Shown: positions 1-64,000 of the stretch, piece after piece
Layout of the letters: every line of letters begins with the position of its first letter
Position numbering within the stretch: position 1 is the stretch's first letter
Source: Bacteroidia bacterium
GTDB taxonomy: Bacteria > Bacteroidota > Bacteroidia > Flavobacteriales > Flavobacteriaceae
Assembly (NCBI GenBank): GCA_030427735.1
Contig: JAUIBP010000001.1
Span: forward strand, 186,001 to 250,000
Length of the DNA: 64,000 nucleotides
Reading direction: 5' to 3'
Notes under the pieces: generated by a model
The model's input: only the letters and a program-made list of their open reading frames with translations
Told to the model about the DNA's origin: nothing
The model's database searches: none
Program-made: the position numbers and the translations under genes

Positions 1-1836
1 TTTTGCCAATTCTGCAGCTAATAAACGAGACATGTGCTGTTGGGCAGCTTTTGCTGTACCGTAACCAACATTATTAGGTCCAGAAACCAATCCGTTTTTA
101 CTGGCAATACTAATAAAATTGCCACCTAAATTTTGTTTACGCATAATCTCTACACCTGCTTTTGCCAACTCAAACTGACCTTTTACTAGCACATCTTGTA
201 ACAGATCCCAATCTTTTTGTGTGGTTTCCTCTATAGGTTTCGAAATGGCTAAACCAGCACTGTGCACAATAATATCTACACCGCCAAATTCTAAACAAGC
301 CGTTTTATAAGCGTTAACAATAGAATCGTAATTGGTAACATCGCAAACCGCATAAGTAGACACATCGCGCTTGTAAGTAGCGTGTGCTTCTTTTAAACTG
401 TTCTCGTTTATATCTGTTAGTACCACATTGGCACCTTCGGCAGCTAATTTATCGGCAATCGCTTTACCTATACCGCCACCAGCACCTGTAACCAAAGCCA
501 CTTTTCGAGATAACGGTTGCTCTTTAGGCATACGTTGTAATTTGGCTTCTTCTAATAACCAATACTCGATATCGAAAGCTTCTTGTCTTGGTAGCGATGT
601 GTATTCAGTAATTGCTTCTGCACCGCGCATAACGTTAATCGCGTTAATGTAGAACTCACTAGCTACACGTGTGGTTTGTTTGTTTTTGGCAAAACTGAAC
701 ATACCAACCCCTGGATAAATAATAATTACCGGGTTCGGGTCGCGCATAGCTGGACTGTTGTCTCTTTTACAAGTATTGTAGTAATCGGCGTATTCTTGTC
801 TGTACTGCTCGAAAGCTGGTTCTAGTTTTTTTAGAACAACACTAGCATCGCTTAAATCTTCATTGGCATCTAAAGTTAATACCAAAGGCTGAATTTTAGT
901 ACGTAAGAAGTGGTCTGGACAAGACGTTCCCATTGGCGCCAAACGCTCTAGGTCGTTACTGTTTATGTATTCCATAACCACATCGCTGTCTGCAAAATGA
1001 CCAATCATGCGGTTTTCCGAAGAACAAAGTCCGCGTAATAACGGCATTAATTGCGCTGCTTTTTCTAAACGTTCTTCTTTTGGTAAACTTTCTACTTTTT
1101 GTCCGCCAAAAATCTCGCCTTTTTCCTTTATTTTTTGTTCAATATATTCTGAAGCTTTTTCAATAACTTCCAAACTGTTTATATAGCACTCGTAAGAGGT
1201 GTCTCCCCAAGTAAATAAACCGTGGCTTCCTAAAACAATACCGCGAATGCCTGGATTTTCGGCTAAACATTTCTCTAATTGTAAACCTAAATCGAAACCA
1301 GGGCGTTGCCATGGCACCCAGCCCATAGTATCGCCCCAAATTTCTTTAGTTACTTTTTCGCTGTCTTTTGCAGCTGCAACCGCTATAAGGGCATCGGGAT
1401 GAAGGTGATCTATATGTTTAAAAGGTAATAATCCGTGTAAAGGTGTATCTATGGAAGGCGCTTTGCTATCTAGGTCGTAAATACAATGATTAAATAATCC
1501 AACCATACGGTCTTCATCGGCTAAACCACCGTAAACGTTTTTTAAATCGCGCAAACGATTTGTGTATAAACCAGCAATGCCAGCTCTAGTTAATGTTCCT
1601 ATATCTCCTCCAGAGCCTTTTACCCACATAACTTCTACATTATCGCCAGTTAAGGGGTCTTTTTCTATTGTTTTACAACTTGTATTGCCACCACCGTAGT
1701 TGGTAATTCTTAAGTCTGCACCTAAAATATTTGAGCGATAAAGAAATAATGCCACTTGGTCGTCGGCCAATTCTTCCGCTTTTTTATTATCCCAAAGGTA
1801 ATCTACGTGCTTAAATTGTTTAACAAGATTATCCAT
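1..1836 (-). CDS. rhaD: Bifunctional rhamnulose-1-phosphate aldolase / short-chain (lactaldehyde) dehydrogenase, 3' end cut by window edge
   Basis: The frame is open from an ATG at 1836 to the window edge (612 codons), so the C-terminal part is missing; family members are about 700 residues. The N-terminal half is a class II aldolase/adducin domain, with HLHPDALIA and a later SHGLFTWGD supplying likely zinc histidines. The C-terminal half is a short-chain dehydrogenase with the nucleotide-binding ALVTGAGGGIGKAIA and the active-site YGTAKAA (Tyr-x3-Lys). Family knowledge: the enzyme cleaves L-rhamnulose 1-phosphate to DHAP and L-lactaldehyde and oxidises the aldehyde, acting in the cytoplasm. 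It is divergent from a GntR-type regulator at 2029, which suggests local control. Other rhamnose genes probably lie beyond the left edge. Confidence 0.9.
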   Translation of the reverse strand, partial: MDNLVKQFKHVDYLWDNKKAEELADDQVALFLYRSNILGADLRITNYGGGNTSCKTIEKDPLTGDNVEVMWVKGSGGDIGTLTRAGIAGLYTNRLRDLKNVYGGLADEDRMVGLFNHCIYDLDSKAPSIDTPLHGLLPFKHIDHLHPDALIAVAAAKDSEKVTKEIWGDTMGWVPWQRPGFDLGLQLEKCLAENPGIRGIVLGSHGLFTWGDTSYECYINSLEVIEKASEYIEQKIKEKGEIFGGQKVESLPKEERLEKAAQLMPLLRGLCSSENRMIGHFADSDVVMEYINSNDLERLAPMGTSCPDHFLRTKIQPLVLTLDANEDLSDASVVLKKLEPAFEQYRQEYADYYNTCKRDNSPAMRDPNPVIIIYPGVGMFSFAKNKQTTRVASEFYINAINVMRGAEAITEYTSLPRQEAFDIEYWLLEEAKLQRMPKEQPLSRKVALVTGAGGGIGKAIADKLAAEGANVVLTDINENSLKEAHATYKRDVSTYAVCDVTNYDSIVNAYKTACLEFGGVDIIVHSAGLAISKPIEETTQKDWDLLQDVLVKGQFELAKAGVEIMRKQNLGGNFISIASKNGLVSGPNNVGYGTAKAAQQHMSRLLAAELAK

Positions 1837-1927
1837 ATTTTTATTTTAAAAATTAATTTGTGTTTGTAAAACTAAAGCAATAAAGATTTTAATCTGTCCT
1901 GCACTATACCGTTTTCGATAAAAAAAA

Positions 1928-1951
1928 TAATTATTACTTATATAATAATTA
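1928..1951. promoter_or_regulatory. Perfect inverted repeat between rhaD and the regulator (candidate operator)
   Basis: TAATTATTA, a 6-base spacer (CTTATA) and TAATAATTA form exact 9-base arms in the divergent intergenic region. Flanking CGTTTTCG and CGAAACG are a further, imperfect inverted pair. The position fits an operator for the GntR-type regulator. AT-rich palindromes also arise by chance in such DNA, so this is an inference. Confidence 0.4.
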
Positions 1952-2028
1952 CGAAACGATAATTGTTATTAAATTGCACAATTATTAAAATTGCTATAAA
2001 AATTTTAAAGAAAAATTGTTTTCAAGAG

Positions 2029-3075
2029 ATGATAGATTTTATAAAGATTGACGAAAACTCCAGGAAGCCTAAATACAAACAGATTGTAGATACCATAATA
2101 CATAACATATCTATTGGGAATTTAAAGGTAGACGATAAAATTCCATCTATTAATAGTTTTAGCGAGGAGTTTTACCTTTCCAGAGATACGGTAGAAAAGG
2201 CTTACAGCGTGCTAAAAGAGCGTAAAATTATTTCGTCTATAAGAGGAAAAGGATATTACATTACACGCACAAAACTTATTTCTAAAATAAATATTTTATT
2301 CTTAATTAATAAGTTAAGCTCTTACAAAATGCGTATTTACAATTCGTTTGTAGATAGCATTGGAGGGAATTCGCATACCGATTTATTTATTTACCATTGC
2401 GACGAATCGTTGTTTTTAAATTTAATGGATAAAAGTTTAGGCGCTTACGATTATTACGTAGTCATGCCACATTTTAAAACCGATGAGTTACGGCATATAA
2501 GTTTTACCGATAAAATTATTCAGTCCATAAACCAGATACCTAAAGATAAACTTATTATTATGGACAATAATAACAATGCCATAAGTAAGACCTCGGGTGC
2601 GATTGAAATTTATCAGGATTTCGAGAACGATATTTATGAAGCTTTGGTTGAAGGTTTAGATAAAATACGTAACTACAAAAAGATTTTTTTAATCTACCCC
2701 AATAAAACGGTATACCCCTACCCCAGACGTATTTTACACGGATTTAGAAAATTTTGTGTGAACTACGAAATGAATTTTGAGATTATAGACGAAGTTTACG
2801 AAGATATTATTTTAAAAGAAGGCGATTTATTTGTTACCATAGAAGAATCTGATTTGGTTAACTTAATAAAACAAATTAGGGAAAGCGATTTAGAGTTAGG
2901 AAAAACCATAGGCATCATTTCCTATAACGAAACTCCATTAAAAGAATTACTAGGAATTACTGTAATTTCTACAGATTTTAAAAAAATGGGAGAACGTGCA
3001 GCACACATGATTTTAAATAAAGAAAAAGGAAAGATTAAAAATCCGTTTAATTTTATAGAGCGTAATTCGTTATAA
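2029..3075 (+). CDS. GntR-family regulator with LacI-like sugar-sensing domain (probable rhamnose regulator)
   Basis: About 348 residues. The N-terminal 70 residues are a GntR winged helix (KYKQIVDTIIHNISIGNL, then LSRDTVEKAYSVLKERKII and GKGYY). The rest resembles the periplasmic-binding-protein fold of LacI/AraR regulators and ends in a segment containing ISYNETPLKELLGITVISTDF. The ATG at 2029 is chosen over the upstream ATG at 1963 because the conserved domain begins immediately after it and the extra 22 residues are low-complexity. It is clearly paralogous to the regulator at 53359 (shared SYNETP...VISTDF). Divergence from the rhamnulose-1-phosphate aldolase gene suggests it senses rhamnose or a derivative; the ligand is inferred. 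Confidence 0.85.
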   Translation: MIDFIKIDENSRKPKYKQIVDTIIHNISIGNLKVDDKIPSINSFSEEFYLSRDTVEKAYSVLKERKIISSIRGKGYYITRTKLISKINILFLINKLSSYKMRIYNSFVDSIGGNSHTDLFIYHCDESLFLNLMDKSLGAYDYYVVMPHFKTDELRHISFTDKIIQSINQIPKDKLIIMDNNNNAISKTSGAIEIYQDFENDIYEALVEGLDKIRNYKKIFLIYPNKTVYPYPRRILHGFRKFCVNYEMNFEIIDEVYEDIILKEGDLFVTIEESDLVNLIKQIRESDLELGKTIGIISYNETPLKELLGITVISTDFKKMGERAAHMILNKEKGKIKNPFNFIERNSL

Positions 3076-3177
3076 AACCCTAAACCTACAAATAAAAAAT
3101 CTACTTATTGTAAATGAGTGCAATAATTAGGTACAATACAAGCTATTAAAAAATCTTTCAAATTTATTAGATTTTAT

Positions 3178-3209
3178 ATTGTGTAGTTAAGCAAAGCTCT
3201 TTATATTTG
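3178..3209 (+). promoter_or_regulatory. Bacteroidota-type promoter for tRNA-Arg
   Basis: A perfect -7 box TATATTTG (TAnnTTTG consensus) lies at 3202-3209. ATTG at 3178-3181 sits 20 bases upstream as a plausible -33 element. A start near 3216 would give a leader of about 39 bases before the tRNA. Confidence 0.6.
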
Positions 3210-3254
3210 CACAGCTTTTTAGAAAAGCCAATTTCAGAATAAATATTCTTGAAT

Positions 3255-3331
3255 GGTCGCGTAGCTCAGCTGGATAGAGCATCTGCCTTCTAAGCAGACG
3301 GTCACAGGTTCGAATCCTGTCGCGATCACCA
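3255..3331 (+). tRNA. tRNA-Arg (anticodon TCT)
   Basis: A full cloverleaf can be folded. The acceptor stem GGTCGCG pairs with CGCGATC (one G-U). The anticodon stem TCTGC/GCAGA encloses loop CTTCTAA with anticodon TCT at 3289-3291, and the T-arm contains GGTTCGAATCC. The discriminator is A and CCA is encoded at 3329-3331. TCT reads AGA/AGG arginine codons. The accessory genes at 3690-9107 begin just downstream, a typical place for integrated DNA. Confidence 0.97.
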
Positions 3332-3334
3332 CAC

Positions 3335-3361
3335 AAAACCCCGCTATTAGTGGGGTTTTTT
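3335..3361 (+). terminator. Rho-independent terminator of tRNA-Arg
   Basis: AAAACCCC and GGGGTTTT form 8-base arms around a 9-base loop, followed by a T run. It starts 4 bases after the CCA end. Confidence 0.85.
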
Positions 3362-3689
3362 AGTTTTAATATTTTTCGTTGTACTACTTTTTATAATATA
3401 ATTTATAGAAAATTCCCGAAAATGCGAGACTATTGGCCATCGTATTCCATCGTTATGGCAAGGCTTCAGAAGCTGTATCTGATACGGCATAATTTTAAAT
3501 ATACTCAGATTAAATGTAACTAAAATTAAAGAAACGCCTTAGGTTTTCATTCAATTTAAACTATTTTAGTCCCATATAAATATTTTGGTTTAGCCCCTCC
3601 ATTACTATTTCAACCAAAAGTTTTTTATGGATATACGGGGTTGGGCAACATGTAAAACTCAACTAAAAATTAAACTAATAAACCTGAAA
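3362..3689. other. Intergenic stretch between tRNA terminator and accessory gene
   Basis: No convincing gene. A 33-codon open frame at 3422-3523 has no recognisable content. Near the right end (3640-3657) lies GTTGGGCAACATGTAAAA, which resembles the left border of cassette-like genes in flavobacteria. It is loosely inverted relative to the sequence after the next gene (GTTTTACAACAATGG near 6963). Confidence 0.5.
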
Positions 3690-6600
3690 ATGAAAAATAA
3701 CCTACTTATCATATTTTCTATTATTCTGTCTCTTAGTAAGATTCACTCGCAAACAAATTGGGAATTATTAAATCCAAAGCCAACAGCTAATACCGGGAAG
3801 GATGTTGAGTTTGTTACAGATAATATTGGATTCATTATAACTTCCAATGAATTGTTAGAAACAACAGACGCTGGTAACACTTGGTCAAAAAAATCAAATG
3901 TTTTGGGAGGCAACGATATCAGTTTTTATAATTCAGTAGGATTTGTGGTAGGCAACAATGGGTATGTACTTAACTCTTTAGACAACGGGGCATCTTGGAC
4001 CCAAGTAGCAACTGGTTTCAATGGCAACTTTAACACTGTTAACATTATTGACGACAACAATATTATTTTATCTACTTCAAATAGCATTGTAAAAACTGGT
4101 GATGGAGGTGCAACCTGGAATAGTTTAAGTATTCCAAATTCTGGAGTTAATAAAACATCTTTTACTAGCACTTTAATTGGACATGCTGTTTGCAAAAACG
4201 GTATTATTTTAAAGACTATTAATGGGGGTGAAAATTGGTATCACACAAAGGATGATAGCTATACTGGGCCTTCAAATTATTTTACAGTTTATTTTGTTAA
4301 TGAGGATATTGGATTTGCTTCAAGAGAACACAGAAACATCTACAAAACTACCGATGGCGGAGAAACTTGGGTTACCCTTTCACGAACCGACGACTCTATA
4401 TATGACTTCTATTTTTTAGATGAAAATACCGGCTTTGCTACAGGTAATCATGGCGCCACCTATAAAACAGAGGACGGAGGAGCTACTTGGAAAAACATTT
4501 TCTTTCAGAATGGGCCCATTTTCAATACTTCCATGTACGGAATATATTTTCAAGACAGCAATGTTGGTTATGCTACCGGTGCTCGTGGTCGAATTATTAA
4601 AACAACAGATGGTGGTAATACTTGGGTTTCTCATTCTGAAAATTATATTGATTTTAGTCAAATACAATTCATTGATAATAATATAGGCTACGCTCAGTCT
4701 AGAAAGAATTTTTACAAAACCACAGATGGTGGAGACACCTGGTTTTTTGTTGGTTATTTAGGTTTAAAGACTTCTGTTCCTAACTGTAAATTTACTTTTC
4801 TCAATGAAAACTTAGGCTACGTAACAACTGGTCCCCCCGATGCAGGGCATGTTTTTAAAACCATAAATGGTGGTGTTACATGGAGTGTTTTAAAAAATGG
4901 TAATAACATTATTAATGATGGAATTACTTCTATTTTTTTCTTGGATGAAGATAAGGGCTTCATTTCTGGAGGTTTTATTCAAAGTAAAGTAATGAAAACT
5001 GTTGATGGAGGAGTTAATTGGACTAAAGTTTCTAATCAATCATTTGGTCAAATACAATTTTTAGATAGTCAAGTTGGATATGGAAATCCAATCGGTAACT
5101 ATTATAGTGCCATGTATAAAACTATTGATGGTGGTGACACATGGAATATATGTCTTGAATTAGAAGGCGAAAATAATACCGCATTTCATTTTGTAGATGA
5201 AAACAATGGGTATCTTTTAGGTGATAGAGACCATGGCTTGATTTATAAGACTAATGATGGCGGAACTAATTGGGAAAAATTAGAAATTCCTGATGAATGG
5301 TATACTCAAGTTAAATTTTACTCTAAAAACGTTGGCTATATAGCTGATGAAGATGGTAGGCTATATAAAACAGAAAATGGAGGAGTAAGTTGGGAATATC
5401 TTACTCAACAATTTAGAATCAATTCAATAGAACTTATTGATGACAAAATCTATACAGCGGGCACTGATGGTAAAATCTATAGAAGCGATGTAGAATATGA
5501 AACCATAATTCTACATGTTAACTCTGCTGAGGATGTATCTAATTCTATTGCTAGTTTAAGTGGTAATGTCACATCAAATGGTGAATCTATTTCAAACATT
5601 CAATTTGAATACAGTCTAGATCAATCTTTCAGTAACAGCATTTCAACAGCACCACATACAATTAATTCAGATGAGTCTTTAAATGTTTCTGTTGACTTAG
5701 CTAGTTTAGAGTCAAACACTACATACTATTATAGATTATCTGGAACACAGAGTTCAAATATAAGTTATAGTGAGATTCTGAGTTTTACAACACTTCCTGA
5801 TTATGAAATAACAACAAATTTCACATATAACTACACAGCAAATACAGCAGAGATATCAGGTAATATTGTATCCAATGACCATGACATTATAAATGTCGAA
5901 TTTGAATACGGACTAAGTTCCGATAATCTAAATTATAATATAGTTGGTTCACCAGTAACGGTTAATGTCAATACGACTGAAAACATCAAAGCCAATTTGG
6001 ATAATCTACAACCAGATACACAATATTTTTATAGAATTAAGGCTACTCATGAAGGAGAAGATATTTATGGAGACATACTATCTTTCAAAACATACCCTGA
6101 ATATAATATAAATCTGTTTAGTCCAAATATTAATGGTACTGATGTAACGTTATCAGCATATTTAACTTCCTATCTTCAAGATATTACTGATATTGTGTTT
6201 GAATATGGGACTATAGACTATGAAAACAATAGTGTAACTAACCCATCAATAGTTAATGCTAATAGTTCGTCTTTTGTTAATGCTACTATAACTGGTTTAG
6301 ATACAAGTTTGAATTACTATTACAGATTAAAAGCTATGTATAATGGTGAAACTATTTATAGCGAAGAAAATATTTTTAATTTTTCGGGCGACATAATCAT
6401 GGTAAGTGGTACAATAGAAGAAACTCAAACCAATTCTTTAGAACTACGTGGTTTAATAAATAGTGGTGGTGCTTATTTAACAGATATTTATTTCGAGTAT
6501 GGGCTAACAGATAGTTTTGGCTCATCTGTGGCTGGCACACCAAATTATGTTATCGGTTATAATACTAATTTAATAACTGGTTTAATCAATAATCCATTAC

Positions 6601-6956
6601 CCAATGAAACTTATTATTACAGAATAGTTGCTAACAATAATGGAAATATAATTTATTCAGATACTTATCAATTTACTACTCGTACGCTTAGTCTAACACA
6701 ACCTGATTTAGAAAAAAGTATCTCAATATATCCAAATCCAACAACTGATTTTGTAAATATTACATCTAATATTTCTGAAAAAATTAGATCTATTGAATTT
6801 TACAATGCTTTAGGGCAAAGTCTCTTTAGTGAGAATATAGAAGAGAATAAAACTGATATACAAATTGATTTGTCAAGTTTTATAAAAGGAGTCTATTTTG
6901 TAAAAGTATACTTTGAAAACACCAAAGTAGTATCATCGAAATTGATTTTAAAATAA
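3690..6956 (+). CDS. Secreted YCF48/BNR-repeat protein with fibronectin-like domains and T9SS sorting domain
   Basis: About 1088 residues from the ATG at 3690. This start is preferred over an in-frame ATG 63 bases upstream because it opens directly into a signal peptide (MKNNLLIIFSIILSLSKIHSQ). About 13 repeats of the type TTDGGxTW follow over the first ~590 residues, characteristic of YCF48/BNR-like beta-propellers. Four fibronectin-III-like units come next (recurring YYYRL or YYYRI motifs). The last ~75 residues match a type IX secretion sorting domain (SISIYPNPTTDFVNI ... GVYFVKVYFENTKVVSSKLILK split over the tail). It is expected to be exported through T9SS and attached or released at the cell surface. 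Ligand and function are unknown. It sits between attC-like border sequences downstream of tRNA-Arg, so it may be mobile. Confidence 0.85.
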   Translation: MKNNLLIIFSIILSLSKIHSQTNWELLNPKPTANTGKDVEFVTDNIGFIITSNELLETTDAGNTWSKKSNVLGGNDISFYNSVGFVVGNNGYVLNSLDNGASWTQVATGFNGNFNTVNIIDDNNIILSTSNSIVKTGDGGATWNSLSIPNSGVNKTSFTSTLIGHAVCKNGIILKTINGGENWYHTKDDSYTGPSNYFTVYFVNEDIGFASREHRNIYKTTDGGETWVTLSRTDDSIYDFYFLDENTGFATGNHGATYKTEDGGATWKNIFFQNGPIFNTSMYGIYFQDSNVGYATGARGRIIKTTDGGNTWVSHSENYIDFSQIQFIDNNIGYAQSRKNFYKTTDGGDTWFFVGYLGLKTSVPNCKFTFLNENLGYVTTGPPDAGHVFKTINGGVTWSVLKNGNNIINDGITSIFFLDEDKGFISGGFIQSKVMKTVDGGVNWTKVSNQSFGQIQFLDSQVGYGNPIGNYYSAMYKTIDGGDTWNICLELEGENNTAFHFVDENNGYLLGDRDHGLIYKTNDGGTNWEKLEIPDEWYTQVKFYSKNVGYIADEDGRLYKTENGGVSWEYLTQQFRINSIELIDDKIYTAGTDGKIYRSDVEYETIILHVNSAEDVSNSIASLSGNVTSNGESISNIQFEYSLDQSFSNSISTAPHTINSDESLNVSVDLASLESNTTYYYRLSGTQSSNISYSEILSFTTLPDYEITTNFTYNYTANTAEISGNIVSNDHDIINVEFEYGLSSDNLNYNIVGSPVTVNVNTTENIKANLDNLQPDTQYFYRIKATHEGEDIYGDILSFKTYPEYNINLFSPNINGTDVTLSAYLTSYLQDITDIVFEYGTIDYENNSVTNPSIVNANSSSFVNATITGLDTSLNYYYRLKAMYNGETIYSEENIFNFSGDIIMVSGTIEETQTNSLELRGLINSGGAYLTDIYFEYGLTDSFGSSVAGTPNYVIGYNTNLITGLINNPLPNETYYYRIVANNNGNIIYSDTYQFTTRTLSLTQPDLEKSISIYPNPTTDFVNITSNISEKIRSIEFYNALGQSLFSENIEENKTDIQIDLSSFIKGVYFVKVYFENTKVVSSKLILK

Positions 6957-6965
6957 AATAATGTT

Positions 6966-7100
6966 TTACAACAATGGCAATAAGTAATTGATTGCTATCA
7001 CCCACTTCTGAAAATCCTCACGGATTTTCAGTTTGGTGTGTACTTAAAAAGTTAAGTGCTAAACCACACAACTACTCAAAGACGAAACCGTTGGCTGTAA
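6966..7100. repeat. attC-like imperfect inverted-repeat element (cassette border)
   Basis: The ends TTACAACAATGG and CCGTTGGCTGTAA are imperfect inverted complements. Inside are a perfect hairpin at 7008-7031 (CTGAAAATCC, TCAC loop, GGATTTTCAG) and a second one, ACTTAA-AAAG-TTAAGT. The size (~135 bases), folded structure and GTTGGC-type right end resemble recombination sites of gene cassettes. It lies between two unrelated accessory genes. No integrase is seen in the window. Confidence 0.5.
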
Positions 7101-7141
7101 TTTAAAAATCGCAACAAAACAAGAAACTTCTAATCCAAAAA

Positions 7142-7846
7142 ATGAGCATATCCTCTTTTCATCTTGTCAAAATTCCAACTTGGGTTGCTATTAAAGGTTT
7201 ATTTTCAAAATTAATAAGTAAGAAAACCAAAGGGCTTATTTATTCAGAATATATGACCTCAATGACTTTAGGCTCGCCTATTTTCTCTACTAATAGATTT
7301 TTAATAAGAGAGATCGCTATATTTGCACAATGGGAAAGTGAAAAAGACCTAGATAACTTCTTGAACAATGACAAATTTGGTAACTTAATCAAAAAAGGTT
7401 GGCACGTTCGATTAGGTTTTATGAGAGATTGGGGGAAAATAAAAGGCTACAAAGTTCCTAAAGAAAAAGAAACCTTAGAAAATTCAAAATTACCTGTTGT
7501 TGCTGTTACCATTGCTCGAATGCAACCTTTTGCGATTCCAAGGTTCTTATATTGGGGAAGACCAGTAGAAAAATTAGTAAGAGACCATCCAAGCACATTA
7601 TTATCAATTGCTTCTTTTAAGTTCCCAAACACCATTTCAACTTTTTCAATTTGGAAAAACGTACAAGAAATGGAAAAAATGGTTCACGGTCATAGCAAAA
7701 AACCCAAACCCAAAAGGCACTCTGATGCAATGAAAGAAAGGGAACGAAAAGACTTTCACTTTGAATTTACTACATTGAGATTTAAACCACTTTCTGAATT
7801 CGGAAATTGGAAAGGCAAAGGAAACTATACTAAATTATCTGACTGA
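7142..7846 (+). CDS. CrtA-like (spheroidene monooxygenase family) protein
   Basis: 234 residues, close to the usual CrtA-like length. The N-terminus SISSFHLVKIPTWVAI, the central STFSIWKNVQEMEKMV and the C-terminal LRFKPLSEFGNWKG match the general pattern of the spheroidene monooxygenase-like family. No signal peptide is seen. Family knowledge: CrtA is a haem-dependent carotenoid 2-oxygenase in purple bacteria; many relatives outside phototrophs are uncharacterised, so carotenoid chemistry is only a possibility here. It is followed after 2 bases by an unknown gene, so the two are probably co-translated. The pair is bracketed by a 9-base inverted repeat (7091-7099 and 8702-8710), as in a mobile cassette. 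Confidence 0.65.
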   Translation: MSISSFHLVKIPTWVAIKGLFSKLISKKTKGLIYSEYMTSMTLGSPIFSTNRFLIREIAIFAQWESEKDLDNFLNNDKFGNLIKKGWHVRLGFMRDWGKIKGYKVPKEKETLENSKLPVVAVTIARMQPFAIPRFLYWGRPVEKLVRDHPSTLLSIASFKFPNTISTFSIWKNVQEMEKMVHGHSKKPKPKRHSDAMKERERKDFHFEFTTLRFKPLSEFGNWKGKGNYTKLSD

Positions 7847-7848
7847 AA

Positions 7849-8721
7849 ATGGTATTTGCCTCTATTAAACAAAATTTTCAGGATTGGGTTACACAGCAAT
7901 GGGTTATTTTATTTGGTAAAAAAATTAATACTCAAGAATATCAATGGCTTTTGGGTCCATTTGGAAACATTAACGGAATTGGAGAAATATTTATTAATCA
8001 ATTAGCAGAAAATGAAAATTTATCAATCTCTAAATCCAGTAAAAACAAAGGACTTTTAAAATCAATTGAACAACTAAATTTGCCTTCTTCTGAAAAAAAT
8101 AGACTTTCTAAAAACGTCATTGATTTTTATGAAAATACAAGTAATTATAAACTTTACTTGACAACAAATTGGAATCCTATTTTTCTAGTTTTCGGATATT
8201 TATTAAAATTCCTTTTTAGCAAGAGGCTTGAACAACTAAATATTCCTTTGAGAAATAATAAAAACTCTCAAGAAATGAATAGCGAAATTGTTCAACTAAC
8301 CGATAAAACTACTGAGAAAGTAAAAAGAACAATTTGGTTAAGGAGATTTAAACAAACAAATCAAATAATCTATTCGGGTGTTTATGAAACTTGTAAAATC
8401 CCCAATGGAAAAGTTTGCATAAAAGCCATTTTTCCATTACCAAACGGGAGTGCAACAGTAATTTTACAACCAATTGCTGGTAAAAAAGGTGAATTGATTT
8501 TAAAATCAGCAGGAAGAAAAATTGGTGATAGCGGATTTTACTTTTTACTAAAGGATAAAAATGGGAATTTATGGACTAAATTCATAAAGTCTTTTAAAGA
8601 CAATTTAACCGTATCATCAGAAAACGGAAAAATTAAAGCAAATCAAAAATTGACTTTTTACGGATTGAATGTTCTTAATTTTAAATACGAAATAAAAAAC
8701 CACAGCCAACAACATACATAA
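7849..8721 (+). CDS. Conserved-looking protein of unknown function, partner of the CrtA-like gene
   Basis: 290 residues, starting 2 bases after the CrtA-like stop. I do not recognise a family. The N-terminal third contains YQWLLGPFGNINGIGEIFI and is predicted helical. A hydrophobic stretch (WNPIFLVFGYLLKFLF) at about residues 107-122 could contact a membrane. The C-terminal half (from about residue 155) is beta-rich, with YSGVYETCKIPNGKVCIKAI and LPNGSATVILQP, and looks like a lipid-binding or barrel-type domain. The last codons run into the ACAGCCAAC border repeat, so the stop is supplied by the presumed recombination site, as is common for cassette genes. Tight coupling to the CrtA-like gene suggests a shared substrate, possibly a lipid or isoprenoid. 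Confidence 0.6.
   Translation: MVFASIKQNFQDWVTQQWVILFGKKINTQEYQWLLGPFGNINGIGEIFINQLAENENLSISKSSKNKGLLKSIEQLNLPSSEKNRLSKNVIDFYENTSNYKLYLTTNWNPIFLVFGYLLKFLFSKRLEQLNIPLRNNKNSQEMNSEIVQLTDKTTEKVKRTIWLRRFKQTNQIIYSGVYETCKIPNGKVCIKAIFPLPNGSATVILQPIAGKKGELILKSAGRKIGDSGFYFLLKDKNGNLWTKFIKSFKDNLTVSSENGKIKANQKLTFYGLNVLNFKYEIKNHSQQHT
8702..8710. repeat. Cassette-end inverted repeat (ACAGCCAAC)
   Basis: An exact inverted copy of GTTGGCTGT at 7091-7099. The two copies bracket the CrtA-like gene pair and overlap the 3' end of the second gene. Confidence 0.5.
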
Positions 8722-8726
8722 AAAAA

Positions 8727-9107
8727 TTGCTACTTTTAGCTAAACCAAAGTTAGCAAAACCACATAATTTGGAATTAACGCAAAGACATATAAAAAAAAT
8801 AAAATGGACAACTCGAATGGCGTTTACAAGTTTAGGAATTTTGATTTTTGCTCTTTTGGTAAATGAATTGAGAGAACCATTACTCGGAATAAAAAAGGGT
8901 TACGCACCACATAGCTTCGGATTTAATTTTATGTTTTTTCTTCCTTCTATGTTAATAGCCATAGGGTTTGGATTTGCAGTAATTGGACGAACTATCAAAC
9001 ATTGGAAAACCTGGACTGACTTAAACAGGAAATTAATGCTAATTGGGTTATCAATTCCAGCTATCGGAATTTGGACTTTTATCATTATTAAAATATTTGT
9101 TTACTAA
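8727..9107 (+). CDS. Small integral membrane protein, unknown function
   Basis: Up to 126 residues if translation starts at TTG 8727; the first in-frame ATG is at 8817 (97 residues). Three hydrophobic segments are visible: TSLGILIFALLVNE, FLPSMLIAIGFGFAVIG and LMLIGLSIPAIGIWTFIII. I do not recognise a family. The gene starts just after the cassette-end repeat and may be the tail of the accessory region. It converges on the GH127 gene, with a shared terminator between them. The start is uncertain. Confidence 0.5.
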   Translation: MLLLAKPKLAKPHNLELTQRHIKKIKWTTRMAFTSLGILIFALLVNELREPLLGIKKGYAPHSFGFNFMFFLPSMLIAIGFGFAVIGRTIKHWKTWTDLNRKLMLIGLSIPAIGIWTFIIIKIFVY

Positions 9108-9135
9108 AATACATCTCCCCAACACCATGTATTTT
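9106..9135. terminator. Bidirectional terminator between the membrane protein and the GH127 gene
   Basis: AAAATACAT and ATGTATTTT are exact 9-base inverted arms around a 12-base loop. It sits between convergent stop codons and gives a U-run in both directions. Confidence 0.7.
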
Positions 9136-9136
9136 A

Positions 9137-11152
9137 CTAATACGGCATCCAAACGGTCATTTCCTCCACATTTCTATTTCCCCAACTATAATATGGAATA
9201 AGCGTAATATCGATTGATTTTTTAGATAAATTTAATGGCTTATATAGCGCTTTATCCCAATCTTGGTTTTCAATAAATCCACGAGCTGTAATCCCTAAAA
9301 CTGCTCTGTTTTTAATAGTCATAGGTTTCGTTTTGAAGTTTGAATCGATATCTAAAACCACTTGATTGATGTTTACTTTTTGAGATAAATCATCAGTTTC
9401 TAAACAATACACTAGTGGTCCGCGCTTTACAGCCACTTGACTTTTGGTTTCCTCCACCAAGGGGTTAGCTTGCATTAAACGCACTGGCATTGGAATATGA
9501 AGTTCTATAACATCGCCTTTTTTCCATTTCCTATTTAATTCAGCATAACTTCCTGATTGAATTTCATGATCTAGAGTAGCATTATTTATTTTGATTGAAC
9601 TGCCTTCACTCCACCCCGGAATTCTTGTAAAAATTGAAAATGCTTTTTTCGGTGCCTTTACTATTTTAAGCGTGATTTTTCCGTCCCAAGGATAGTTTGT
9701 TGTTTGTTCTATTTCTAATATCTCACCCGATAAGGTTTCCGTTTTTAAATGATTACTTCCATAAAGATTAACATATAACCCATTTTCTGAAACATTATAA
9801 GCGTAATTATTCACCTGAGCTAAAGTTCTTGTAACATTGGGTGCGCAACAGTTAGACCATGCAATATAACCTTCGCGTTCGTGCCCCCAGCGCTGTTTAA
9901 ACGGTAAATCTTTTGAAACGTTTAACGGATTATTATAACAAAATTCGGTGCCTTCTAAACTTACCCCAGACAAGACACTGTTGTAAAATGCCAACTCCAT
10001 AACATCGGTGTATTTGGCATCGCCTGTAAGTTGCAACATGCGCCAGTTCCACAATACATTGCCAATATTAGCACAGGTTTCGGTGTGTGCCGTGGCGTTT
10101 GGCAATTGAAACGGACGCCCATAAGCCTGATGTATTTTTTGAACTATAGATGGATCGTAAACCGTGCCATCTGGAGAAACGCCATCATAAAGTGCGCCAC
10201 AACCTCCAGTGATGTACATTTTTCGGTATGCCACATCTTCCCAGATAGATTGTAAATTTTCCATCAATTTTTCTTCACCGGTTTCAGCATACAAATCGGC
10301 TATACCAGCGTACAAATAATTGGCTCTTACCGCATGCCCCATGGCTTCGGTTTGTTCACTAAACGGAATGCGGTCTTGGTTATCGTCGGTACCATCGTCT
10401 GTGGTACCACGAATATCAATCAGATTGTTGGCTAATTCTAAATATCGCGGATCTTTAACCGTACGATACATTTCTACAATGCCCATATAATGTGACGGAC
10501 AAATAGCATTTCTGGCCAATTCAGGTGAAGCTTTTTTATAAAAATCATATAAGAAATCGGCAACACCCTCTGCTACTTCCAAGAAATTGGTTTTTCCCGT
10601 TGCGCGATAATGCACACAAGCCGCCGTCATTAAATGTCCCATATTGTACTTCTCGAAGCCTAATTGTTTTTGCAATTCTTCTGGCCCTAAGGTTCCCCAA
10701 CGTTCTTCTATCAAAACAGGCGTATTAATGTAACCATCTTTACGCTGCACTTGCGCAAACATAGCAATAGCTTCGTCCATTTGTTTATCCAATTCCGGAT
10801 CTTTATTGATGGCATAGGCCGAAGCCATACCTTCCATAATTTTATAGAAATCGCCATCGTGGAACGATGGTCCGGCGTGTTTGCCTTTTTCCAAACCTGC
10901 GGCTATTTTAAAATTCGCATAAGCATGACTCACGCTATCGTTATGATACAGCTCCCACATGTACGGCAAGGTGTTTTGGGTTTCTACATCAAACTGTTCT
11001 TTCCAAAAACCATCGGTCCAAACCACTTCCTGAAGTCCAAGACTTTTTAATTTGGCGTGCGGACTATCGGAATTCGCCGTTAGACCTTTGTTTTGGGCAA
11101 ATGCCACAAGGCCAAAGAAGCTAAACATTGAAATTAGAATCTTGTTTTTCAT
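9137..11152 (-). CDS. GH127 family glycoside hydrolase (beta-L-arabinofuranosidase-type), secreted
   Basis: 671 residues with a signal peptide (MKNKILISMFSFFGLVAFAQ). The body is an (alpha/alpha)6 barrel of the former DUF1680 type. The zinc/cysteine active site of GH127 is visible: TAHTETCANIG gives Glu358 and Cys360, and WSNCCAPNV gives Cys435 and Cys436, with the second of the pair as likely nucleophile. Characterised GH127 enzymes release beta-L-arabinofuranose; one in the Bacteroides rhamnogalacturonan-II system acts on aceric acid, so the exact sugar is open. It is the last gene of the minus-strand cluster, separated from the PL1-like gene by a palindromic repeat. Confidence 0.9.
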   Translation of the reverse strand: MKNKILISMFSFFGLVAFAQNKGLTANSDSPHAKLKSLGLQEVVWTDGFWKEQFDVETQNTLPYMWELYHNDSVSHAYANFKIAAGLEKGKHAGPSFHDGDFYKIMEGMASAYAINKDPELDKQMDEAIAMFAQVQRKDGYINTPVLIEERWGTLGPEELQKQLGFEKYNMGHLMTAACVHYRATGKTNFLEVAEGVADFLYDFYKKASPELARNAICPSHYMGIVEMYRTVKDPRYLELANNLIDIRGTTDDGTDDNQDRIPFSEQTEAMGHAVRANYLYAGIADLYAETGEEKLMENLQSIWEDVAYRKMYITGGCGALYDGVSPDGTVYDPSIVQKIHQAYGRPFQLPNATAHTETCANIGNVLWNWRMLQLTGDAKYTDVMELAFYNSVLSGVSLEGTEFCYNNPLNVSKDLPFKQRWGHEREGYIAWSNCCAPNVTRTLAQVNNYAYNVSENGLYVNLYGSNHLKTETLSGEILEIEQTTNYPWDGKITLKIVKAPKKAFSIFTRIPGWSEGSSIKINNATLDHEIQSGSYAELNRKWKKGDVIELHIPMPVRLMQANPLVEETKSQVAVKRGPLVYCLETDDLSQKVNINQVVLDIDSNFKTKPMTIKNRAVLGITARGFIENQDWDKALYKPLNLSKKSIDITLIPYYSWGNRNVEEMTVWMPY

Positions 11153-11199
11153 GTGTTTATTTTTTTAATAATTGTTCTTTTAGTTATGCTGCCTCACTC

Positions 11200-11306
11200 G
11201 TCATGCTGAACTTAGCCTGTCTTGAGCTTTACGAGAGATTGAAGCATCACAAATTATTTACAAATCGCCATTTTCAGGTGAGACCCTGAAACAAGTTCAG
11301 GGTGAC
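11200..11306. repeat. Intergenic palindromic repeat, copy 1 (REP-like)
   Basis: The outer arms GTCATGCTGAACTT and AAGTTCAGGGTGAC are near-perfect inverted complements, and an inner CCTGAAACAAGTTCAGG hairpin is present. Related elements occur at 16123, 24331 and 25608, all in gaps of the same gene cluster. Confidence 0.65.
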
Positions 11307-11312
11307 ACGCTA

Positions 11313-13769
11313 CTATTTAATAAATAAATTTACACGTCTTGTCATCTCATCACCATCAGCATCTTTTACAGCTATTTTGAAAGATGCAAAACCTTTTGAC
11401 GAAGCTTTAAATTCTAGTGTATTATCATTTAGTTGAACGTTTCCATTGTCTACATTGGAAACGCTGTACACAGGTTCATTTTCATAACCTTTAAAAAAGT
11501 CTGAAATAGTCAACTTCAAGTTTTCGCTTTCTTCGATAAAATAATGCGGTTGAGCCATCCAATGTAAATAATCTTCCAATTGGGTAAATCCATCTTTATC
11601 ATCATCATTATTTGACTCTGAAAAATCGCCTACTTCTGAATTGATATTAAATCCTTTGGCTTCTTCCCACCAGTTTGGTAAACCATCGTGATCGGTATCC
11701 CAATCTTTTGGTCTACTTTCACTAGCAAACTCTGGAAAACCACCAGCATCCAATTCGGTATCTATCATTCCTGGCAAACCAGATTTACTTCCTCTAAATG
11801 TATACGTTCCTTTTAAGGTTTCGTTAATAATACGTTGATCGTGATAATCAAAATAAGGTTGACTTGCACCTACATCTGACAAGACATTTTTATACGCTGC
11901 TTTAGCCGATTGGGTGTTTACATACGATGGAAAAAAAGGCTCATCAACAAAGGTTTCATAATCTACAATTTCATTGTTGGTAATTTTTGAAATTCGTCCT
12001 TTCTCTTGATTGTTTTCATCAAAATGACCTGGCATCACATTTCCGTTGAAATAGTAACGCTGACTTCCTTTACCAACACCTTCATGCTGTGCTTTTAAGG
12101 CATAAAACACTTTAGATGATTTTCCTGGTTTGTAATAATTGTTTACAAAATTCACCTCGTGTGCTCCACCATCGGTAACACGTTTTCCCCAGTTATAAAC
12201 AACATTATTTCTAATATCTACACGTCCTGAATAATAACCATCACCATTCAGTCCACCACCAATACTCCAATTACGTCCGTAATTATGAGCTAACAAATTA
12301 TGATGAAAACTCCCAATATCGCCTCCTATTGTAGCCGCATAACCGTGCATTTTACCTGCTTCGTATTTATCGTGACCAGCCACATTTAAAGCTTCTGAAA
12401 TTAGAGTACGTTGCAAAGTAATATGATGTGCTCCTCGTGAACTAAACGATTCATCAATCGTCCAACTAATCGAACAATGGTCGATAATACTATAATCGGC
12501 ACCGGTTAAACCCATACCATCATAAGTAGTTCCTGAACCAATACGTACCTTTAAAAAACGAACCATCCCGTCATCGCCAGTTAATCCTACAGGAGCACGA
12601 CTAATAGTAATCCCTTCTCCAGGAGCCGTTTGTCCTGCCACCGTAATATAAGGATGCCCAATAACCAATCTCGATTTTAATTCAATATTTCCAGAAACAT
12701 TAAACACTACGGTTCTTGGTCCAATATCTTTGGTCACGGCTTCACGGAAACTTCCTGGTCCATCATCATTTAAATTGGTAACTTCAACCACTTTTCCGCC
12801 ACGACCACCAATAGCGAAACGTCCGTAACCTTCAGCTCCTGGAAATGCTAATTGTGCTGGTTTGAACGACCATACATTTCCTTGAGTTATTTTTCCATTC
12901 GCATCCTCAGCATCCACACGCCAGTAATACGTGTTCATGCTGTACAAATCGTTTACTGAAAATTGTTTTTCTGTTTGTTTTCCTTGATAGACATCGCTTG
13001 AAACATCAGCATTTTTCACTGTTTCTTTATCCGTTCCAAAATAAACGTGGTATGCAGAAGTGCCTTCTGGCGATTCCCATGTTAAATTCAACCGATTATC
13101 AACCTCAACATGTTCATCTGCTTGCTCTGGAAAAGGAGAGTGTGCTTGTTTTTTTAAATCGGGTGTATCGATTTCAAATCCGTTAATGACAAATTCTGAA
13201 ATATCAAATCCTGATTCTCCTTCAAAACGAAGCACGACATCTTTATTCGCTTCAGCTTTAAACGTTAAATAAGCTGTTGCTGCATCAACTTTTGAAAACG
13301 CTCTGTTACTTTGATTTAAAGTTTGAACCAATTCATCATTCAAATAAATTTTAATCGGAGTCACGGTTCGCCCTCTTAAATTACTGAAAGTATTATGAAA
13401 GGTTTGTAATGAATGCTCTCCCACTTTCAGTCCGCTAATGGTAAACTCTACAGGTGTTTTACTCACCAAACCATCGCTCACCAATTGTGCATAATGTGGA
13501 GCACTCATCCCGATTTTTACCCAACTGGAATTTAAATTTCCTTTTAGTTTTATAGAAATACCATCAAACGTGTTTTCTGCTTCTTCACTTTCGTTAATCA
13601 CCCACGGTTGATACAATGGATCGTGAACTTCGGATAAACGTCTTCCAGCAAAATCAAAATCGACTTTTACGGTTTGCTTTTCTGCTTTTTTGGTGCTTTG
13701 ACATTGCACATTTACTAGTGCTGCTGTTGATAAAAATAAACAGCTTAAGGTGTGCTTAATTCGTCTCAT
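11313..13769 (-). CDS. PL1-family (pectate lyase-like) polysaccharide lyase with N-terminal accessory domains
   Basis: 818 residues with a signal peptide ending near VNVQCQS, which could also be lipidated. Residues ~30-200 look like a carbohydrate-binding beta-sandwich and ~210-305 like a fibronectin-III domain (TYYWRVDAED). The catalytic right-handed beta-helix starts around FPGAEGYGRFAIGGRGG and continues through VTNLNDDGPGSFREAV, VAGQTAPGEGITI and DHCSISWTIDE, typical of PL1. Calcium-binding-like loops follow (DTDHDGLPNW, DDDKDGFTQL). Family knowledge: PL1 enzymes cleave galacturonan by beta-elimination. No unsaturated-uronyl hydrolase (GH88/GH105) is present to process products. The first 14 bases overlap the end of the DUF5703 gene, suggesting translational coupling. 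Confidence 0.82.
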   Translation of the reverse strand: MRRIKHTLSCLFLSTAALVNVQCQSTKKAEKQTVKVDFDFAGRRLSEVHDPLYQPWVINESEEAENTFDGISIKLKGNLNSSWVKIGMSAPHYAQLVSDGLVSKTPVEFTISGLKVGEHSLQTFHNTFSNLRGRTVTPIKIYLNDELVQTLNQSNRAFSKVDAATAYLTFKAEANKDVVLRFEGESGFDISEFVINGFEIDTPDLKKQAHSPFPEQADEHVEVDNRLNLTWESPEGTSAYHVYFGTDKETVKNADVSSDVYQGKQTEKQFSVNDLYSMNTYYWRVDAEDANGKITQGNVWSFKPAQLAFPGAEGYGRFAIGGRGGKVVEVTNLNDDGPGSFREAVTKDIGPRTVVFNVSGNIELKSRLVIGHPYITVAGQTAPGEGITISRAPVGLTGDDGMVRFLKVRIGSGTTYDGMGLTGADYSIIDHCSISWTIDESFSSRGAHHITLQRTLISEALNVAGHDKYEAGKMHGYAATIGGDIGSFHHNLLAHNYGRNWSIGGGLNGDGYYSGRVDIRNNVVYNWGKRVTDGGAHEVNFVNNYYKPGKSSKVFYALKAQHEGVGKGSQRYYFNGNVMPGHFDENNQEKGRISKITNNEIVDYETFVDEPFFPSYVNTQSAKAAYKNVLSDVGASQPYFDYHDQRIINETLKGTYTFRGSKSGLPGMIDTELDAGGFPEFASESRPKDWDTDHDGLPNWWEEAKGFNINSEVGDFSESNNDDDKDGFTQLEDYLHWMAQPHYFIEESENLKLTISDFFKGYENEPVYSVSNVDNGNVQLNDNTLEFKASSKGFASFKIAVKDADGDEMTRRVNLFIK

Positions 13770-16116
13770 TTAAATTTATTTTATCGTTTAACGAATATTC
13801 TAACAGGTTTAGAACATCCTTTTTTCTATGTTCTGGGGTGACTTTTAGAGTCTTTATTTCTCCTTTTTCCAATTTCACTTCAACTGTGGTGTTGTCCTTG
13901 GCATGTAACTTAAAATGAACGTCCCAATGTTTTGGCCATGCGGGAAACAACAGTAATTTCCCATCCACCTCTTGCAATAACATCTCTTGCATGCCTATCA
14001 TTCCCGAACCGCCCCAATTATGATCGGGCACCCAATCAAACCCTGGCCCCCAAAAAGCAGGAAAACGTCTTTCGGAATTTGCCATTTTTAATAAGGTGTA
14101 TTTTGCTGCTTCATCGGTCAATCCTAATCTGGCTGCCATGATATTATCTTGCTTCCACCCCACATGACTTCGGAATTTCAGCAAGTCTTCATCTAAAAAA
14201 TAAGTGTTTTGAGCCACTTGCAAATCGGGTTTACCCAAACCATATAATTTCCAAGGATACACAGGATACAACTGAGCCGCTTCGGTATTGTTAATGCGTT
14301 CCCATGATTTGGCAGGCGATAATACTTTTTGATTGTTGATTTCTCTGAAATTTAATGGTGGAATGCGTTTTTGAAAGACTCTCAAATAGTCTACTTCTTC
14401 TGCGGTCAAATCGTTTGAAGATACTTGCAATAATTTCTCGCTAATCACTTTTAAAGCGGAAATGGTACTGTTGGCATTGTAGGCCATTTTGTAAGTTTCT
14501 ACCACTGAACCTGGGTATAATACCAAATAACCATTAGCATCCAAAGCTTTTCTACCACGTTTTTTTGCTAAATATTGATAATGTTCGTCAAAAAAACGCA
14601 AACAACTCAATACAAAACCGTTGTATTTTTTCACATCAACATGGGCATATTCTTGTTGTTCCAACATCATTTTACAAAACTCAAAAACGGTATCCCATTG
14701 ATATTCCAGCCATGCGTTGTATTGCATGCCGGGGTCGTAATCTTTAGGTCTTTTCCAACTATATTCAGCAGGATTTGGTAAACCGAAATTTTCCAATTGT
14801 TCCGTAAAAGCGGCTCCCTTATGGTTCCAATATACTTGACTACGCAACTCCGCATTTTTTTGAAGCGTTAAGTAATAATCCAATTGCGATGGTAACATAT
14901 CAAAATCACCACTTTTAAACATCGGAAAATACACCAAACGTTGATTTTGTTGGGTCATAGTTCCACCACCCCAATTCCTAAAATCAGGAGTGAATTTGTG
15001 GTCTTCTTTGGTGTAAACAGGGTCAACCGTAAACAAACCGCCATTAAATTTTGTTGGATATTTTCCGTAGGCATTTACACCTAACATATAACGAAACAAT
15101 TGATAATTTTGCCCAATTTGATTTACCGAATCGTTTTTAGCATTGGTATAAATAAAACTTCTTTTCCAATAGTTATTCCACCATACTTTTGTGTTTTTTT
15201 CTTGGGATTTATACGATGCTGTTAAGTTGTTTAGTTCCTTTTTCCATACATCAATATTTTCATTTTGAACCGTATGTAAATACACGTTTACTTGATGTAT
15301 TTTACTCGGTTTTTTACTTTTTAAACTAAAACCTTTGAAATCGGTGTCTTGATAAATTCCATTGTAAGTTCCTGCCGGAATCATGTTTTTTCCTTGCAAC
15401 ACACCTCCAAAAGTGAGGTATTTTAACGGATTCATCATCTGGTCTTTTACCGATTCCATTTGCTGCTGTTTTACCACAACATCAAACACCGTATGTTCTC
15501 GATTTTTATGATAAAATTGAACTATATTTTCGTTGAAATTGATAGAATCTTGATAGGTAATAATATCACCTTGCGGAGCCCATTTGTAAGAATTTGCATT
15601 ATTAGCTCGTCCTTCTACTTTTCGGTTTTTAAATCTCCAGCTTTCGTAAGAAGCTTTTAGTTCCAACGCCTGTTTACTTTTCACATCAATATGAATGATA
15701 GGCTGAAAGACATCTACCCATAATTTCACTTTTGTATCATTTTGAGATACTAAAATATAGCCATCCTCCAAATGCAATTCTTGTTTAAAACCTTGATTCT
15801 CTTCAAATGGATTGGGTGTTAACTCCACTTTTATACGACCTAATTTCAACAGGGTATTATGTTCATCAAAAGTGCCACTTTTTGAAATATACGCATACAG
15901 TTTTCCATCTTCCACCCACACGTTACAACCAATATCTCCACCGCCTAAAGGCATCGACTCAGAGGCGTTCTTACTTTGTGTCGTCCAAATTTGATTGTAA
16001 TTTTTGAGCGCAGGGATTTGTGCTTTTACTGAAAAAGACATCAATAAAATCCCAATTAATATTCGGTATGTTTCAAGTTTTAATTGCACTCTAAATATTT
16101 TCAGTTTTATTTTCAT
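13756..16116 (-). CDS. DUF5703-type putative glycoside hydrolase, secreted
   Basis: 786 residues. An N-terminal hydrophobic segment ending SVKAQ is the likely signal peptide. Residues ~38-330 match the DUF5703 beta-sandwich (YNQIWTTQSKNASESMPLGG, then DIGCNVWVEDGKLYAYISK). The remainder is a helical barrel resembling GH95-like (alpha/alpha)6 domains, with RNWGGGTMTQQNQRLVYFPM. Its activity is not established to my knowledge. The sequence shows a hydrolase-like scaffold and the neighbours suggest a substrate in a rhamnose-rich glycan. The stop overlaps the PL1 start by 14 bases. A palindromic repeat lies upstream, between it and the esterase gene. Confidence 0.75.
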   Translation of the reverse strand: MKIKLKIFRVQLKLETYRILIGILLMSFSVKAQIPALKNYNQIWTTQSKNASESMPLGGGDIGCNVWVEDGKLYAYISKSGTFDEHNTLLKLGRIKVELTPNPFEENQGFKQELHLEDGYILVSQNDTKVKLWVDVFQPIIHIDVKSKQALELKASYESWRFKNRKVEGRANNANSYKWAPQGDIITYQDSINFNENIVQFYHKNREHTVFDVVVKQQQMESVKDQMMNPLKYLTFGGVLQGKNMIPAGTYNGIYQDTDFKGFSLKSKKPSKIHQVNVYLHTVQNENIDVWKKELNNLTASYKSQEKNTKVWWNNYWKRSFIYTNAKNDSVNQIGQNYQLFRYMLGVNAYGKYPTKFNGGLFTVDPVYTKEDHKFTPDFRNWGGGTMTQQNQRLVYFPMFKSGDFDMLPSQLDYYLTLQKNAELRSQVYWNHKGAAFTEQLENFGLPNPAEYSWKRPKDYDPGMQYNAWLEYQWDTVFEFCKMMLEQQEYAHVDVKKYNGFVLSCLRFFDEHYQYLAKKRGRKALDANGYLVLYPGSVVETYKMAYNANSTISALKVISEKLLQVSSNDLTAEEVDYLRVFQKRIPPLNFREINNQKVLSPAKSWERINNTEAAQLYPVYPWKLYGLGKPDLQVAQNTYFLDEDLLKFRSHVGWKQDNIMAARLGLTDEAAKYTLLKMANSERRFPAFWGPGFDWVPDHNWGGSGMIGMQEMLLQEVDGKLLLFPAWPKHWDVHFKLHAKDNTTVEVKLEKGEIKTLKVTPEHRKKDVLNLLEYSLNDKINLNETN

Positions 16117-16122
16117 TTAACT

Positions 16123-16207
16123 TTGTCATTTCGACAGAGGGAGGGACGACCGACGAGAAATCCCATAATTATGAGATTCCTCCTCGTTCCTCGTTCGGAA
16201 TGACAAA
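16123..16207. repeat. Intergenic palindromic repeat, copy 2 (REP-like)
   Basis: TTTGTCATTTCGA and TCGGAATGACAAA form the outer arms. An inner CATAATTATGAG palindrome and repeated TCCTCGTTC words lie between. It fills the gap between the DUF5703 and esterase genes. Confidence 0.6.
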
Positions 16208-16222
16208 TTGCTACTTTTCATA

Positions 16223-17653
16223 CTACCAATCATCCGTTCTAAACGATGACATTGGCAAACCACCTGTGCTAAAAATTTCAGCTTTTACAAAATCTTTAAA
16301 TAAATAACGAACGGCAACTGGTTTCTCCACTTGGGGAGCAGAAAGCACTACTGATTTTCTTCGTAACTGAACCTGTGCCGGATAAAACACTTTGTTTTCT
16401 CCCGCAATTTCAAAACCAGTCACTTCTTTATCGTAAGCTGTAATACCGTTAGGTACATTGTTAAACGATACCGTAACCGTGCTTCCTTTTATTTCCATGG
16501 CGTTAAATTCTGGACTTTCGTATTCAAAACCTTCAAATCCATAAGTTTTTACCAAAGCTTGATACGCTAAACGTTCACCTCCTTTTTGCTTATCGGCAGG
16601 ATGAATATTTCCAAATTCACCCACATCCAACAACACCGCCATTCCTGAATTTTCAATAGTTTTTGAAGCTTTTAATTGTGCCTCTCTTAAATAAGCTGAA
16701 TTGTATGCTTCTTTATTATCGTTCGGATGAAAACGTGCATAATCAAACGGGGCAATTTGAGCAAAGTAAAACGGGAAATCACCTTGATTCCATAATGTTC
16801 GCCACGAAGTCACCATTTTTTTGAATAAGTCTTTATACTGAAACGGACGTTCGTAATTAGATTCTCCTTGGTACCAAATAGCACCTTTGATTCCGTAACC
16901 AATGACAGGCGATAACATACCGTTGAATAAGGTTGTCGGCACTCGGTTTGGATTGCTTTTTAAATCGGATTCTTTTTTTGGTAATTCCAAAGCCAAATCA
17001 AAATCTTTCAACATTTCTTCATTCATCCAAGCCTCCACATTAGAACCTCCATACGACACGTGAATTAAACCTACAGGTACTTGTAACACCTCTTGCAATA
17101 ACGAACCAAAATACCAAGCCGTCGCACTAAAATTACCCGTCGTTTTTGGCGATGCTACTTCCCATTGTCCTTCAAAATCACTTTTCGGCTCTAACACCGT
17201 AGTTCTTGGAACAGTAATAAAATGAATGTTTTTATTTTGTGAACGCACTATCGCTTCGTTACCTCCTTTTACGGGTTGACCAGGAAAGCCCTTTAAAGGC
17301 ATTTCCATATTGGACTGACCAGAACACAACCAAACTTCACCTATCAACACATTATTTATTGTTTTAATTTCAGTTCCATTAGAAACCATAATCATATAAG
17401 GCCCTCCTGATTTTGGGGTTTGTATGTTGGTTTTCCACTGTCCCTGTTTATCGGTTTTCACCTCATAACTTTTAGCATCCCATGATGTAGAAATAGTGAT
17501 GACTTCATTTTTTTCTGCCCATCCCCAAATAGGCGTTTCCATGTTTTGTTGCAACAACATATTGTCGCTAAACAAAGCTGGTAATTTAATTTCGGCATGT
17601 AAACTCAATATACTAAAGGCACATACTATAACTAATGCTATTCTATTTTTCAT
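16223..17653 (-). CDS. SASA-family carbohydrate O-acetylesterase (sialate O-acetylesterase-like)
   Basis: 476 residues with a signal peptide (VCAFSILSLHA). An immunoglobulin-like N-terminal segment (PIWGWAEKNE) is followed by the SGNH-type esterase fold. The nucleophile is Ser114 in WLCSGQSNMEMPL, the oxyanion region is IWYQGESNYERP (~260), and the catalytic Asp/His lie in LLDVGEFGNIHPADKQ (~342-356). Family knowledge: these enzymes remove O-acetyl groups from sugars, including acetylated pectic oligosaccharides. Beside GH106, GH127 and PL1 genes, rhamnogalacturonan deacetylation is more likely than a role in sialic acid use. Its start overlaps the GH106 end by 11 bases. Confidence 0.88.
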   Translation of the reverse strand: MKNRIALVIVCAFSILSLHAEIKLPALFSDNMLLQQNMETPIWGWAEKNEVITISTSWDAKSYEVKTDKQGQWKTNIQTPKSGGPYMIMVSNGTEIKTINNVLIGEVWLCSGQSNMEMPLKGFPGQPVKGGNEAIVRSQNKNIHFITVPRTTVLEPKSDFEGQWEVASPKTTGNFSATAWYFGSLLQEVLQVPVGLIHVSYGGSNVEAWMNEEMLKDFDLALELPKKESDLKSNPNRVPTTLFNGMLSPVIGYGIKGAIWYQGESNYERPFQYKDLFKKMVTSWRTLWNQGDFPFYFAQIAPFDYARFHPNDNKEAYNSAYLREAQLKASKTIENSGMAVLLDVGEFGNIHPADKQKGGERLAYQALVKTYGFEGFEYESPEFNAMEIKGSTVTVSFNNVPNGITAYDKEVTGFEIAGENKVFYPAQVQLRRKSVVLSAPQVEKPVAVRYLFKDFVKAEIFSTGGLPMSSFRTDDW

Positions 17654-20600
17654 TCGTCTTCTTTTTAATTTGAATACTTCCTAAAAGTCCAGATTTTACC
17701 ATCATACTGTCGTCCAGTCTAAACGGAGCGGTTGTCCAAGTCAATCGTTGGTCTTTAGGTAATTTTTCATCACCTATCAAGCGATTTGCCCAAGTGTTCG
17801 TGACTTTTATCTCTATATTGTTTTCCCCTTGTTTTATCGCTTCGGAAATGTTTACATGATACGGATACGTCCAAACCACACCACAATTTTTTCCGTTTAC
17901 CATCACTTCTGCGATACAATTCACTTCCTCAAAATCGAGATATAAATTGTTGGTTTTATCTGAATTCCATTCTATTATTTTGGAATAACTCACTGTTCCA
18001 GAATAGTATTTTATACTATCATTTTCTGAAGTCGTCCAATCAAAAAGTGTATTGATTTCCATTGCTTTTGAAGGGCCGTGAAATTCAGGATCAAACTGAA
18101 GTATCCAATTTTCATCCAATACTTTTTCCGTTTTATAAGATGACCAGTTGATGTTTCCTGTTGATGATTTTTTATCTGTTTTATCTTTAAAAATGATGAA
18201 ATAAGCCTCGTTTGGTAAAAACTGTAACGGAATAATGGTTCGTCCGTTTTCTATTTTCCAATTTTCTAAAATCGTAGTTTCATTTGAAATAGGATGATAC
18301 AACACAGGTTGTTTTCCTTCAACTCTAAACGATATTTCCAATGTTCGTTTCTCCTCTTTTTGATTGGATAAAAAGTAAATACCTTCACCGGAAGATTCAC
18401 GTTGAGTCCAAGCTATAGCTTCATCAACCAACACATTTGGTTCTAAACCTAAGTCTGAAAAACTCGCTCCTAAATAAGGTAATTGAATCACTTTTCCTTT
18501 GCCCAACATCCATTGCTTTTTATTTGTTTCAGACCATAATTCATCAACCAACTGTTTCCATTTGAATTTATCTGTTTTTAAATTGGCCATATCGGTTGGT
18601 TTTTCACCCACAAAAATGGTAGCACCAGTTTTTACCAAATCCACCATTTTTTCGGCCACTTCCAAGGATAAAATATTGGTTGGCATCATTTTTCTAGCAT
18701 CTGGAAACACCAAAAAATTGTAAGCTAACGCATCCTTAAACACCACTTTTCCGTCTTTTACTTCGGCATTCAATAGTACATCGCTGTTAAACGAATCGTA
18801 TTTATAGCCATTTAAAGCGTTTACCCATTGTGATAAATCGGTGCTGTTTTTAGTGTATTTTACTTCCTTTGGCATTCTTGCCGATGGTTGTCCTTCATTC
18901 GCTAATCGAACTTTTTCTGAAGCGATACGCTCTGCTCCAAAAACATTCGGCATAAAAGGTACTAACCGATCTGGCAACACCGAACGCGATGGAATTTCCT
19001 CGCCTGTAAATACTGCGAAATCTATCACCGGTTTTCCTTTTTGTAATTGAAACTGAACGTTTTTACAATACTCAAAAAATGCACTTCCAGGTTTCCACCA
19101 AGTTTGGTCACGTTGAAAAAACGTCCCAATCGGGTCTAAGGTCATCCCTGGTTTTCTATCCAACCACGGATTGTGCATAAACACATGATAGAAAAAGCGG
19201 TTAATTCCCAAGGCATAGTTTCTATCGGCCATGGTTTTTAAATTCCCTGGATGCTCGTCCCAATCCATTCTAAGTTGCGTAAATGCTTCGGCTTGAATAA
19301 TATCACGACCATAAATATGTCCGCCATTAATGGCATCTAACATGTCGTTGGGTTTATCGTGCGTAGGACTTCTAAACCAAAATTCACCACTCGGATAATC
19401 AACATATTTAAAATGCAACAAACCATCGCTCGTCATGGTTGGAGCTACATTTTCGGTGCTGAATTTCACCCCTGTTCTTATTGCTTCTTCTTTTAAGGTC
19501 CCAAAGAAATTTTCAGCTGTTAATTCGGTAATGGTTTTACGAATATCGTATAAAATTTGTTCTGATTTTTCAGCAGAATCCAACGGAATCCCAGCCATTA
19601 CAGGCAGATAGTCCACAATATCGTAACCGTGTTTTTCTTTAAAAGCTTCTCGAAAAACGGGCGACCAATTTTGGCTTCCACATTCCCAACTGTCCATGTG
19701 TAAAATCTCCACCACTTTACTCGCCAAATCTTCTCCTGCCACACGTCGCATTTCACCGTACCAATGGTCTAACTGAAAACGTACTGCCTCGGCATTAAAT
19801 TTATCAACTTCCAAACCTCGACCGCCACCTGCTGTAGCATTTTCGTGACCTGTAGAGGTGTGACCAAAACGCATTATTCGCCAATTACCTTCTGGAGCTT
19901 CCCAGTTTAAAACACCGTTTTCATCAACAAATTGAGAAACATTCACCATTTGTTCAGTATTTACACAATCAGAATTTGGAATTTGTTCTGCATTATTTCT
20001 TGAACTAATTCTCCAAACAGCACCTGATTTTCCTTGATAATTATCGATTAAAGGCTCTTCAGAAAGGATGATTTTAGTAACTTTTAAATAAGAATTCCAT
20101 TTTGCCATATCCAAATCTTCGGCTCCCGGTTCCGAACCTTCAGGATTGTAAACAAATCGGAAATATTTTGCTTTCGCGGAAAGACTGTGCGTATAAAAAG
20201 CATCGGTATCTTGCCAACCCGAACGCGGGGTTTCTAATCGTCCTAAACTTTTAAAGTTTTTACCATCATCACTCACTTCAATTAATAAACGGTGAGCTTG
20301 ATAATTATTTCCTTGAGTTTCAATTTGAATGGATTTACAATCAAAAACTTCACTAAATTCATACTGAATATAACCTGCTTCTCGCATTCTGAATTGTGTG
20401 CTTTCTGTAGAATCATCCTTTAAAAAATCAGCATTTTCAAGGTTTGAAGTAGTCACTTTTAACTGCACTTCTACTGAAGTTTTAAACGCTTTTTCGACAG
20501 GAATTGCAAAAGTTGCAATGTCCTTATAATAATCTTTATAATGCTTTGGAACTGGTAATTTTAAGTTTTTTAAAGCAGAGGCATTCACTACAGTATCTGT

Positions 20601-21022
20601 CCAAACTACTTTTTGCATGGACATTTCTGGAGTAATCCATGGTCCGCCAGCTACTGCAAAACCATCCGCAGGATGAAACGCTATTTTTACACCCAATCGG
20701 TCGGCTTCCTGCAATGCCCAACGCACCAGCTCCCAGAATTCTTTACTTAATTGAATCACTGGCGGATTCATTAAAGGTTCGTCTCCCGGTCCTTTTATGG
20801 TCATTAAATACGCACCACGAATGCCAGCTTGTTTCATAGCTTCCAAATCGGCTGTAATCCCTTCTTTAGAGTAGGCACTTTTCATCCAATACCAATACAC
20901 CCATGGTTTTGCTGAATCTTCGGTCGGTTGAAAAAAAGTTGCTGATTCTTGCGATTTTTCTTTACATGATAAAACTGCAAAAAACACCAAAAGAATAGCG
21001 ATATGCTTGAACTTAAAACGCA

Positions 21023-21023
<1 letters not shown>
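17643..21023 (-). CDS. GH106 alpha-L-rhamnosidase, lipoprotein
   Basis: 1126 residues. The N-terminus ends in a lipobox (FFAVLSCKEKS), so it is probably membrane-anchored. The GH106 signature follows directly: AKPWVYWYWMKSAYSKEGIT, then AMKQAGIRGAYLM and FHPADGFAVAGGPWITP. A large beta-domain insertion (~150-350) comes before the rest of the barrel (HMDSWECGSQNWSPVF), and a C-terminal jelly-roll contains VMVNGKNCGVVWTYPY. Family knowledge: GH106 removes alpha-L-rhamnose from rhamnogalacturonans and related glycans. The start overlaps the preceding GH2 stop by one base (TAATG), and the end overlaps the esterase start by 11 bases, so three genes are tightly coupled. Confidence 0.92.
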
Positions 21024-24316
<3,293 letters not shown>

Positions 24317-24330
24317 TTAAAATATTCAGT

Positions 24331-24434
24331 TGTTGTCATGCTGAACTGGTTTCGGCATCTCATAATTTGTGACCTATTGCGATGGACCCTGAAATAACAC
24401 TTCGACTTCGCTCAGTGACAATTCAGGGCAACAA
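24331..24434. repeat. Intergenic palindromic repeat, copy 3 (REP-like)
   Basis: The outer arms TTGTCATGCTGAA and TTCAGGGCAACAA are inverted complements with mismatches. The interior shares CATAAT and TTTGTGAC words with the other copies. It ends exactly where the GH43-like gene's stop codon begins. Confidence 0.6.
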
Positions 24435-25571
24435 TCATTTTTTTTCTTCATCTTCAGGTGGTGCCACAAAATGCAAATCGCTTTTTCCTATATCTTTTGA
24501 TGTTGCCAAGGCAATACCACGCTGTCCTGCCTTATTCACCGCGCAATAATAATGATACACCATACCGTTGTGTTTTACCACAAACGATTTATGAGCAAAT
24601 TGAGCATCGTAAGGTTCAGAAGATTCAATTAAATTATCGCCTTCCCAATCTTTCCAGTGGATTAAATCGTTGGAAACGGAAAAACGGTTAAATGCTCCCT
24701 GATCCCAACCTGTCCAAAACGCTCCAAAATAGAACATCACCCAAGTATCGTTAATACGTTGAATGTAGGCATCGCCAGAAATTCCTCTATGATGATTGAT
24801 TAATGGTGCATCACCATAACGCTTCCAGTTTTTCATGTCGTTAGAAACCGCCATAGCAATACGCTCCGCTCCTTTGGCTGGATTGATACTATCGCCACGC
24901 GCGTTGTAATACATGATGAATTCGTGACCTGTTTCTTTTTCCACATCGCGAATTACCGAACTCTTGTACATGGTGCTATTGTCCCACCATTTTGCTTTAT
25001 CGTCATTGGGACGTAAAACAGGTTCAGGCAAACGTTTAAACTCTTTGGGTTTGGTTGGCAATTCATCTGTATAAGCCATTCCCATAGATAAAATCCCTGC
25101 TTCGTACCCTGTAGTATTTCCACCAAAATAACTCATCCAATATTTATCATCATAAGTATTCCACTCATAAGAACCGCCCCAAGTGGGATCTTGCAACGCA
25201 ATGTATCCCGCTTTTTGATTCACATCCCATTCCGTAGTATCTTTTGAGAACGACATCACTTTTCCTAAGTGATTCCAATGTAATAAATCATCACTTTCTG
25301 CCAACCATGTTTCGTAACCACGACCTTCAAAAATTAAATACGTCATATACCATTTACCATCTTTTTTAAAGATACTCGGACAGTCCATCTTATAGGAATT
25401 GTCAGTTGGCACCATCACCATGCCGTATTTGTAAGGTGTTTTTATTTCTTCGTAGATTTCTTGCATTACGGCATCGGTAATTTCTCGTTTTTTCATTTTT
25501 GAAGAACAAGATGCGATCGCAACAAATACCAAACACGTTAATGTAATTTGAAGAATATGTTTTGTTTTCAT
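24435..25571 (-). CDS. GH43-like five-bladed beta-propeller hydrolase, lipoprotein
   Basis: 378 residues with a clear lipobox (VFVAIASCSSK). Propeller motifs characteristic of the GH43/GH32/GH117 superfamilies recur: DCPSIFKKDGKWYMTYLIF, WLAESDDLLHWNHLGKVM, AMAVSNDMKNWKRYGDAPLI and FSVSNDLIHWKDWEGDNLI. The exact family is uncertain. Asp of DCPSIF and a Glu in a later blade would be the usual catalytic residues. Role by context: trimming a side chain of the glycan outside the cytoplasm. Palindromic repeats lie on both sides of the gene. Confidence 0.75.
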   Translation of the reverse strand: MKTKHILQITLTCLVFVAIASCSSKMKKREITDAVMQEIYEEIKTPYKYGMVMVPTDNSYKMDCPSIFKKDGKWYMTYLIFEGRGYETWLAESDDLLHWNHLGKVMSFSKDTTEWDVNQKAGYIALQDPTWGGSYEWNTYDDKYWMSYFGGNTTGYEAGILSMGMAYTDELPTKPKEFKRLPEPVLRPNDDKAKWWDNSTMYKSSVIRDVEKETGHEFIMYYNARGDSINPAKGAERIAMAVSNDMKNWKRYGDAPLINHHRGISGDAYIQRINDTWVMFYFGAFWTGWDQGAFNRFSVSNDLIHWKDWEGDNLIESSEPYDAQFAHKSFVVKHNGMVYHYYCAVNKAGQRGIALATSKDIGKSDLHFVAPPEDEEKK

Positions 25572-25607
25572 GGGTTGATGTTATTTTTAATATCTAATGA
25601 TTGTTTT

Positions 25608-25690
25608 ATGTCATTCCGAATTTATTTCGGAATCCCATAATACTGGAGGTCACAAATTAAATGCGAACCTGAAACAAGTTCAGGTTGACG
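25608..25690. repeat. Intergenic palindromic repeat, copy 4 (REP-like)
   Basis: It has two clear hairpins, ATTCCGAA-TTTA-TTTCGGAAT and ACCTGAAACAAGTTCAGGT, with the CATAAT and GTCACAAAT spacer words shared with the other copies. It lies between the GH2 and GH43-like genes. Confidence 0.65.
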
Positions 25691-25709
25691 AACTCCATAT
25701 AGAATCAAC

Positions 25710-28568
25710 TTATTTTTTAAACTTTAAGTACACCGATCTTTTTTGCAATCCGCTTAACCATTTTGGTTGCGATGAAGGCCCCACTAAATCAGTAGCATTC
25801 ACTTTATTTCTTGCTGGTGGAATTACATCTAACACTGCAATTCCTGTACTTGGAATAGTATATAACAATGCATCGCGACCATCACGTGGAGAATACACCC
25901 CTAAATAAGTATCTGTACCTTTATTTTCGATGTAAATATTTCCTTCTTCCGTGGTAAATTCAGCCCATTGCCAATTGTTAAAATACCCTTTAAACTCAGG
26001 ATAATTGAACGACTCTCCCGGAATTGGATCATTATAATCGTTTTCCCAAATATCTAACGTAGTTCCTTTAATTCGGTTTTGCCACACACGGTAAGGCCCA
26101 TCTCCTAACCATTTTTTAGCTTTCATTTTTTCCTCAGGATAATCGAAATACACACCAGCTAAATCGACTACTCCATTGTACTCGTATTCGTAATCTAACT
26201 GAATTAAACCGTCAGCATTCATCGTCCAAACCACTTTTTGAAGAATTCCATGGTAGTTGACTTCTACTACTACATGTCCATCTACTTCTTTGGCTGAAAT
26301 ATTTAATAAATTTTCTGAACAATTCACCTCTTCATCCCAGCAAGCAAATTCTTTATAAATACGATCTTCTCCTTTTAAGAACTTTGGATCGATGGTTCCA
26401 TCCAGAGTTCTATCACCTCTACGAGCCATGATTATTTTAGGTCCATTAGCCAAACTGATGGTATTTCCTTTTTGTTGCACTTCTACTAATTTCCCAGAAG
26501 ATTTATCGATTTTCACGGTAGTCCCAGCAGCAGACAAGGTATAAAAAGAAGCAGTTTCGCTTAAATTAGCTTTTCCTTTTACTATTGGTTTTTCATCCAT
26601 TTGTTTGTCCCAAGTAAAATCCCAAGTCCACAATTCTTTTCCGTTTTTGTTGATGGCTTTTACATACAACACATCAGCATCTTTCCAATTGCTAGGTAGA
26701 TTTAATTGTAAATTTCCTTTTCCGTGTGGTTGAATATTTGGTGCTTTTACCGAAGCTTTTTTTAATGTCTTTCGGTTCGATTTTCCATTTAATGGCGAAT
26801 TAAATTTCACCAACTCATACTCAAAAGTACAGGTATTGGTATTGGTAAAATCGTAACGATTTTCTAGTGTAAATGTTCCGTTAAAATCAGCAGCTAATTC
26901 TGGTTTTTCCATAATCATTACAGGAGACCATACTTCTTTTACGGTGAAAAAACTTCCCTCTTTTTCGTGATGTGGCCCTACAATTCCATCGGCTCCATAA
27001 TTCCCTTGGTTGTCTATTCTTCCATTTTGATCGGTACGAGCAATTCCCTCATCGGCAAATACCCAAAGATAACCTCCACCACTTCTAGGATGTTTACGCA
27101 TGACTTCCCAATAATCATCAAAACCAGCACCGTGACCACCATCGTACAATCCGTGAAGATATTCTGTAGGCATAAAAATATTGTCATCTCTGAAATATTC
27201 TAAAGTCTCTCCATACGAACGATAATGCATGGTTTCTACACCGTTATGTTCCTGTTGTGGATGCAAAACAGGTCGTTTTTGTAAATCCCAAACATCAAAC
27301 TGATTGTCTAAATTGGTATTCCAACCACCTTCGTTTCCATTAGACCAAAAAATAATACTCGGATGGTTTAAATCTCGCGTAACCATTTCTTTTACTAACT
27401 TTTTACCCACAGCATCATCGTAATGTCCATGCCATCCACCCAATTCATCCATCACATACAAACCTAACTCATCACAAGCTTGTAAAAACTCTGGATCTGG
27501 AGGATAATGTGATAAACGCACTGCATTCATATTCATCTCTTTAATCAAACGTACATCGGCATAATTCAATTCTTTATTTAAAGTTCTTCCCGATTCTGGC
27601 CAGAAACTATGACGATTGACACCTTTCATCAACACACGTTGCCCGTTTACATAAATTCCATCACCTTTACGAATTTCAATGGTTCTAAAACCAATGGTTT
27701 CGGTAAGTTGATGTACTACTTTTCCGTTTTCTAACAACTTGATTTCTGCTGTATATAAATTTGGAGTTTCCGCAGTCCATTGCTTGATATTTTTAAATTG
27801 ACCAGACACGTGAATTTTATCGGCTCCGTTTACTCCACTGCTTTTCATTTTAGACCCCACACGTTTTCCGTTGGCATCTAAAACCGTAATTTCTACATCC
27901 GTATTTTTTGCTCCGCTTCCTAAAAATATATTTGCTTCAAAAGTACCATCGGCCTCTGCTTTTAAAGAAGTATAATCAATATGTATTGCTGGCAAAGCTT
28001 CTAGAAACACAGGGCGGAAAATTCCACCAAAATTCCAATAATCTGCTCTACGTTCTGCCAAGTTTACACTCGCATTTTTAGATTCTTTGCTCACGACTAC
28101 ATGCAACTCATTTTTCTTACCATACTTAAGCAAATCGGTAATTTCATACTTAAAACGATAAAAAGCTCCTTGATGCTCATCATCGCTGGTAGAACGTCCA
28201 TTGATACGGACTTTGGTATCGGTCATAGCACCATCGAACACAATTTTAACACGTTTATTTTCCCATTCTTTAGGCACTTCAAAAGTGTATTTATATTCTC
28301 CTACCTCATCTGCAATTCCATCTGGGAAAGGTTTTCCATAAAAACGGATTCCATATTGATAGGTTCCAAAACCTTCTTGCTCCCAAACCGATGGCACATT
28401 GATGGTGCTCCATTCTCCACTTTTTCTACCATCAGAAACTTTAAATTTCCATTCTTTGGTATCTTGATATCCTTTACCTGATAAATATTGAATTTCGGTA
28501 TTTTGCGCTACAGCGGAAAATCCGACTAGAGCTAACAAAAAAGATAATTTGCTAATAAAATTACTCAT
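25710..28568 (-). CDS. GH2 family hydrolase, secreted (specificity unknown)
   Basis: 952 residues with a signal peptide (FLLALVGFSAVAQ). It has a GH2 N-terminal sugar-binding domain (NVPSVWEQEGFGTYQYG), an immunoglobulin-like domain and a TIM barrel with MKGVNRHSFWPESGR and AVRLSHYPPDPEF. The acid/base is Glu413 in FWSNGNEGGW and the nucleophile is Glu469 in FMPTEYLHGLYDGG. A ~380-residue beta-rich C-terminus follows. The unusual HGLYDGGHGAG after the nucleophile distinguishes it from the LacZ-like GH2 next door, so the two probably attack different linkages. Confidence 0.88.
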   Translation of the reverse strand: MSNFISKLSFLLALVGFSAVAQNTEIQYLSGKGYQDTKEWKFKVSDGRKSGEWSTINVPSVWEQEGFGTYQYGIRFYGKPFPDGIADEVGEYKYTFEVPKEWENKRVKIVFDGAMTDTKVRINGRSTSDDEHQGAFYRFKYEITDLLKYGKKNELHVVVSKESKNASVNLAERRADYWNFGGIFRPVFLEALPAIHIDYTSLKAEADGTFEANIFLGSGAKNTDVEITVLDANGKRVGSKMKSSGVNGADKIHVSGQFKNIKQWTAETPNLYTAEIKLLENGKVVHQLTETIGFRTIEIRKGDGIYVNGQRVLMKGVNRHSFWPESGRTLNKELNYADVRLIKEMNMNAVRLSHYPPDPEFLQACDELGLYVMDELGGWHGHYDDAVGKKLVKEMVTRDLNHPSIIFWSNGNEGGWNTNLDNQFDVWDLQKRPVLHPQQEHNGVETMHYRSYGETLEYFRDDNIFMPTEYLHGLYDGGHGAGFDDYWEVMRKHPRSGGGYLWVFADEGIARTDQNGRIDNQGNYGADGIVGPHHEKEGSFFTVKEVWSPVMIMEKPELAADFNGTFTLENRYDFTNTNTCTFEYELVKFNSPLNGKSNRKTLKKASVKAPNIQPHGKGNLQLNLPSNWKDADVLYVKAINKNGKELWTWDFTWDKQMDEKPIVKGKANLSETASFYTLSAAGTTVKIDKSSGKLVEVQQKGNTISLANGPKIIMARRGDRTLDGTIDPKFLKGEDRIYKEFACWDEEVNCSENLLNISAKEVDGHVVVEVNYHGILQKVVWTMNADGLIQLDYEYEYNGVVDLAGVYFDYPEEKMKAKKWLGDGPYRVWQNRIKGTTLDIWENDYNDPIPGESFNYPEFKGYFNNWQWAEFTTEEGNIYIENKGTDTYLGVYSPRDGRDALLYTIPSTGIAVLDVIPPARNKVNATDLVGPSSQPKWLSGLQKRSVYLKFKK

Positions 28569-28577
28569 TATATAGAA

Positions 28578-30701
28578 TTATAGTGCTTTGTATTTGATTG
28601 TATATGCGATGTTAGGATTAATAGTTAATCGATATTTATTGGCCTCAATCGATTGCATTTCTCCATAATTTGATACAGGTTGTGCTTCACTTTTTATAAT
28701 TAAAATCCCCTCGCCTTCTGAAGCCTTCACATTAATTTCGTTTGGGGTAATGTGCAATTCAACTTTACCATTAGGTGTAGGCACTTTACCTTTCATCCAT
28801 TCTAAGCCTCCTAAATTAGGCTTAATCTCGTATGTAGCATATCCTGGAGCGGTTGGTTCTACCCCTAAATAATACCTCCCGAAAAGATAAATTGGACTGG
28901 CACCCCAAGCGTGACATAAACTTTTTCCGTAAGGGCGACCATACATTTCTAAATGTTCTTCTCCTGTTTGCTTGGGATCGTATTTTTCCCAAAATGATGT
29001 GGCATCCAAATTTAGCATACCTCCCCAATAATCGCGAATTTCATTTAAAACAAATTCCTGTTCTCCCATAGCGCAAAGGGCTTCCAACTCGAAAAAGCGC
29101 ATGTACGGCGTGGTAATTTCGAGAATATCATCATTCAGTAACACCTTTTCTTTTACACTTTGCTTTTGGTTTTCATTAAAATAATTAAAAAAGATACCGA
29201 ACATATTGGCATAACGCGTTACCATTTTCTGAATCTCCCCATCAACACGTTGGTGCTTCATGACGTTTTCAGCTTCATCCCAGAATATGTCGAATAACTT
29301 TGTTTTTAAATCTTCGGCTAAATTTTTATATGCTTTATAATCTTCTGATTCTCCAGCTATTTCAGCACTTACCGCCATCGCTTCCAAACTTCTGACTAAC
29401 AACATCTGCTCGAAACTTACTTCTCCCGTTTTTGGTAAGCCGTCTGCCCAATCGATAAACACCCAATCGCCTTCTAAAGGCTCCAAAAATCCGTTTTTAT
29501 TTCGTCTTCCCAAACAGTATTCCATTAGGGATTTCATACGAGGATAATACGTTTTTATAAACTTCGTGTCGCCTGTGTACAGATAGTAATCGTAAACACC
29601 CACAAACCAATATAACGAATAATCCATAATGGTGTTAATGTGTGCCGTTACAGGCTCCTTCCCACGAAGGGCGACCAAAGTACGCTCGACAGATGGCGAA
29701 TCGAAAAACAAGTAATAGTTCATTAAATAACTTTGGTAAGCATCGCCAGACCAGATCCAACGGTCGCGTTTAATACCATCTATAAAAAACTCCCTTGTCG
29801 TTAAATGCATGGTATATGCCGAAACATCCCAAATTTGATTCAATAGCTCATCGGAAGACGTAAAACTTCCGCGATAATCTAAAGGCAAATATTCGTAAAG
29901 CATCGAAATGGAATCGTACTCCAACGATGCATCTTTTTGCACTTGCACAAATCGAAAGGCTTTAGATCCTTTTAAAGTATAAATATTGTCTTGATTACCA
30001 TCGAACTCTAAATTATCTAGAGTTTCGCACTTTTCGGTATCTAAAGCTTCTTCGCGAGATTCGCCGTAATATAAAGCGAGTTTTCCATGTCCTTTTAAAC
30101 CATGAAATTGAATATAGCCGAAGGTTTCTTTACCAAAATCAATCAACTCCCCTTCATTAATTTTCTCTACATTTTTGGCTCTCCAAGGCTCGGTTGCCAA
30201 TTGAAATTCTGAAGGTTTTTGGTCTGGCGTATTAAAATTCCACGAGCCAACAGATACCCAAGGTGTCCCCGATTGCTGTGCCGTTCCAGTTTCGTCTATC
30301 CAAAGTTTATCTTCGTTGGTTACCTTCCATGACGTATTGGATTGAATGTATTTGCCTTGAATAAAAATGGCTGGCAACACTTCCTGATTATAAACCTTAA
30401 AAGAAATTTTATGCTTGCCTGCCGGAATTTTTATAGACTTTGGCTGACCGTAAATTTGAATACCATCTATTAAGAGTTGAAAGGGTCCTTCGGAGTATAT
30501 TTTTATATCATCGTCTTCAGGTATATCGACTTCGGTTTGGAAAGTTACTAACGGATACGGACTGTAATAGCGCCACAACGGCGGAAAAACAGCTTCGCGC
30601 TCGGTACGGCGCACTTGCATTTTATTACTTAACCATATTTCGAAATCACCAGGGTACCAAATCCAAGTTGGAGTAGTATCTGGTAAAAATGCGTTATCCA
30701 T
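28578..30701 (-). CDS. GH78 alpha-L-rhamnosidase, apparently cytoplasmic
   Basis: 707 residues without a signal peptide (starts MDNAFLPDTTPTWIWYPGD). An N-terminal jelly-roll (LLIDGIQIYG) is followed by a beta-domain containing LIDFGKETFGYIQF, the GH78 (alpha/alpha)6 barrel with FIDGIKRDRWIWSGDAYQS (acidic catalytic region), and the later ATSFWEKYDP. The end has a GH78-type C-terminal domain (YEIKPNLGGLEWMKGKVPTP). Family knowledge: hydrolysis of alpha-L-rhamnosides. The lack of an export signal suggests it acts on imported oligosaccharides, while the lipoprotein GH106 acts outside. It ends 9 bases before the GH2 start. A hairpin lies upstream, before the MFS gene's end. Confidence 0.88.
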   Translation of the reverse strand: MDNAFLPDTTPTWIWYPGDFEIWLSNKMQVRRTEREAVFPPLWRYYSPYPLVTFQTEVDIPEDDDIKIYSEGPFQLLIDGIQIYGQPKSIKIPAGKHKISFKVYNQEVLPAIFIQGKYIQSNTSWKVTNEDKLWIDETGTAQQSGTPWVSVGSWNFNTPDQKPSEFQLATEPWRAKNVEKINEGELIDFGKETFGYIQFHGLKGHGKLALYYGESREEALDTEKCETLDNLEFDGNQDNIYTLKGSKAFRFVQVQKDASLEYDSISMLYEYLPLDYRGSFTSSDELLNQIWDVSAYTMHLTTREFFIDGIKRDRWIWSGDAYQSYLMNYYLFFDSPSVERTLVALRGKEPVTAHINTIMDYSLYWFVGVYDYYLYTGDTKFIKTYYPRMKSLMEYCLGRRNKNGFLEPLEGDWVFIDWADGLPKTGEVSFEQMLLVRSLEAMAVSAEIAGESEDYKAYKNLAEDLKTKLFDIFWDEAENVMKHQRVDGEIQKMVTRYANMFGIFFNYFNENQKQSVKEKVLLNDDILEITTPYMRFFELEALCAMGEQEFVLNEIRDYWGGMLNLDATSFWEKYDPKQTGEEHLEMYGRPYGKSLCHAWGASPIYLFGRYYLGVEPTAPGYATYEIKPNLGGLEWMKGKVPTPNGKVELHITPNEINVKASEGEGILIIKSEAQPVSNYGEMQSIEANKYRLTINPNIAYTIKYKAL

Positions 30702-30716
30702 TTGTTTTAATTTTAG

Positions 30717-30769
30717 ATTAAAGAATCAAAACTTATGGTTACCCGTTTTAAGTATTTTGAATCTTTAAT
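30717..30769 (-). promoter_or_regulatory. Long imperfect hairpin between transporter and GH78 genes
   Basis: ATTAAAGAATCAAAA and TTTTGAATCTTTAAT are near-perfect inverted arms around a ~23-base interior. It could be a partial terminator, an RNA-processing site or a differential-stability element between the transport block and the hydrolase block. Confidence 0.45.
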
Positions 30770-30803
30770 ACAATCATTTATAATTCTTTCATAAAGACGT
30801 TTT

Positions 30804-32171
30804 TTAAATATCGTCTCCATATCTTTCTTCTGTAATTTGTTCTAATGTTTTCCCTTGGGTTTTTGGCGTCCAAATTGTGCCTATTATTAATGCAACAATT
30901 AGTAAGCCTATCATAACATTGGCTGCGGTGTGAAAACCTTCGCCGTTTTCTCCGTATATAAATACAAATCCGAATCCCCATATTGCCGCTATAGCCCTAA
31001 CCACAAAGAACATGATGCCTTGAGCTGCTGCACGATATTTAGCAGGAAAAAGCTCTGAAGCCCAGAGTGCATAAAAGGCTTGTACACTTATACCAGCATG
31101 CACACCCCAAAGAATGGTAAACGCCCATAAAGCAATATAATTTTTTATTCCTATAAAAATAAGAATACCCCAAGCAACAATACCTATGGTGGTACCAATA
31201 AAATATAACCAACGCTGATTTACTTTATCGACAAACATAGAAAAACCAAAATACGTTACCGCAATAATTATAAGCCATTGTATAGCCGAAACCATATTAG
31301 CTTCTTCGTTAGATAGTCCGCCAGCAGTTTCATAAATATGCTGCTGAAAAAAGCCCATAACAGAAGCAACCATATTCCATGTCACATAAATTCCTGCTAA
31401 AAAGAGCATGGTGCGAATATTAACCTTTTTAGTAAATAATGTACCAAACGAAGCAAACACACTAGGCTGTTTTTTAGTATCCTGTAATTTTTTGGCGGCT
31501 TCCCAGTCTTTCGACTCGTTAAGCTTTCGCTGAAGATTCCAAGCAATAAAAGCTACTATAAATAACGAACCAAAAATAAGGCGACTACTAAATACATTAA
31601 CAGCTTCTACACTCGCGTTCTCACCAATAAAAATACCTGCCATATTTTTTACAAAACCAAACAAAACACCAGCAGAAGCATCATCCTTACCAGGCGCAAG
31701 CAACATGCCTAAAAGTAAAATAATGGTTGGACCAACACCCCATGCAAATTGAGAAATTCCCATGTTACGGCCACGATTACTAACTTCCGAATTTTCGGAA
31801 ATGTAAGTCCACGACGCAGGCACACCCGCTCCTACCGAAATACCTGTAATTAAAAAACCAAGTAACAGCATCGGGAAATTTACCGTAAACATAATGATGG
31901 CTACACCTAGCATGTAGACTAACATATTGTAGGTGTAGATTTTTTTTCGCCCATAATTATCGGCAAGAAAACCACCTATAATAGCGCCTAAAGCAGCACC
32001 AAAAGCGTTAGCACTTATAGCATTAAGCCACCCCAAATTGCCTTCTGTTAACCCTAAATAATTTTGCCAAAGTGTTAACCCGCTGGCTCCAGCAACAATT
32101 GCTCCGGCATCGAGATAATTGGTAATCGATACTGCTATAGTACTTTTTAAGCTTCCTTTTTTGTGTTCCAT
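30804..32171 (-). CDS. MFS sugar transporter
   Basis: 455 residues with about 12 hydrophobic segments. MFS markers include the loop motif LADNYGRKKIYTYN after TM2 and the second-half equivalent around FSMFVDKVNQRW. The final TKTQGKTLEQITEE is typical of sugar porters. A long central loop is present. It probably imports mono- or oligosaccharides with a proton. It follows the TIM-barrel isomerase gene after 196 bases with no obvious terminator and precedes cytoplasmic GH78, which fits import of rhamnosides. The substrate is inferred from context only. Confidence 0.85.
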   Translation of the reverse strand: MEHKKGSLKSTIAVSITNYLDAGAIVAGASGLTLWQNYLGLTEGNLGWLNAISANAFGAALGAIIGGFLADNYGRKKIYTYNMLVYMLGVAIIMFTVNFPMLLLGFLITGISVGAGVPASWTYISENSEVSNRGRNMGISQFAWGVGPTIILLLGMLLAPGKDDASAGVLFGFVKNMAGIFIGENASVEAVNVFSSRLIFGSLFIVAFIAWNLQRKLNESKDWEAAKKLQDTKKQPSVFASFGTLFTKKVNIRTMLFLAGIYVTWNMVASVMGFFQQHIYETAGGLSNEEANMVSAIQWLIIIAVTYFGFSMFVDKVNQRWLYFIGTTIGIVAWGILIFIGIKNYIALWAFTILWGVHAGISVQAFYALWASELFPAKYRAAAQGIMFFVVRAIAAIWGFGFVFIYGENGEGFHTAANVMIGLLIVALIIGTIWTPKTQGKTLEQITEERYGDDI

Positions 32172-32367
32172 TATTTCGCTATTCTTTTTTAGTGTGCTTC
32201 CACTTCATATCATTTTTCTAAAAACACCTCGCTACGCTATCTCTTTCTGTATATATTGTTCTTTTGAAATTTTGTGAAGTTGAAGATTTTATTAATTATT
32301 TGCATCCTGTACCCACCTGTTAAAAACGACAAATCGCTGAAAGTGAGAACGAATAATTTTCAATTAA

Positions 32368-33249
32368 TTAAAGATTTTCAAATTCTCTTTTAGCAGCTTC
32401 CCAACAATCTTGTATAATATCTTTGTATAACAAAGCCTGCTGCCAACGGTCGCCTTCTTCCTGAGCTTTACTGGTTTCGTTAAAAAACGTTCTTTCATAA
32501 AAGATTTCAGCCTTCAACAATTCTATAGTAAAACAGATATAATCTCCAGGAATGGCCGATTTTAAAAATCCGATAAACGAGCGTTTCCACATTTCTTTAA
32601 AATGCTGTACATAACTTTCGTTTGCATCTTTAACATTTACCTGAATAGATCCTGGATTACCTATTCTACCATGCATAAAACGTACACGATCGAACACAGG
32701 CTGAATAAAATCCCATTTGTTTTCTATGCCGCCATATACCATTTCCTGACCCGTGTACCAATGCGAAAAATCGCCGTTAAAACGCACTTCTGGAAAACGT
32801 TTGGTTAGCTCAACGGTTCGGAACATGTCCTGAGTAATGGTCGCGCGATGGGTTTCGATGTAAATAGGAAAATCGTATGTTTTAGAGGTATTTAAAACGT
32901 AACTTACCAATTGATCTACTTCTGCATCCGATTCCATTCCCCACCCTAAATGAATACTCGCACAGTTATAATTTCCGTTTTTCCAGATGGGCATCAATGG
33001 ATCTAAATCGCCAACCTTATTAATTCTGGCATGTGCTGTCAATTCTAAACCTAATGCCTTGCATAATTCGGGATTTCCATCCTGAATACCCTGAAAACCG
33101 GCCTGCGCTATAGCGTCATGTTTTACTTTATCGCTACCTGTTGGCCCTTCCGAAAAAGACGGCAAATCATCGCAGGTATTGTAATTTATATCTATACGCA
33201 AACTGGGCGCATTACTACTGCCATTGTTGGTATTTTTTATCATGTTCAA
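32368..33249 (-). CDS. Sugar isomerase/epimerase-like TIM-barrel protein
   Basis: 293 residues of the xylose-isomerase-like TIM barrel superfamily. Likely metal ligands are Glu132 in YIETHRA, Asp160 in NGDFSHW, His193 in MHGRIG and the Glu in FTIELLKAE. No signal peptide. Its start is 3 bases after the SSS symporter stop, so the two are co-translated and probably act on the same sugar. Family members isomerise or epimerise ketoses and sugar acids or cleave modified sugars, so the reaction cannot be fixed from sequence. Confidence 0.75.
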   Translation of the reverse strand: MNMIKNTNNGSSNAPSLRIDINYNTCDDLPSFSEGPTGSDKVKHDAIAQAGFQGIQDGNPELCKALGLELTAHARINKVGDLDPLMPIWKNGNYNCASIHLGWGMESDAEVDQLVSYVLNTSKTYDFPIYIETHRATITQDMFRTVELTKRFPEVRFNGDFSHWYTGQEMVYGGIENKWDFIQPVFDRVRFMHGRIGNPGSIQVNVKDANESYVQHFKEMWKRSFIGFLKSAIPGDYICFTIELLKAEIFYERTFFNETSKAQEEGDRWQQALLYKDIIQDCWEAAKREFENL

Positions 33250-33252
33250 AAA

Positions 33253-34842
33253 TTAATGTCCGTTAAAAACTATATATAAAATAATCATAGTAACAATTAG
33301 TGCTCCCCAAAGTAATTTCACCTTAGGAGTTGCTTTAATTGGTACATAACTTAATGTATTTGTGTTGGTATTTTTATTCTTATCTAATAAAGAAATAAAC
33401 ACGATTACAAAAGATAAAAACACAAATATGTAAAAGGATAACAATAAAAAGTGAGGCCAAAATTTATCGGTTGCATTAGGTGCATCTGGAAATACCCATA
33501 AATACAAAACACCAATGGAAAGACTTAATAAGGTACCGAATATTAAAATGAAATTGGCTGCCTTTGTTGTCGTTTTTTTCCAAAGTACACCAAATAAAAA
33601 CACCACAGACATAGGTGGTGCTATAAAACCAAGAACCGATTGAAAAACATCGAATAAATTTAATCCTTTAATACTATTAATGGCTAATGTTATAAAAATA
33701 GACAAGATAGCACCTACAACGGTAACCATATGCCCTACCTGAACAATTCGTTTTTGCCCTGCAGTAGGTTTAATTTTTTTCACATAAATATCCATAGTAA
33801 ACACAGTGCCAAGAGCATTTAAAGCCGAATCGATGGTACTAACTAAAGCAGCAATTAAAACAGCCATAACCAAACCTCGCATTCCCGTAGGGAATAATTC
33901 TGTAACCATAGTCATGTAAGCTTCATCGGGATTGTTTAAATCTGGAAACAACACAAAGCACATAATTCCTGGTAGAATAAACAGCGGTAAATCTATAATC
34001 TTTAACCACGCCGTAAAGTTTGCGCCTAACTGCCCCTGTTCTATACTTTTAGAGCCTAAAACCGATTGCACCATAGACTGGTCTGTACACCAAAACCAAA
34101 CGCCCATAATTGGGTAACCCAGCACAATTGCTGTCCATGGGTAACTACTATCGTCGGCTGGTAAAAACAAATTCCAATAGTTAGAAGGTGTATTACTAAC
34201 CAAACCGTCTACCCCACCTACACGATCTAACCCAACCCACATTAAGGCAAAGGAAACTATTATAAGGAGTACCATTTGAATAACATTGGTATAGGCTATC
34301 GTTTTAAGTCCGCCAGCCATAGTAAAAAAACCAGCAATGACTAATAATAAAACCACCGAAGACCACATGGGCAAGTTTAAAATTTGCTGAATTAATACAC
34401 CTCCAGCAAACAACGTTAAGGACAACCAACTTATTAAAACCGTAACTATGGTATACCAAGCCAAGATGTTTTGAGTAGAATCGCCAAAACGCTTACCCAT
34501 AAATTCTGGTAAGGTTTGTACTTTGGCACCAAGATAACGCGGTGCAAAAACTATGGCCAATAAAAAAATAAAAACAAAGGCATACCACGAAAAGTTACCA
34601 GCTACAATACCTGTTGTATAACCTATACTAGCCGAAGCTATTAACATAGAGGGGCCTACATTTGTGCCCCACATGTTAAAACCAATACTGGTCCAATTTA
34701 AAGAGTTACCTGCTAAAAAATAATTTTCATCGCTTGGTCGTTTAGAACTAAAACTTATCCAAGCTCCAATTGCTATTAATCCTAAAAGATAAATGCCTAC
34801 AATAGCAAAATCTAGTAGTTCTAGTTGCTCGTATATATTCAT
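33253..34842 (-). CDS. Sodium:solute symporter (SSS family), sugar-type
   Basis: 529 residues with about 14 hydrophobic segments. SSS-family features are ENYFLAGNSLNWTSIGFNMWGTN split across the first loops, the GGLKTIAYTNVIQ segment, and the sodium-site region ALVSTIDSALNALGTVF. Bacterial sugar-type SSS proteins import galactose, sialic acid, uronates or similar compounds using sodium. The gene sits between a PhyH oxygenase and a TIM-barrel isomerase with very short gaps, which suggests transport and conversion of one unusual monosaccharide. Confidence 0.88.
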   Translation of the reverse strand: MNIYEQLELLDFAIVGIYLLGLIAIGAWISFSSKRPSDENYFLAGNSLNWTSIGFNMWGTNVGPSMLIASASIGYTTGIVAGNFSWYAFVFIFLLAIVFAPRYLGAKVQTLPEFMGKRFGDSTQNILAWYTIVTVLISWLSLTLFAGGVLIQQILNLPMWSSVVLLLVIAGFFTMAGGLKTIAYTNVIQMVLLIIVSFALMWVGLDRVGGVDGLVSNTPSNYWNLFLPADDSSYPWTAIVLGYPIMGVWFWCTDQSMVQSVLGSKSIEQGQLGANFTAWLKIIDLPLFILPGIMCFVLFPDLNNPDEAYMTMVTELFPTGMRGLVMAVLIAALVSTIDSALNALGTVFTMDIYVKKIKPTAGQKRIVQVGHMVTVVGAILSIFITLAINSIKGLNLFDVFQSVLGFIAPPMSVVFLFGVLWKKTTTKAANFILIFGTLLSLSIGVLYLWVFPDAPNATDKFWPHFLLLSFYIFVFLSFVIVFISLLDKNKNTNTNTLSYVPIKATPKVKLLWGALIVTMIILYIVFNGH

Positions 34843-34916
34843 TAATTATGTCTTTACTGGATGCTGGCACATCCAGAAATTAGTTAGTAGTTAATTATTA
34901 GGGAGAATAGAAAAAT

Positions 34917-35675
34917 TTAAACCACGTTATGTGCACTTACATTTTCTCCATTCTCTATAAATGGTTCTGCCCAATATAGTGGTTTTTTACCATCCTTTAA
35001 AATAGGTTCTGCAGAATACTGAATTAATAATACACGTCTGGATTTATTTGTTTTGTTAGAACCACTTCTATGGAAACACGTGCTTGAAAACAACGCCACA
35101 TCGCCAGCATTTAACACCGCTGGAATACCTGGGTTATCTCCAAAATATCCTATTTTATCGTTAGTACCTTCTTGTAGAGTGTGGTCTATTCTAGCTGTGG
35201 TACCAGCATCTTTGTACGGTAACATATAAACGGTTCCGTTTTCCTCGGTCACATCGTCTAATGGTAGCCAAATAGACAAGTATGGTTTATGGTCGAAATC
35301 TAAATACCCAGAGTCTTGATGCCAAGAGAATGTCATGCCCTTATCGGCTGCTTTTACTACAAATTGTTCTAAAAACAAGTATACGTTTTCTCCTAAAATC
35401 TTACGCGTAATTTCTTCTAATTCCTTACCAAAAATCAGGTCTTTCATGGTCTCGCTATCCTTATAACGCAGGGCTATAAAGTAACGTTTTCCTTTATGGT
35501 TAATTTCGTCTACCTCAACACCTTTACGATCCATTTCCTCGTCTTTTTCTTTTATAAATCGCTGACATTCGTCTTGTAAACGTTTTATCATTTCTGGAGA
35601 AATCACGTCTTTTACTAAACAGAATCCTTCTTCTTGGAACTGTTTTAATTTGTCGTTACTTAATATTGTACTCAT
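34917..35675 (-). CDS. Phytanoyl-CoA dioxygenase (PhyH) family Fe(II)/2-oxoglutarate oxygenase
   Basis: 252 residues, no signal peptide. The iron facial triad is visible: His119 and Asp121 in FSWHQDSGYLDF, and His202 in TCFHRSGSN. An arginine a few residues later (NKSRRVLLIQY) would bind 2-oxoglutarate. The hydroxylase core includes LSIWLPLDDVTEENGTVYML. It is unusual in a glycan cluster. Placed between GH31 and a symporter, it could oxidatively remove an O-methyl group from a methylated sugar, or oxidise another small substrate; this is inference. It starts 24 bases after the GH31 stop. Confidence 0.85.
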   Translation of the reverse strand: MSTILSNDKLKQFQEEGFCLVKDVISPEMIKRLQDECQRFIKEKDEEMDRKGVEVDEINHKGKRYFIALRYKDSETMKDLIFGKELEEITRKILGENVYLFLEQFVVKAADKGMTFSWHQDSGYLDFDHKPYLSIWLPLDDVTEENGTVYMLPYKDAGTTARIDHTLQEGTNDKIGYFGDNPGIPAVLNAGDVALFSSTCFHRSGSNKTNKSRRVLLIQYSAEPILKDGKKPLYWAEPFIENGENVSAHNVV

Positions 35676-35699
35676 AACATTTGGTATTAGTTTTATTGG

Positions 35700-37964
35700 T
35701 TACATTGTATTGATAAGAGTCCAAATACCTTTAAACCCTGTATCTATTTTTATTGTTTTTGTTTTATTGAAATCCATTTCGTCTGTACAATTTACCGACT
35801 CCAAATACATCGGAATTTCGGTATTCGCCTTTACCCAAACAGGCATGTCGCTTAAATTTGATTTAAACGATTTAAGCCATTTTTGACCTTCCATACGTTC
35901 CCCGGTAAAGAAATTCACCCAATTTCCCTCGGGTAAATACACTTGTCTTGTGTTTTCTGAATTCATAATTGGAGCCACCAAAAAATCGTCTCCAAAATAA
36001 TACTGGTCGTCAATGTGCCAACACATGCTGTCTTCTGGATGGTGCATAAGCAGGGCGCGTAGTACAGGGTATCCTGTTGTTGTGGTTAACTTGCTTTGTT
36101 CCCAAATATAAGGTAACAAGGCGTAGCGTAATTTCCACCAAGACCTTACTATATCAGCAATTTCTGGATAATAATAAGGTTCCCGTTTAGACGTTCCATG
36201 ATAGCGAATATGCGAAGTAAACACTCCAAATTGAGTCCAACGCACATACAAATCGTCTGGAATTACGGCATTCATAAAATCAGGAACACCATGAAAACCA
36301 GGTACGTCGTGACTCCAAAACCCAAATCCAGATAATCCTAAATGCAGACCTCCTTTTAAAGAGCCAGCCATACCATCCCAAGATGCTGCTGCATCTCCAC
36401 CCCAGTGAATAGGGTATCTTTGGCAACCAGCCCAACCTGCTCTTGCCCATACTAGCCCGTCGCCAGTCACTTCTTTAGTAACTTCGAAAGCTGCTTTTTG
36501 ATATAGTAAAGCATATAAGTTATTGAGCTTTTCTGGCGACATGTTATGGTAAACGGCATCCATATGTATTTCTTCACCAAAATCGGTTTTTATAGCCGCA
36601 ACCCCCATATCTAAAAGATTCCGAAGTAAATCTTTATACCAATTAACCGCTTTAGGGTAGGTAAAATCTATAGTTCCTGCATAATCTAACGTACTAAAAT
36701 TAGAACCATCTTGTTCTTTTTTAGTCTTAACAGTACACATGTAATGTTGTTGCTTCGCTTCAGTATATTGCTCGGCATCTTCGGCAATATATGGCAATTG
36801 CCACAGACTAATACGATAGCCTTTTTCCTTTAAATTGCTAATGAATTGTTTCGGATTTGGAAAGCGTTCTGGATTAAATTTCCATTCGCATAACCAATCG
36901 GTTTCGAACCAGCCCGTATCTAAATGAATAACATCGCAAGGGTAATCTTCTAACCGCAATCGGTAACAAATCTCGTTAACCTCATCTGCCGAGAAATAGG
37001 TCATTCTACTCATCCAAACACCAAAACTCCATAATGGCGGCACTTCTGGAAACCCTGTAAGTTGTTTATAATTATAAATAATGCGTTCGGGTGTCTCCCC
37101 TGCCATTAAAAACAAATCTAACACAGGCTCTTCGGTTAATATTTGTACCGATCGTGTAGAAAAATCTGTAAGCGATAATTTACTGTAGGCCGAGGTATGC
37201 ATAAATAAACCGTAACCTTCGCTAGACAAATAAAATGGGATATTTTTATAGGTTCTTTTATTATTTACACCCTGTCCATCCTGATTTTTAAGTTGAAACG
37301 TATGCCCCGATAAATCCATTTTAGAAAAGCGTTCGCCAGTGCCTACAAACTTTTCGTCTGGTTTTGCGGCAAAGGACATGGTACTTTTATCTGGAATGCC
37401 GTTTTTTGTAATAAACGCCAAAGACATGGCATCCATACGTCTTGGAAAAAACTGATCGTGTCCACTTACTTGTATTGACGTAACACCATCGGGATATAAT
37501 ACGGCTTCGAAAGATTCTTGTGGCGCAGGCAATAAATCGCTCCAATAATCAATTTTTGGAGTCGATAAATCTATTTTAGCCTTAATAACGCCTGTGGTAT
37601 CTTCTATAATCCAATGATTTTCGAAAACCGTAAATTGTAATGCAGTTTCGGTTACCTCGTCGGCCATTTGTAACATTTCGGAATCGTCTTCCACAGTGCC
37701 ATCAAAAGCGATGCTTAAACGTAAAATAGATGAACCATAAGCGCGAATTATAACCTGATATGATTTACGCGCGATTGTTTCGTCTGGAACAATTTCGTTA
37801 GATACTTGCTGTGCCTGAAAGGGTACTGTTAACATAACGCCCAAACCATTTTGGGATATTGCAGTAGGTTTACAGGATTTCCAAAGTTTTGAAACACCAA
37901 CTTCTTGGGATAAGTCGGTATCAAAATCTAGAAAATCGAAAAATTGATGGTTGGTTTGTTTCAT
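35700..37964 (-). CDS. GH31 glycoside hydrolase, cytoplasmic (alpha-xylosidase YicI-like)
   Basis: 754 residues without a signal peptide. The N-terminal beta-sandwich (EKFVGTGERFSKMDLSG) is followed by the GH31 barrel: nucleophile Asp461 in AAIKTDFGEEIHMD and acid/base Asp524 in YPIHWGGDAAASWDGM. The KTDFGE form is that of YicI-like alpha-xylosidases rather than typical alpha-glucosidases (WxDMNE). It would release xylose or a related alpha-linked sugar from imported oligosaccharides. It differs from the lipoprotein GH31 in the xylose operon (46168) in both compartment and motif. Confidence 0.88.
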   Translation of the reverse strand: MKQTNHQFFDFLDFDTDLSQEVGVSKLWKSCKPTAISQNGLGVMLTVPFQAQQVSNEIVPDETIARKSYQVIIRAYGSSILRLSIAFDGTVEDDSEMLQMADEVTETALQFTVFENHWIIEDTTGVIKAKIDLSTPKIDYWSDLLPAPQESFEAVLYPDGVTSIQVSGHDQFFPRRMDAMSLAFITKNGIPDKSTMSFAAKPDEKFVGTGERFSKMDLSGHTFQLKNQDGQGVNNKRTYKNIPFYLSSEGYGLFMHTSAYSKLSLTDFSTRSVQILTEEPVLDLFLMAGETPERIIYNYKQLTGFPEVPPLWSFGVWMSRMTYFSADEVNEICYRLRLEDYPCDVIHLDTGWFETDWLCEWKFNPERFPNPKQFISNLKEKGYRISLWQLPYIAEDAEQYTEAKQQHYMCTVKTKKEQDGSNFSTLDYAGTIDFTYPKAVNWYKDLLRNLLDMGVAAIKTDFGEEIHMDAVYHNMSPEKLNNLYALLYQKAAFEVTKEVTGDGLVWARAGWAGCQRYPIHWGGDAAASWDGMAGSLKGGLHLGLSGFGFWSHDVPGFHGVPDFMNAVIPDDLYVRWTQFGVFTSHIRYHGTSKREPYYYPEIADIVRSWWKLRYALLPYIWEQSKLTTTTGYPVLRALLMHHPEDSMCWHIDDQYYFGDDFLVAPIMNSENTRQVYLPEGNWVNFFTGERMEGQKWLKSFKSNLSDMPVWVKANTEIPMYLESVNCTDEMDFNKTKTIKIDTGFKGIWTLINTM

Positions 37965-37989
37965 TATATTTTTTATAATCTTTTCTAAA

Positions 37990-40500
37990 CTATTCGTTGC
38001 TCGTTTGGAGCGGTTTTAAAAACACCCACGTTTCTCCTGGTTTTGCGCCTTCAATTCCTGTTTGATACTTTTTCATTAAAGCATTCCACTCCTCGACTTT
38101 AGGATTATTTTCGGTAGTTTTGGGGTTTAGTTCTTCTAGGGTACTTGTTTCAGGAATACTAATTACCAATAGTAATTGCCTGTTATTTTTAAACACTTGC
38201 AGCTGCTGAAAATTAGCATTACAAAACCCTTGGGCAACCTCTGGCCAGTCTTTAAACTGGATGTTGTGGTATTCCAAATATTCGTTTTGCAACTGGGCAT
38301 TATCTACCAAATTTGCCGTTAACAAGACATGTTTCCATTGGGGTGCCAAATTGGTATCTTTACACCTTTCGTATTTGTTAAAATTATATACGGGTACATC
38401 GTAAGCTTTAATTTTAGCAGTAGGATATTCTACCTCTAAACGTTGCTGTAACAAGTCTATATGATTTAGTTTGCCATACAATACCAAATGATTATTCCAT
38501 TGGTACAATTGTGGCGCTATAACCCCATGTTTAGTCGCAATCGATTGAATTTCACTCGCGGAAAAATCAGTCCCAATTAACTCTAAAGCAGCGTAATGTA
38601 GGACTTCCTGTAACGGCCATTCTCTATCGGTTACTACTTCGGTTTTTAAATGTTGATAAGGCTTACGAATACCTGCATTCGCTTTAATGCTATCGGCCAC
38701 ATAGGCGTTATTATTTTGCCATACATTATCTGGGCCATTAGCATTTTGAAGGAATTTTTCTGATGGCACCCAATTGTTTTCGACAGTAAAATACGACGAG
38801 CCTTCGTCTGTATATAAATAAAACCAATGGTACGGATCGTGGGCATACGGATTATAATAAATATCTTCTACAACATTCTCTGTTATCACACTTTTAGGCT
38901 GTGCCGACAAAGTATAAATTGCAGCAACATCGTAAAGATGTTTCCCGTAATGATGGATGTAATTGCCCTTTACCGTATTGTTTTGCATAACATTTACAGT
39001 CTTGGTCCATCCCCAACCCAAACCAATACCTGTATACGAAACCTCCGAAATTTCGTTATGGGCAATAGTAATATCCTTTACAAAGCCTGCACTAATTCCA
39101 ACAGTCCCCCAATCTTCATTGGTTACATCGGTAATTAAATTATCGGTAATGCGCTCGTATTCGCAAATTTCTCTGCTATCTTTAGGATTGTAAGGCAAAT
39201 GTGTTTCGAATGCTTCGTCTGAAAACACACCTACATTAATTCCGCTGCCCCCAATATCTTTAAACAGATTACCTGAAACAACATTGTGCTTCGTCCCTCT
39301 ATGTAAGTCTAATCCGGTTGAAGATAAATGTGTAAACTCGCAACCTTCAACTAACAAATTATGAGCGTAATTTATTTCCATGGCAGCTCTTGGTCTACCA
39401 ATCCACCCCTGATTTTCTAAACCAGCCTTATCGGGCGTACCTGGAACTTTCAACTTATAGGCATCCAATAAATACATTCCTGCTTGCAACGGCACGTGAC
39501 CTTGTTCTGAAGGGCGCAGCCAATTACTATGTTGAAATGAAATACCTTTAAAATGTACATGTTCTACCAGGTTATCTATGGTTCCTTTAACCGTTACCAA
39601 ATTTTCTAGTACAGGTACTACTACCTCTAAATTATTAAGCTGTTCGCCTTTTCGTGGGTAATAATACAGTTTTGCATTTGCCTTGTCTAAATACCATTCG
39701 CCCGGCTCGTCTAAGAATGCTAAAGCATTATTTAGATAGAATGGTGAGTTTCCAGTGGTTTTGGATATCCAAGGAGCTGGCCAAGGGTGTTCGCTTTGTA
39801 TTTTGCTTTCTGGTTGTAAGAACGATAATTTAGCACTATCGCCTTTTACTTCAATATCCGAAATACGTAAGTTGGCTATTGCCCACCACTGCTGAATACA
39901 CATTTCCATGCCTGCCTCATAGGCTAACGATTTATTTTCTAATGGAATCCAACAGGTTTCTGACGCTTTATCCCAAGACAAAATACGATTCATTTTACTT
40001 CCTGTAGTCGATTTTGCTCGTGTTGCTTTTACACCATTAACCCACAATTGTCTGTAATTTAACAATGTTCCTGCTTGTTTTGGGGCATCGGCCACCCAAA
40101 CAGTCCCCGATTTTAACCCGTTTACAGAGCCCGCTTTTTTCCAATTAGGCACACGCATCCCACCACTAATTATGGGTTTAGAATCCTTATAGGCTTCAAT
40201 TATTGTTGGGCTTGTTGCTGTACCAGAATCTTCTGGACGGATAAATATTGGTGTATTTAAAAAATAAGTCCCTTCTAATAAAATGATTCGAATACCATTT
40301 GCTATTCCAGAATCTTTTAATCGGCGTAATTCTCGGGCTTTTCTCAAGGCCATATTTAAAGTAGCCAAAGGCGCCACTTTTGTACCTTCGTGAGTATCGT
40401 TTCCGTTAATACTTACCCAAATTTCTGTAGCGCAAGCATTATAAACTACCCCTAAAAGTAATACTATACTAAAACAAAAAGCTCTTGTAAGCTTTATCAT
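37990..40500 (-). CDS. GH141-like parallel beta-helix hydrolase fused to an L-rhamnose mutarotase-type domain
   Basis: 836 residues with a signal peptide. The N-terminal start of the beta-helix (WVSINGNDTHEGTKVAPL, then IILLEGTYFLNTPIFI) and the central helix (EINYAHNLLVEGCEFTHL, HRGTKHNVVSGNLFKDIGGS, ENVVEDIYYNPYAHDPYHWF) resemble the GH141/right-handed beta-helix group. Residues ~723-836 match the RhaM/L-fucose mutarotase family: NEYLEYHN, then WPEVAQG, NPKVEEWNALMKKYQ and GAKPGETWVFLKPL. A weaker related half (WNNHLVLYGKLNHIDLLQQR) precedes it at ~660-715. Family knowledge: GH141 includes an alpha-L-fucosidase of the rhamnogalacturonan-II system, and RhaM interconverts sugar anomers. It is the first gene of the cluster. 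The substrate is unproven. Confidence 0.75.
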   Translation of the reverse strand: MIKLTRAFCFSIVLLLGVVYNACATEIWVSINGNDTHEGTKVAPLATLNMALRKARELRRLKDSGIANGIRIILLEGTYFLNTPIFIRPEDSGTATSPTIIEAYKDSKPIISGGMRVPNWKKAGSVNGLKSGTVWVADAPKQAGTLLNYRQLWVNGVKATRAKSTTGSKMNRILSWDKASETCWIPLENKSLAYEAGMEMCIQQWWAIANLRISDIEVKGDSAKLSFLQPESKIQSEHPWPAPWISKTTGNSPFYLNNALAFLDEPGEWYLDKANAKLYYYPRKGEQLNNLEVVVPVLENLVTVKGTIDNLVEHVHFKGISFQHSNWLRPSEQGHVPLQAGMYLLDAYKLKVPGTPDKAGLENQGWIGRPRAAMEINYAHNLLVEGCEFTHLSSTGLDLHRGTKHNVVSGNLFKDIGGSGINVGVFSDEAFETHLPYNPKDSREICEYERITDNLITDVTNEDWGTVGISAGFVKDITIAHNEISEVSYTGIGLGWGWTKTVNVMQNNTVKGNYIHHYGKHLYDVAAIYTLSAQPKSVITENVVEDIYYNPYAHDPYHWFYLYTDEGSSYFTVENNWVPSEKFLQNANGPDNVWQNNNAYVADSIKANAGIRKPYQHLKTEVVTDREWPLQEVLHYAALELIGTDFSASEIQSIATKHGVIAPQLYQWNNHLVLYGKLNHIDLLQQRLEVEYPTAKIKAYDVPVYNFNKYERCKDTNLAPQWKHVLLTANLVDNAQLQNEYLEYHNIQFKDWPEVAQGFCNANFQQLQVFKNNRQLLLVISIPETSTLEELNPKTTENNPKVEEWNALMKKYQTGIEGAKPGETWVFLKPLQTSNE

Positions 40501-40991
40501 GTTAAAATGATTTTAATTTAAATTATATTTTGATTTCTTTCTTTATTCAGAATAAGACGCTAAAAATTAGCCTCATAACTTCGCAATCGTTACCTATTCA
40601 TCTTCATTTAATATTAAAACGCTAAAAAACAGGTTAATAAATTGTTGATTTTGTAAAAATAGAAAGTTAAATTTTATATTATTTATAAAATCGGACTTCA
40701 ACCAAAACTAAAAAACCAAAGTCTAACACAACTCTCTGCAATAACAAACCTTAAAAAACGAAAGCATTAATACATCAATTAAAAATTATCGCAATCAATC
40801 TTCTTAATTATTTCATGGTATTTTTCCTAAAACAACAATAGAATGCTTTGTATTGTAACAAATAATCAATTGTGATTTTATACTTTCATTCTTAAGTAAT
40901 TAAATCTTATTTTTATCAGAGACATAACACAAACACTAGAGATTACTAACCACAACAAGTGGTAACATATTTAACTTTTGCTGCTCTTAAT
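40501..40991. other. Divergent intergenic region between the hydrolase cluster and the GH63 gene
   Basis: 491 AT-rich bases with no convincing gene. It should hold promoters for both directions. One minus-strand candidate is annotated separately. I see no strong plus-strand -7 box. Confidence 0.6.
40703..40732 (-). promoter_or_regulatory. Candidate promoter of the 15-gene hydrolase cluster
   Basis: On the minus strand there is a perfect -7 box TAGTTTTG (40703-40710), with GTTG 18 bases upstream (40729-40732) as a weak -33. Transcription would start near 40696, giving a leader of about 195 bases before the first gene. Confidence 0.35.
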
Positions 40992-43619
40992 ATGACACAC
41001 AATATTTTTGAATTAGATAGATTATCTATTACAGATCCTTATAAAAGTTGGAAAAACTGGGGGCCATATCTTGCAGAAAGACAATGGGGCACCGTACGCG
41101 AAGATTACAGCGATAATGGCGAGGCCTGGACGTTTGTTAATCACGATAAAGCCAGAAGTAATGCTTACCGTTGGGGCGAAGAAGGCATAGCAGGATTTTG
41201 CGATGCACGCGAAATATTATGTCTGGCACCAGCCTTTTGGAACGGTAAAGACCCCATACTAAAAGAACGCCTGTTTGGCTTAACCAATAACGAAGGTAAT
41301 CATGGCGAAGATGTAAAAGAACTGTATTACCACTTGGTGTCGTCTCCAACCCATTCGTATTGTAAATACCTGTATAAATATCCTCAAAACGAATTCCCTT
41401 ATGCCGAATTAATTGAAAAAAACAAACGAAGTAGAGACGAAAACGAATACGAGATTTTAGACACAACAGCATTTGATAACAATGCGTATTTTGATTGTTT
41501 TATAGAATATGCCAAAGCAGATGTAGACGATATTCTTTTAAAAATTACCGTAATAAACAGAGGTACTAAAACGGCTCCAATTCATGTATTACCCCATTTA
41601 TGGTATCGAAATTTCTGGAAACACAATAAAAAATTTTCCAGACCAAATATGAAAGCTACCGAAGAGGGTTACGTAGAAACCAGAAGTACGCGAAACGGAA
41701 AGTATTTCTTTTATTTCGATAAAGGCACGCCTTTATTTTGCGAAAATGAAACCAACAATCAACTGGTTTATAATGTGCCTAACGATGTGCTTTATGTTAA
41801 AGACGGAATTAACGACCATGTTGTTTCTGGAAAAAACACCGTCAATCCCGAAAAAAACGGTTCTAAATTAGCTATCTGGCATCAATTTATACTTCAACCC
41901 GGAGAAGCCAAAACGGTTAAAGTACGATTAAGTAAAAAGAAACTAGACGCTCCTTTTTTAAATTTCGATAAAATTGTGGCAGACCGCATAAACGATTGCG
42001 AGGCCTTTTACAACGATATTATAAAGAAAAACCTATCCAAACCACATAAATCCATTGTAAAAAGTGCATTTTCCGGATTATTATGGAGCAAGCAGTTTTA
42101 TTATTACGATGTCTTTAAATGGTTGTTTGGTGGTCCAGGAGAAACCACTCCTTACCGTTCTAACCTCCGAAATCACAACTGGCAACACCTTACCAACAGA
42201 CATATTATCTCTATGCCCGACAAATGGGAATATCCGTGGTATGCCGCTTGGGATCTGGCTTTCCACATGGCGTCGTTTGTAGAGGTAGACCCCTACTTTG
42301 CCAAAGAGCAATTACTGTTGGTATTACGTGAAAATTACATGCACCCTAACGGACAAATTCCTGCTTACGAATGGAATTTTAGCGATGTTAATCCGCCAGT
42401 GCATTCTTGGGCTGTTTGGACGGTTTACGAAAAAGACAAAAAACGCTACGGGCAAGGCGATATTCCATTTTTAGAAACCGCTTTCCAAAAACTACTAATA
42501 AATTTTACTTGGTGGGTAAACCAAAAAGATAAAAACGGTACCGATTTATTTGAAGGCGGGTTTTTAGGCTTAGACAACATTGGTGTATTCGATCGCAACC
42601 ACATGCCAGAAGGTATAACGAGAATGCAGCAAGCCGATGCCACCAGCTGGATGGCCATGTTTACTCTTAACATGCTTAGAATGTCTTTAGAACTTTCTAA
42701 AACCAATGCGATTTACGAAGAACACGCGGCAAAATTCTTTAGGCATTTCTTGAATATTGCCTGGGCCATGCACCATATCGGGAAGAAAAACCTATCGTTA
42801 TGGGACGACGAAGATAATTTTTATTACGATGTTGTAGAAATGGCTACTGGAGCAACAGACCGGTTAAAAGTAAGATCGCTGGTTGGGATAATACCCATGT
42901 TCGCCGTAGAAATCATTCATAAAACGCTCTTTGATGAATTAAAAGATTTTAAATTAAGAGCTGTAGAAATTATTAAAACGCGCCCCGATTTAGCTTCGCT
43001 CATTTCTAGAATTGAAGAAGTTAATGCCGACGGTAATTACTTATTTTCCATTATGCGTGGTTTCAGGTTAGAACACATTTTAAAACGCTTATTAGATGAA
43101 GATGAATTTTTATCGGAATACGGTATTCGCTCTCTGTCTAAATATCACGAAAAACATCCGTACGTATTTCAACACCACGGGCATCACCAAATACAGTACG
43201 AGCCAGGAGAAAGTCGTTCTAATATGTTTGGTGGCAACTCCAACTGGCGCGGTCCTATTTGGCTACCGCTTAACTATATGATTATTCAATCGCTCAGAAA
43301 ATATTATAAATTTTATGGTGATTCTTACACTTATGAATTCCCAACAGGTTCAGGTAAAAAACTCAATCTAAAGCAAATTGCTAATGCACTAAGCAAGCGA
43401 TTAATAAAATTGTTTGAACGCAATACCAATGGTAAATACCAATACCATTCAGACGACCATAACCGCATGTACACCTCGAATGAAGACTTTAAACACCTCC
43501 ATCTTTTTTACGAATTTTTTGATGGCGATACTGGGAAAGGTTTAGGAGCCTCGCACCAAACGGGATGGACTGCCTTAATTGGCAACCTTATTATGGAATT
43601 AGAAAACGAAGGGCAATAA
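40992..43619 (+). CDS. GH63-type glucosidase (mannosyl-oligosaccharide glucosidase-like)
   Basis: 875 residues from the ATG at 40992 (MTHNIFELDRL), preferred over a GTG 33 bases upstream. No signal peptide. The GH63-like pattern is seen in GPYLAERQWGTVREDYSDNG, DKWEYPWYAAWDLAFHM, ADATSWMAMFTLNMLRMSLE, MFGGNSNWRGPIWLPLNYM and the final LGASHQTGWTALIG. Bacterial relatives hydrolyse alpha-glucosidic linkages, for example in mannosylglycerate-type or short alpha-glucosides; specificity is unknown. It is divergent from the cluster and convergent with katG, so it may be an independent unit. Confidence 0.82.
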   Translation: MTHNIFELDRLSITDPYKSWKNWGPYLAERQWGTVREDYSDNGEAWTFVNHDKARSNAYRWGEEGIAGFCDAREILCLAPAFWNGKDPILKERLFGLTNNEGNHGEDVKELYYHLVSSPTHSYCKYLYKYPQNEFPYAELIEKNKRSRDENEYEILDTTAFDNNAYFDCFIEYAKADVDDILLKITVINRGTKTAPIHVLPHLWYRNFWKHNKKFSRPNMKATEEGYVETRSTRNGKYFFYFDKGTPLFCENETNNQLVYNVPNDVLYVKDGINDHVVSGKNTVNPEKNGSKLAIWHQFILQPGEAKTVKVRLSKKKLDAPFLNFDKIVADRINDCEAFYNDIIKKNLSKPHKSIVKSAFSGLLWSKQFYYYDVFKWLFGGPGETTPYRSNLRNHNWQHLTNRHIISMPDKWEYPWYAAWDLAFHMASFVEVDPYFAKEQLLLVLRENYMHPNGQIPAYEWNFSDVNPPVHSWAVWTVYEKDKKRYGQGDIPFLETAFQKLLINFTWWVNQKDKNGTDLFEGGFLGLDNIGVFDRNHMPEGITRMQQADATSWMAMFTLNMLRMSLELSKTNAIYEEHAAKFFRHFLNIAWAMHHIGKKNLSLWDDEDNFYYDVVEMATGATDRLKVRSLVGIIPMFAVEIIHKTLFDELKDFKLRAVEIIKTRPDLASLISRIEEVNADGNYLFSIMRGFRLEHILKRLLDEDEFLSEYGIRSLSKYHEKHPYVFQHHGHHQIQYEPGESRSNMFGGNSNWRGPIWLPLNYMIIQSLRKYYKFYGDSYTYEFPTGSGKKLNLKQIANALSKRLIKLFERNTNGKYQYHSDDHNRMYTSNEDFKHLHLFYEFFDGDTGKGLGASHQTGWTALIGNLIMELENEGQ

Positions 43620-43625
43620 AAAAAA

Positions 43626-43659
43626 AGCATCACCCTGAAACCATAATCAGGGTGATGCT
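43626..43659 (-). terminator. Terminator between GH63 gene and katG
   Basis: AGCATCACCCTGA and TCAGGGTGATGCT are exact 13-base arms around an 8-base loop. On the minus strand a U-run follows, so it terminates katG strongly. It may also stop convergent GH63 transcripts. Confidence 0.9.
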
Positions 43660-43682
43660 TACTATTAGTTTTGTCTGTATTT

Positions 43683-45962
<2,280 letters not shown>

Positions 45963-45980
45963 TTATAATTAATGGTGGTT

Positions 45981-46007
45981 CAAAAGTAAATAGAAGGCCT
46001 ATTCAAA
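45981..46007 (-). promoter_or_regulatory. Candidate katG promoter
   Basis: On the minus strand there is a perfect -7 box TACTTTTG (45981-45988), with TTTG 15 bases upstream (46004-46007), a little short of the usual 17-23. The start would be near 45974, leaving a ~24-base leader. Confidence 0.45.
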
Positions 46008-46086
46008 AATTATAAATGAAATTGATTGTTTTTATTTTACAATCGACAAAAACAATGATTCAAGATAATCAACTGAACACCAACAA

Positions 46087-46126
46087 AAAAATCCCCACAA
46101 AAGCAACAGCCTTTATGGGGATTTTT
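46087..46126 (-). terminator. Terminator of the xylose operon
   Basis: AAAAATCCCCA and TGGGGATTTTT are exact 11-base arms around an 18-base loop. They lie 42 bases after the GH31 stop, with a U-run on the minus strand. Confidence 0.85.
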
Positions 46127-46167
46127 GATTAAGCGTTAACTGATGTTATAACGCCAATTAAACGATA

Positions 46168-49038
46168 TTATAACTGAATGGTTTGCTCGGTTCCGTTGTA
46201 AGTTATTGTTTTACCATTAGCATCAAAATCGAAAGCTTTTGGCTGGTCTTTACTTACGGTTACTATTACAAACGTTCTGTCTTTAAGCATACCTTTAAAC
46301 TCGCCTTGACGCTTACCGATAGTTAATGTACTAGTTGCATCGTTATAACGGAATGGAATATTGGCATAATCGCCTTTTTCGTAGTTATAATTACCGCCTT
46401 CGTCTTCGTACAATGTAAACTCGCCATTTTCGCCTTTGTAAACATAAAGCACTATAGTGTCGGCTTGCTTTTCATCGGTGTACTGAATTTCTGGCCCCAC
46501 AGGAATTATAGATCCTGATTTAACAAACAGCGGCATATGTTCGTAAGGCGCATCGACAGTTTTTGTTTGACCTCCTGAAATGAAATTTCCAGTATAGAAA
46601 TCGTACCATCCTGTACCTGCAGGGAAGTAAACTTCTCTGCTTCGAGCTTCGTAAGCATAAACCGGACAGGCCATAAAGGCTGGACCAAACATGAATTGAT
46701 CGCTGATATTTTCTACAGATTTATCTGAAGCAAAATCCATTACCAACGGACGCATAATGGTATAATCGTCGAAATACGTTTTACCTGCCAACGTATAAAT
46801 ATACGGCATCAATCTATATCTTAAATTGGTATAATACACGATAGATTCGTAAGCTGGGTGACCTTTAGGTGCGATATTCCAAACCTCGCGGAACGGATAT
46901 TGACCATGCGCTCTAAATAATGGCGCAAAAGCCCCAAATTGATACCAACGCGTATTAAGCTCGCGCCATTCTTTATAATCGGCATCTTCTTTACCTGTTT
47001 GGTTATATACGGTTTGCCCTGAAACATAACGGTCTTCTACACAGAATCCGCCTATATCCATAGTCCAATACGGAATACCACTTACGGCAAAATTTAATCC
47101 TGCCGAAATTTGGGCTTTCATATCTTCCCAACGCGTAGCAATATCGCCACTCCATGTAGCCGTAGAATAACGCTGTAAACCGGCAAAACCAGAACGCGTT
47201 AATAAAAATACACGCTTGTCTGGATCTACACTACGTTGCCCTTCGTAAATGGCTTCGGCATTCATTAAGGCATAGGTATTAAAATATTCTGTTGAAGATC
47301 CAAGAGCTGTTGGACCTTGTAAGGCTTTACGATAATCCATATCTGTACAATCGCGCACGTTTGGTTCGCTGGCATCCATCCACCAAGCATCGATATTTAA
47401 CGGGTAATAATGCTCGTATATCTGATTCCAGAATAACTTACGGGCATCTGCCGAATAGGCATCGTAAAAAGAGCCTATATAACCTGGGCCAACCCAGTCG
47501 CGAATACTATCTTTAATCGCTTGCTGATACATCCATCCCTTTTCATCGAACTCTTTAAAGTGTTCTGTGTTTTTATAAAATTTAGGCCATACCGATATCA
47601 TCATTTTACCGTTCATGGCGTGTATAGAGTCTACCATTCCTTTAGGATCGGGAAAACGGGCTTTATCAAACTCATGACTTCCCCATTGGTCTTCTTCCCA
47701 ATGGTTCCAATCCAAAACTATATTATCTATAGGGATTTCGCGAGATCTAAACTCTTTTAAGACCCCTAAAATTTCGTCTTCGGTTTTATAACGCTCGCGA
47801 CTTTGCCAGTATCCCATAGCCCATTTTGGCATTACTTGAGATTTACCTGTTAGGGTTCTATATCCTTTTATAATCTCATCCATAGAATTACCATACACAA
47901 AATAGTAATCAAGTTTTTTATTCATTTCGCTCCACCACACTTGATTATCTTTCTCGGCTTCTAATTGTGGTGCTCTAGCTCTTAATCCGCAATAAGAAGC
48001 TCCACCATCGGGTTGCCACTCTATACGTAAAGGCACGCGTTTTCCAGCCTCTAAATTCATGGTAAACTTATAGCTATTTGGGTTCCATGCTGTTCTCCAA
48101 CGTTCTGGCACCACCAACTCATCATTTAAATACACTTTAATATATCCTGCGTAATATAAGATAAAGCTAAACTCTCCAGAATTGTTTGCTTCTATGTCGC
48201 CTTGATACGTAACACTAGCATTTTTTAAAGGAAAGCCTTCAGGCAAGTTTTTTGCACTCTTAATATCTTCAAAAAAGATAGATTTTTCGTCTCTTACTAG
48301 AGTCTCTACACCTTTATCGCTAGAAGTATAGGTACCTGTTAAAGCACCCGCTTTACCATTTGCATCGTACAGCTTGAATAAGTCGTTAAGTTGCTTGTAT
48401 GGACGGCTATCACCAAATCTGCTTAAAGCATAACTATCCCATAGCAATCCGTAGTTTTTATTCGATACGATAAACGGTACCGACACTTTGGTATTGTATT
48501 GAAATAACTCTTCGCTCTTTCCCTTGTAATTAAACTCGTCTGATTGATGTTGCCCTAAACCGTAAAATGCTTCGTCTTGTGGCGAGTCAAAAATTTGACG
48601 CACAGTGTATCCTTTTGTGCCATCTACTTCTATCGGATCAAAAGTTTTACCGCCACCGGCTTGCTCAGCAAGAATTTTTTTTCCGGCTTTATCTTTAAAC
48701 GTTATACCTCCATTGGTTTTAGATACCATAACATTTAACTTGGCTGTAGCTACTTGTAAGGAATCGCCCGATTCGGTAACTTCGAATGGCACTTTTGCTT
48801 TTTGAGCAACGATAATTAAACTACTATCTTTAGGAAATTCCCGTTCTGGCGTTGCTGAAACATGCACTAATTCGTCTCCCAAAACTTCTAATCGAAGTTT
48901 TTTTGCTACTGTGCCATCGTTACTTTCTATATTAACAACAACACCGCCATCTACCGTTTCGTATGTTTTTGTTGGCGAAGAACAACTTGCTATAGCCAAA
49001 CCTGCCAACACACTTAGATGAATGTTTTTTAGTTTCAT
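46168..49038 (-). CDS. GH31 alpha-xylosidase with PA14 insert, lipoprotein
   Basis: 956 residues with a lipobox (GLAIASCSSP). Domain order: GH31 N-terminal beta-sandwich (EAFYGLGQHQSDEFNYKG), PA14-like insert at ~230-365 (NSGEFSFILYYAGYIKVYLN), catalytic barrel with nucleophile Asp555 in AWWMDASEPN and acid/base Asp632 in TWSGDIATRWEDM, then a DUF5110-type C-terminal domain. PA14-containing GH31 enzymes of this layout are alpha-xylosidases acting on xyloglucan oligosaccharides. As the last gene of the xylose operon it would liberate xylose outside the cytoplasm for the porter encoded next to it. Confidence 0.9.
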   Translation of the reverse strand: MKLKNIHLSVLAGLAIASCSSPTKTYETVDGGVVVNIESNDGTVAKKLRLEVLGDELVHVSATPEREFPKDSSLIIVAQKAKVPFEVTESGDSLQVATAKLNVMVSKTNGGITFKDKAGKKILAEQAGGGKTFDPIEVDGTKGYTVRQIFDSPQDEAFYGLGQHQSDEFNYKGKSEELFQYNTKVSVPFIVSNKNYGLLWDSYALSRFGDSRPYKQLNDLFKLYDANGKAGALTGTYTSSDKGVETLVRDEKSIFFEDIKSAKNLPEGFPLKNASVTYQGDIEANNSGEFSFILYYAGYIKVYLNDELVVPERWRTAWNPNSYKFTMNLEAGKRVPLRIEWQPDGGASYCGLRARAPQLEAEKDNQVWWSEMNKKLDYYFVYGNSMDEIIKGYRTLTGKSQVMPKWAMGYWQSRERYKTEDEILGVLKEFRSREIPIDNIVLDWNHWEEDQWGSHEFDKARFPDPKGMVDSIHAMNGKMMISVWPKFYKNTEHFKEFDEKGWMYQQAIKDSIRDWVGPGYIGSFYDAYSADARKLFWNQIYEHYYPLNIDAWWMDASEPNVRDCTDMDYRKALQGPTALGSSTEYFNTYALMNAEAIYEGQRSVDPDKRVFLLTRSGFAGLQRYSTATWSGDIATRWEDMKAQISAGLNFAVSGIPYWTMDIGGFCVEDRYVSGQTVYNQTGKEDADYKEWRELNTRWYQFGAFAPLFRAHGQYPFREVWNIAPKGHPAYESIVYYTNLRYRLMPYIYTLAGKTYFDDYTIMRPLVMDFASDKSVENISDQFMFGPAFMACPVYAYEARSREVYFPAGTGWYDFYTGNFISGGQTKTVDAPYEHMPLFVKSGSIIPVGPEIQYTDEKQADTIVLYVYKGENGEFTLYEDEGGNYNYEKGDYANIPFRYNDATSTLTIGKRQGEFKGMLKDRTFVIVTVSKDQPKAFDFDANGKTITYNGTEQTIQL

Positions 49039-49088
49039 TTATACTTATTTTAATTGTTTGTTTTTTTAGTTGATCTAGAAGTCTTTGT

Positions 49089-50504
49089 TTATTTTTTCCA
49101 AAGATTTTCCATTTCTTCTAGTGTTTTTTCTTTGGTTTCTGGTACAAATTTCCATACTAAAATAGTAGCAAGTACAGACATTACACCATAAATCCAATAC
49201 GCGAATCCGTGATTAAACTGTTCTAGTAAATACGAATTTTTATCCATCATCGGGAAAGTCCAAGATACCAAGTAGTTCGAAATCCATTGTGCAGCAACCG
49301 CTACCGCTAGGGCGCGTCCACGAATTCTATTCGGGAAGATTTCAGATAAAAGCACCCAGCAAACAGGCCCCCAGCTCATGGCAAAACTTGCCACATAAAT
49401 GAGCATAAAAATTAAAGCTCCTATACCAACAGATTTTAAATAAAAAGCTGTTCCCAGAGCAAACATGGCAAAAGCCATCCCTAATGCTCCAATAATCATT
49501 AATGGTTTTCTTCCAAACTTGTCTACTGTTAAAATGGCCAATACCGTAAATAATAAATTTACAGCCCCCACAATAATGGTTTGTAATAAAGAAGCATCTG
49601 TACCCGACCCCATACTTTTAAAAATTTCTGGAGCATAATACAGCACTACATTAATCCCTACAAATTGCTGGAATACAGATAATAACACACCAATTACAAT
49701 AACAGGAATTCCGTAAGAAAACAATTTCCCTGAGTGGCTTACTACTGTATTTTGAATATCTGTTAAAATAACTTTAGCTTCCTCTAAACCATTAACTTTC
49801 GATAAAACCTCTAATGCTTTCTCCGATTTAGACTTTAAAACCAAAGAACGCGGTGTATCGGGTACGAAAAATAACATGATTAAGAACAATGTTGCCGGAA
49901 TCACTTCCGAAGCGAACATCCAGCGCCAGCCAACAGTATTTAACCAAGTATCGTCGCCCTGTCTGGAAATGTAATAATTAACAAAATATACTACCAACAT
50001 ACCAAATACAATAGCAAACTGATTCATAGACACCAGCTTACCTCTTATTTTTGCAGGGGCAATTTCGGCAATATACAAAGGCGAAAGCATGGAAGCCAAA
50101 CCTACACCTATACCTCCAACAATTCTATAAACTATAAAAATATAGATAAACGTATGGTCTGCTTGTCCAATAGGTTTTATTAGCATTTCTGGCATAGCCG
50201 AACCTATTGCAGACAGCAGAAAAAGTAATGCCGCTAAAATAAGTCCGTTTTTACGTCCTAAACTTTTACTAATTACACCACCAGATAATCCTCCAATAAT
50301 ACAACCAATTAAAGCACTAGACACAACTAATCCCAAACGCGAATTCGCTGCTGTTTCTTCTAAGCCAAAGGGTAAAATAAAAAATTGCTCTAACGAACCT
50401 ACAGTTCCCGAAATTACTGCTGTATCGTAACCAAATAGTAGCCCCCCTAAGGTGGCTACTATGGTTAATTTAATAAGGTATCCTGTATTTGTTGATGTTG
50501 CCAT
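49089..50504 (-). CDS. xylE: Sugar porter MFS transporter (xylose:proton symporter-like)
   Basis: 471 residues with 12 hydrophobic segments. Sugar-porter signatures are LLFGYDTAVISGTVG (TM1), SKSLGRKNGL, IYRIVGGIGVGLASMLSPLYIAE (split), VDKFGRKPLM, and the terminal VPETKEKTLEEME. QQFVGINVVLYYAPEIF matches the sugar-binding TM7 region of XylE/GLUT-type carriers. It lies 12 bases after xylA, which supports xylose as the substrate. The symbol rests on context. Confidence 0.85.
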   Translation of the reverse strand: MATSTNTGYLIKLTIVATLGGLLFGYDTAVISGTVGSLEQFFILPFGLEETAANSRLGLVVSSALIGCIIGGLSGGVISKSLGRKNGLILAALLFLLSAIGSAMPEMLIKPIGQADHTFIYIFIVYRIVGGIGVGLASMLSPLYIAEIAPAKIRGKLVSMNQFAIVFGMLVVYFVNYYISRQGDDTWLNTVGWRWMFASEVIPATLFLIMLFFVPDTPRSLVLKSKSEKALEVLSKVNGLEEAKVILTDIQNTVVSHSGKLFSYGIPVIVIGVLLSVFQQFVGINVVLYYAPEIFKSMGSGTDASLLQTIIVGAVNLLFTVLAILTVDKFGRKPLMIIGALGMAFAMFALGTAFYLKSVGIGALIFMLIYVASFAMSWGPVCWVLLSEIFPNRIRGRALAVAVAAQWISNYLVSWTFPMMDKNSYLLEQFNHGFAYWIYGVMSVLATILVWKFVPETKEKTLEEMENLWKK

Positions 50505-50516
50505 AAGAATATAAAA

Positions 50517-51842
50517 CTATATGTATTGATTAATAATATTCTCGAACAACTCTTGTTTTCCGCTTTGTAATTCTAACTCGCCATTCTCTTGAGCAATAGC
50601 ATACAAATCTTGAAGACTTAATTTACCAGCTTCAAAATCCTTTCCTTTTCCAGAATCGAACGAACTGTAACGCTCTGTTCTTAATTTATCATAAGCAGAT
50701 GATGCTATAATTTTGTCGGCTGTAAGTAAGGCACGAGCAAAAGTATCGGCTCCACCAATATGGGCTAAGAACACATCCTCTAAATCGGTTGAATTTCTTC
50801 TAATTTTAGCATCAAAATTCACACCACCACCTTGTAAGCCGCCAGCTTTTAAGAATACTAACATGGCTTCAGTTGTTTCCTGAATATTGTTAGGGAATTG
50901 GTCTGTATCCCAACCATTTTGGTAATCGCCACGGTTAGCATCTAAACTTCCTAACATTCCTGCTTTTGCAGCCACAGCAATTTCATGTTGAAACGTGTGT
51001 TGTGCCAATGTAGCGTGATTTACTTCGATATTAATTTTAAAATCTTTATCTAAACCGTATTCTTTTAAGAAACCAATAGCTGTAGCCGTATCGAAATCGT
51101 ATTGATGTTTCATAGGTTCCATTGGTTTAGGCTCGATAAAAAAGTTTCCTTTAAACCCTTGCGCTCTTGCATAATCTCTAGCCATGGTTAAGAATTGCCC
51201 CATGTGGTCTAATTCTCTTCCCATATCGGTATTTAATAAGCTCATATATCCTTCACGGCCACCCCAGAACACATAGTTTTCACCATTAAGTGCAATAGTA
51301 GCATCTAAAGCCAATTTAATTTGCCCACCAGCTCTAGCAACTACATTAAAATCTGGGTTGGTAGAGGCGCCATTCATATAACGTGGATTCGAGAAACAGT
51401 TGGCAGTTCCCCATAATAATTTAACACCTGAAGCCGCTTGTTTTTCTTTTAAATACTCGGTTATTGTAGCTAATCTGCTTTCTAATTCGCCAAAAGAATT
51501 TCCTTCACGAACTAAATCTACATCGTGAAAACAGTAATACCCAAAGCCCATTTTTGTAATGAATTCGAAAGCTGCATCAGCTTTATCTTTTGCTGCCTGA
51601 ATTGGGTCTGTTGCATTATCCCATTCAAAATTCATAGTATCAGTACCAAACGGATCACCACCTTTAGCACAGAATGTATGCCAGTACGCTATCGAAAATT
51701 TAAACCATTCTTTCATGGTTTTTCCAGCCACTATTTGATCTGGATTGTAATATTTAAATGCTAAAGGGTTATCGGATTCTTTTCCTTCAAATTTAATTTC
51801 GCCTATACCTTTGTAGTATTCTTTATTTCCTATAAGTGCCAT
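50517..51842 (-). CDS. xylA: Xylose isomerase
   Basis: 441 residues, the length of class II xylose isomerases. Signature stretches: [15 protein letters not shown] (catalytic His), [48 protein letters not shown] and [18 protein letters not shown] (metal-binding Glu and His), then [20 protein letters not shown]. Converts D-xylose to D-xylulose in the cytoplasm. It lies 25 bases after xylB in the operon. Confidence 0.98.
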
Positions 51843-51867
51843 AATGTATTGTTTTTAAAAGATTTAT

Positions 51868-53355
51868 TTATTGTTTTTGTTGTAATATAAGTTCTAATTC
51901 AGATTTCCAATTATTGTATGCCGTTACGTATGCAGATTTGTCTTTAAAAGGCATAAACGTCATAACATGGTCGTTATCTATTATTGCTTTACCAAAGCTT
52001 TCAAAATCTCCTTCATGTAGCTTTGCAGCTCTTGCAGCTCCTATAGCTCCCGTGGTGTTATAAATTTCTATTTCTTGCTCTATTAAAGTTGCTACGGTAT
52101 TTGCGAAAATTTCTGAACGGAATAAGTTATCGTTTCCTGCACGAATAACAGAAGGATTTATGCCGTCAGATTTTAAAATTTCCATACCATATACAAACGA
52201 AAATGCAATACCTTCTAAGGCTGCTCTGCATAAATGTCCTTTGTGGTGGTTGTTTAAATTTAAGTTTACAATTCTAGTTCCTATTTGGGCATTGTTTAGC
52301 ATGCGCTCGGCGCCATTTCCAAACGGAATTAAACACACGCCATCGGCTCCAACAGGTATTTCTGAAGCTAGAGTATTCATCTCTTCGTAAGAGTCTACTG
52401 CTAAATTTTTAAGTAACCATCGGTACTGAATTCCAGCGCCATTTATGTTTAACAACTTACCTATACGCTTGTTACTTTGCGTGTAATTTACGTGTGCAAA
52501 ATTATTTACTCTTGTGCTTTCTTTACCAGACAGGTTATCGGTTACAGCGTAAACTACTCCCGAAGTTCCACCCGTAGCAGCTACTTCGCCAGGATTAAAA
52601 ACATTTAAAGACAAGGCGTTGTTTGGCTGATCGCCAGCGCGATAAAAAATAGGTGTGCCGGCGGCAATGCCACTTTCGGCTTCTCCCTTTTCATCAACTA
52701 AAGATTGACTACCAAATGTATCGACAATGTTTGGCACCAAAGCCCTATCTATACCATAGTGCTCTAACAAAAAGTCGGCTACCGAATTGTTTTTAAAATC
52801 CCAGAAAATGCCTTCGGACAATCCAGAAATTGTTGTATTTATTACATTAGAAAATCTAAAAGCCACATAATCTCCTGGCAACATGAATTTGTGAATCTTC
52901 TTGTAAATCTCTGGCTCGTTTTCTTGAACCCACTTTAATTTTGAAGCCGTAAAATTAGCAGGAGAATTTAATAAATGGGAAGTACATTGCTCTTCGCCAA
53001 GAGCTTCAAATGCAGATTGCCCAATTTGCACCGCTCTACTATCGCACCAAATAATACTTTTTCGTAATGGTTTTCCCGCTTCATCTACAATTACCAAACC
53101 ATGCATTTGATACGAAATCCCGATACCTTTAATTTGCGTTCTAGAAATATTGTATTTCTTTTTCAACTTGTTTATGGCGTTACAACAGTGCTTCCACCAA
53201 TCTTCTGGTTTTTGCTCTGCCCAACCATTTTCTTGGGCAAACATGCCCATTTCCTCTTCGGGCTCTTGAACTACGCCAAGGCTCTTACCTGTTGCAGACT
53301 CTACGAGTGCTGCTTTTATAGAGGAACTACCAATATCTAATCCTAAATAATACAT
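51868..53355 (-). CDS. xylB: Xylulokinase
   Basis: 495 residues of the FGGY carbohydrate kinase family. The phosphate-binding start YYLGLDIGSSSIKAAL, substrate-side ISYQMHGLVIVDEAGKPLR with IIWCDSRA, the hinge GTPIFYRAGDQPNNALSLN, and the C-terminal IRAGNDNLFRSEIFANTVAT fit xylulokinase. Phosphorylates D-xylulose to xylulose 5-phosphate. It starts 3 bases after the regulator's stop, so regulator and kinase are one transcript. Confidence 0.95.
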   Translation of the reverse strand: MYYLGLDIGSSSIKAALVESATGKSLGVVQEPEEEMGMFAQENGWAEQKPEDWWKHCCNAINKLKKKYNISRTQIKGIGISYQMHGLVIVDEAGKPLRKSIIWCDSRAVQIGQSAFEALGEEQCTSHLLNSPANFTASKLKWVQENEPEIYKKIHKFMLPGDYVAFRFSNVINTTISGLSEGIFWDFKNNSVADFLLEHYGIDRALVPNIVDTFGSQSLVDEKGEAESGIAAGTPIFYRAGDQPNNALSLNVFNPGEVAATGGTSGVVYAVTDNLSGKESTRVNNFAHVNYTQSNKRIGKLLNINGAGIQYRWLLKNLAVDSYEEMNTLASEIPVGADGVCLIPFGNGAERMLNNAQIGTRIVNLNLNNHHKGHLCRAALEGIAFSFVYGMEILKSDGINPSVIRAGNDNLFRSEIFANTVATLIEQEIEIYNTTGAIGAARAAKLHEGDFESFGKAIIDNDHVMTFMPFKDKSAYVTAYNNWKSELELILQQKQ

Positions 53356-53358
53356 AAA

Positions 53359-54345
53359 TTATAATGAGTCTCTTAAAATTAACGTTGTGGGTATGTAAGC
53401 TTTAACCCCAGTATCACTACCTATAAACTCCGCAGCTTTTAGCCCCATGGCTTCAAAATCTGTAGAGATTACAGAAATTCCTTTATAGATGAATTTTTTC
53501 ATGGGAGTTTCGTTATAAGACAAAAACCCCACATCTGTACCTGGTTCTAATTCATGATTTCGGCATTGTTCTAAAAACTGCCCTAAAACCCGGTCGCTAA
53601 CACTTATATATGCTTCGTGTTTTTGCACTTTAAATGATTTTACGTCTGTAACCACATCGTGGTCTAATTGATGATCCTGACAAAATGTGATAAAATTTTC
53701 TAAAGTTTCTGCAGGGTGATACGTAAAATGAGGATAAACAAATACTAGTTTTTTATATTTTTTAAAGGCAGGTTTAGCCGCCACCAAACATTGGTAAGCC
53801 GAAGCTCCAAAATCCTGAAACACATAATTATTACTGGCATTAGCATAAATATTCCAATCGATTAGTAATAACTTTGAAGAATCGATATCGGAAATTGCAG
53901 TTTTAACCTCTTCATTGTTAAAATTCATAACCACGTATTTGTAGTATTTCCCAGCACTATTACTTAAAATGGTTTTAAAGTTTTCGATATTATAATGATG
54001 AAACTGTATATCTACAATAACATTGTCTGGCAGGTTATTTACAAAGGCATGATACAAAACCTCTTTGTAAGCCTTAAAAGTATCTAATACCAAAAGCACT
54101 TTTCTGTTTTCTGCCGCTATATAATAGCCTTTATTTGGAACAGATTCTATAACGCCTTGCTCCTTTAAAATAGAATAAGCTTTAAAAACGGTATCTCTAG
54201 ATAAATTGTAGGTATTGCAAACACTATTTACCGAGGGTAAGGTATCGCCAACAAACAATCTGTTATTTGCCAACTCGTTAGTAATAGCATCTACTAACTG
54301 CTGATACTTAGGAATTTCGCTATCAATATTAATATTAAAATGCAT
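53359..54345 (-). CDS. xylR: GntR-family regulator with LacI-like sensor domain, first gene of the xylose operon
   Basis: About 328 residues from the ATG at 54345 (MHFNINIDSEIPKYQQ); an in-frame ATG at 54354 is also possible, but it overlaps the candidate operator. The N-terminal winged helix (PKYQQLVDAITNELANNRL, NLSRDTVFKAYSILKEQGVI, NKGYY) is followed by a sugar-binding domain ending SYNETPMKKF ... VISTDFEAMGLKAAEFI. It is a paralogue of the rhamnose-side regulator at 2029. Placement ahead of xylB implies autoregulation and xylose sensing. The symbol is assigned by context. Confidence 0.85.
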   Translation of the reverse strand: MHFNINIDSEIPKYQQLVDAITNELANNRLFVGDTLPSVNSVCNTYNLSRDTVFKAYSILKEQGVIESVPNKGYYIAAENRKVLLVLDTFKAYKEVLYHAFVNNLPDNVIVDIQFHHYNIENFKTILSNSAGKYYKYVVMNFNNEEVKTAISDIDSSKLLLIDWNIYANASNNYVFQDFGASAYQCLVAAKPAFKKYKKLVFVYPHFTYHPAETLENFITFCQDHQLDHDVVTDVKSFKVQKHEAYISVSDRVLGQFLEQCRNHELEPGTDVGFLSYNETPMKKFIYKGISVISTDFEAMGLKAAEFIGSDTGVKAYIPTTLILRDSL

Positions 54346-54353
54346 GATTGACA

Positions 54354-54379
54354 TCCGTTCTGGTCTGTTCTGGTACGGA
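54354..54379. promoter_or_regulatory. Candidate operator of the xylose operon
   Basis: TCCGT, 16 bases, ACGGA gives exact 5-base inverted arms. The interior holds the direct repeat GTTCTGGT and GTTCTGGTA. It overlaps the predicted transcription start of the operon, the usual site for a repressor. Confidence 0.45.
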
Positions 54380-54382
54380 ATA

Positions 54383-54414
54383 CAATATTAGACAAATCAT
54401 TAACTATTTCCAAA
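54383..54414 (-). promoter_or_regulatory. Promoter of the xylose operon
   Basis: On the minus strand, TTTG (54411-54414), a 20-base spacer and TAATATTG (54383-54390) match the Bacteroidota -33/-7 consensus with one mismatch. The start would be near 54376, inside the candidate operator. Confidence 0.6.
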
Positions 54415-54510
54415 TTTTAAATCTTAATAATTATTGATTTACTAATAAAATAGTGTTAAAAAAACGAATATCACTATTCATTTACAATCAAGCATTTAAG
54501 ATTAATCGCT

Positions 54511-54873
54511 TCAGTTTAATAATTCCGGTTCATGCCCTACCCTAAAACAACGTTCTTCACCTAAACACTTAGGATCCCCAAATTCTTCCGACCAAAATCC
54601 ATCTAGAATATCTTTAGAAAGGCATCTATACACCACTACACCTCTGTAAATATTCCTATCCTCATCGTAATAATGAAAGTTAATTACCAAGATATTATCT
54701 CTAAAAAAACCCTCGCCAAATTGCTCCTGATCGTTTCCTATACGCCATTTAGCAAGCAATCGACCATCGGTATTCAAACGTAAACTTAATGTGCCCGTGT
54801 AGCTAGTATTCGTATCGTCTTGATTAGTCCCGACAATATTATAAATACCTTCCAATTCAGAAATTTGCATCAT
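54511..54873 (-). CDS. Small hypothetical protein
   Basis: 120 residues, no signal peptide or membrane segment. It is beta-rich (GIYNIVGTNQDDTNTSYTG, TLSLRLNTDGRLLAKWRIG) and could be a small lipocalin-like barrel. I do not recognise a family. It is divergent from GH1 across 119 bases that contain a perfect 14-base palindrome. Function unknown. Confidence 0.65.
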   Translation of the reverse strand: MMQISELEGIYNIVGTNQDDTNTSYTGTLSLRLNTDGRLLAKWRIGNDQEQFGEGFFRDNILVINFHYYDEDRNIYRGVVVYRCLSKDILDGFWSEEFGDPKCLGEERCFRVGHEPELLN

Positions 54874-54926
54874 TTTATCCTATTATATTACCGAAACATC
54901 TCCATCAATACACTTACAGTTTAATA

Positions 54927-54940
54927 TAAGGTTAACCTTA
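54927..54940. promoter_or_regulatory. Perfect palindrome TAAGGTTAACCTTA between divergent genes
   Basis: A 14-base exact palindrome in the 119-base gap between the hypothetical gene and GH1. It is a candidate operator for a dimeric regulator. Confidence 0.4.
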
Positions 54941-54992
54941 ACATTGCGTATTAGTGATCAATTCGGTTTAATTTTATGCAAAACTACTAAAC

Positions 54993-56324
54993 ATGGCCGC
55001 ATTAAGACGCTCTAAATTTCCTAAAGATTTCATCTGGGGCGTAGCCACCTCTGCCTACCAAACCGAAGGCGCTCACAATAAAGACGGCAAAGGCCCATCG
55101 ATCTGGGATACATTTACAAACAATTCGCATTTTAAACACCCTCATAACAACGAAGCCACAGACTTTTACAACACTTACAAAGAGGATATTTTAAAAATAA
55201 AACATCTTAATTTAACTGCGTTTCGCTTTTCAATATCTTGGTCGCGCATCTTTCCTGACGGCATTGGAGATACAAACCCTAAAGGCATTGCTTTTTATCA
55301 CGACGTTATTAAAACCTGCGAAGAACACCATATAGAACCTTGGGTAACACTATACCATTGGGATTTACCACAGCATTTAGAAAACTTAGGCGGCTGGACC
55401 AATCGGGATATTATCTCTTGGTTTAGCAACTATGTAGATTTTTGCACTAAAGAATTTAGTACCGTTAAACACTGGATGGTCTTAAACGAACCGATGAGCT
55501 TTATAGGTTTAGGCTATTTTATGGGAATTCATGCACCGGGCAAAAAGGGATTGAAACATTTTCTGCCAGCTGCACACCACGCCACACTTTGCCAAGCCGA
55601 AGGCGGAAGAATAATTCGGAAAAATTGTCCCAACGCACAAATTGGCACCACGTTTTCGTGTTCGTATGTCACCCCAAAAAACCGATTGATTTTAAATGTA
55701 AGAGCTGCTAAACGCATTGACGCTTTATTAAACCGCTTTTTTATTGAACCCGCATTAGGTTTAGGCTATCCGTACGATGCCTTTCTAGGACTTAACCGAA
55801 TAGAAAAGTTTTTTAAACCAGGTGACGAACAACGCATGGTATTTGATTTTGATTTTATTGGAATTCAATATTACTTTAGGATTGTTGCCGAACATCGCAT
55901 TTTACCACTAATTCTTCATGCAGGCGAGATACCAGCCACCAAACGCAATGTTAAGGTAAACAATATGGGCATGGAGGTTCTTCCAAAAGGACTCTACAAA
56001 ATGTTGAAAAAATTTAGTAGTTACAAAGGCGTAAATGCTATTTATATTACAGAATCTGGCATTTGCCTAGACGACGAAATAATTAAGGGAAAAATAAAAG
56101 ATAGGGAACGCATTAAATACATTAAAAACACCTTAAAAACTACACAGAAAGCGCTAAACAAAGGTTTCAAAATACGCGGTTTTTTTCATTGGACTTTAAT
56201 CGATAATTTTGAATGGGCCGATGGCTACAGACCGCGATTCGGTTTAATTTACAACGATTTTAAAACCCAAAAACGCACCTTTAAACAATCGGCCTTATGG
56301 TTGCAATCATTTTTAAAATCTTAA
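54993..56324 (+). CDS. GH1 beta-glucosidase
   Basis: 443 residues without a signal peptide. GH1 hallmarks: FPKDFIWGVATSAYQTEGA at the N-terminus, acid/base Glu166 in HWMVLNEPMSFIG, nucleophile Glu354 in AIYITESGICLDD, and the C-terminal FHWTLIDNFEWADGYRPRFG that binds the glycone. It hydrolyses short beta-glucosides, beta-galactosides or related sugars in the cytoplasm. It converges on the outer-membrane protein gene with a terminator between. It is not obviously in an operon. Confidence 0.95.
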   Translation: MAALRRSKFPKDFIWGVATSAYQTEGAHNKDGKGPSIWDTFTNNSHFKHPHNNEATDFYNTYKEDILKIKHLNLTAFRFSISWSRIFPDGIGDTNPKGIAFYHDVIKTCEEHHIEPWVTLYHWDLPQHLENLGGWTNRDIISWFSNYVDFCTKEFSTVKHWMVLNEPMSFIGLGYFMGIHAPGKKGLKHFLPAAHHATLCQAEGGRIIRKNCPNAQIGTTFSCSYVTPKNRLILNVRAAKRIDALLNRFFIEPALGLGYPYDAFLGLNRIEKFFKPGDEQRMVFDFDFIGIQYYFRIVAEHRILPLILHAGEIPATKRNVKVNNMGMEVLPKGLYKMLKKFSSYKGVNAIYITESGICLDDEIIKGKIKDRERIKYIKNTLKTTQKALNKGFKIRGFFHWTLIDNFEWADGYRPRFGLIYNDFKTQKRTFKQSALWLQSFLKS

Positions 56325-56352
56325 GCCTAAAGACGCTCTAGAGTTTCTTCCA

Positions 56353-56394
56353 TAAAAAAAGCCAAATTCCGAAAATTGAAACTTGGCTCTTTTC
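56353..56394. terminator. Bidirectional terminator between GH1 and the outer-membrane protein gene
   Basis: AAAAAAAGCCAA and TTGGCTCTTTT form an inverted pair with an A-run on one side and a T-run on the other, between convergent genes. Confidence 0.65.
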
Positions 56395-56411
56395 CTACAA
56401 AACAGATGTTT

Positions 56412-56942
56412 TTAAAATACTTTTATACCAATACCTATTTGTATGTTACTATTTTTAGCTTCGTACATTTGGTCGTCGTCGTAAACATTTGTAAACCCGT
56501 ACGAGTATCTTACATCAATAAAAAAATCATCCATAAACAAATATTCTATTCCAGCAACGCCAGAAAACATTAAATTCTGGAAACCATCTTTATACTCATG
56601 TACTTTAATCCCCATTTGCGGGCCAACCCCAATTGCCAAACGTTCGTTAAAGCTATATTTAGCCAATACTGGCACGTTAATATAATCTAATCTTAAGTCT
56701 TTATCTTTAGCGCCTTCGGCTGAAAATTGAACTTCTGGACTCACAGAAAAATGTTCGGTAATACCATATTGAGCTAAAAACCCTATCATAAAACCGTTAC
56801 GATGTGTATTTCCGCTAGGCACTTCAGACTCGAAATCTAAATTTGAAATATTCATACCAGCACGAACGCCAAACAAATCGAATTGTGCAAAACTTGCAGT
56901 CGTTACCAGTAAGGTTATTATTAATAGCGTAGTTTTTTTCAT
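56412..56942 (-). CDS. Outer-membrane beta-barrel protein (PorT-like/OMP_b-brl family)
   Basis: 176 residues with a signal peptide (LLIITLLVTTASFAQ). FDLFGVRAGMNISNLDF, the alternating beta-strands (FSVSPEVQFSAEGAKDK, NVPVLAKYSFNERLAIGVGP) and a terminal aromatic strand (NIQIGIGIKVF) are typical of small eight-stranded Bacteroidota barrels. Specific role unknown. It converges on GH1 and is upstream of no obvious partner. Confidence 0.8.
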   Translation of the reverse strand: MKKTTLLIITLLVTTASFAQFDLFGVRAGMNISNLDFESEVPSGNTHRNGFMIGFLAQYGITEHFSVSPEVQFSAEGAKDKDLRLDYINVPVLAKYSFNERLAIGVGPQMGIKVHEYKDGFQNLMFSGVAGIEYLFMDDFFIDVRYSYGFTNVYDDDQMYEAKNSNIQIGIGIKVF

Positions 56943-57042
56943 AATGCAAAAATTTAAATGTAAAATAAAATTAAAAAATTCACTTAAATATAAATATTAG
57001 ATGAGTGTAGTATAAATAAGACAAACGGCAAACTTAAAATTT

Positions 57043-57951
57043 TCAATCTAGTTTTTTACTAGAAATGGTTTCGTAATAAATACTTTTAATAATACCGTCG
57101 CTAAGCCCGATTTTAGGCACATAAATATCTTTTGCTCCACTCCATTTCATTGCCGAAAGATATATACGTGTTGCGGGTATAATTACATCTGCTCTATCCT
57201 GATTTAAATCTAATTCGGAGATTCGTTCTTCGTAAGAATACGTTTGCAGCATGTTATAATACGAGGTTAAATAAAAGAATGTTAAAGGTTTACCTAAAGA
57301 TTTTCCAGACACTTTAAAGATTTTATTGATGTTTCCACCAGAACCGATTAAAGCAATCTTATCGTATGCGTTGGTATGAAGCTTTATCCATTCTTCCAAT
57401 TCTTTCCAAGTCTCTTTCTTTACAATGTCGTTTAACAATCTTACCGTGCCGATTTTAAAAGATTTAGAAACCACAGTTTCGCCACGATCTATAACGGTAA
57501 ACTCGGTACTCCCTCCACCCACATCTACATACAGATACGTTTTGTTATTATCGATATATGAGTTAAGATCTGTTGCTGCAATTATTGCCGCTTCTTCTTC
57601 GCCGCCAATAATATCAATTTTTATATCTGATTTTTCTAAGATTTGCTTCACAACTTGCGAGCCGTTAGACGCTTCACGCATTGCAGATGTAGCACAGGCC
57701 TTATACATTTCTACCTTGTGCGATTTCATCAATAATTTAAATGCCAACATGGTATCGACCATGCGCTCGGTGTTTTGCTTAGATATTTTTTGCTTCACAA
57801 ATACGTCGGCACCTAAACGAATAGGCACACGCACTAAGGAACTTTTTTTAAACTTTGTTGGTTTTCCTTGCTCCTCTATAATATTAGATATTAACAACCT
57901 TACGGCGTTAGACCCAATATCTATAGCAGCATATTTTTTAATGTTAAGCAT
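57043..57951 (-). CDS. ppx: Exopolyphosphatase / Ppx-GppA family phosphatase
   Basis: 302 residues, the short form of the family. Actin-fold motifs are present: AAIDIGSNAVRLLI (phosphate 1), YLYVDVGGGSTEFTVI (phosphate 2), EEEAAIIAATDL (catalytic Glu region), and ALIGSGGNINKIF (adenosine-type loop). It hydrolyses terminal phosphates of polyphosphate or pppGpp. One base separates it from the polyphosphate kinase stop, so synthesis and breakdown are co-expressed. Confidence 0.92.
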   Translation of the reverse strand: MLNIKKYAAIDIGSNAVRLLISNIIEEQGKPTKFKKSSLVRVPIRLGADVFVKQKISKQNTERMVDTMLAFKLLMKSHKVEMYKACATSAMREASNGSQVVKQILEKSDIKIDIIGGEEEAAIIAATDLNSYIDNNKTYLYVDVGGGSTEFTVIDRGETVVSKSFKIGTVRLLNDIVKKETWKELEEWIKLHTNAYDKIALIGSGGNINKIFKVSGKSLGKPLTFFYLTSYYNMLQTYSYEERISELDLNQDRADVIIPATRIYLSAMKWSGAKDIYVPKIGLSDGIIKSIYYETISSKKLD

Positions 57952-57952
57952 A

Positions 57953-60016
57953 CTACTTTTTCAGCTTTTTCAAGTAATACTCGTAGGTTGCAAACTGCGA
58001 TCTTACTTTTGGTTCTTTATTTCGTTTATATTCGTTAGTTTGGGCTTCGTTTAAAATTCGCGCTTTTACATTATCGCTCCAACAAATATTAAAAGTATCT
58101 ATTAATTCTTGTTTTATATTTTCGTCGTAAATAGGACAAGAGACTTCTACGCGATTTTCTATATTTCTTGTCATAAAATCGGCAGACGAAATATACACTT
58201 TAGGATCGCCACCATTACCAAAAATATAAAGTCTTGTATGTTCTAAAAATTTATCGACTATACTTATTACTTCAATATTTTCGCTCATACCAGGTATACC
58301 CGGCACCAAACAGCAAATACCTCGAACAATCATTTGTATTTTTACTCCTGCCCGACTCGCTTCGTATAACTTATCTACCATTTTATAGCTAGAAATACTA
58401 TTCATTTTCAACCGTATATAGGCAGGTTTTCCCAATTTCACATTATCAATTTCGGTTTGTATTAATTTATACAATGCTTTTTCTGTATAATGCGGCGAGG
58501 TTATAATATGTTTATATCTGAAAATTAAATAATTTGTTTCAAAAAAACTGAAGACTTTATTAATATCTTTTAAAATCTTTTGATTTGCGGTGAATAACGT
58601 GTAATCTGTATATATTTTTGCAGTCGATTCGTTAAAATTACCCGTGCTCACAAAACCATAGCGCATTATCTTTTTGCCTTCTTCACGTTCTATTACACAC
58701 ATTTTACTATGCACTTTCAAGCCCTGAACTCCAAAAATTAAATTTACACCTTCCAACTCCATTTGTTCAGCATATTCTATATTGGCTTGCTCGTCAAAAC
58801 GCGCTTGTAATTCTATAGATACCGTTACACCCTTACCGTTTTTAGCTGCATTAATTAACGAACTGGCAATATGCGAAATCTGAGCTAATCTGTAAATAGT
58901 AATCTTTATGGTTTTTACTTGAGGGTCGATAGCCGCTTCTCTTAAAAACTTAACCACATAAGAAAAGGTGTGGTATGGTGCATAAAGCAAATAATCTTTC
59001 TTGGCTATTGCCTTAAAAATACTTGTTTCTAAACTAAGGCCTTTAACAGGAAGTGGTTCTATTTTATCGTACAACAAATCTGTTCTACCTAAACTAGGAA
59101 AGCCCATATAGTCGCGCCGGTTATGATATCGCCCTCCAGGTATAATACTATCCGACGGTTCTATATTCATTTTTTTCAATAAATACTGAAGTGTTTCTTC
59201 ATCAATAGTTTTATCGTAAACGAAACGAACGGGTTCGCCTATTTGACGATGTTTAACACTATCGGAAATTTTATCGATAAAACTTTTGGTTAAATCACTC
59301 TCAAAATCAAGCTCACCATCTCTGGTTATCTTAATCATGTGAGCTGTTACTGACTTATAATCGAAAATGTTGAAGATATCATCTAAACAATAACGCAATA
59401 AATCGTCTACCATAATTATATAATCGTTTCCATCTTCCTGTGGCAAGACAACAAAACGATCCATGTTCTTAGAAATCTCTATTAACGCATATTGGTTCGC
59501 GTTATCTTTCATAACCATTTTAACAGCCAAATATGCTGCACTATCCTTTAATAAAGGGAGTTTTACTTGCTCGTTTAATACGATAGTAACTAAAGCCGGA
59601 CTAACTTTCCTGAGGAAATACTGTTTAATAAATTTATGCTGAGACGGTTTTATTTGGGTTTCGTTAATAATAAAAATATTATCCTTTTTAAGCTGATTTT
59701 GGATGTTGTGTAATATTTCTAAACTTTCCGATTGTTGCCTAATTACTATTTGGGTAATAATTTCTAAAAGTTCGCTTGCTTTTACGCCGCCTAATTCGCT
59801 TTTACCCGCTTTACCTGCTTGGTCTATACGCTTAACCGTAGCGTATCTCACCTTAAAAAATTCATCTAAATTATTCGAAAAAATTCCTAAAAAACGCAAG
59901 CGCTCTATTAAAGGAACATTTTTATCTTCGGCTTCTTGAAGTACTCTGGCATTAAATTGTAACCAACTAATTTCCCTGTTAATATAGCTATTGTTAAGCT
60001 TATCGTTTTGTGTCAT
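57953..60016 (-). CDS. ppk1: Polyphosphate kinase 1
   Basis: About 687 residues from the ATG at 60016 (MTQNDKLNNSYINREISWLQ). The alternative TTG at 60043 overlaps a -7 box and is rejected. PPK1 domain order is clear: N-terminal INREISWLQFNARVLQEA, middle RYHNRRDYMGFPSL, and the phospholipase-D-like core with the autophosphorylated His in GVQGLKVHSKMCVIER and RYGFVSTGNFNESTAKIYTD, plus YISSADFMTRNIENRVEV. It makes polyphosphate from ATP, reversibly. Confidence 0.96.
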   Translation of the reverse strand: MTQNDKLNNSYINREISWLQFNARVLQEAEDKNVPLIERLRFLGIFSNNLDEFFKVRYATVKRIDQAGKAGKSELGGVKASELLEIITQIVIRQQSESLEILHNIQNQLKKDNIFIINETQIKPSQHKFIKQYFLRKVSPALVTIVLNEQVKLPLLKDSAAYLAVKMVMKDNANQYALIEISKNMDRFVVLPQEDGNDYIIMVDDLLRYCLDDIFNIFDYKSVTAHMIKITRDGELDFESDLTKSFIDKISDSVKHRQIGEPVRFVYDKTIDEETLQYLLKKMNIEPSDSIIPGGRYHNRRDYMGFPSLGRTDLLYDKIEPLPVKGLSLETSIFKAIAKKDYLLYAPYHTFSYVVKFLREAAIDPQVKTIKITIYRLAQISHIASSLINAAKNGKGVTVSIELQARFDEQANIEYAEQMELEGVNLIFGVQGLKVHSKMCVIEREEGKKIMRYGFVSTGNFNESTAKIYTDYTLFTANQKILKDINKVFSFFETNYLIFRYKHIITSPHYTEKALYKLIQTEIDNVKLGKPAYIRLKMNSISSYKMVDKLYEASRAGVKIQMIVRGICCLVPGIPGMSENIEVISIVDKFLEHTRLYIFGNGGDPKVYISSADFMTRNIENRVEVSCPIYDENIKQELIDTFNICWSDNVKARILNEAQTNEYKRNKEPKVRSQFATYEYYLKKLKK

Positions 60017-60040
60017 GAAAGCATTTTTATTGAACCTATA

Positions 60041-60048
60041 CAAATATA
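60041..60048 (-). promoter_or_regulatory. Promoter -7 box of ppk1-ppx
   Basis: TATATTTG on the minus strand is a perfect TAnnTTTG. No clear -33 element is seen. The start would be near 60034, 18 bases before the chosen ATG. Confidence 0.45.
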
Positions 60049-60212
60049 ATTTTTTTAGTCGATAATCGATATTAAATACTTGTCGGGAACTTTAAAAAGC
60101 AAGTTTAAACCTTTATTAATGCATGTAAGTTACTTAGCCTTAAACATCAAAAACAATATAAACTCAAAATTCACTTTTTATCAAAAACCTATTTTCGTAA
60201 ATCTTACAATTA

Positions 60213-60701
60213 TCACTCACAATCGCTCGGAAACAAAGTGAGAATCGTCTTACCTTTTTTAAGTGATTTCCAATCTGAAATATCGAACTCAATAATTACC
60301 AGACCACTAGTGGGAACATTATCTATGGAAATGCTTCCAAAACTGTTAACAAAATTGGTAAACGCGTTATTATGACCAAATATCATAATGCTATTTACAT
60401 CTGACGCTAAGTGTTTTATAAAATGAATTAATTGCGCGCCTCCAAAATCATATAAATCATCTACAACTTCAAGCGGAGGCAGGTCTGCATGAAAATTTTC
60501 AACAAAAATTGTAGCGGTATCGAAAGCCCGTTTTGCAGGACTCGAATACATGCTCACTGGTGTAAATCGCATTATTTTTTGAAGCCGATCTGCCACTTTT
60601 ATGGTTTTAGCAACCCCTACTTTTTTTAGCGGCCTAAACTGGTCACCAACATCGTATTTCCAAGATGATTTTGCATGACGCATTAAAATTATTTTTTTCA
60701 T
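60213..60701 (-). CDS. SixA-like histidine phosphatase
   Basis: 162 residues. The catalytic motif is LMRHAKSSW (RH with the phosphorylated His). Later residues include SSPAKRAFDTATIF and the second catalytic His in MIFGHNNAFTNFV. Family knowledge: SixA removes phosphate from histidine in phosphotransfer proteins; many relatives act on small phosphates. It lies just upstream of ppk1-ppx, about 196 bases away with a separate promoter between, so a functional link with polyphosphate is likely but not shown. Confidence 0.88.
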   Translation of the reverse strand: MKKIILMRHAKSSWKYDVGDQFRPLKKVGVAKTIKVADRLQKIMRFTPVSMYSSPAKRAFDTATIFVENFHADLPPLEVVDDLYDFGGAQLIHFIKHLASDVNSIMIFGHNNAFTNFVNSFGSISIDNVPTSGLVIIEFDISDWKSLKKGKTILTLFPSDCE

Positions 60702-61442
60702 GGCTTTTTATTTATTTACAAAAAAGAAACATTTTATTAACCTGCTAAATATCAATTATTTAAAATTTTAAATTAAAGTGGCTATTTAGATAAAAAAAGT
60801 CAAAATAAAAACACAGATTAACTTATATCGACAAAAAACACTTTTTAAACGTTTAAATGTATTTAACACACACTTTGTCGAATTTATGAGTGCTTTAACA
60901 TTTATTTTTTCAAAAGTCACAACATGTAAGTTGATTTGTATAAATAAGTTGCAAGAATATGATCCCAAGTCTAATTTCAAATCATAAAATATTTCTCGCT
61001 GATTCCCAGCGACTTCCCTCAATATTTTTTAGTTTACAAGATAGCATTGCTTACTAACCACAGGCAGTGTAAGATTCTTTAATTTGAATTTTAGCTTAAC
61101 TCGTATTCTTCTTAAGATTTATTTAAAAATTAATCAATAAAAATGTATGATAGAAAATTACGCTAATTTATTTGTTGCATCTTTTTTTGCAAAAACTCAT
61201 CTAAATGCTCTGCCTTTACTAAAACATCAATTGAGACCAATTGATGTTAGTAAGTTATACAGCGCTAAATTCACCTTTACCTTTTTTCCAAATATATTTA
61301 AGCAATTTTCACACAGCAGATCTGCCAAAGGGTATTTTACAAATACACTTATGGCTTCCTTATTTATAGACCCACGAATAACTATGTATAAAGTTGTTAA
61401 TCCATTATAAGCAGTATTAGGATAACTTAATCGATTTTTGAA
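60702..61442. other. Long intergenic region before the adhesin gene
   Basis: 741 AT-rich bases with no convincing gene; two short open frames (60786-61022 minus, 61147-61410 plus) have no family features. The notable element is a perfect 11-base-arm hairpin at 61223-61248. It probably contains the promoter and a long leader for the adhesin, but I see no clean -7 box. Confidence 0.55.
61223..61248. repeat. Perfect stem-loop upstream of the adhesin gene
   Basis: AACATCAATTG, a 4-base loop AGAC, and CAATTGATGTT give exact 11-base arms, 195 bases before the start codon. On the minus strand it is followed by TTTTAG. It could be a terminator for reverse transcripts or an RNA-level element in the leader. 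Confidence 0.55.
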
Positions 61443-64000
61443 ATGAAAAAACTTTACCCTACCCCAATGAAGGCGTATAAAAAAACAAGGAAATTAAAAG
61501 TGTTGGCATTATTGCTAATGCTTGTTAGTTTTTATGGATATAGCCAGGTTGCAGTACCATTTACCCCAAGAGCATCAGATGTAACGGGTAAATCTGTATA
61601 TAATGTTAAAGGTAACTTTGTTATTATTGGTAACACTAACTTAGAGTTAGCTGATTACGATGATACGGTTACTGATTCGAATGAAATGAAGTATGTGGAT
61701 GTGGATAACAATCCATCGACTTTAAATTCATCGGAAGCAACACTACAATTATTCCTAGACGATGGTTCGCCAGCAGATTGCTCCAATATTGTCTATGCAG
61801 GTTTATATTGGACAGGTAGACCAGGAGCTGCCGAAGAATTTACAGTTACCAAAAACGGAATAACAAAAACATATAATAAACGTAAGGCCACTATTACAGG
61901 GCCTAATGGTGTTTCTACAGAAATAACAGCGCAACCAGACCATATTAATTATCCTGTTGGTGAGTTTGCAGACATGTTTTCTGCTTATGCAGATGTAACA
62001 ACTATAGTACAGCAAGCCGGAACTGGTGCTTATGTTGTATCGGATATAGCTTTACTAGAAGGACTTGGTGGTAGAACAGGTTATTTTGGTGGTTGGAGTA
62101 TGGTTGTCATTTACGAAAATTCAGAAATGAAAAGACGTAACATCAGTTCTTTTGATGGTTATGCTTACCAATCTGGATTCCCTTCTTACGGATATATAAG
62201 CTTAGATATTAGCAACATAAACACTTCTCCAAACGGCAACATAACACCAAAATTAGGTATTATGGCTGGTGAAGGAGATTTTAGTATTAAGTTTGATTAT
62301 TTTGAAGCTTATAAAGGTCTTGCTCCCGATGTAACCAACAACCCTATACCGTTCCCGGATAGTCAATTTCAAAGATTAGCTCATGCAGGACATACTGCAG
62401 GAGACCAAAGTAACTTCTTTAATTCCTCTATTGCTACAGAAGGCAACCCAAGAAATCCTATGCTTTTAAATAACACAGGTATGGATTTGGCTACCTTTTA
62501 TTTACCAAATACAGGAAATGTTTTAATAGACAACCAACAGCCATCTGTTTTATACAGATATAGTGCTTTACAAGACTCTTATATAATTTACAATTTAACT
62601 ATGTCGTTTTTAGCTCCTGCTCCAGAAGTAGAAGCTGAAGTTGCTATAACCGATATTAACGGTGCAACTCCTGGTCCAACTACTACAATACAACCGGGAC
62701 AAAATATGACGTACAAAGTTGAAGTAAAAAACTTTGGAGATGAGGCTACAGAAAACACCATGTTATCTATACCTATTCCTTACAACACTACATATCAAAG
62801 TTTATCTTATAACGGATACCCTCCTTATACTGCAAATACAGCTCCTTATTACGATGCTGCTAGCAATAGTATTAAATGGGATTTAGGTAATTTACCGTTA
62901 CCTACCAGAACTGATAAGTTATTAGCCGATTTAACATTTACAGTTTCGGCTACTACAGATTGTTCTATACTTGCCGTAGATTGTGCCGATTTAATTTCTT
63001 TAAATGGTACACTTACAGGTTCAGGAATTACTTCTGGAGAATATTTTGATAAGACCTTAATTACTGGTTTCGACACCACTTCTCCCGATTGTATTAACAC
63101 ACCTATTCCAGCGCCTTTAGAAACTACTATTGATGCACAATCTTATATAGATGCTAATTGTGGAGCTGTAACTTCTAGAACATACTATTTCTGTAATTAT
63201 ACAGATTCAACAATACCAACTTCAGAAGTTAGTGGTGACTTCCCAATTGGCACTAAGTTCTACAACGAATTCCCTTTAACAGCAGGTTCTATCGAATATA
63301 ACGCGAGTAATCCTTTCCCTGCTACCGAAGGCGAAACAACGTATTATGCAGTACCACAAGAAGGTGTAGACTGTGCTATAGAATTTAACATTGATGTTAA
63401 TGTTATAGACTCTGTACCGACAGTAGACCCTACAAACCCAGAATATTGTTTAAATGAAACAGCCGCTCCATTAACGGCAACGCCTAGCGATCCTTCATTT
63501 ATACTATTATATTATGTAGACAATAATCCAGCTACAGCTGGGCAAACCACTATTACACCAAATACAGATGTTGCTGGTACTTTCACTTATTATGTAGCCG
63601 AAGGACCTTCTGCAGACTGTATTAGTCCAAATAGAGTACCTATTACAGTAATTGTTCACGATGTATTAAACATTACATCTAATATTACCGATGCCTCTTG
63701 TACTCCTGGTAACGACGGTAGTATAGATATTACTGTTAGTGGTGGCTCTGGAAACTATACTTATGTATGGAGTACTGGTGATACTACAGAAGATATTACT
63801 GGATTACCAACTGGAGATTATACAGTTACTGTTACCGACCAAACTACAGGTTGCGATACTGTATCTAACTTTACTATTAATACAGACATTAACTCGCTAC
63901 CAACTATTACAGCACCTGCAAGTTATACTTTAGAAGGCTGTGATGTAACTAGCATTACAGATTTACCTTCAAGTACTACACCGGTTTCTATTACTATAGA
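61443..64000 (+). CDS. Large SprB-repeat surface adhesin, N-terminal part (runs past the window)
   Basis: 852 codons are in the window with no stop. It starts at ATG 61443 with a long signal peptide (LKVLALLLMLVSFYGYSQ). The first ~400 residues include IVYAGLYWTGRPGAAEEF and GYFGGWSMVVIYENSE, a domain common at the start of flavobacterial gliding or adhesin proteins. A DUF11-like segment (EVEAEVAITDINGATPG ... TYKVEVKNFGDEATENT) follows, then Ig-like units and an SprB repeat (CTPGNDGSIDITVSGGSGNY, then YVWSTGDTTEDITGLPTGDY). Family knowledge: such proteins are exported by T9SS and moved by the gliding machinery, or act as adhesins. A C-terminal sorting domain is expected beyond the edge. Confidence 0.85.
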   Translation, partial: MKKLYPTPMKAYKKTRKLKVLALLLMLVSFYGYSQVAVPFTPRASDVTGKSVYNVKGNFVIIGNTNLELADYDDTVTDSNEMKYVDVDNNPSTLNSSEATLQLFLDDGSPADCSNIVYAGLYWTGRPGAAEEFTVTKNGITKTYNKRKATITGPNGVSTEITAQPDHINYPVGEFADMFSAYADVTTIVQQAGTGAYVVSDIALLEGLGGRTGYFGGWSMVVIYENSEMKRRNISSFDGYAYQSGFPSYGYISLDISNINTSPNGNITPKLGIMAGEGDFSIKFDYFEAYKGLAPDVTNNPIPFPDSQFQRLAHAGHTAGDQSNFFNSSIATEGNPRNPMLLNNTGMDLATFYLPNTGNVLIDNQQPSVLYRYSALQDSYIIYNLTMSFLAPAPEVEAEVAITDINGATPGPTTTIQPGQNMTYKVEVKNFGDEATENTMLSIPIPYNTTYQSLSYNGYPPYTANTAPYYDAASNSIKWDLGNLPLPTRTDKLLADLTFTVSATTDCSILAVDCADLISLNGTLTGSGITSGEYFDKTLITGFDTTSPDCINTPIPAPLETTIDAQSYIDANCGAVTSRTYYFCNYTDSTIPTSEVSGDFPIGTKFYNEFPLTAGSIEYNASNPFPATEGETTYYAVPQEGVDCAIEFNIDVNVIDSVPTVDPTNPEYCLNETAAPLTATPSDPSFILLYYVDNNPATAGQTTITPNTDVAGTFTYYVAEGPSADCISPNRVPITVIVHDVLNITSNITDASCTPGNDGSIDITVSGGSGNYTYVWSTGDTTEDITGLPTGDYTVTVTDQTTGCDTVSNFTINTDINSLPTITAPASYTLEGCDVTSITDLPSSTTPVSITI

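Follow-up and report, generated by a model that had tools for sequence, protein, structure and literature searches.

Why should a mutarotase-type domain be joined to an apparently exported polysaccharide hydrolase? The question is raised by an 836-residue protein encoded in the window, the whole stretch of 64,000 nucleotides analysed here, in which a GH141 part (residues 22–619) is followed by a 217-residue tail of two halves (Table 1). The putative signal peptide was recognized by eye, and hydrophobic N-termini are also present in the relatives whose sequences we inspected. An earlier note had read mutarotase motifs at residues 723–836, and the quoted motifs are indeed found there, at 37993–38334 by coordinates computed from the 836-residue ORF. 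A full-length AlphaFold model had a pLDDT of 68.6, too low to read the domain arrangement.

Table 1. Features discussed in the text. Positions are those of the window, except for the lipoproteins, which are given by locus.
Feature	Position	Strand	Basis
Coding sequence of the 836-residue protein (signal peptide, GH141, FucM-like mutarotase tail in two halves)	37990..40500	(-)	ORF call, domain matches
Putative signal peptide, residues 1–24: Lys/Arg, hydrophobic core, A-C-A before TEIWVS	40429..40500	(-)	By eye
GH141 beta-helix enzyme, residues 25–619, with GH141_M insertion domain, residues 132–283	38644..40428	(-)	5mqp_A BT_1002, PF21231
Asp524, aligns with catalytic Asp of BT1002 (D523 in literature)	38929..38931	(-)	Alignment; invariant, as D500 of A1
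Asp565, aligns with second catalytic Asp of BT1002 (D564)	38806..38808	(-)	Alignment; D541 of A1
Tail N-half, residues 634–718, ferredoxin-like half, no family match	38347..38601	(-)	Predicted model
Tail C-half, residues 722–836, FucM-like mutarotase domain	37993..38337	(-)	Pfam, profile, alignment, tree
Tyr741 (Tyr18 of E. coli RhaM)	38278..38280	(-)	Invariant across compared groups
His745 (His22 of E. coli RhaM)	38266..38268	(-)	Invariant across compared groups
Gln748-Phe749-Lys750, longer loop after catalytic-type His	38251..38259	(-)	Alignment
Trp752 of W-P-E motif	38245..38247	(-)	15/15 fusions, 43/47 FucM-like
Trp805	38086..38088	(-)	Conserved in every compared group
Gln813, FucM-type; Met in 11/12 RhaM-type rows	38062..38064	(-)	Alignment
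Trp825 of PGExW motif, FucM-type	38026..38028	(-)	Alignment
GH31 alpha-xylosidase/alpha-glucosidase-like enzyme, no signal peptide seen by eye	35700..37964	(-)	Domain matches
PhyH-type 2OG-Fe(II) dioxygenase	34917..35675	(-)	Domain match
SSF sodium/solute symporter	33253..34842	(-)	Domain match
Protein of 293 aa without a Pfam match above cut-off; by eye, resembles sugar isomerases/epimerases	32368..33249	(-)	
GH106, close to 5mqm	17643..21023	(-)	Best structure match
GH127, close to 5mqo	9137..11152	(-)	Best structure match
Standalone FucM-like lipoproteins	L192:7064-7510, L193:6689-7135, L142:4525-4962		Lipoprotein-type signals by eye

The enzyme part matches BT_1002 (PDB 5mqp_A; E=1.1e-208) and the GH141_M family PF21231 (E=1.4e-68), and its membership of GH141 follows from the GH141_M domain, the full-length match to the founding member and the catalytic Asp pair. 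A context of rhamnogalacturonan-II (RG-II), a complex plant pectin, is given to the cluster by its GH106 and GH127 enzymes, whose best structure matches, 5mqm and 5mqo, we take to be an RG-II rhamnosidase and an RG-II enzyme of B. theta, respectively. Asp524 and Asp565 align with the two residues that PMC12786026 and PMC10154630 report as the catalytic pair of BT1002, an assignment that uses an offset of 5, which we infer, between the numbering of the solved chain and that of the literature. The 836-residue enzyme probably cuts at the L-fucose of RG-II side chain A. The earlier suggestion that a deoxyhexose may be released and converted in place is too simple, for the product of BT1002 is reported, in PMC10154630 and PMC7939467, as the disaccharide 2-O-Me-Xyl-alpha1,3-Fuc and not as free fucose.

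Turning to the tail, a search against Pfam, proposed earlier as a check, found rhaM (PF05336) at residues 735–828 (E=4.1e-11; 43.5 bits, above the cut-off of 23.4), at E=2.9e-12 with the C-half alone and in 15/15 aligned fusion homologues. Profile–profile comparison of the fused C-half with 17 standalone relatives gave a probability of 99.5 (E=3e-22). A chance motif or frame artefact is ruled out by the Pfam score, by the presence of the fusion at all 80 of the 80 loci retained in one scan, and by dN/dS (below). An L-rhamnose mutarotase proper is likewise ruled out: the window protein had no match at E 0.1 to TIGR02625, the NCBIfam equivalog for RhaM/YiiL, it has different residues, and it falls in a different clade. 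In the tree, the RhaM-type rows and 7byu, the solved L-fucose mutarotase, split from the remaining rows at 99/100, where 7byu enters as a 96-residue fragment on a branch of 3.5 changes and the fused domain lies outside the RhaM clade. The earlier description of an L-rhamnose/L-fucose mutarotase-type domain on an exported GH141 thus holds for the superfamily and for the fusion but not for the RhaM subgroup; by these sequence comparisons the fused domain is a FucM-like member of the RhaM superfamily. The label “FucM-like” derives from operon context, shared residues and the best PDB match of a standalone sequence (7byu at 6.2e-10, 1x8d at 1.5e-4). With the fused C-half as query, no PDB sequence matched at E 1. 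The window genome has two PF05336 matches in total, one RhaM-type and the fused domain.

Residues were compared among 15 fusion rows, 47 FucM-like standalones, 3 lipoproteins and 12 RhaM-type rows. The Tyr, His and Trp positions, whose conservation the earlier note had proposed to check, are retained: Tyr741, His745 (the equivalent of His22, which is presumably catalytic in E. coli RhaM), Trp752, Trp805, Gln813 and Trp825 occur in 15/15 aligned fusions and in at least 95% of 98 fusion sequences. The FucM-type Gln and the PGExW Trp are also found in 7byu and are absent from the RhaM-type rows, in which the Trp825 position is a gap in 12/12 (two of these being fragments that end before it). Six residues separate His from Trp in the fused domain, compared with three in RhaM and, among the FucM-like sequences inspected, either three or five. 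At the near-invariant positions that served as a membership test for FucM-like proteins (Asp730, Ser758, Gly763, Glu806 and Lys824), the fusions depart from the group: they carry Asn730 (Asp in 46/47 FucM-like rows), Gly758 (Ser in 45/47), Asn, Asp or another residue at 763 (Gly in 47/47 FucM-like, 3/3 lipoproteins and 12/12 RhaM-type rows), Asn806 (Glu in 47/47; shared by the exported members) and mostly Thr at 824 (Lys in 46/47). Departures of this kind are also seen in 7byu, with His at 763, Trp at 806 and His at 824.

An AlphaFold model of the tail (pLDDT 84.3, pTM 0.81) predicts the ferredoxin-like pair that had been suggested for its two halves; the tail thus resembles a pseudo-dimer fused into one chain, in which a tandem would take the place of the family's dimer. 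The first Foldseek matches to the tail include the two-half proteins WhiE-ORFI, 3fj2 and HmoB, which we regard as fold neighbours. The “second weaker half-domain” of the earlier note is therefore borne out by predicted fold but not by sequence: the N-half has no rhaM match in Pfam, and hhalign gave nonsignificant probabilities of 4.7 against the C-half and 0.3 against the standalones, which rules out a sequence-recognizable second RhaM copy. A standalone tandem had no match in NCBIfam either. The N-half is weakly conserved between lineages (0.43); that it is decaying is ruled out by a median dN/dS of 0.026 in 39 close pairs.

Other genomes were surveyed, as also proposed earlier: of 395 sampled from the phylum, 15 carry the fusion. 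F. johnsoniae CI04 has it as well (locus L132). Across 97 partly redundant homologues, the C-half is 0.69 identical to the window protein and the GH141 part 0.67, and median dN/dS is 0.045 for both in the 39 close pairs, which are mostly Flavobacterium among the 25 listed. By these measures, the C-half is under constraint equal to that of the GH141 part and is not a decaying remnant. Three GH141 orthologues at 51–53% identity lack the tail, and none of the three has, within ~8 kb, a mutarotase domain or an SSF symporter like those beside the exported forms.

In trees built from 14 fusion loci and the window protein, with bootstrap values that are not fully settled, the 15 fused C-halves form a single clade (support 100/99) whose sister is a group of three lipoprotein relatives (100/100). 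The final tree omits the duplicate fusion rows L183 and L184 and the long rows L179 and L170, and gives the same clades with them included; L145, L157, L166 and L175, with FucP adjoining 1/4, fall outside the named groups and are not among the 47. The sister lipoproteins resemble the fused domain in an export signal (by eye), an SSF symporter gene directly upstream and Asn806, and differ in being unfused, in having one half only, in keeping Gly763 and in their gene partners. The earlier view that mutarotases of this family are normally cytoplasmic is thus not always correct.

The gene neighbourhood links the exported members to a transporter. An SSF symporter gene lies beside 78/80 fusions, the other two being on contigs that end there, and beside 4/4 more distant fusions and 3/3 lipoproteins, a pairing that is guilt by association inside one clade and not a set of independent events. 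Among the other FucM-like standalones, with 1.5 kb viewed, FucP lies beside 25/47, SSF beside 1 and neither in 21/47. One such standalone cluster viewed in detail holds FucP, L-fuconolactonase-type and FAH-type genes; in the FucP/fuconolactonase-like operon of the window genome, no FucM was found.

We propose that the tail is an active exported FucM-type mutarotase, a pseudo-dimer tethered to GH141 that feeds the SSF symporter in RG-II use, a reading to which we give an even chance. Its computed basis is the fusion, the active-site-type residues, the subgroup, the conservation and the SSF pairing, with the export signal judged by eye; we infer that the tail is active, which sugar it acts on and which anomer the symporter prefers. 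The C-half would hold the intact active site and the N-half would be a diverged scaffold within one chain, tethered to a periplasmic GH141 that would cut at L-fucose in side chain A. The mutarotase might then interconvert the alpha and beta forms of free L-fucose, or of the reducing-end fucose of the disaccharide, and so supply the anomer favoured by the cluster's Na+ symporter with no wait for spontaneous mutarotation. Periplasmic NanM, thought to act likewise for sialic acid, is a precedent (PMC3658417), and the SSF symporter SiaT is described in PMC5931594 as bound to the beta anomer. Against such feeding counts the disaccharide product of BT1002; by analogy, the gain may also be small, because loss of nanM costs E. 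coli at most 20% of its growth rate according to PMC3658417. In an unlikely variant, the domain would flip the fucose of the disaccharide itself, with room for the extra sugar made by the lengthened loop that follows His745 and by the absence of Gly763; SSF import would be followed by GH31 cleavage inside the cell, and PhyH would then demethylate. B. theta is reported to accumulate this disaccharide.

The longer loop, the changed Gly and the other substituted FucM-type residues, together with a position on a secreted hydrolase that is usual for carbohydrate-binding modules, could mean that catalysis has been lost and that the tail has become a binding module, as the earlier note had also considered, keeping a substrate or product that ends in fucose or rhamnose close to the GH141 site. 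We regard this as unlikely, since Tyr, His and Trp805, invariant in all groups, are kept in every aligned fusion, and the sister proteins are single-domain, exported and adjoin a transporter gene; the loss of the near-universal Gly is a point in its favour. A different RG-II sugar for an active exported enzyme is about as unlikely. RG-II holds L-galactose (the end of chain A), L-rhamnose and 2-O-Me-fucose (PMC7939467), and specificity may have shifted, given Asn806 in exported members versus Glu in all 47 FucM-like standalones; yet a separate RhaM-type gene is present in the window genome, the fused domain branches apart from the RhaM clade, and the fusion partner's nearest characterised relative is a fucosidase. 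An enolase gene beside a lipoprotein was dropped as support for L-galactose: its best NCBIfam match is identical to that of the enolase in an L-fucose-type cluster, so neighbouring enolase genes do not discriminate. That the tail merely stabilises or dimerises GH141, or is cleaved off after export, would suit the tailless orthologues and the weakly conserved N-half, but is distinctly improbable for a C-half as constrained as the catalytic domain, with active-site-type positions among its most conserved.

Should the feeding of the symporter by an active exported mutarotase hold, the joining of hydrolase and mutarotase in a single exported protein, beside a Na+ symporter, would indicate that anomer supply is selectable in polysaccharide feeding. 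We offer the testable rule that a mutarotase's location depends on the type of transporter, together with a possible route for the RG-II disaccharide reported to accumulate in B. theta. A PF05336 protein, by the same token, is not always a cytoplasmic L-rhamnose mutarotase.

Among known systems, BT_1002 (5mqp) resembles the window protein over the whole GH141 part and at both catalytic Asp positions, and differs in that its solved chain ends at residue 624, without the mutarotase tail. RhaM/YiiL (1x8d) and RhaU (2qlx) have PF05336 and the Tyr18, His22, Trp-Pro-Glu and Trp positions in common with the fused domain, and lack equivalents of Gln813 and Trp825 and form a separate clade. The L-fucose mutarotase of Acidovorax avenae (FucM, PDB 7byu/7byw), reportedly described by Watanabe in 2020, is alike in fold (TM 0.76 in Foldseek, relative to target length) and in its Tyr, His, Trp-Pro, Trp, Gln and PGExW positions; it is, however, a single domain of 120 residues with 15% identity, has Ala in place of the Glu of W-P-E, and is placed by the tree with the RhaM-type rows, on a long branch. 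NanM with the sialate transporters follows the logic proposed here, with the mutarotase lying beyond the inner membrane and serving a transporter that prefers one anomer, whereas it acts on a different sugar, is a separate protein and has a fold that we take to be unrelated to the fused domain.

The 836-residue protein encoded in the window combines a GH141 enzyme with a mutarotase-type tail. Residues 22-619 matched the GH141 enzyme BT_1002 (PDB 5mqp) at E = 1.1e-208, and because the solved 5mqp chain ends at 624, the tail (residues 620-836) is extra sequence that follows an already complete enzyme. Two reports describe both BT1002 aspartates, D523 and D564, as essential (PMC12786026, PMC10154630); their counterparts are Asp524 and Asp565, provided that residue numbers in the solved chain run five ahead of the published ones, an offset that we infer from the sequences. 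Both columns were invariant in an alignment of 15 sequences, and the N-terminus reads by eye as a putative signal peptide. The Pfam family rhaM (PF05336) matched residues 735-828 at 43.5 bits (curated cut-off, 23.4), which bears out an earlier note that had placed a mutarotase-type domain in this GH141 protein.

That note had also described a weaker half-domain ahead of the mutarotase, a claim that stood as a predicted fold and failed as a sequence match. An AlphaFold model from 15 tail sequences displayed two ferredoxin-like halves (mean pLDDT 84.3, pTM 0.81), and a Foldseek search with it returned two-half proteins as top matches, with the L-fucose mutarotase 7byu at rank 19 (E = 1.8e-3, TM-score 0.76 by target length, 15% identity). 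The N-half, in turn, gave no rhaM match, and its profile matched neither the C-half nor standalone relatives significantly. The fusion is not alone in carrying such a pair on one chain: standalone tandem proteins exist in three other genomes (see table), where the second half is far more recognisable.

The fusion recurs in other genomes: a contig scan with the tail as query, which favours close relatives, yielded 93 relatives, and all 80 that were kept were GH141 fusions. Named carriers include Flavobacterium, Aestuariibaculum, Wenyingzhuangia, Tamlana, Mariniflexile, and Pelobium. Broader searches, whose counts include the window's own genome, found the fusion in 5 of the 248 genomes sampled within the family and in 15 of the 395 sampled across the phylum. 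A GH141 match at 1e-40 occurred in 22 of these 395 genomes (15 with the tail, 3 orthologues without it at 51-53% identity, and 4 distant). No tail fused to another enzyme was seen in either search, the remaining matches being frames below 250 residues or matches that extended past a stop codon bordering a longer adjacent frame. Across 97 partly redundant homologues, identity to the window protein averaged 0.67 in GH141, 0.43 in the N-half, and 0.69 in the C-half; the corresponding medians of dN over gene-wide dS in 39 close pairs were 0.045, 0.026, and 0.045. The C-half is as strongly constrained as the catalytic enzyme, and the N-half varies between lineages, yet without decay among close relatives.

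Coordinates and residue positions of the features discussed (window or locus nucleotides; fusion-protein residues)
Feature	Location	Strand	Remark
836-residue ORF	37990-40500	-	GH141 and mutarotase-type tail
Lipoprotein-type standalones	L192:7064-7510, L193:6689-7135, L142:4525-4962		signals by eye; SSF directly upstream, 3/3
Standalone tandem FucM-like protein	L141:7900-8532	-	211-236 aa, beside FucP
Standalone tandem FucM-like protein	L143:5685-6392	-	211-236 aa, beside FucP
Standalone tandem FucM-like protein	L144:4909-5568		211-236 aa, beside FucP
FucP / L-fuconolactonase-like operon	L257 (G000:C6:60000-74000), 5875-8811		one gene between; window genome
Gfo/Idh/MocA-type oxidoreductase	L060:6648-7730, L074:6777-7841		between fusion and SSF; GH31 and PhyH there in window
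Position 730			FucM-like Asp, Asn730 in fusions
Position 758			FucM-like Ser, Gly758 in fusions
Position 806			FucM-like Glu, Asn806 in fusions
Position 824			FucM-like Lys, Thr824 in most fusions
Position 763			Gly in 47/47 FucM-like, 3/3 lipoproteins, 12/12 RhaM-type; not Gly in fusions

We aligned the 15 fused C-halves with 47 FucM-like standalones, 3 exported lipoproteins, 7 further rows, 7byu, and 12 RhaM-type sequences. The His/Tyr/Trp positions held: Tyr741, His745, and Trp805 are kept in the fused C-half and invariant in every aligned group, and Trp752-Pro753-Glu754 is present in all 15 fusions. For E. coli RhaM, we take Tyr18 and His22 to be active-site residues. Gln813 and Trp825, also kept, recur in the FucM-like rows and 7byu and are absent from the RhaM-type rows. 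In the tree, whose bootstraps had not fully settled, the fused C-halves formed one clade (100/99) that joined the three lipoproteins (100/100), and the RhaM-type sequences were placed elsewhere. Because 7byu grouped with the RhaM type (99/100), but from a fragment whose branch was 3.5 changes per column long, the L-fucose link of the FucM-like subgroup rests on a PDB match, common residues, and operons. One FucM-like standalone had 7byu as its best PDB hit (6.2e-10 versus 1.5e-4 for 1x8d), and in the L194 cluster of a relative such a standalone follows FucP (499 bits, above its cut-off), together with an L-fuconolactonase-type gene (292 bits, below its 400-bit cut-off), a didehydrodeoxyrhamnonate-hydrolase-type gene (below cut-off), and short-chain dehydrogenases. 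A plain FucM assignment is weakened by changes in the fused C-half at several positions that hardly vary among FucM-like standalones (see table). Asn806 is common to fusions and lipoproteins, and 7byu also lacks some of the residues replaced in the fusions. Six residues separate His745 from Trp752 in the fusion, whereas RhaM has three there and the FucM-like sequences inspected have three or five; this longer gap and the lost Gly763 would be consistent with a pocket that is altered or gone.

Two PF05336 matches, one RhaM-type and the fusion, occur in the window's genome, which is 99.94% complete. Its FucP operon, whose L-fuconolactonase-like gene scored 295 bits (below cut-off), lacks the FucM that follows FucP in L194, and no L-fucose isomerase match was found in this genome.

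Around the fusion lie GH31, PhyH, SSF, MFS, GH78-like, two GH2, GH130-like, GH106, esterase, DUF5703, and GH127 genes. The best solved-structure matches of GH106 and GH127 were 5mqm and 5mqo, presumably B. theta RG-II enzymes deposited together with 5mqp, and the cluster is therefore most likely for RG-II. A Pfam scan of 26 window proteins showed no SusC/SusD pair. Loci L060 and L074 share the order fusion, Gfo/Idh/MocA oxidoreductase, SSF, GH78-like (Pfam run on L060 only), and SSF spacing suggests the same in most other fusion loci; the GH31 and PhyH variant (34917-37964, minus strand, in the window) occurs in 4 of 80 (L061, L065, L078, L098). PhyH is a candidate sugar O-demethylase, as it adjoins a GH141 whose homologue releases 2-O-Me-Xyl-Fuc. 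Also inside the RG-II-like cluster, an 818-residue protein (11313-13769, minus strand) without a Pfam family at E 0.001 is possibly a new enzyme. Near the sugar cluster, a catalase-peroxidase (peroxidase domain; 43683-45950, minus strand) is possibly exported, given its lipoprotein-type N-terminus (SISAC, by eye).

Of the 80 fusion loci, 78 carried an SSF like the window's in the flanking sequence retrieved, and the contigs of the other two end there. Such an SSF was also present beside all 4 of the more distant fusions examined, versus 0 of 3 tailless GH141 loci. The SSF of the lipoprotein loci was 40-48% identical to the window's. Among the 47 other FucM-like standalones, none with a lipoprotein-type signal that we could see, FucP lay within 1.5 kb in 25, a distant SSF (28% identity) in 1, and neither in 21; FucP adjoined all three tandems, and neither transporter was found at 10 RhaM-type loci. 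The FucP:SSF split of 25:1 versus 0:3 for the lipoproteins gave Fisher p = 0.001 in a test that ignores shared ancestry. Lipoprotein-query searches of 397 and 395 genomes (overlapping sets) returned, at 44% identity or more, just the three known lipoproteins; other matches reached at most 39%, with signals looked at in part of them.

We propose that, in the periplasm, the tail may convert a product ending in fucose to its other anomer, to supply a symporter that prefers one of the two forms. The BT1002 product is reported to be 2-O-Me-Xyl-alpha1,3-Fuc (PMC10154630), which is reported to accumulate in B. theta (PMC7939467). Since this product is a disaccharide, either free L-fucose would be produced by other enzymes, or the mutarotase domain would act on the reducing end of the disaccharide itself. 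Our search of open-access papers found no earlier report of a GH141-mutarotase fusion. For a periplasmic mutarotase feeding a transporter, the sialic acid system offers a precedent: PMC3658417 and PMC5931594 describe a periplasmic sialic acid mutarotase proposed to supply transporters, and an SSF symporter, SiaT, that binds sialic acid as its beta anomer.
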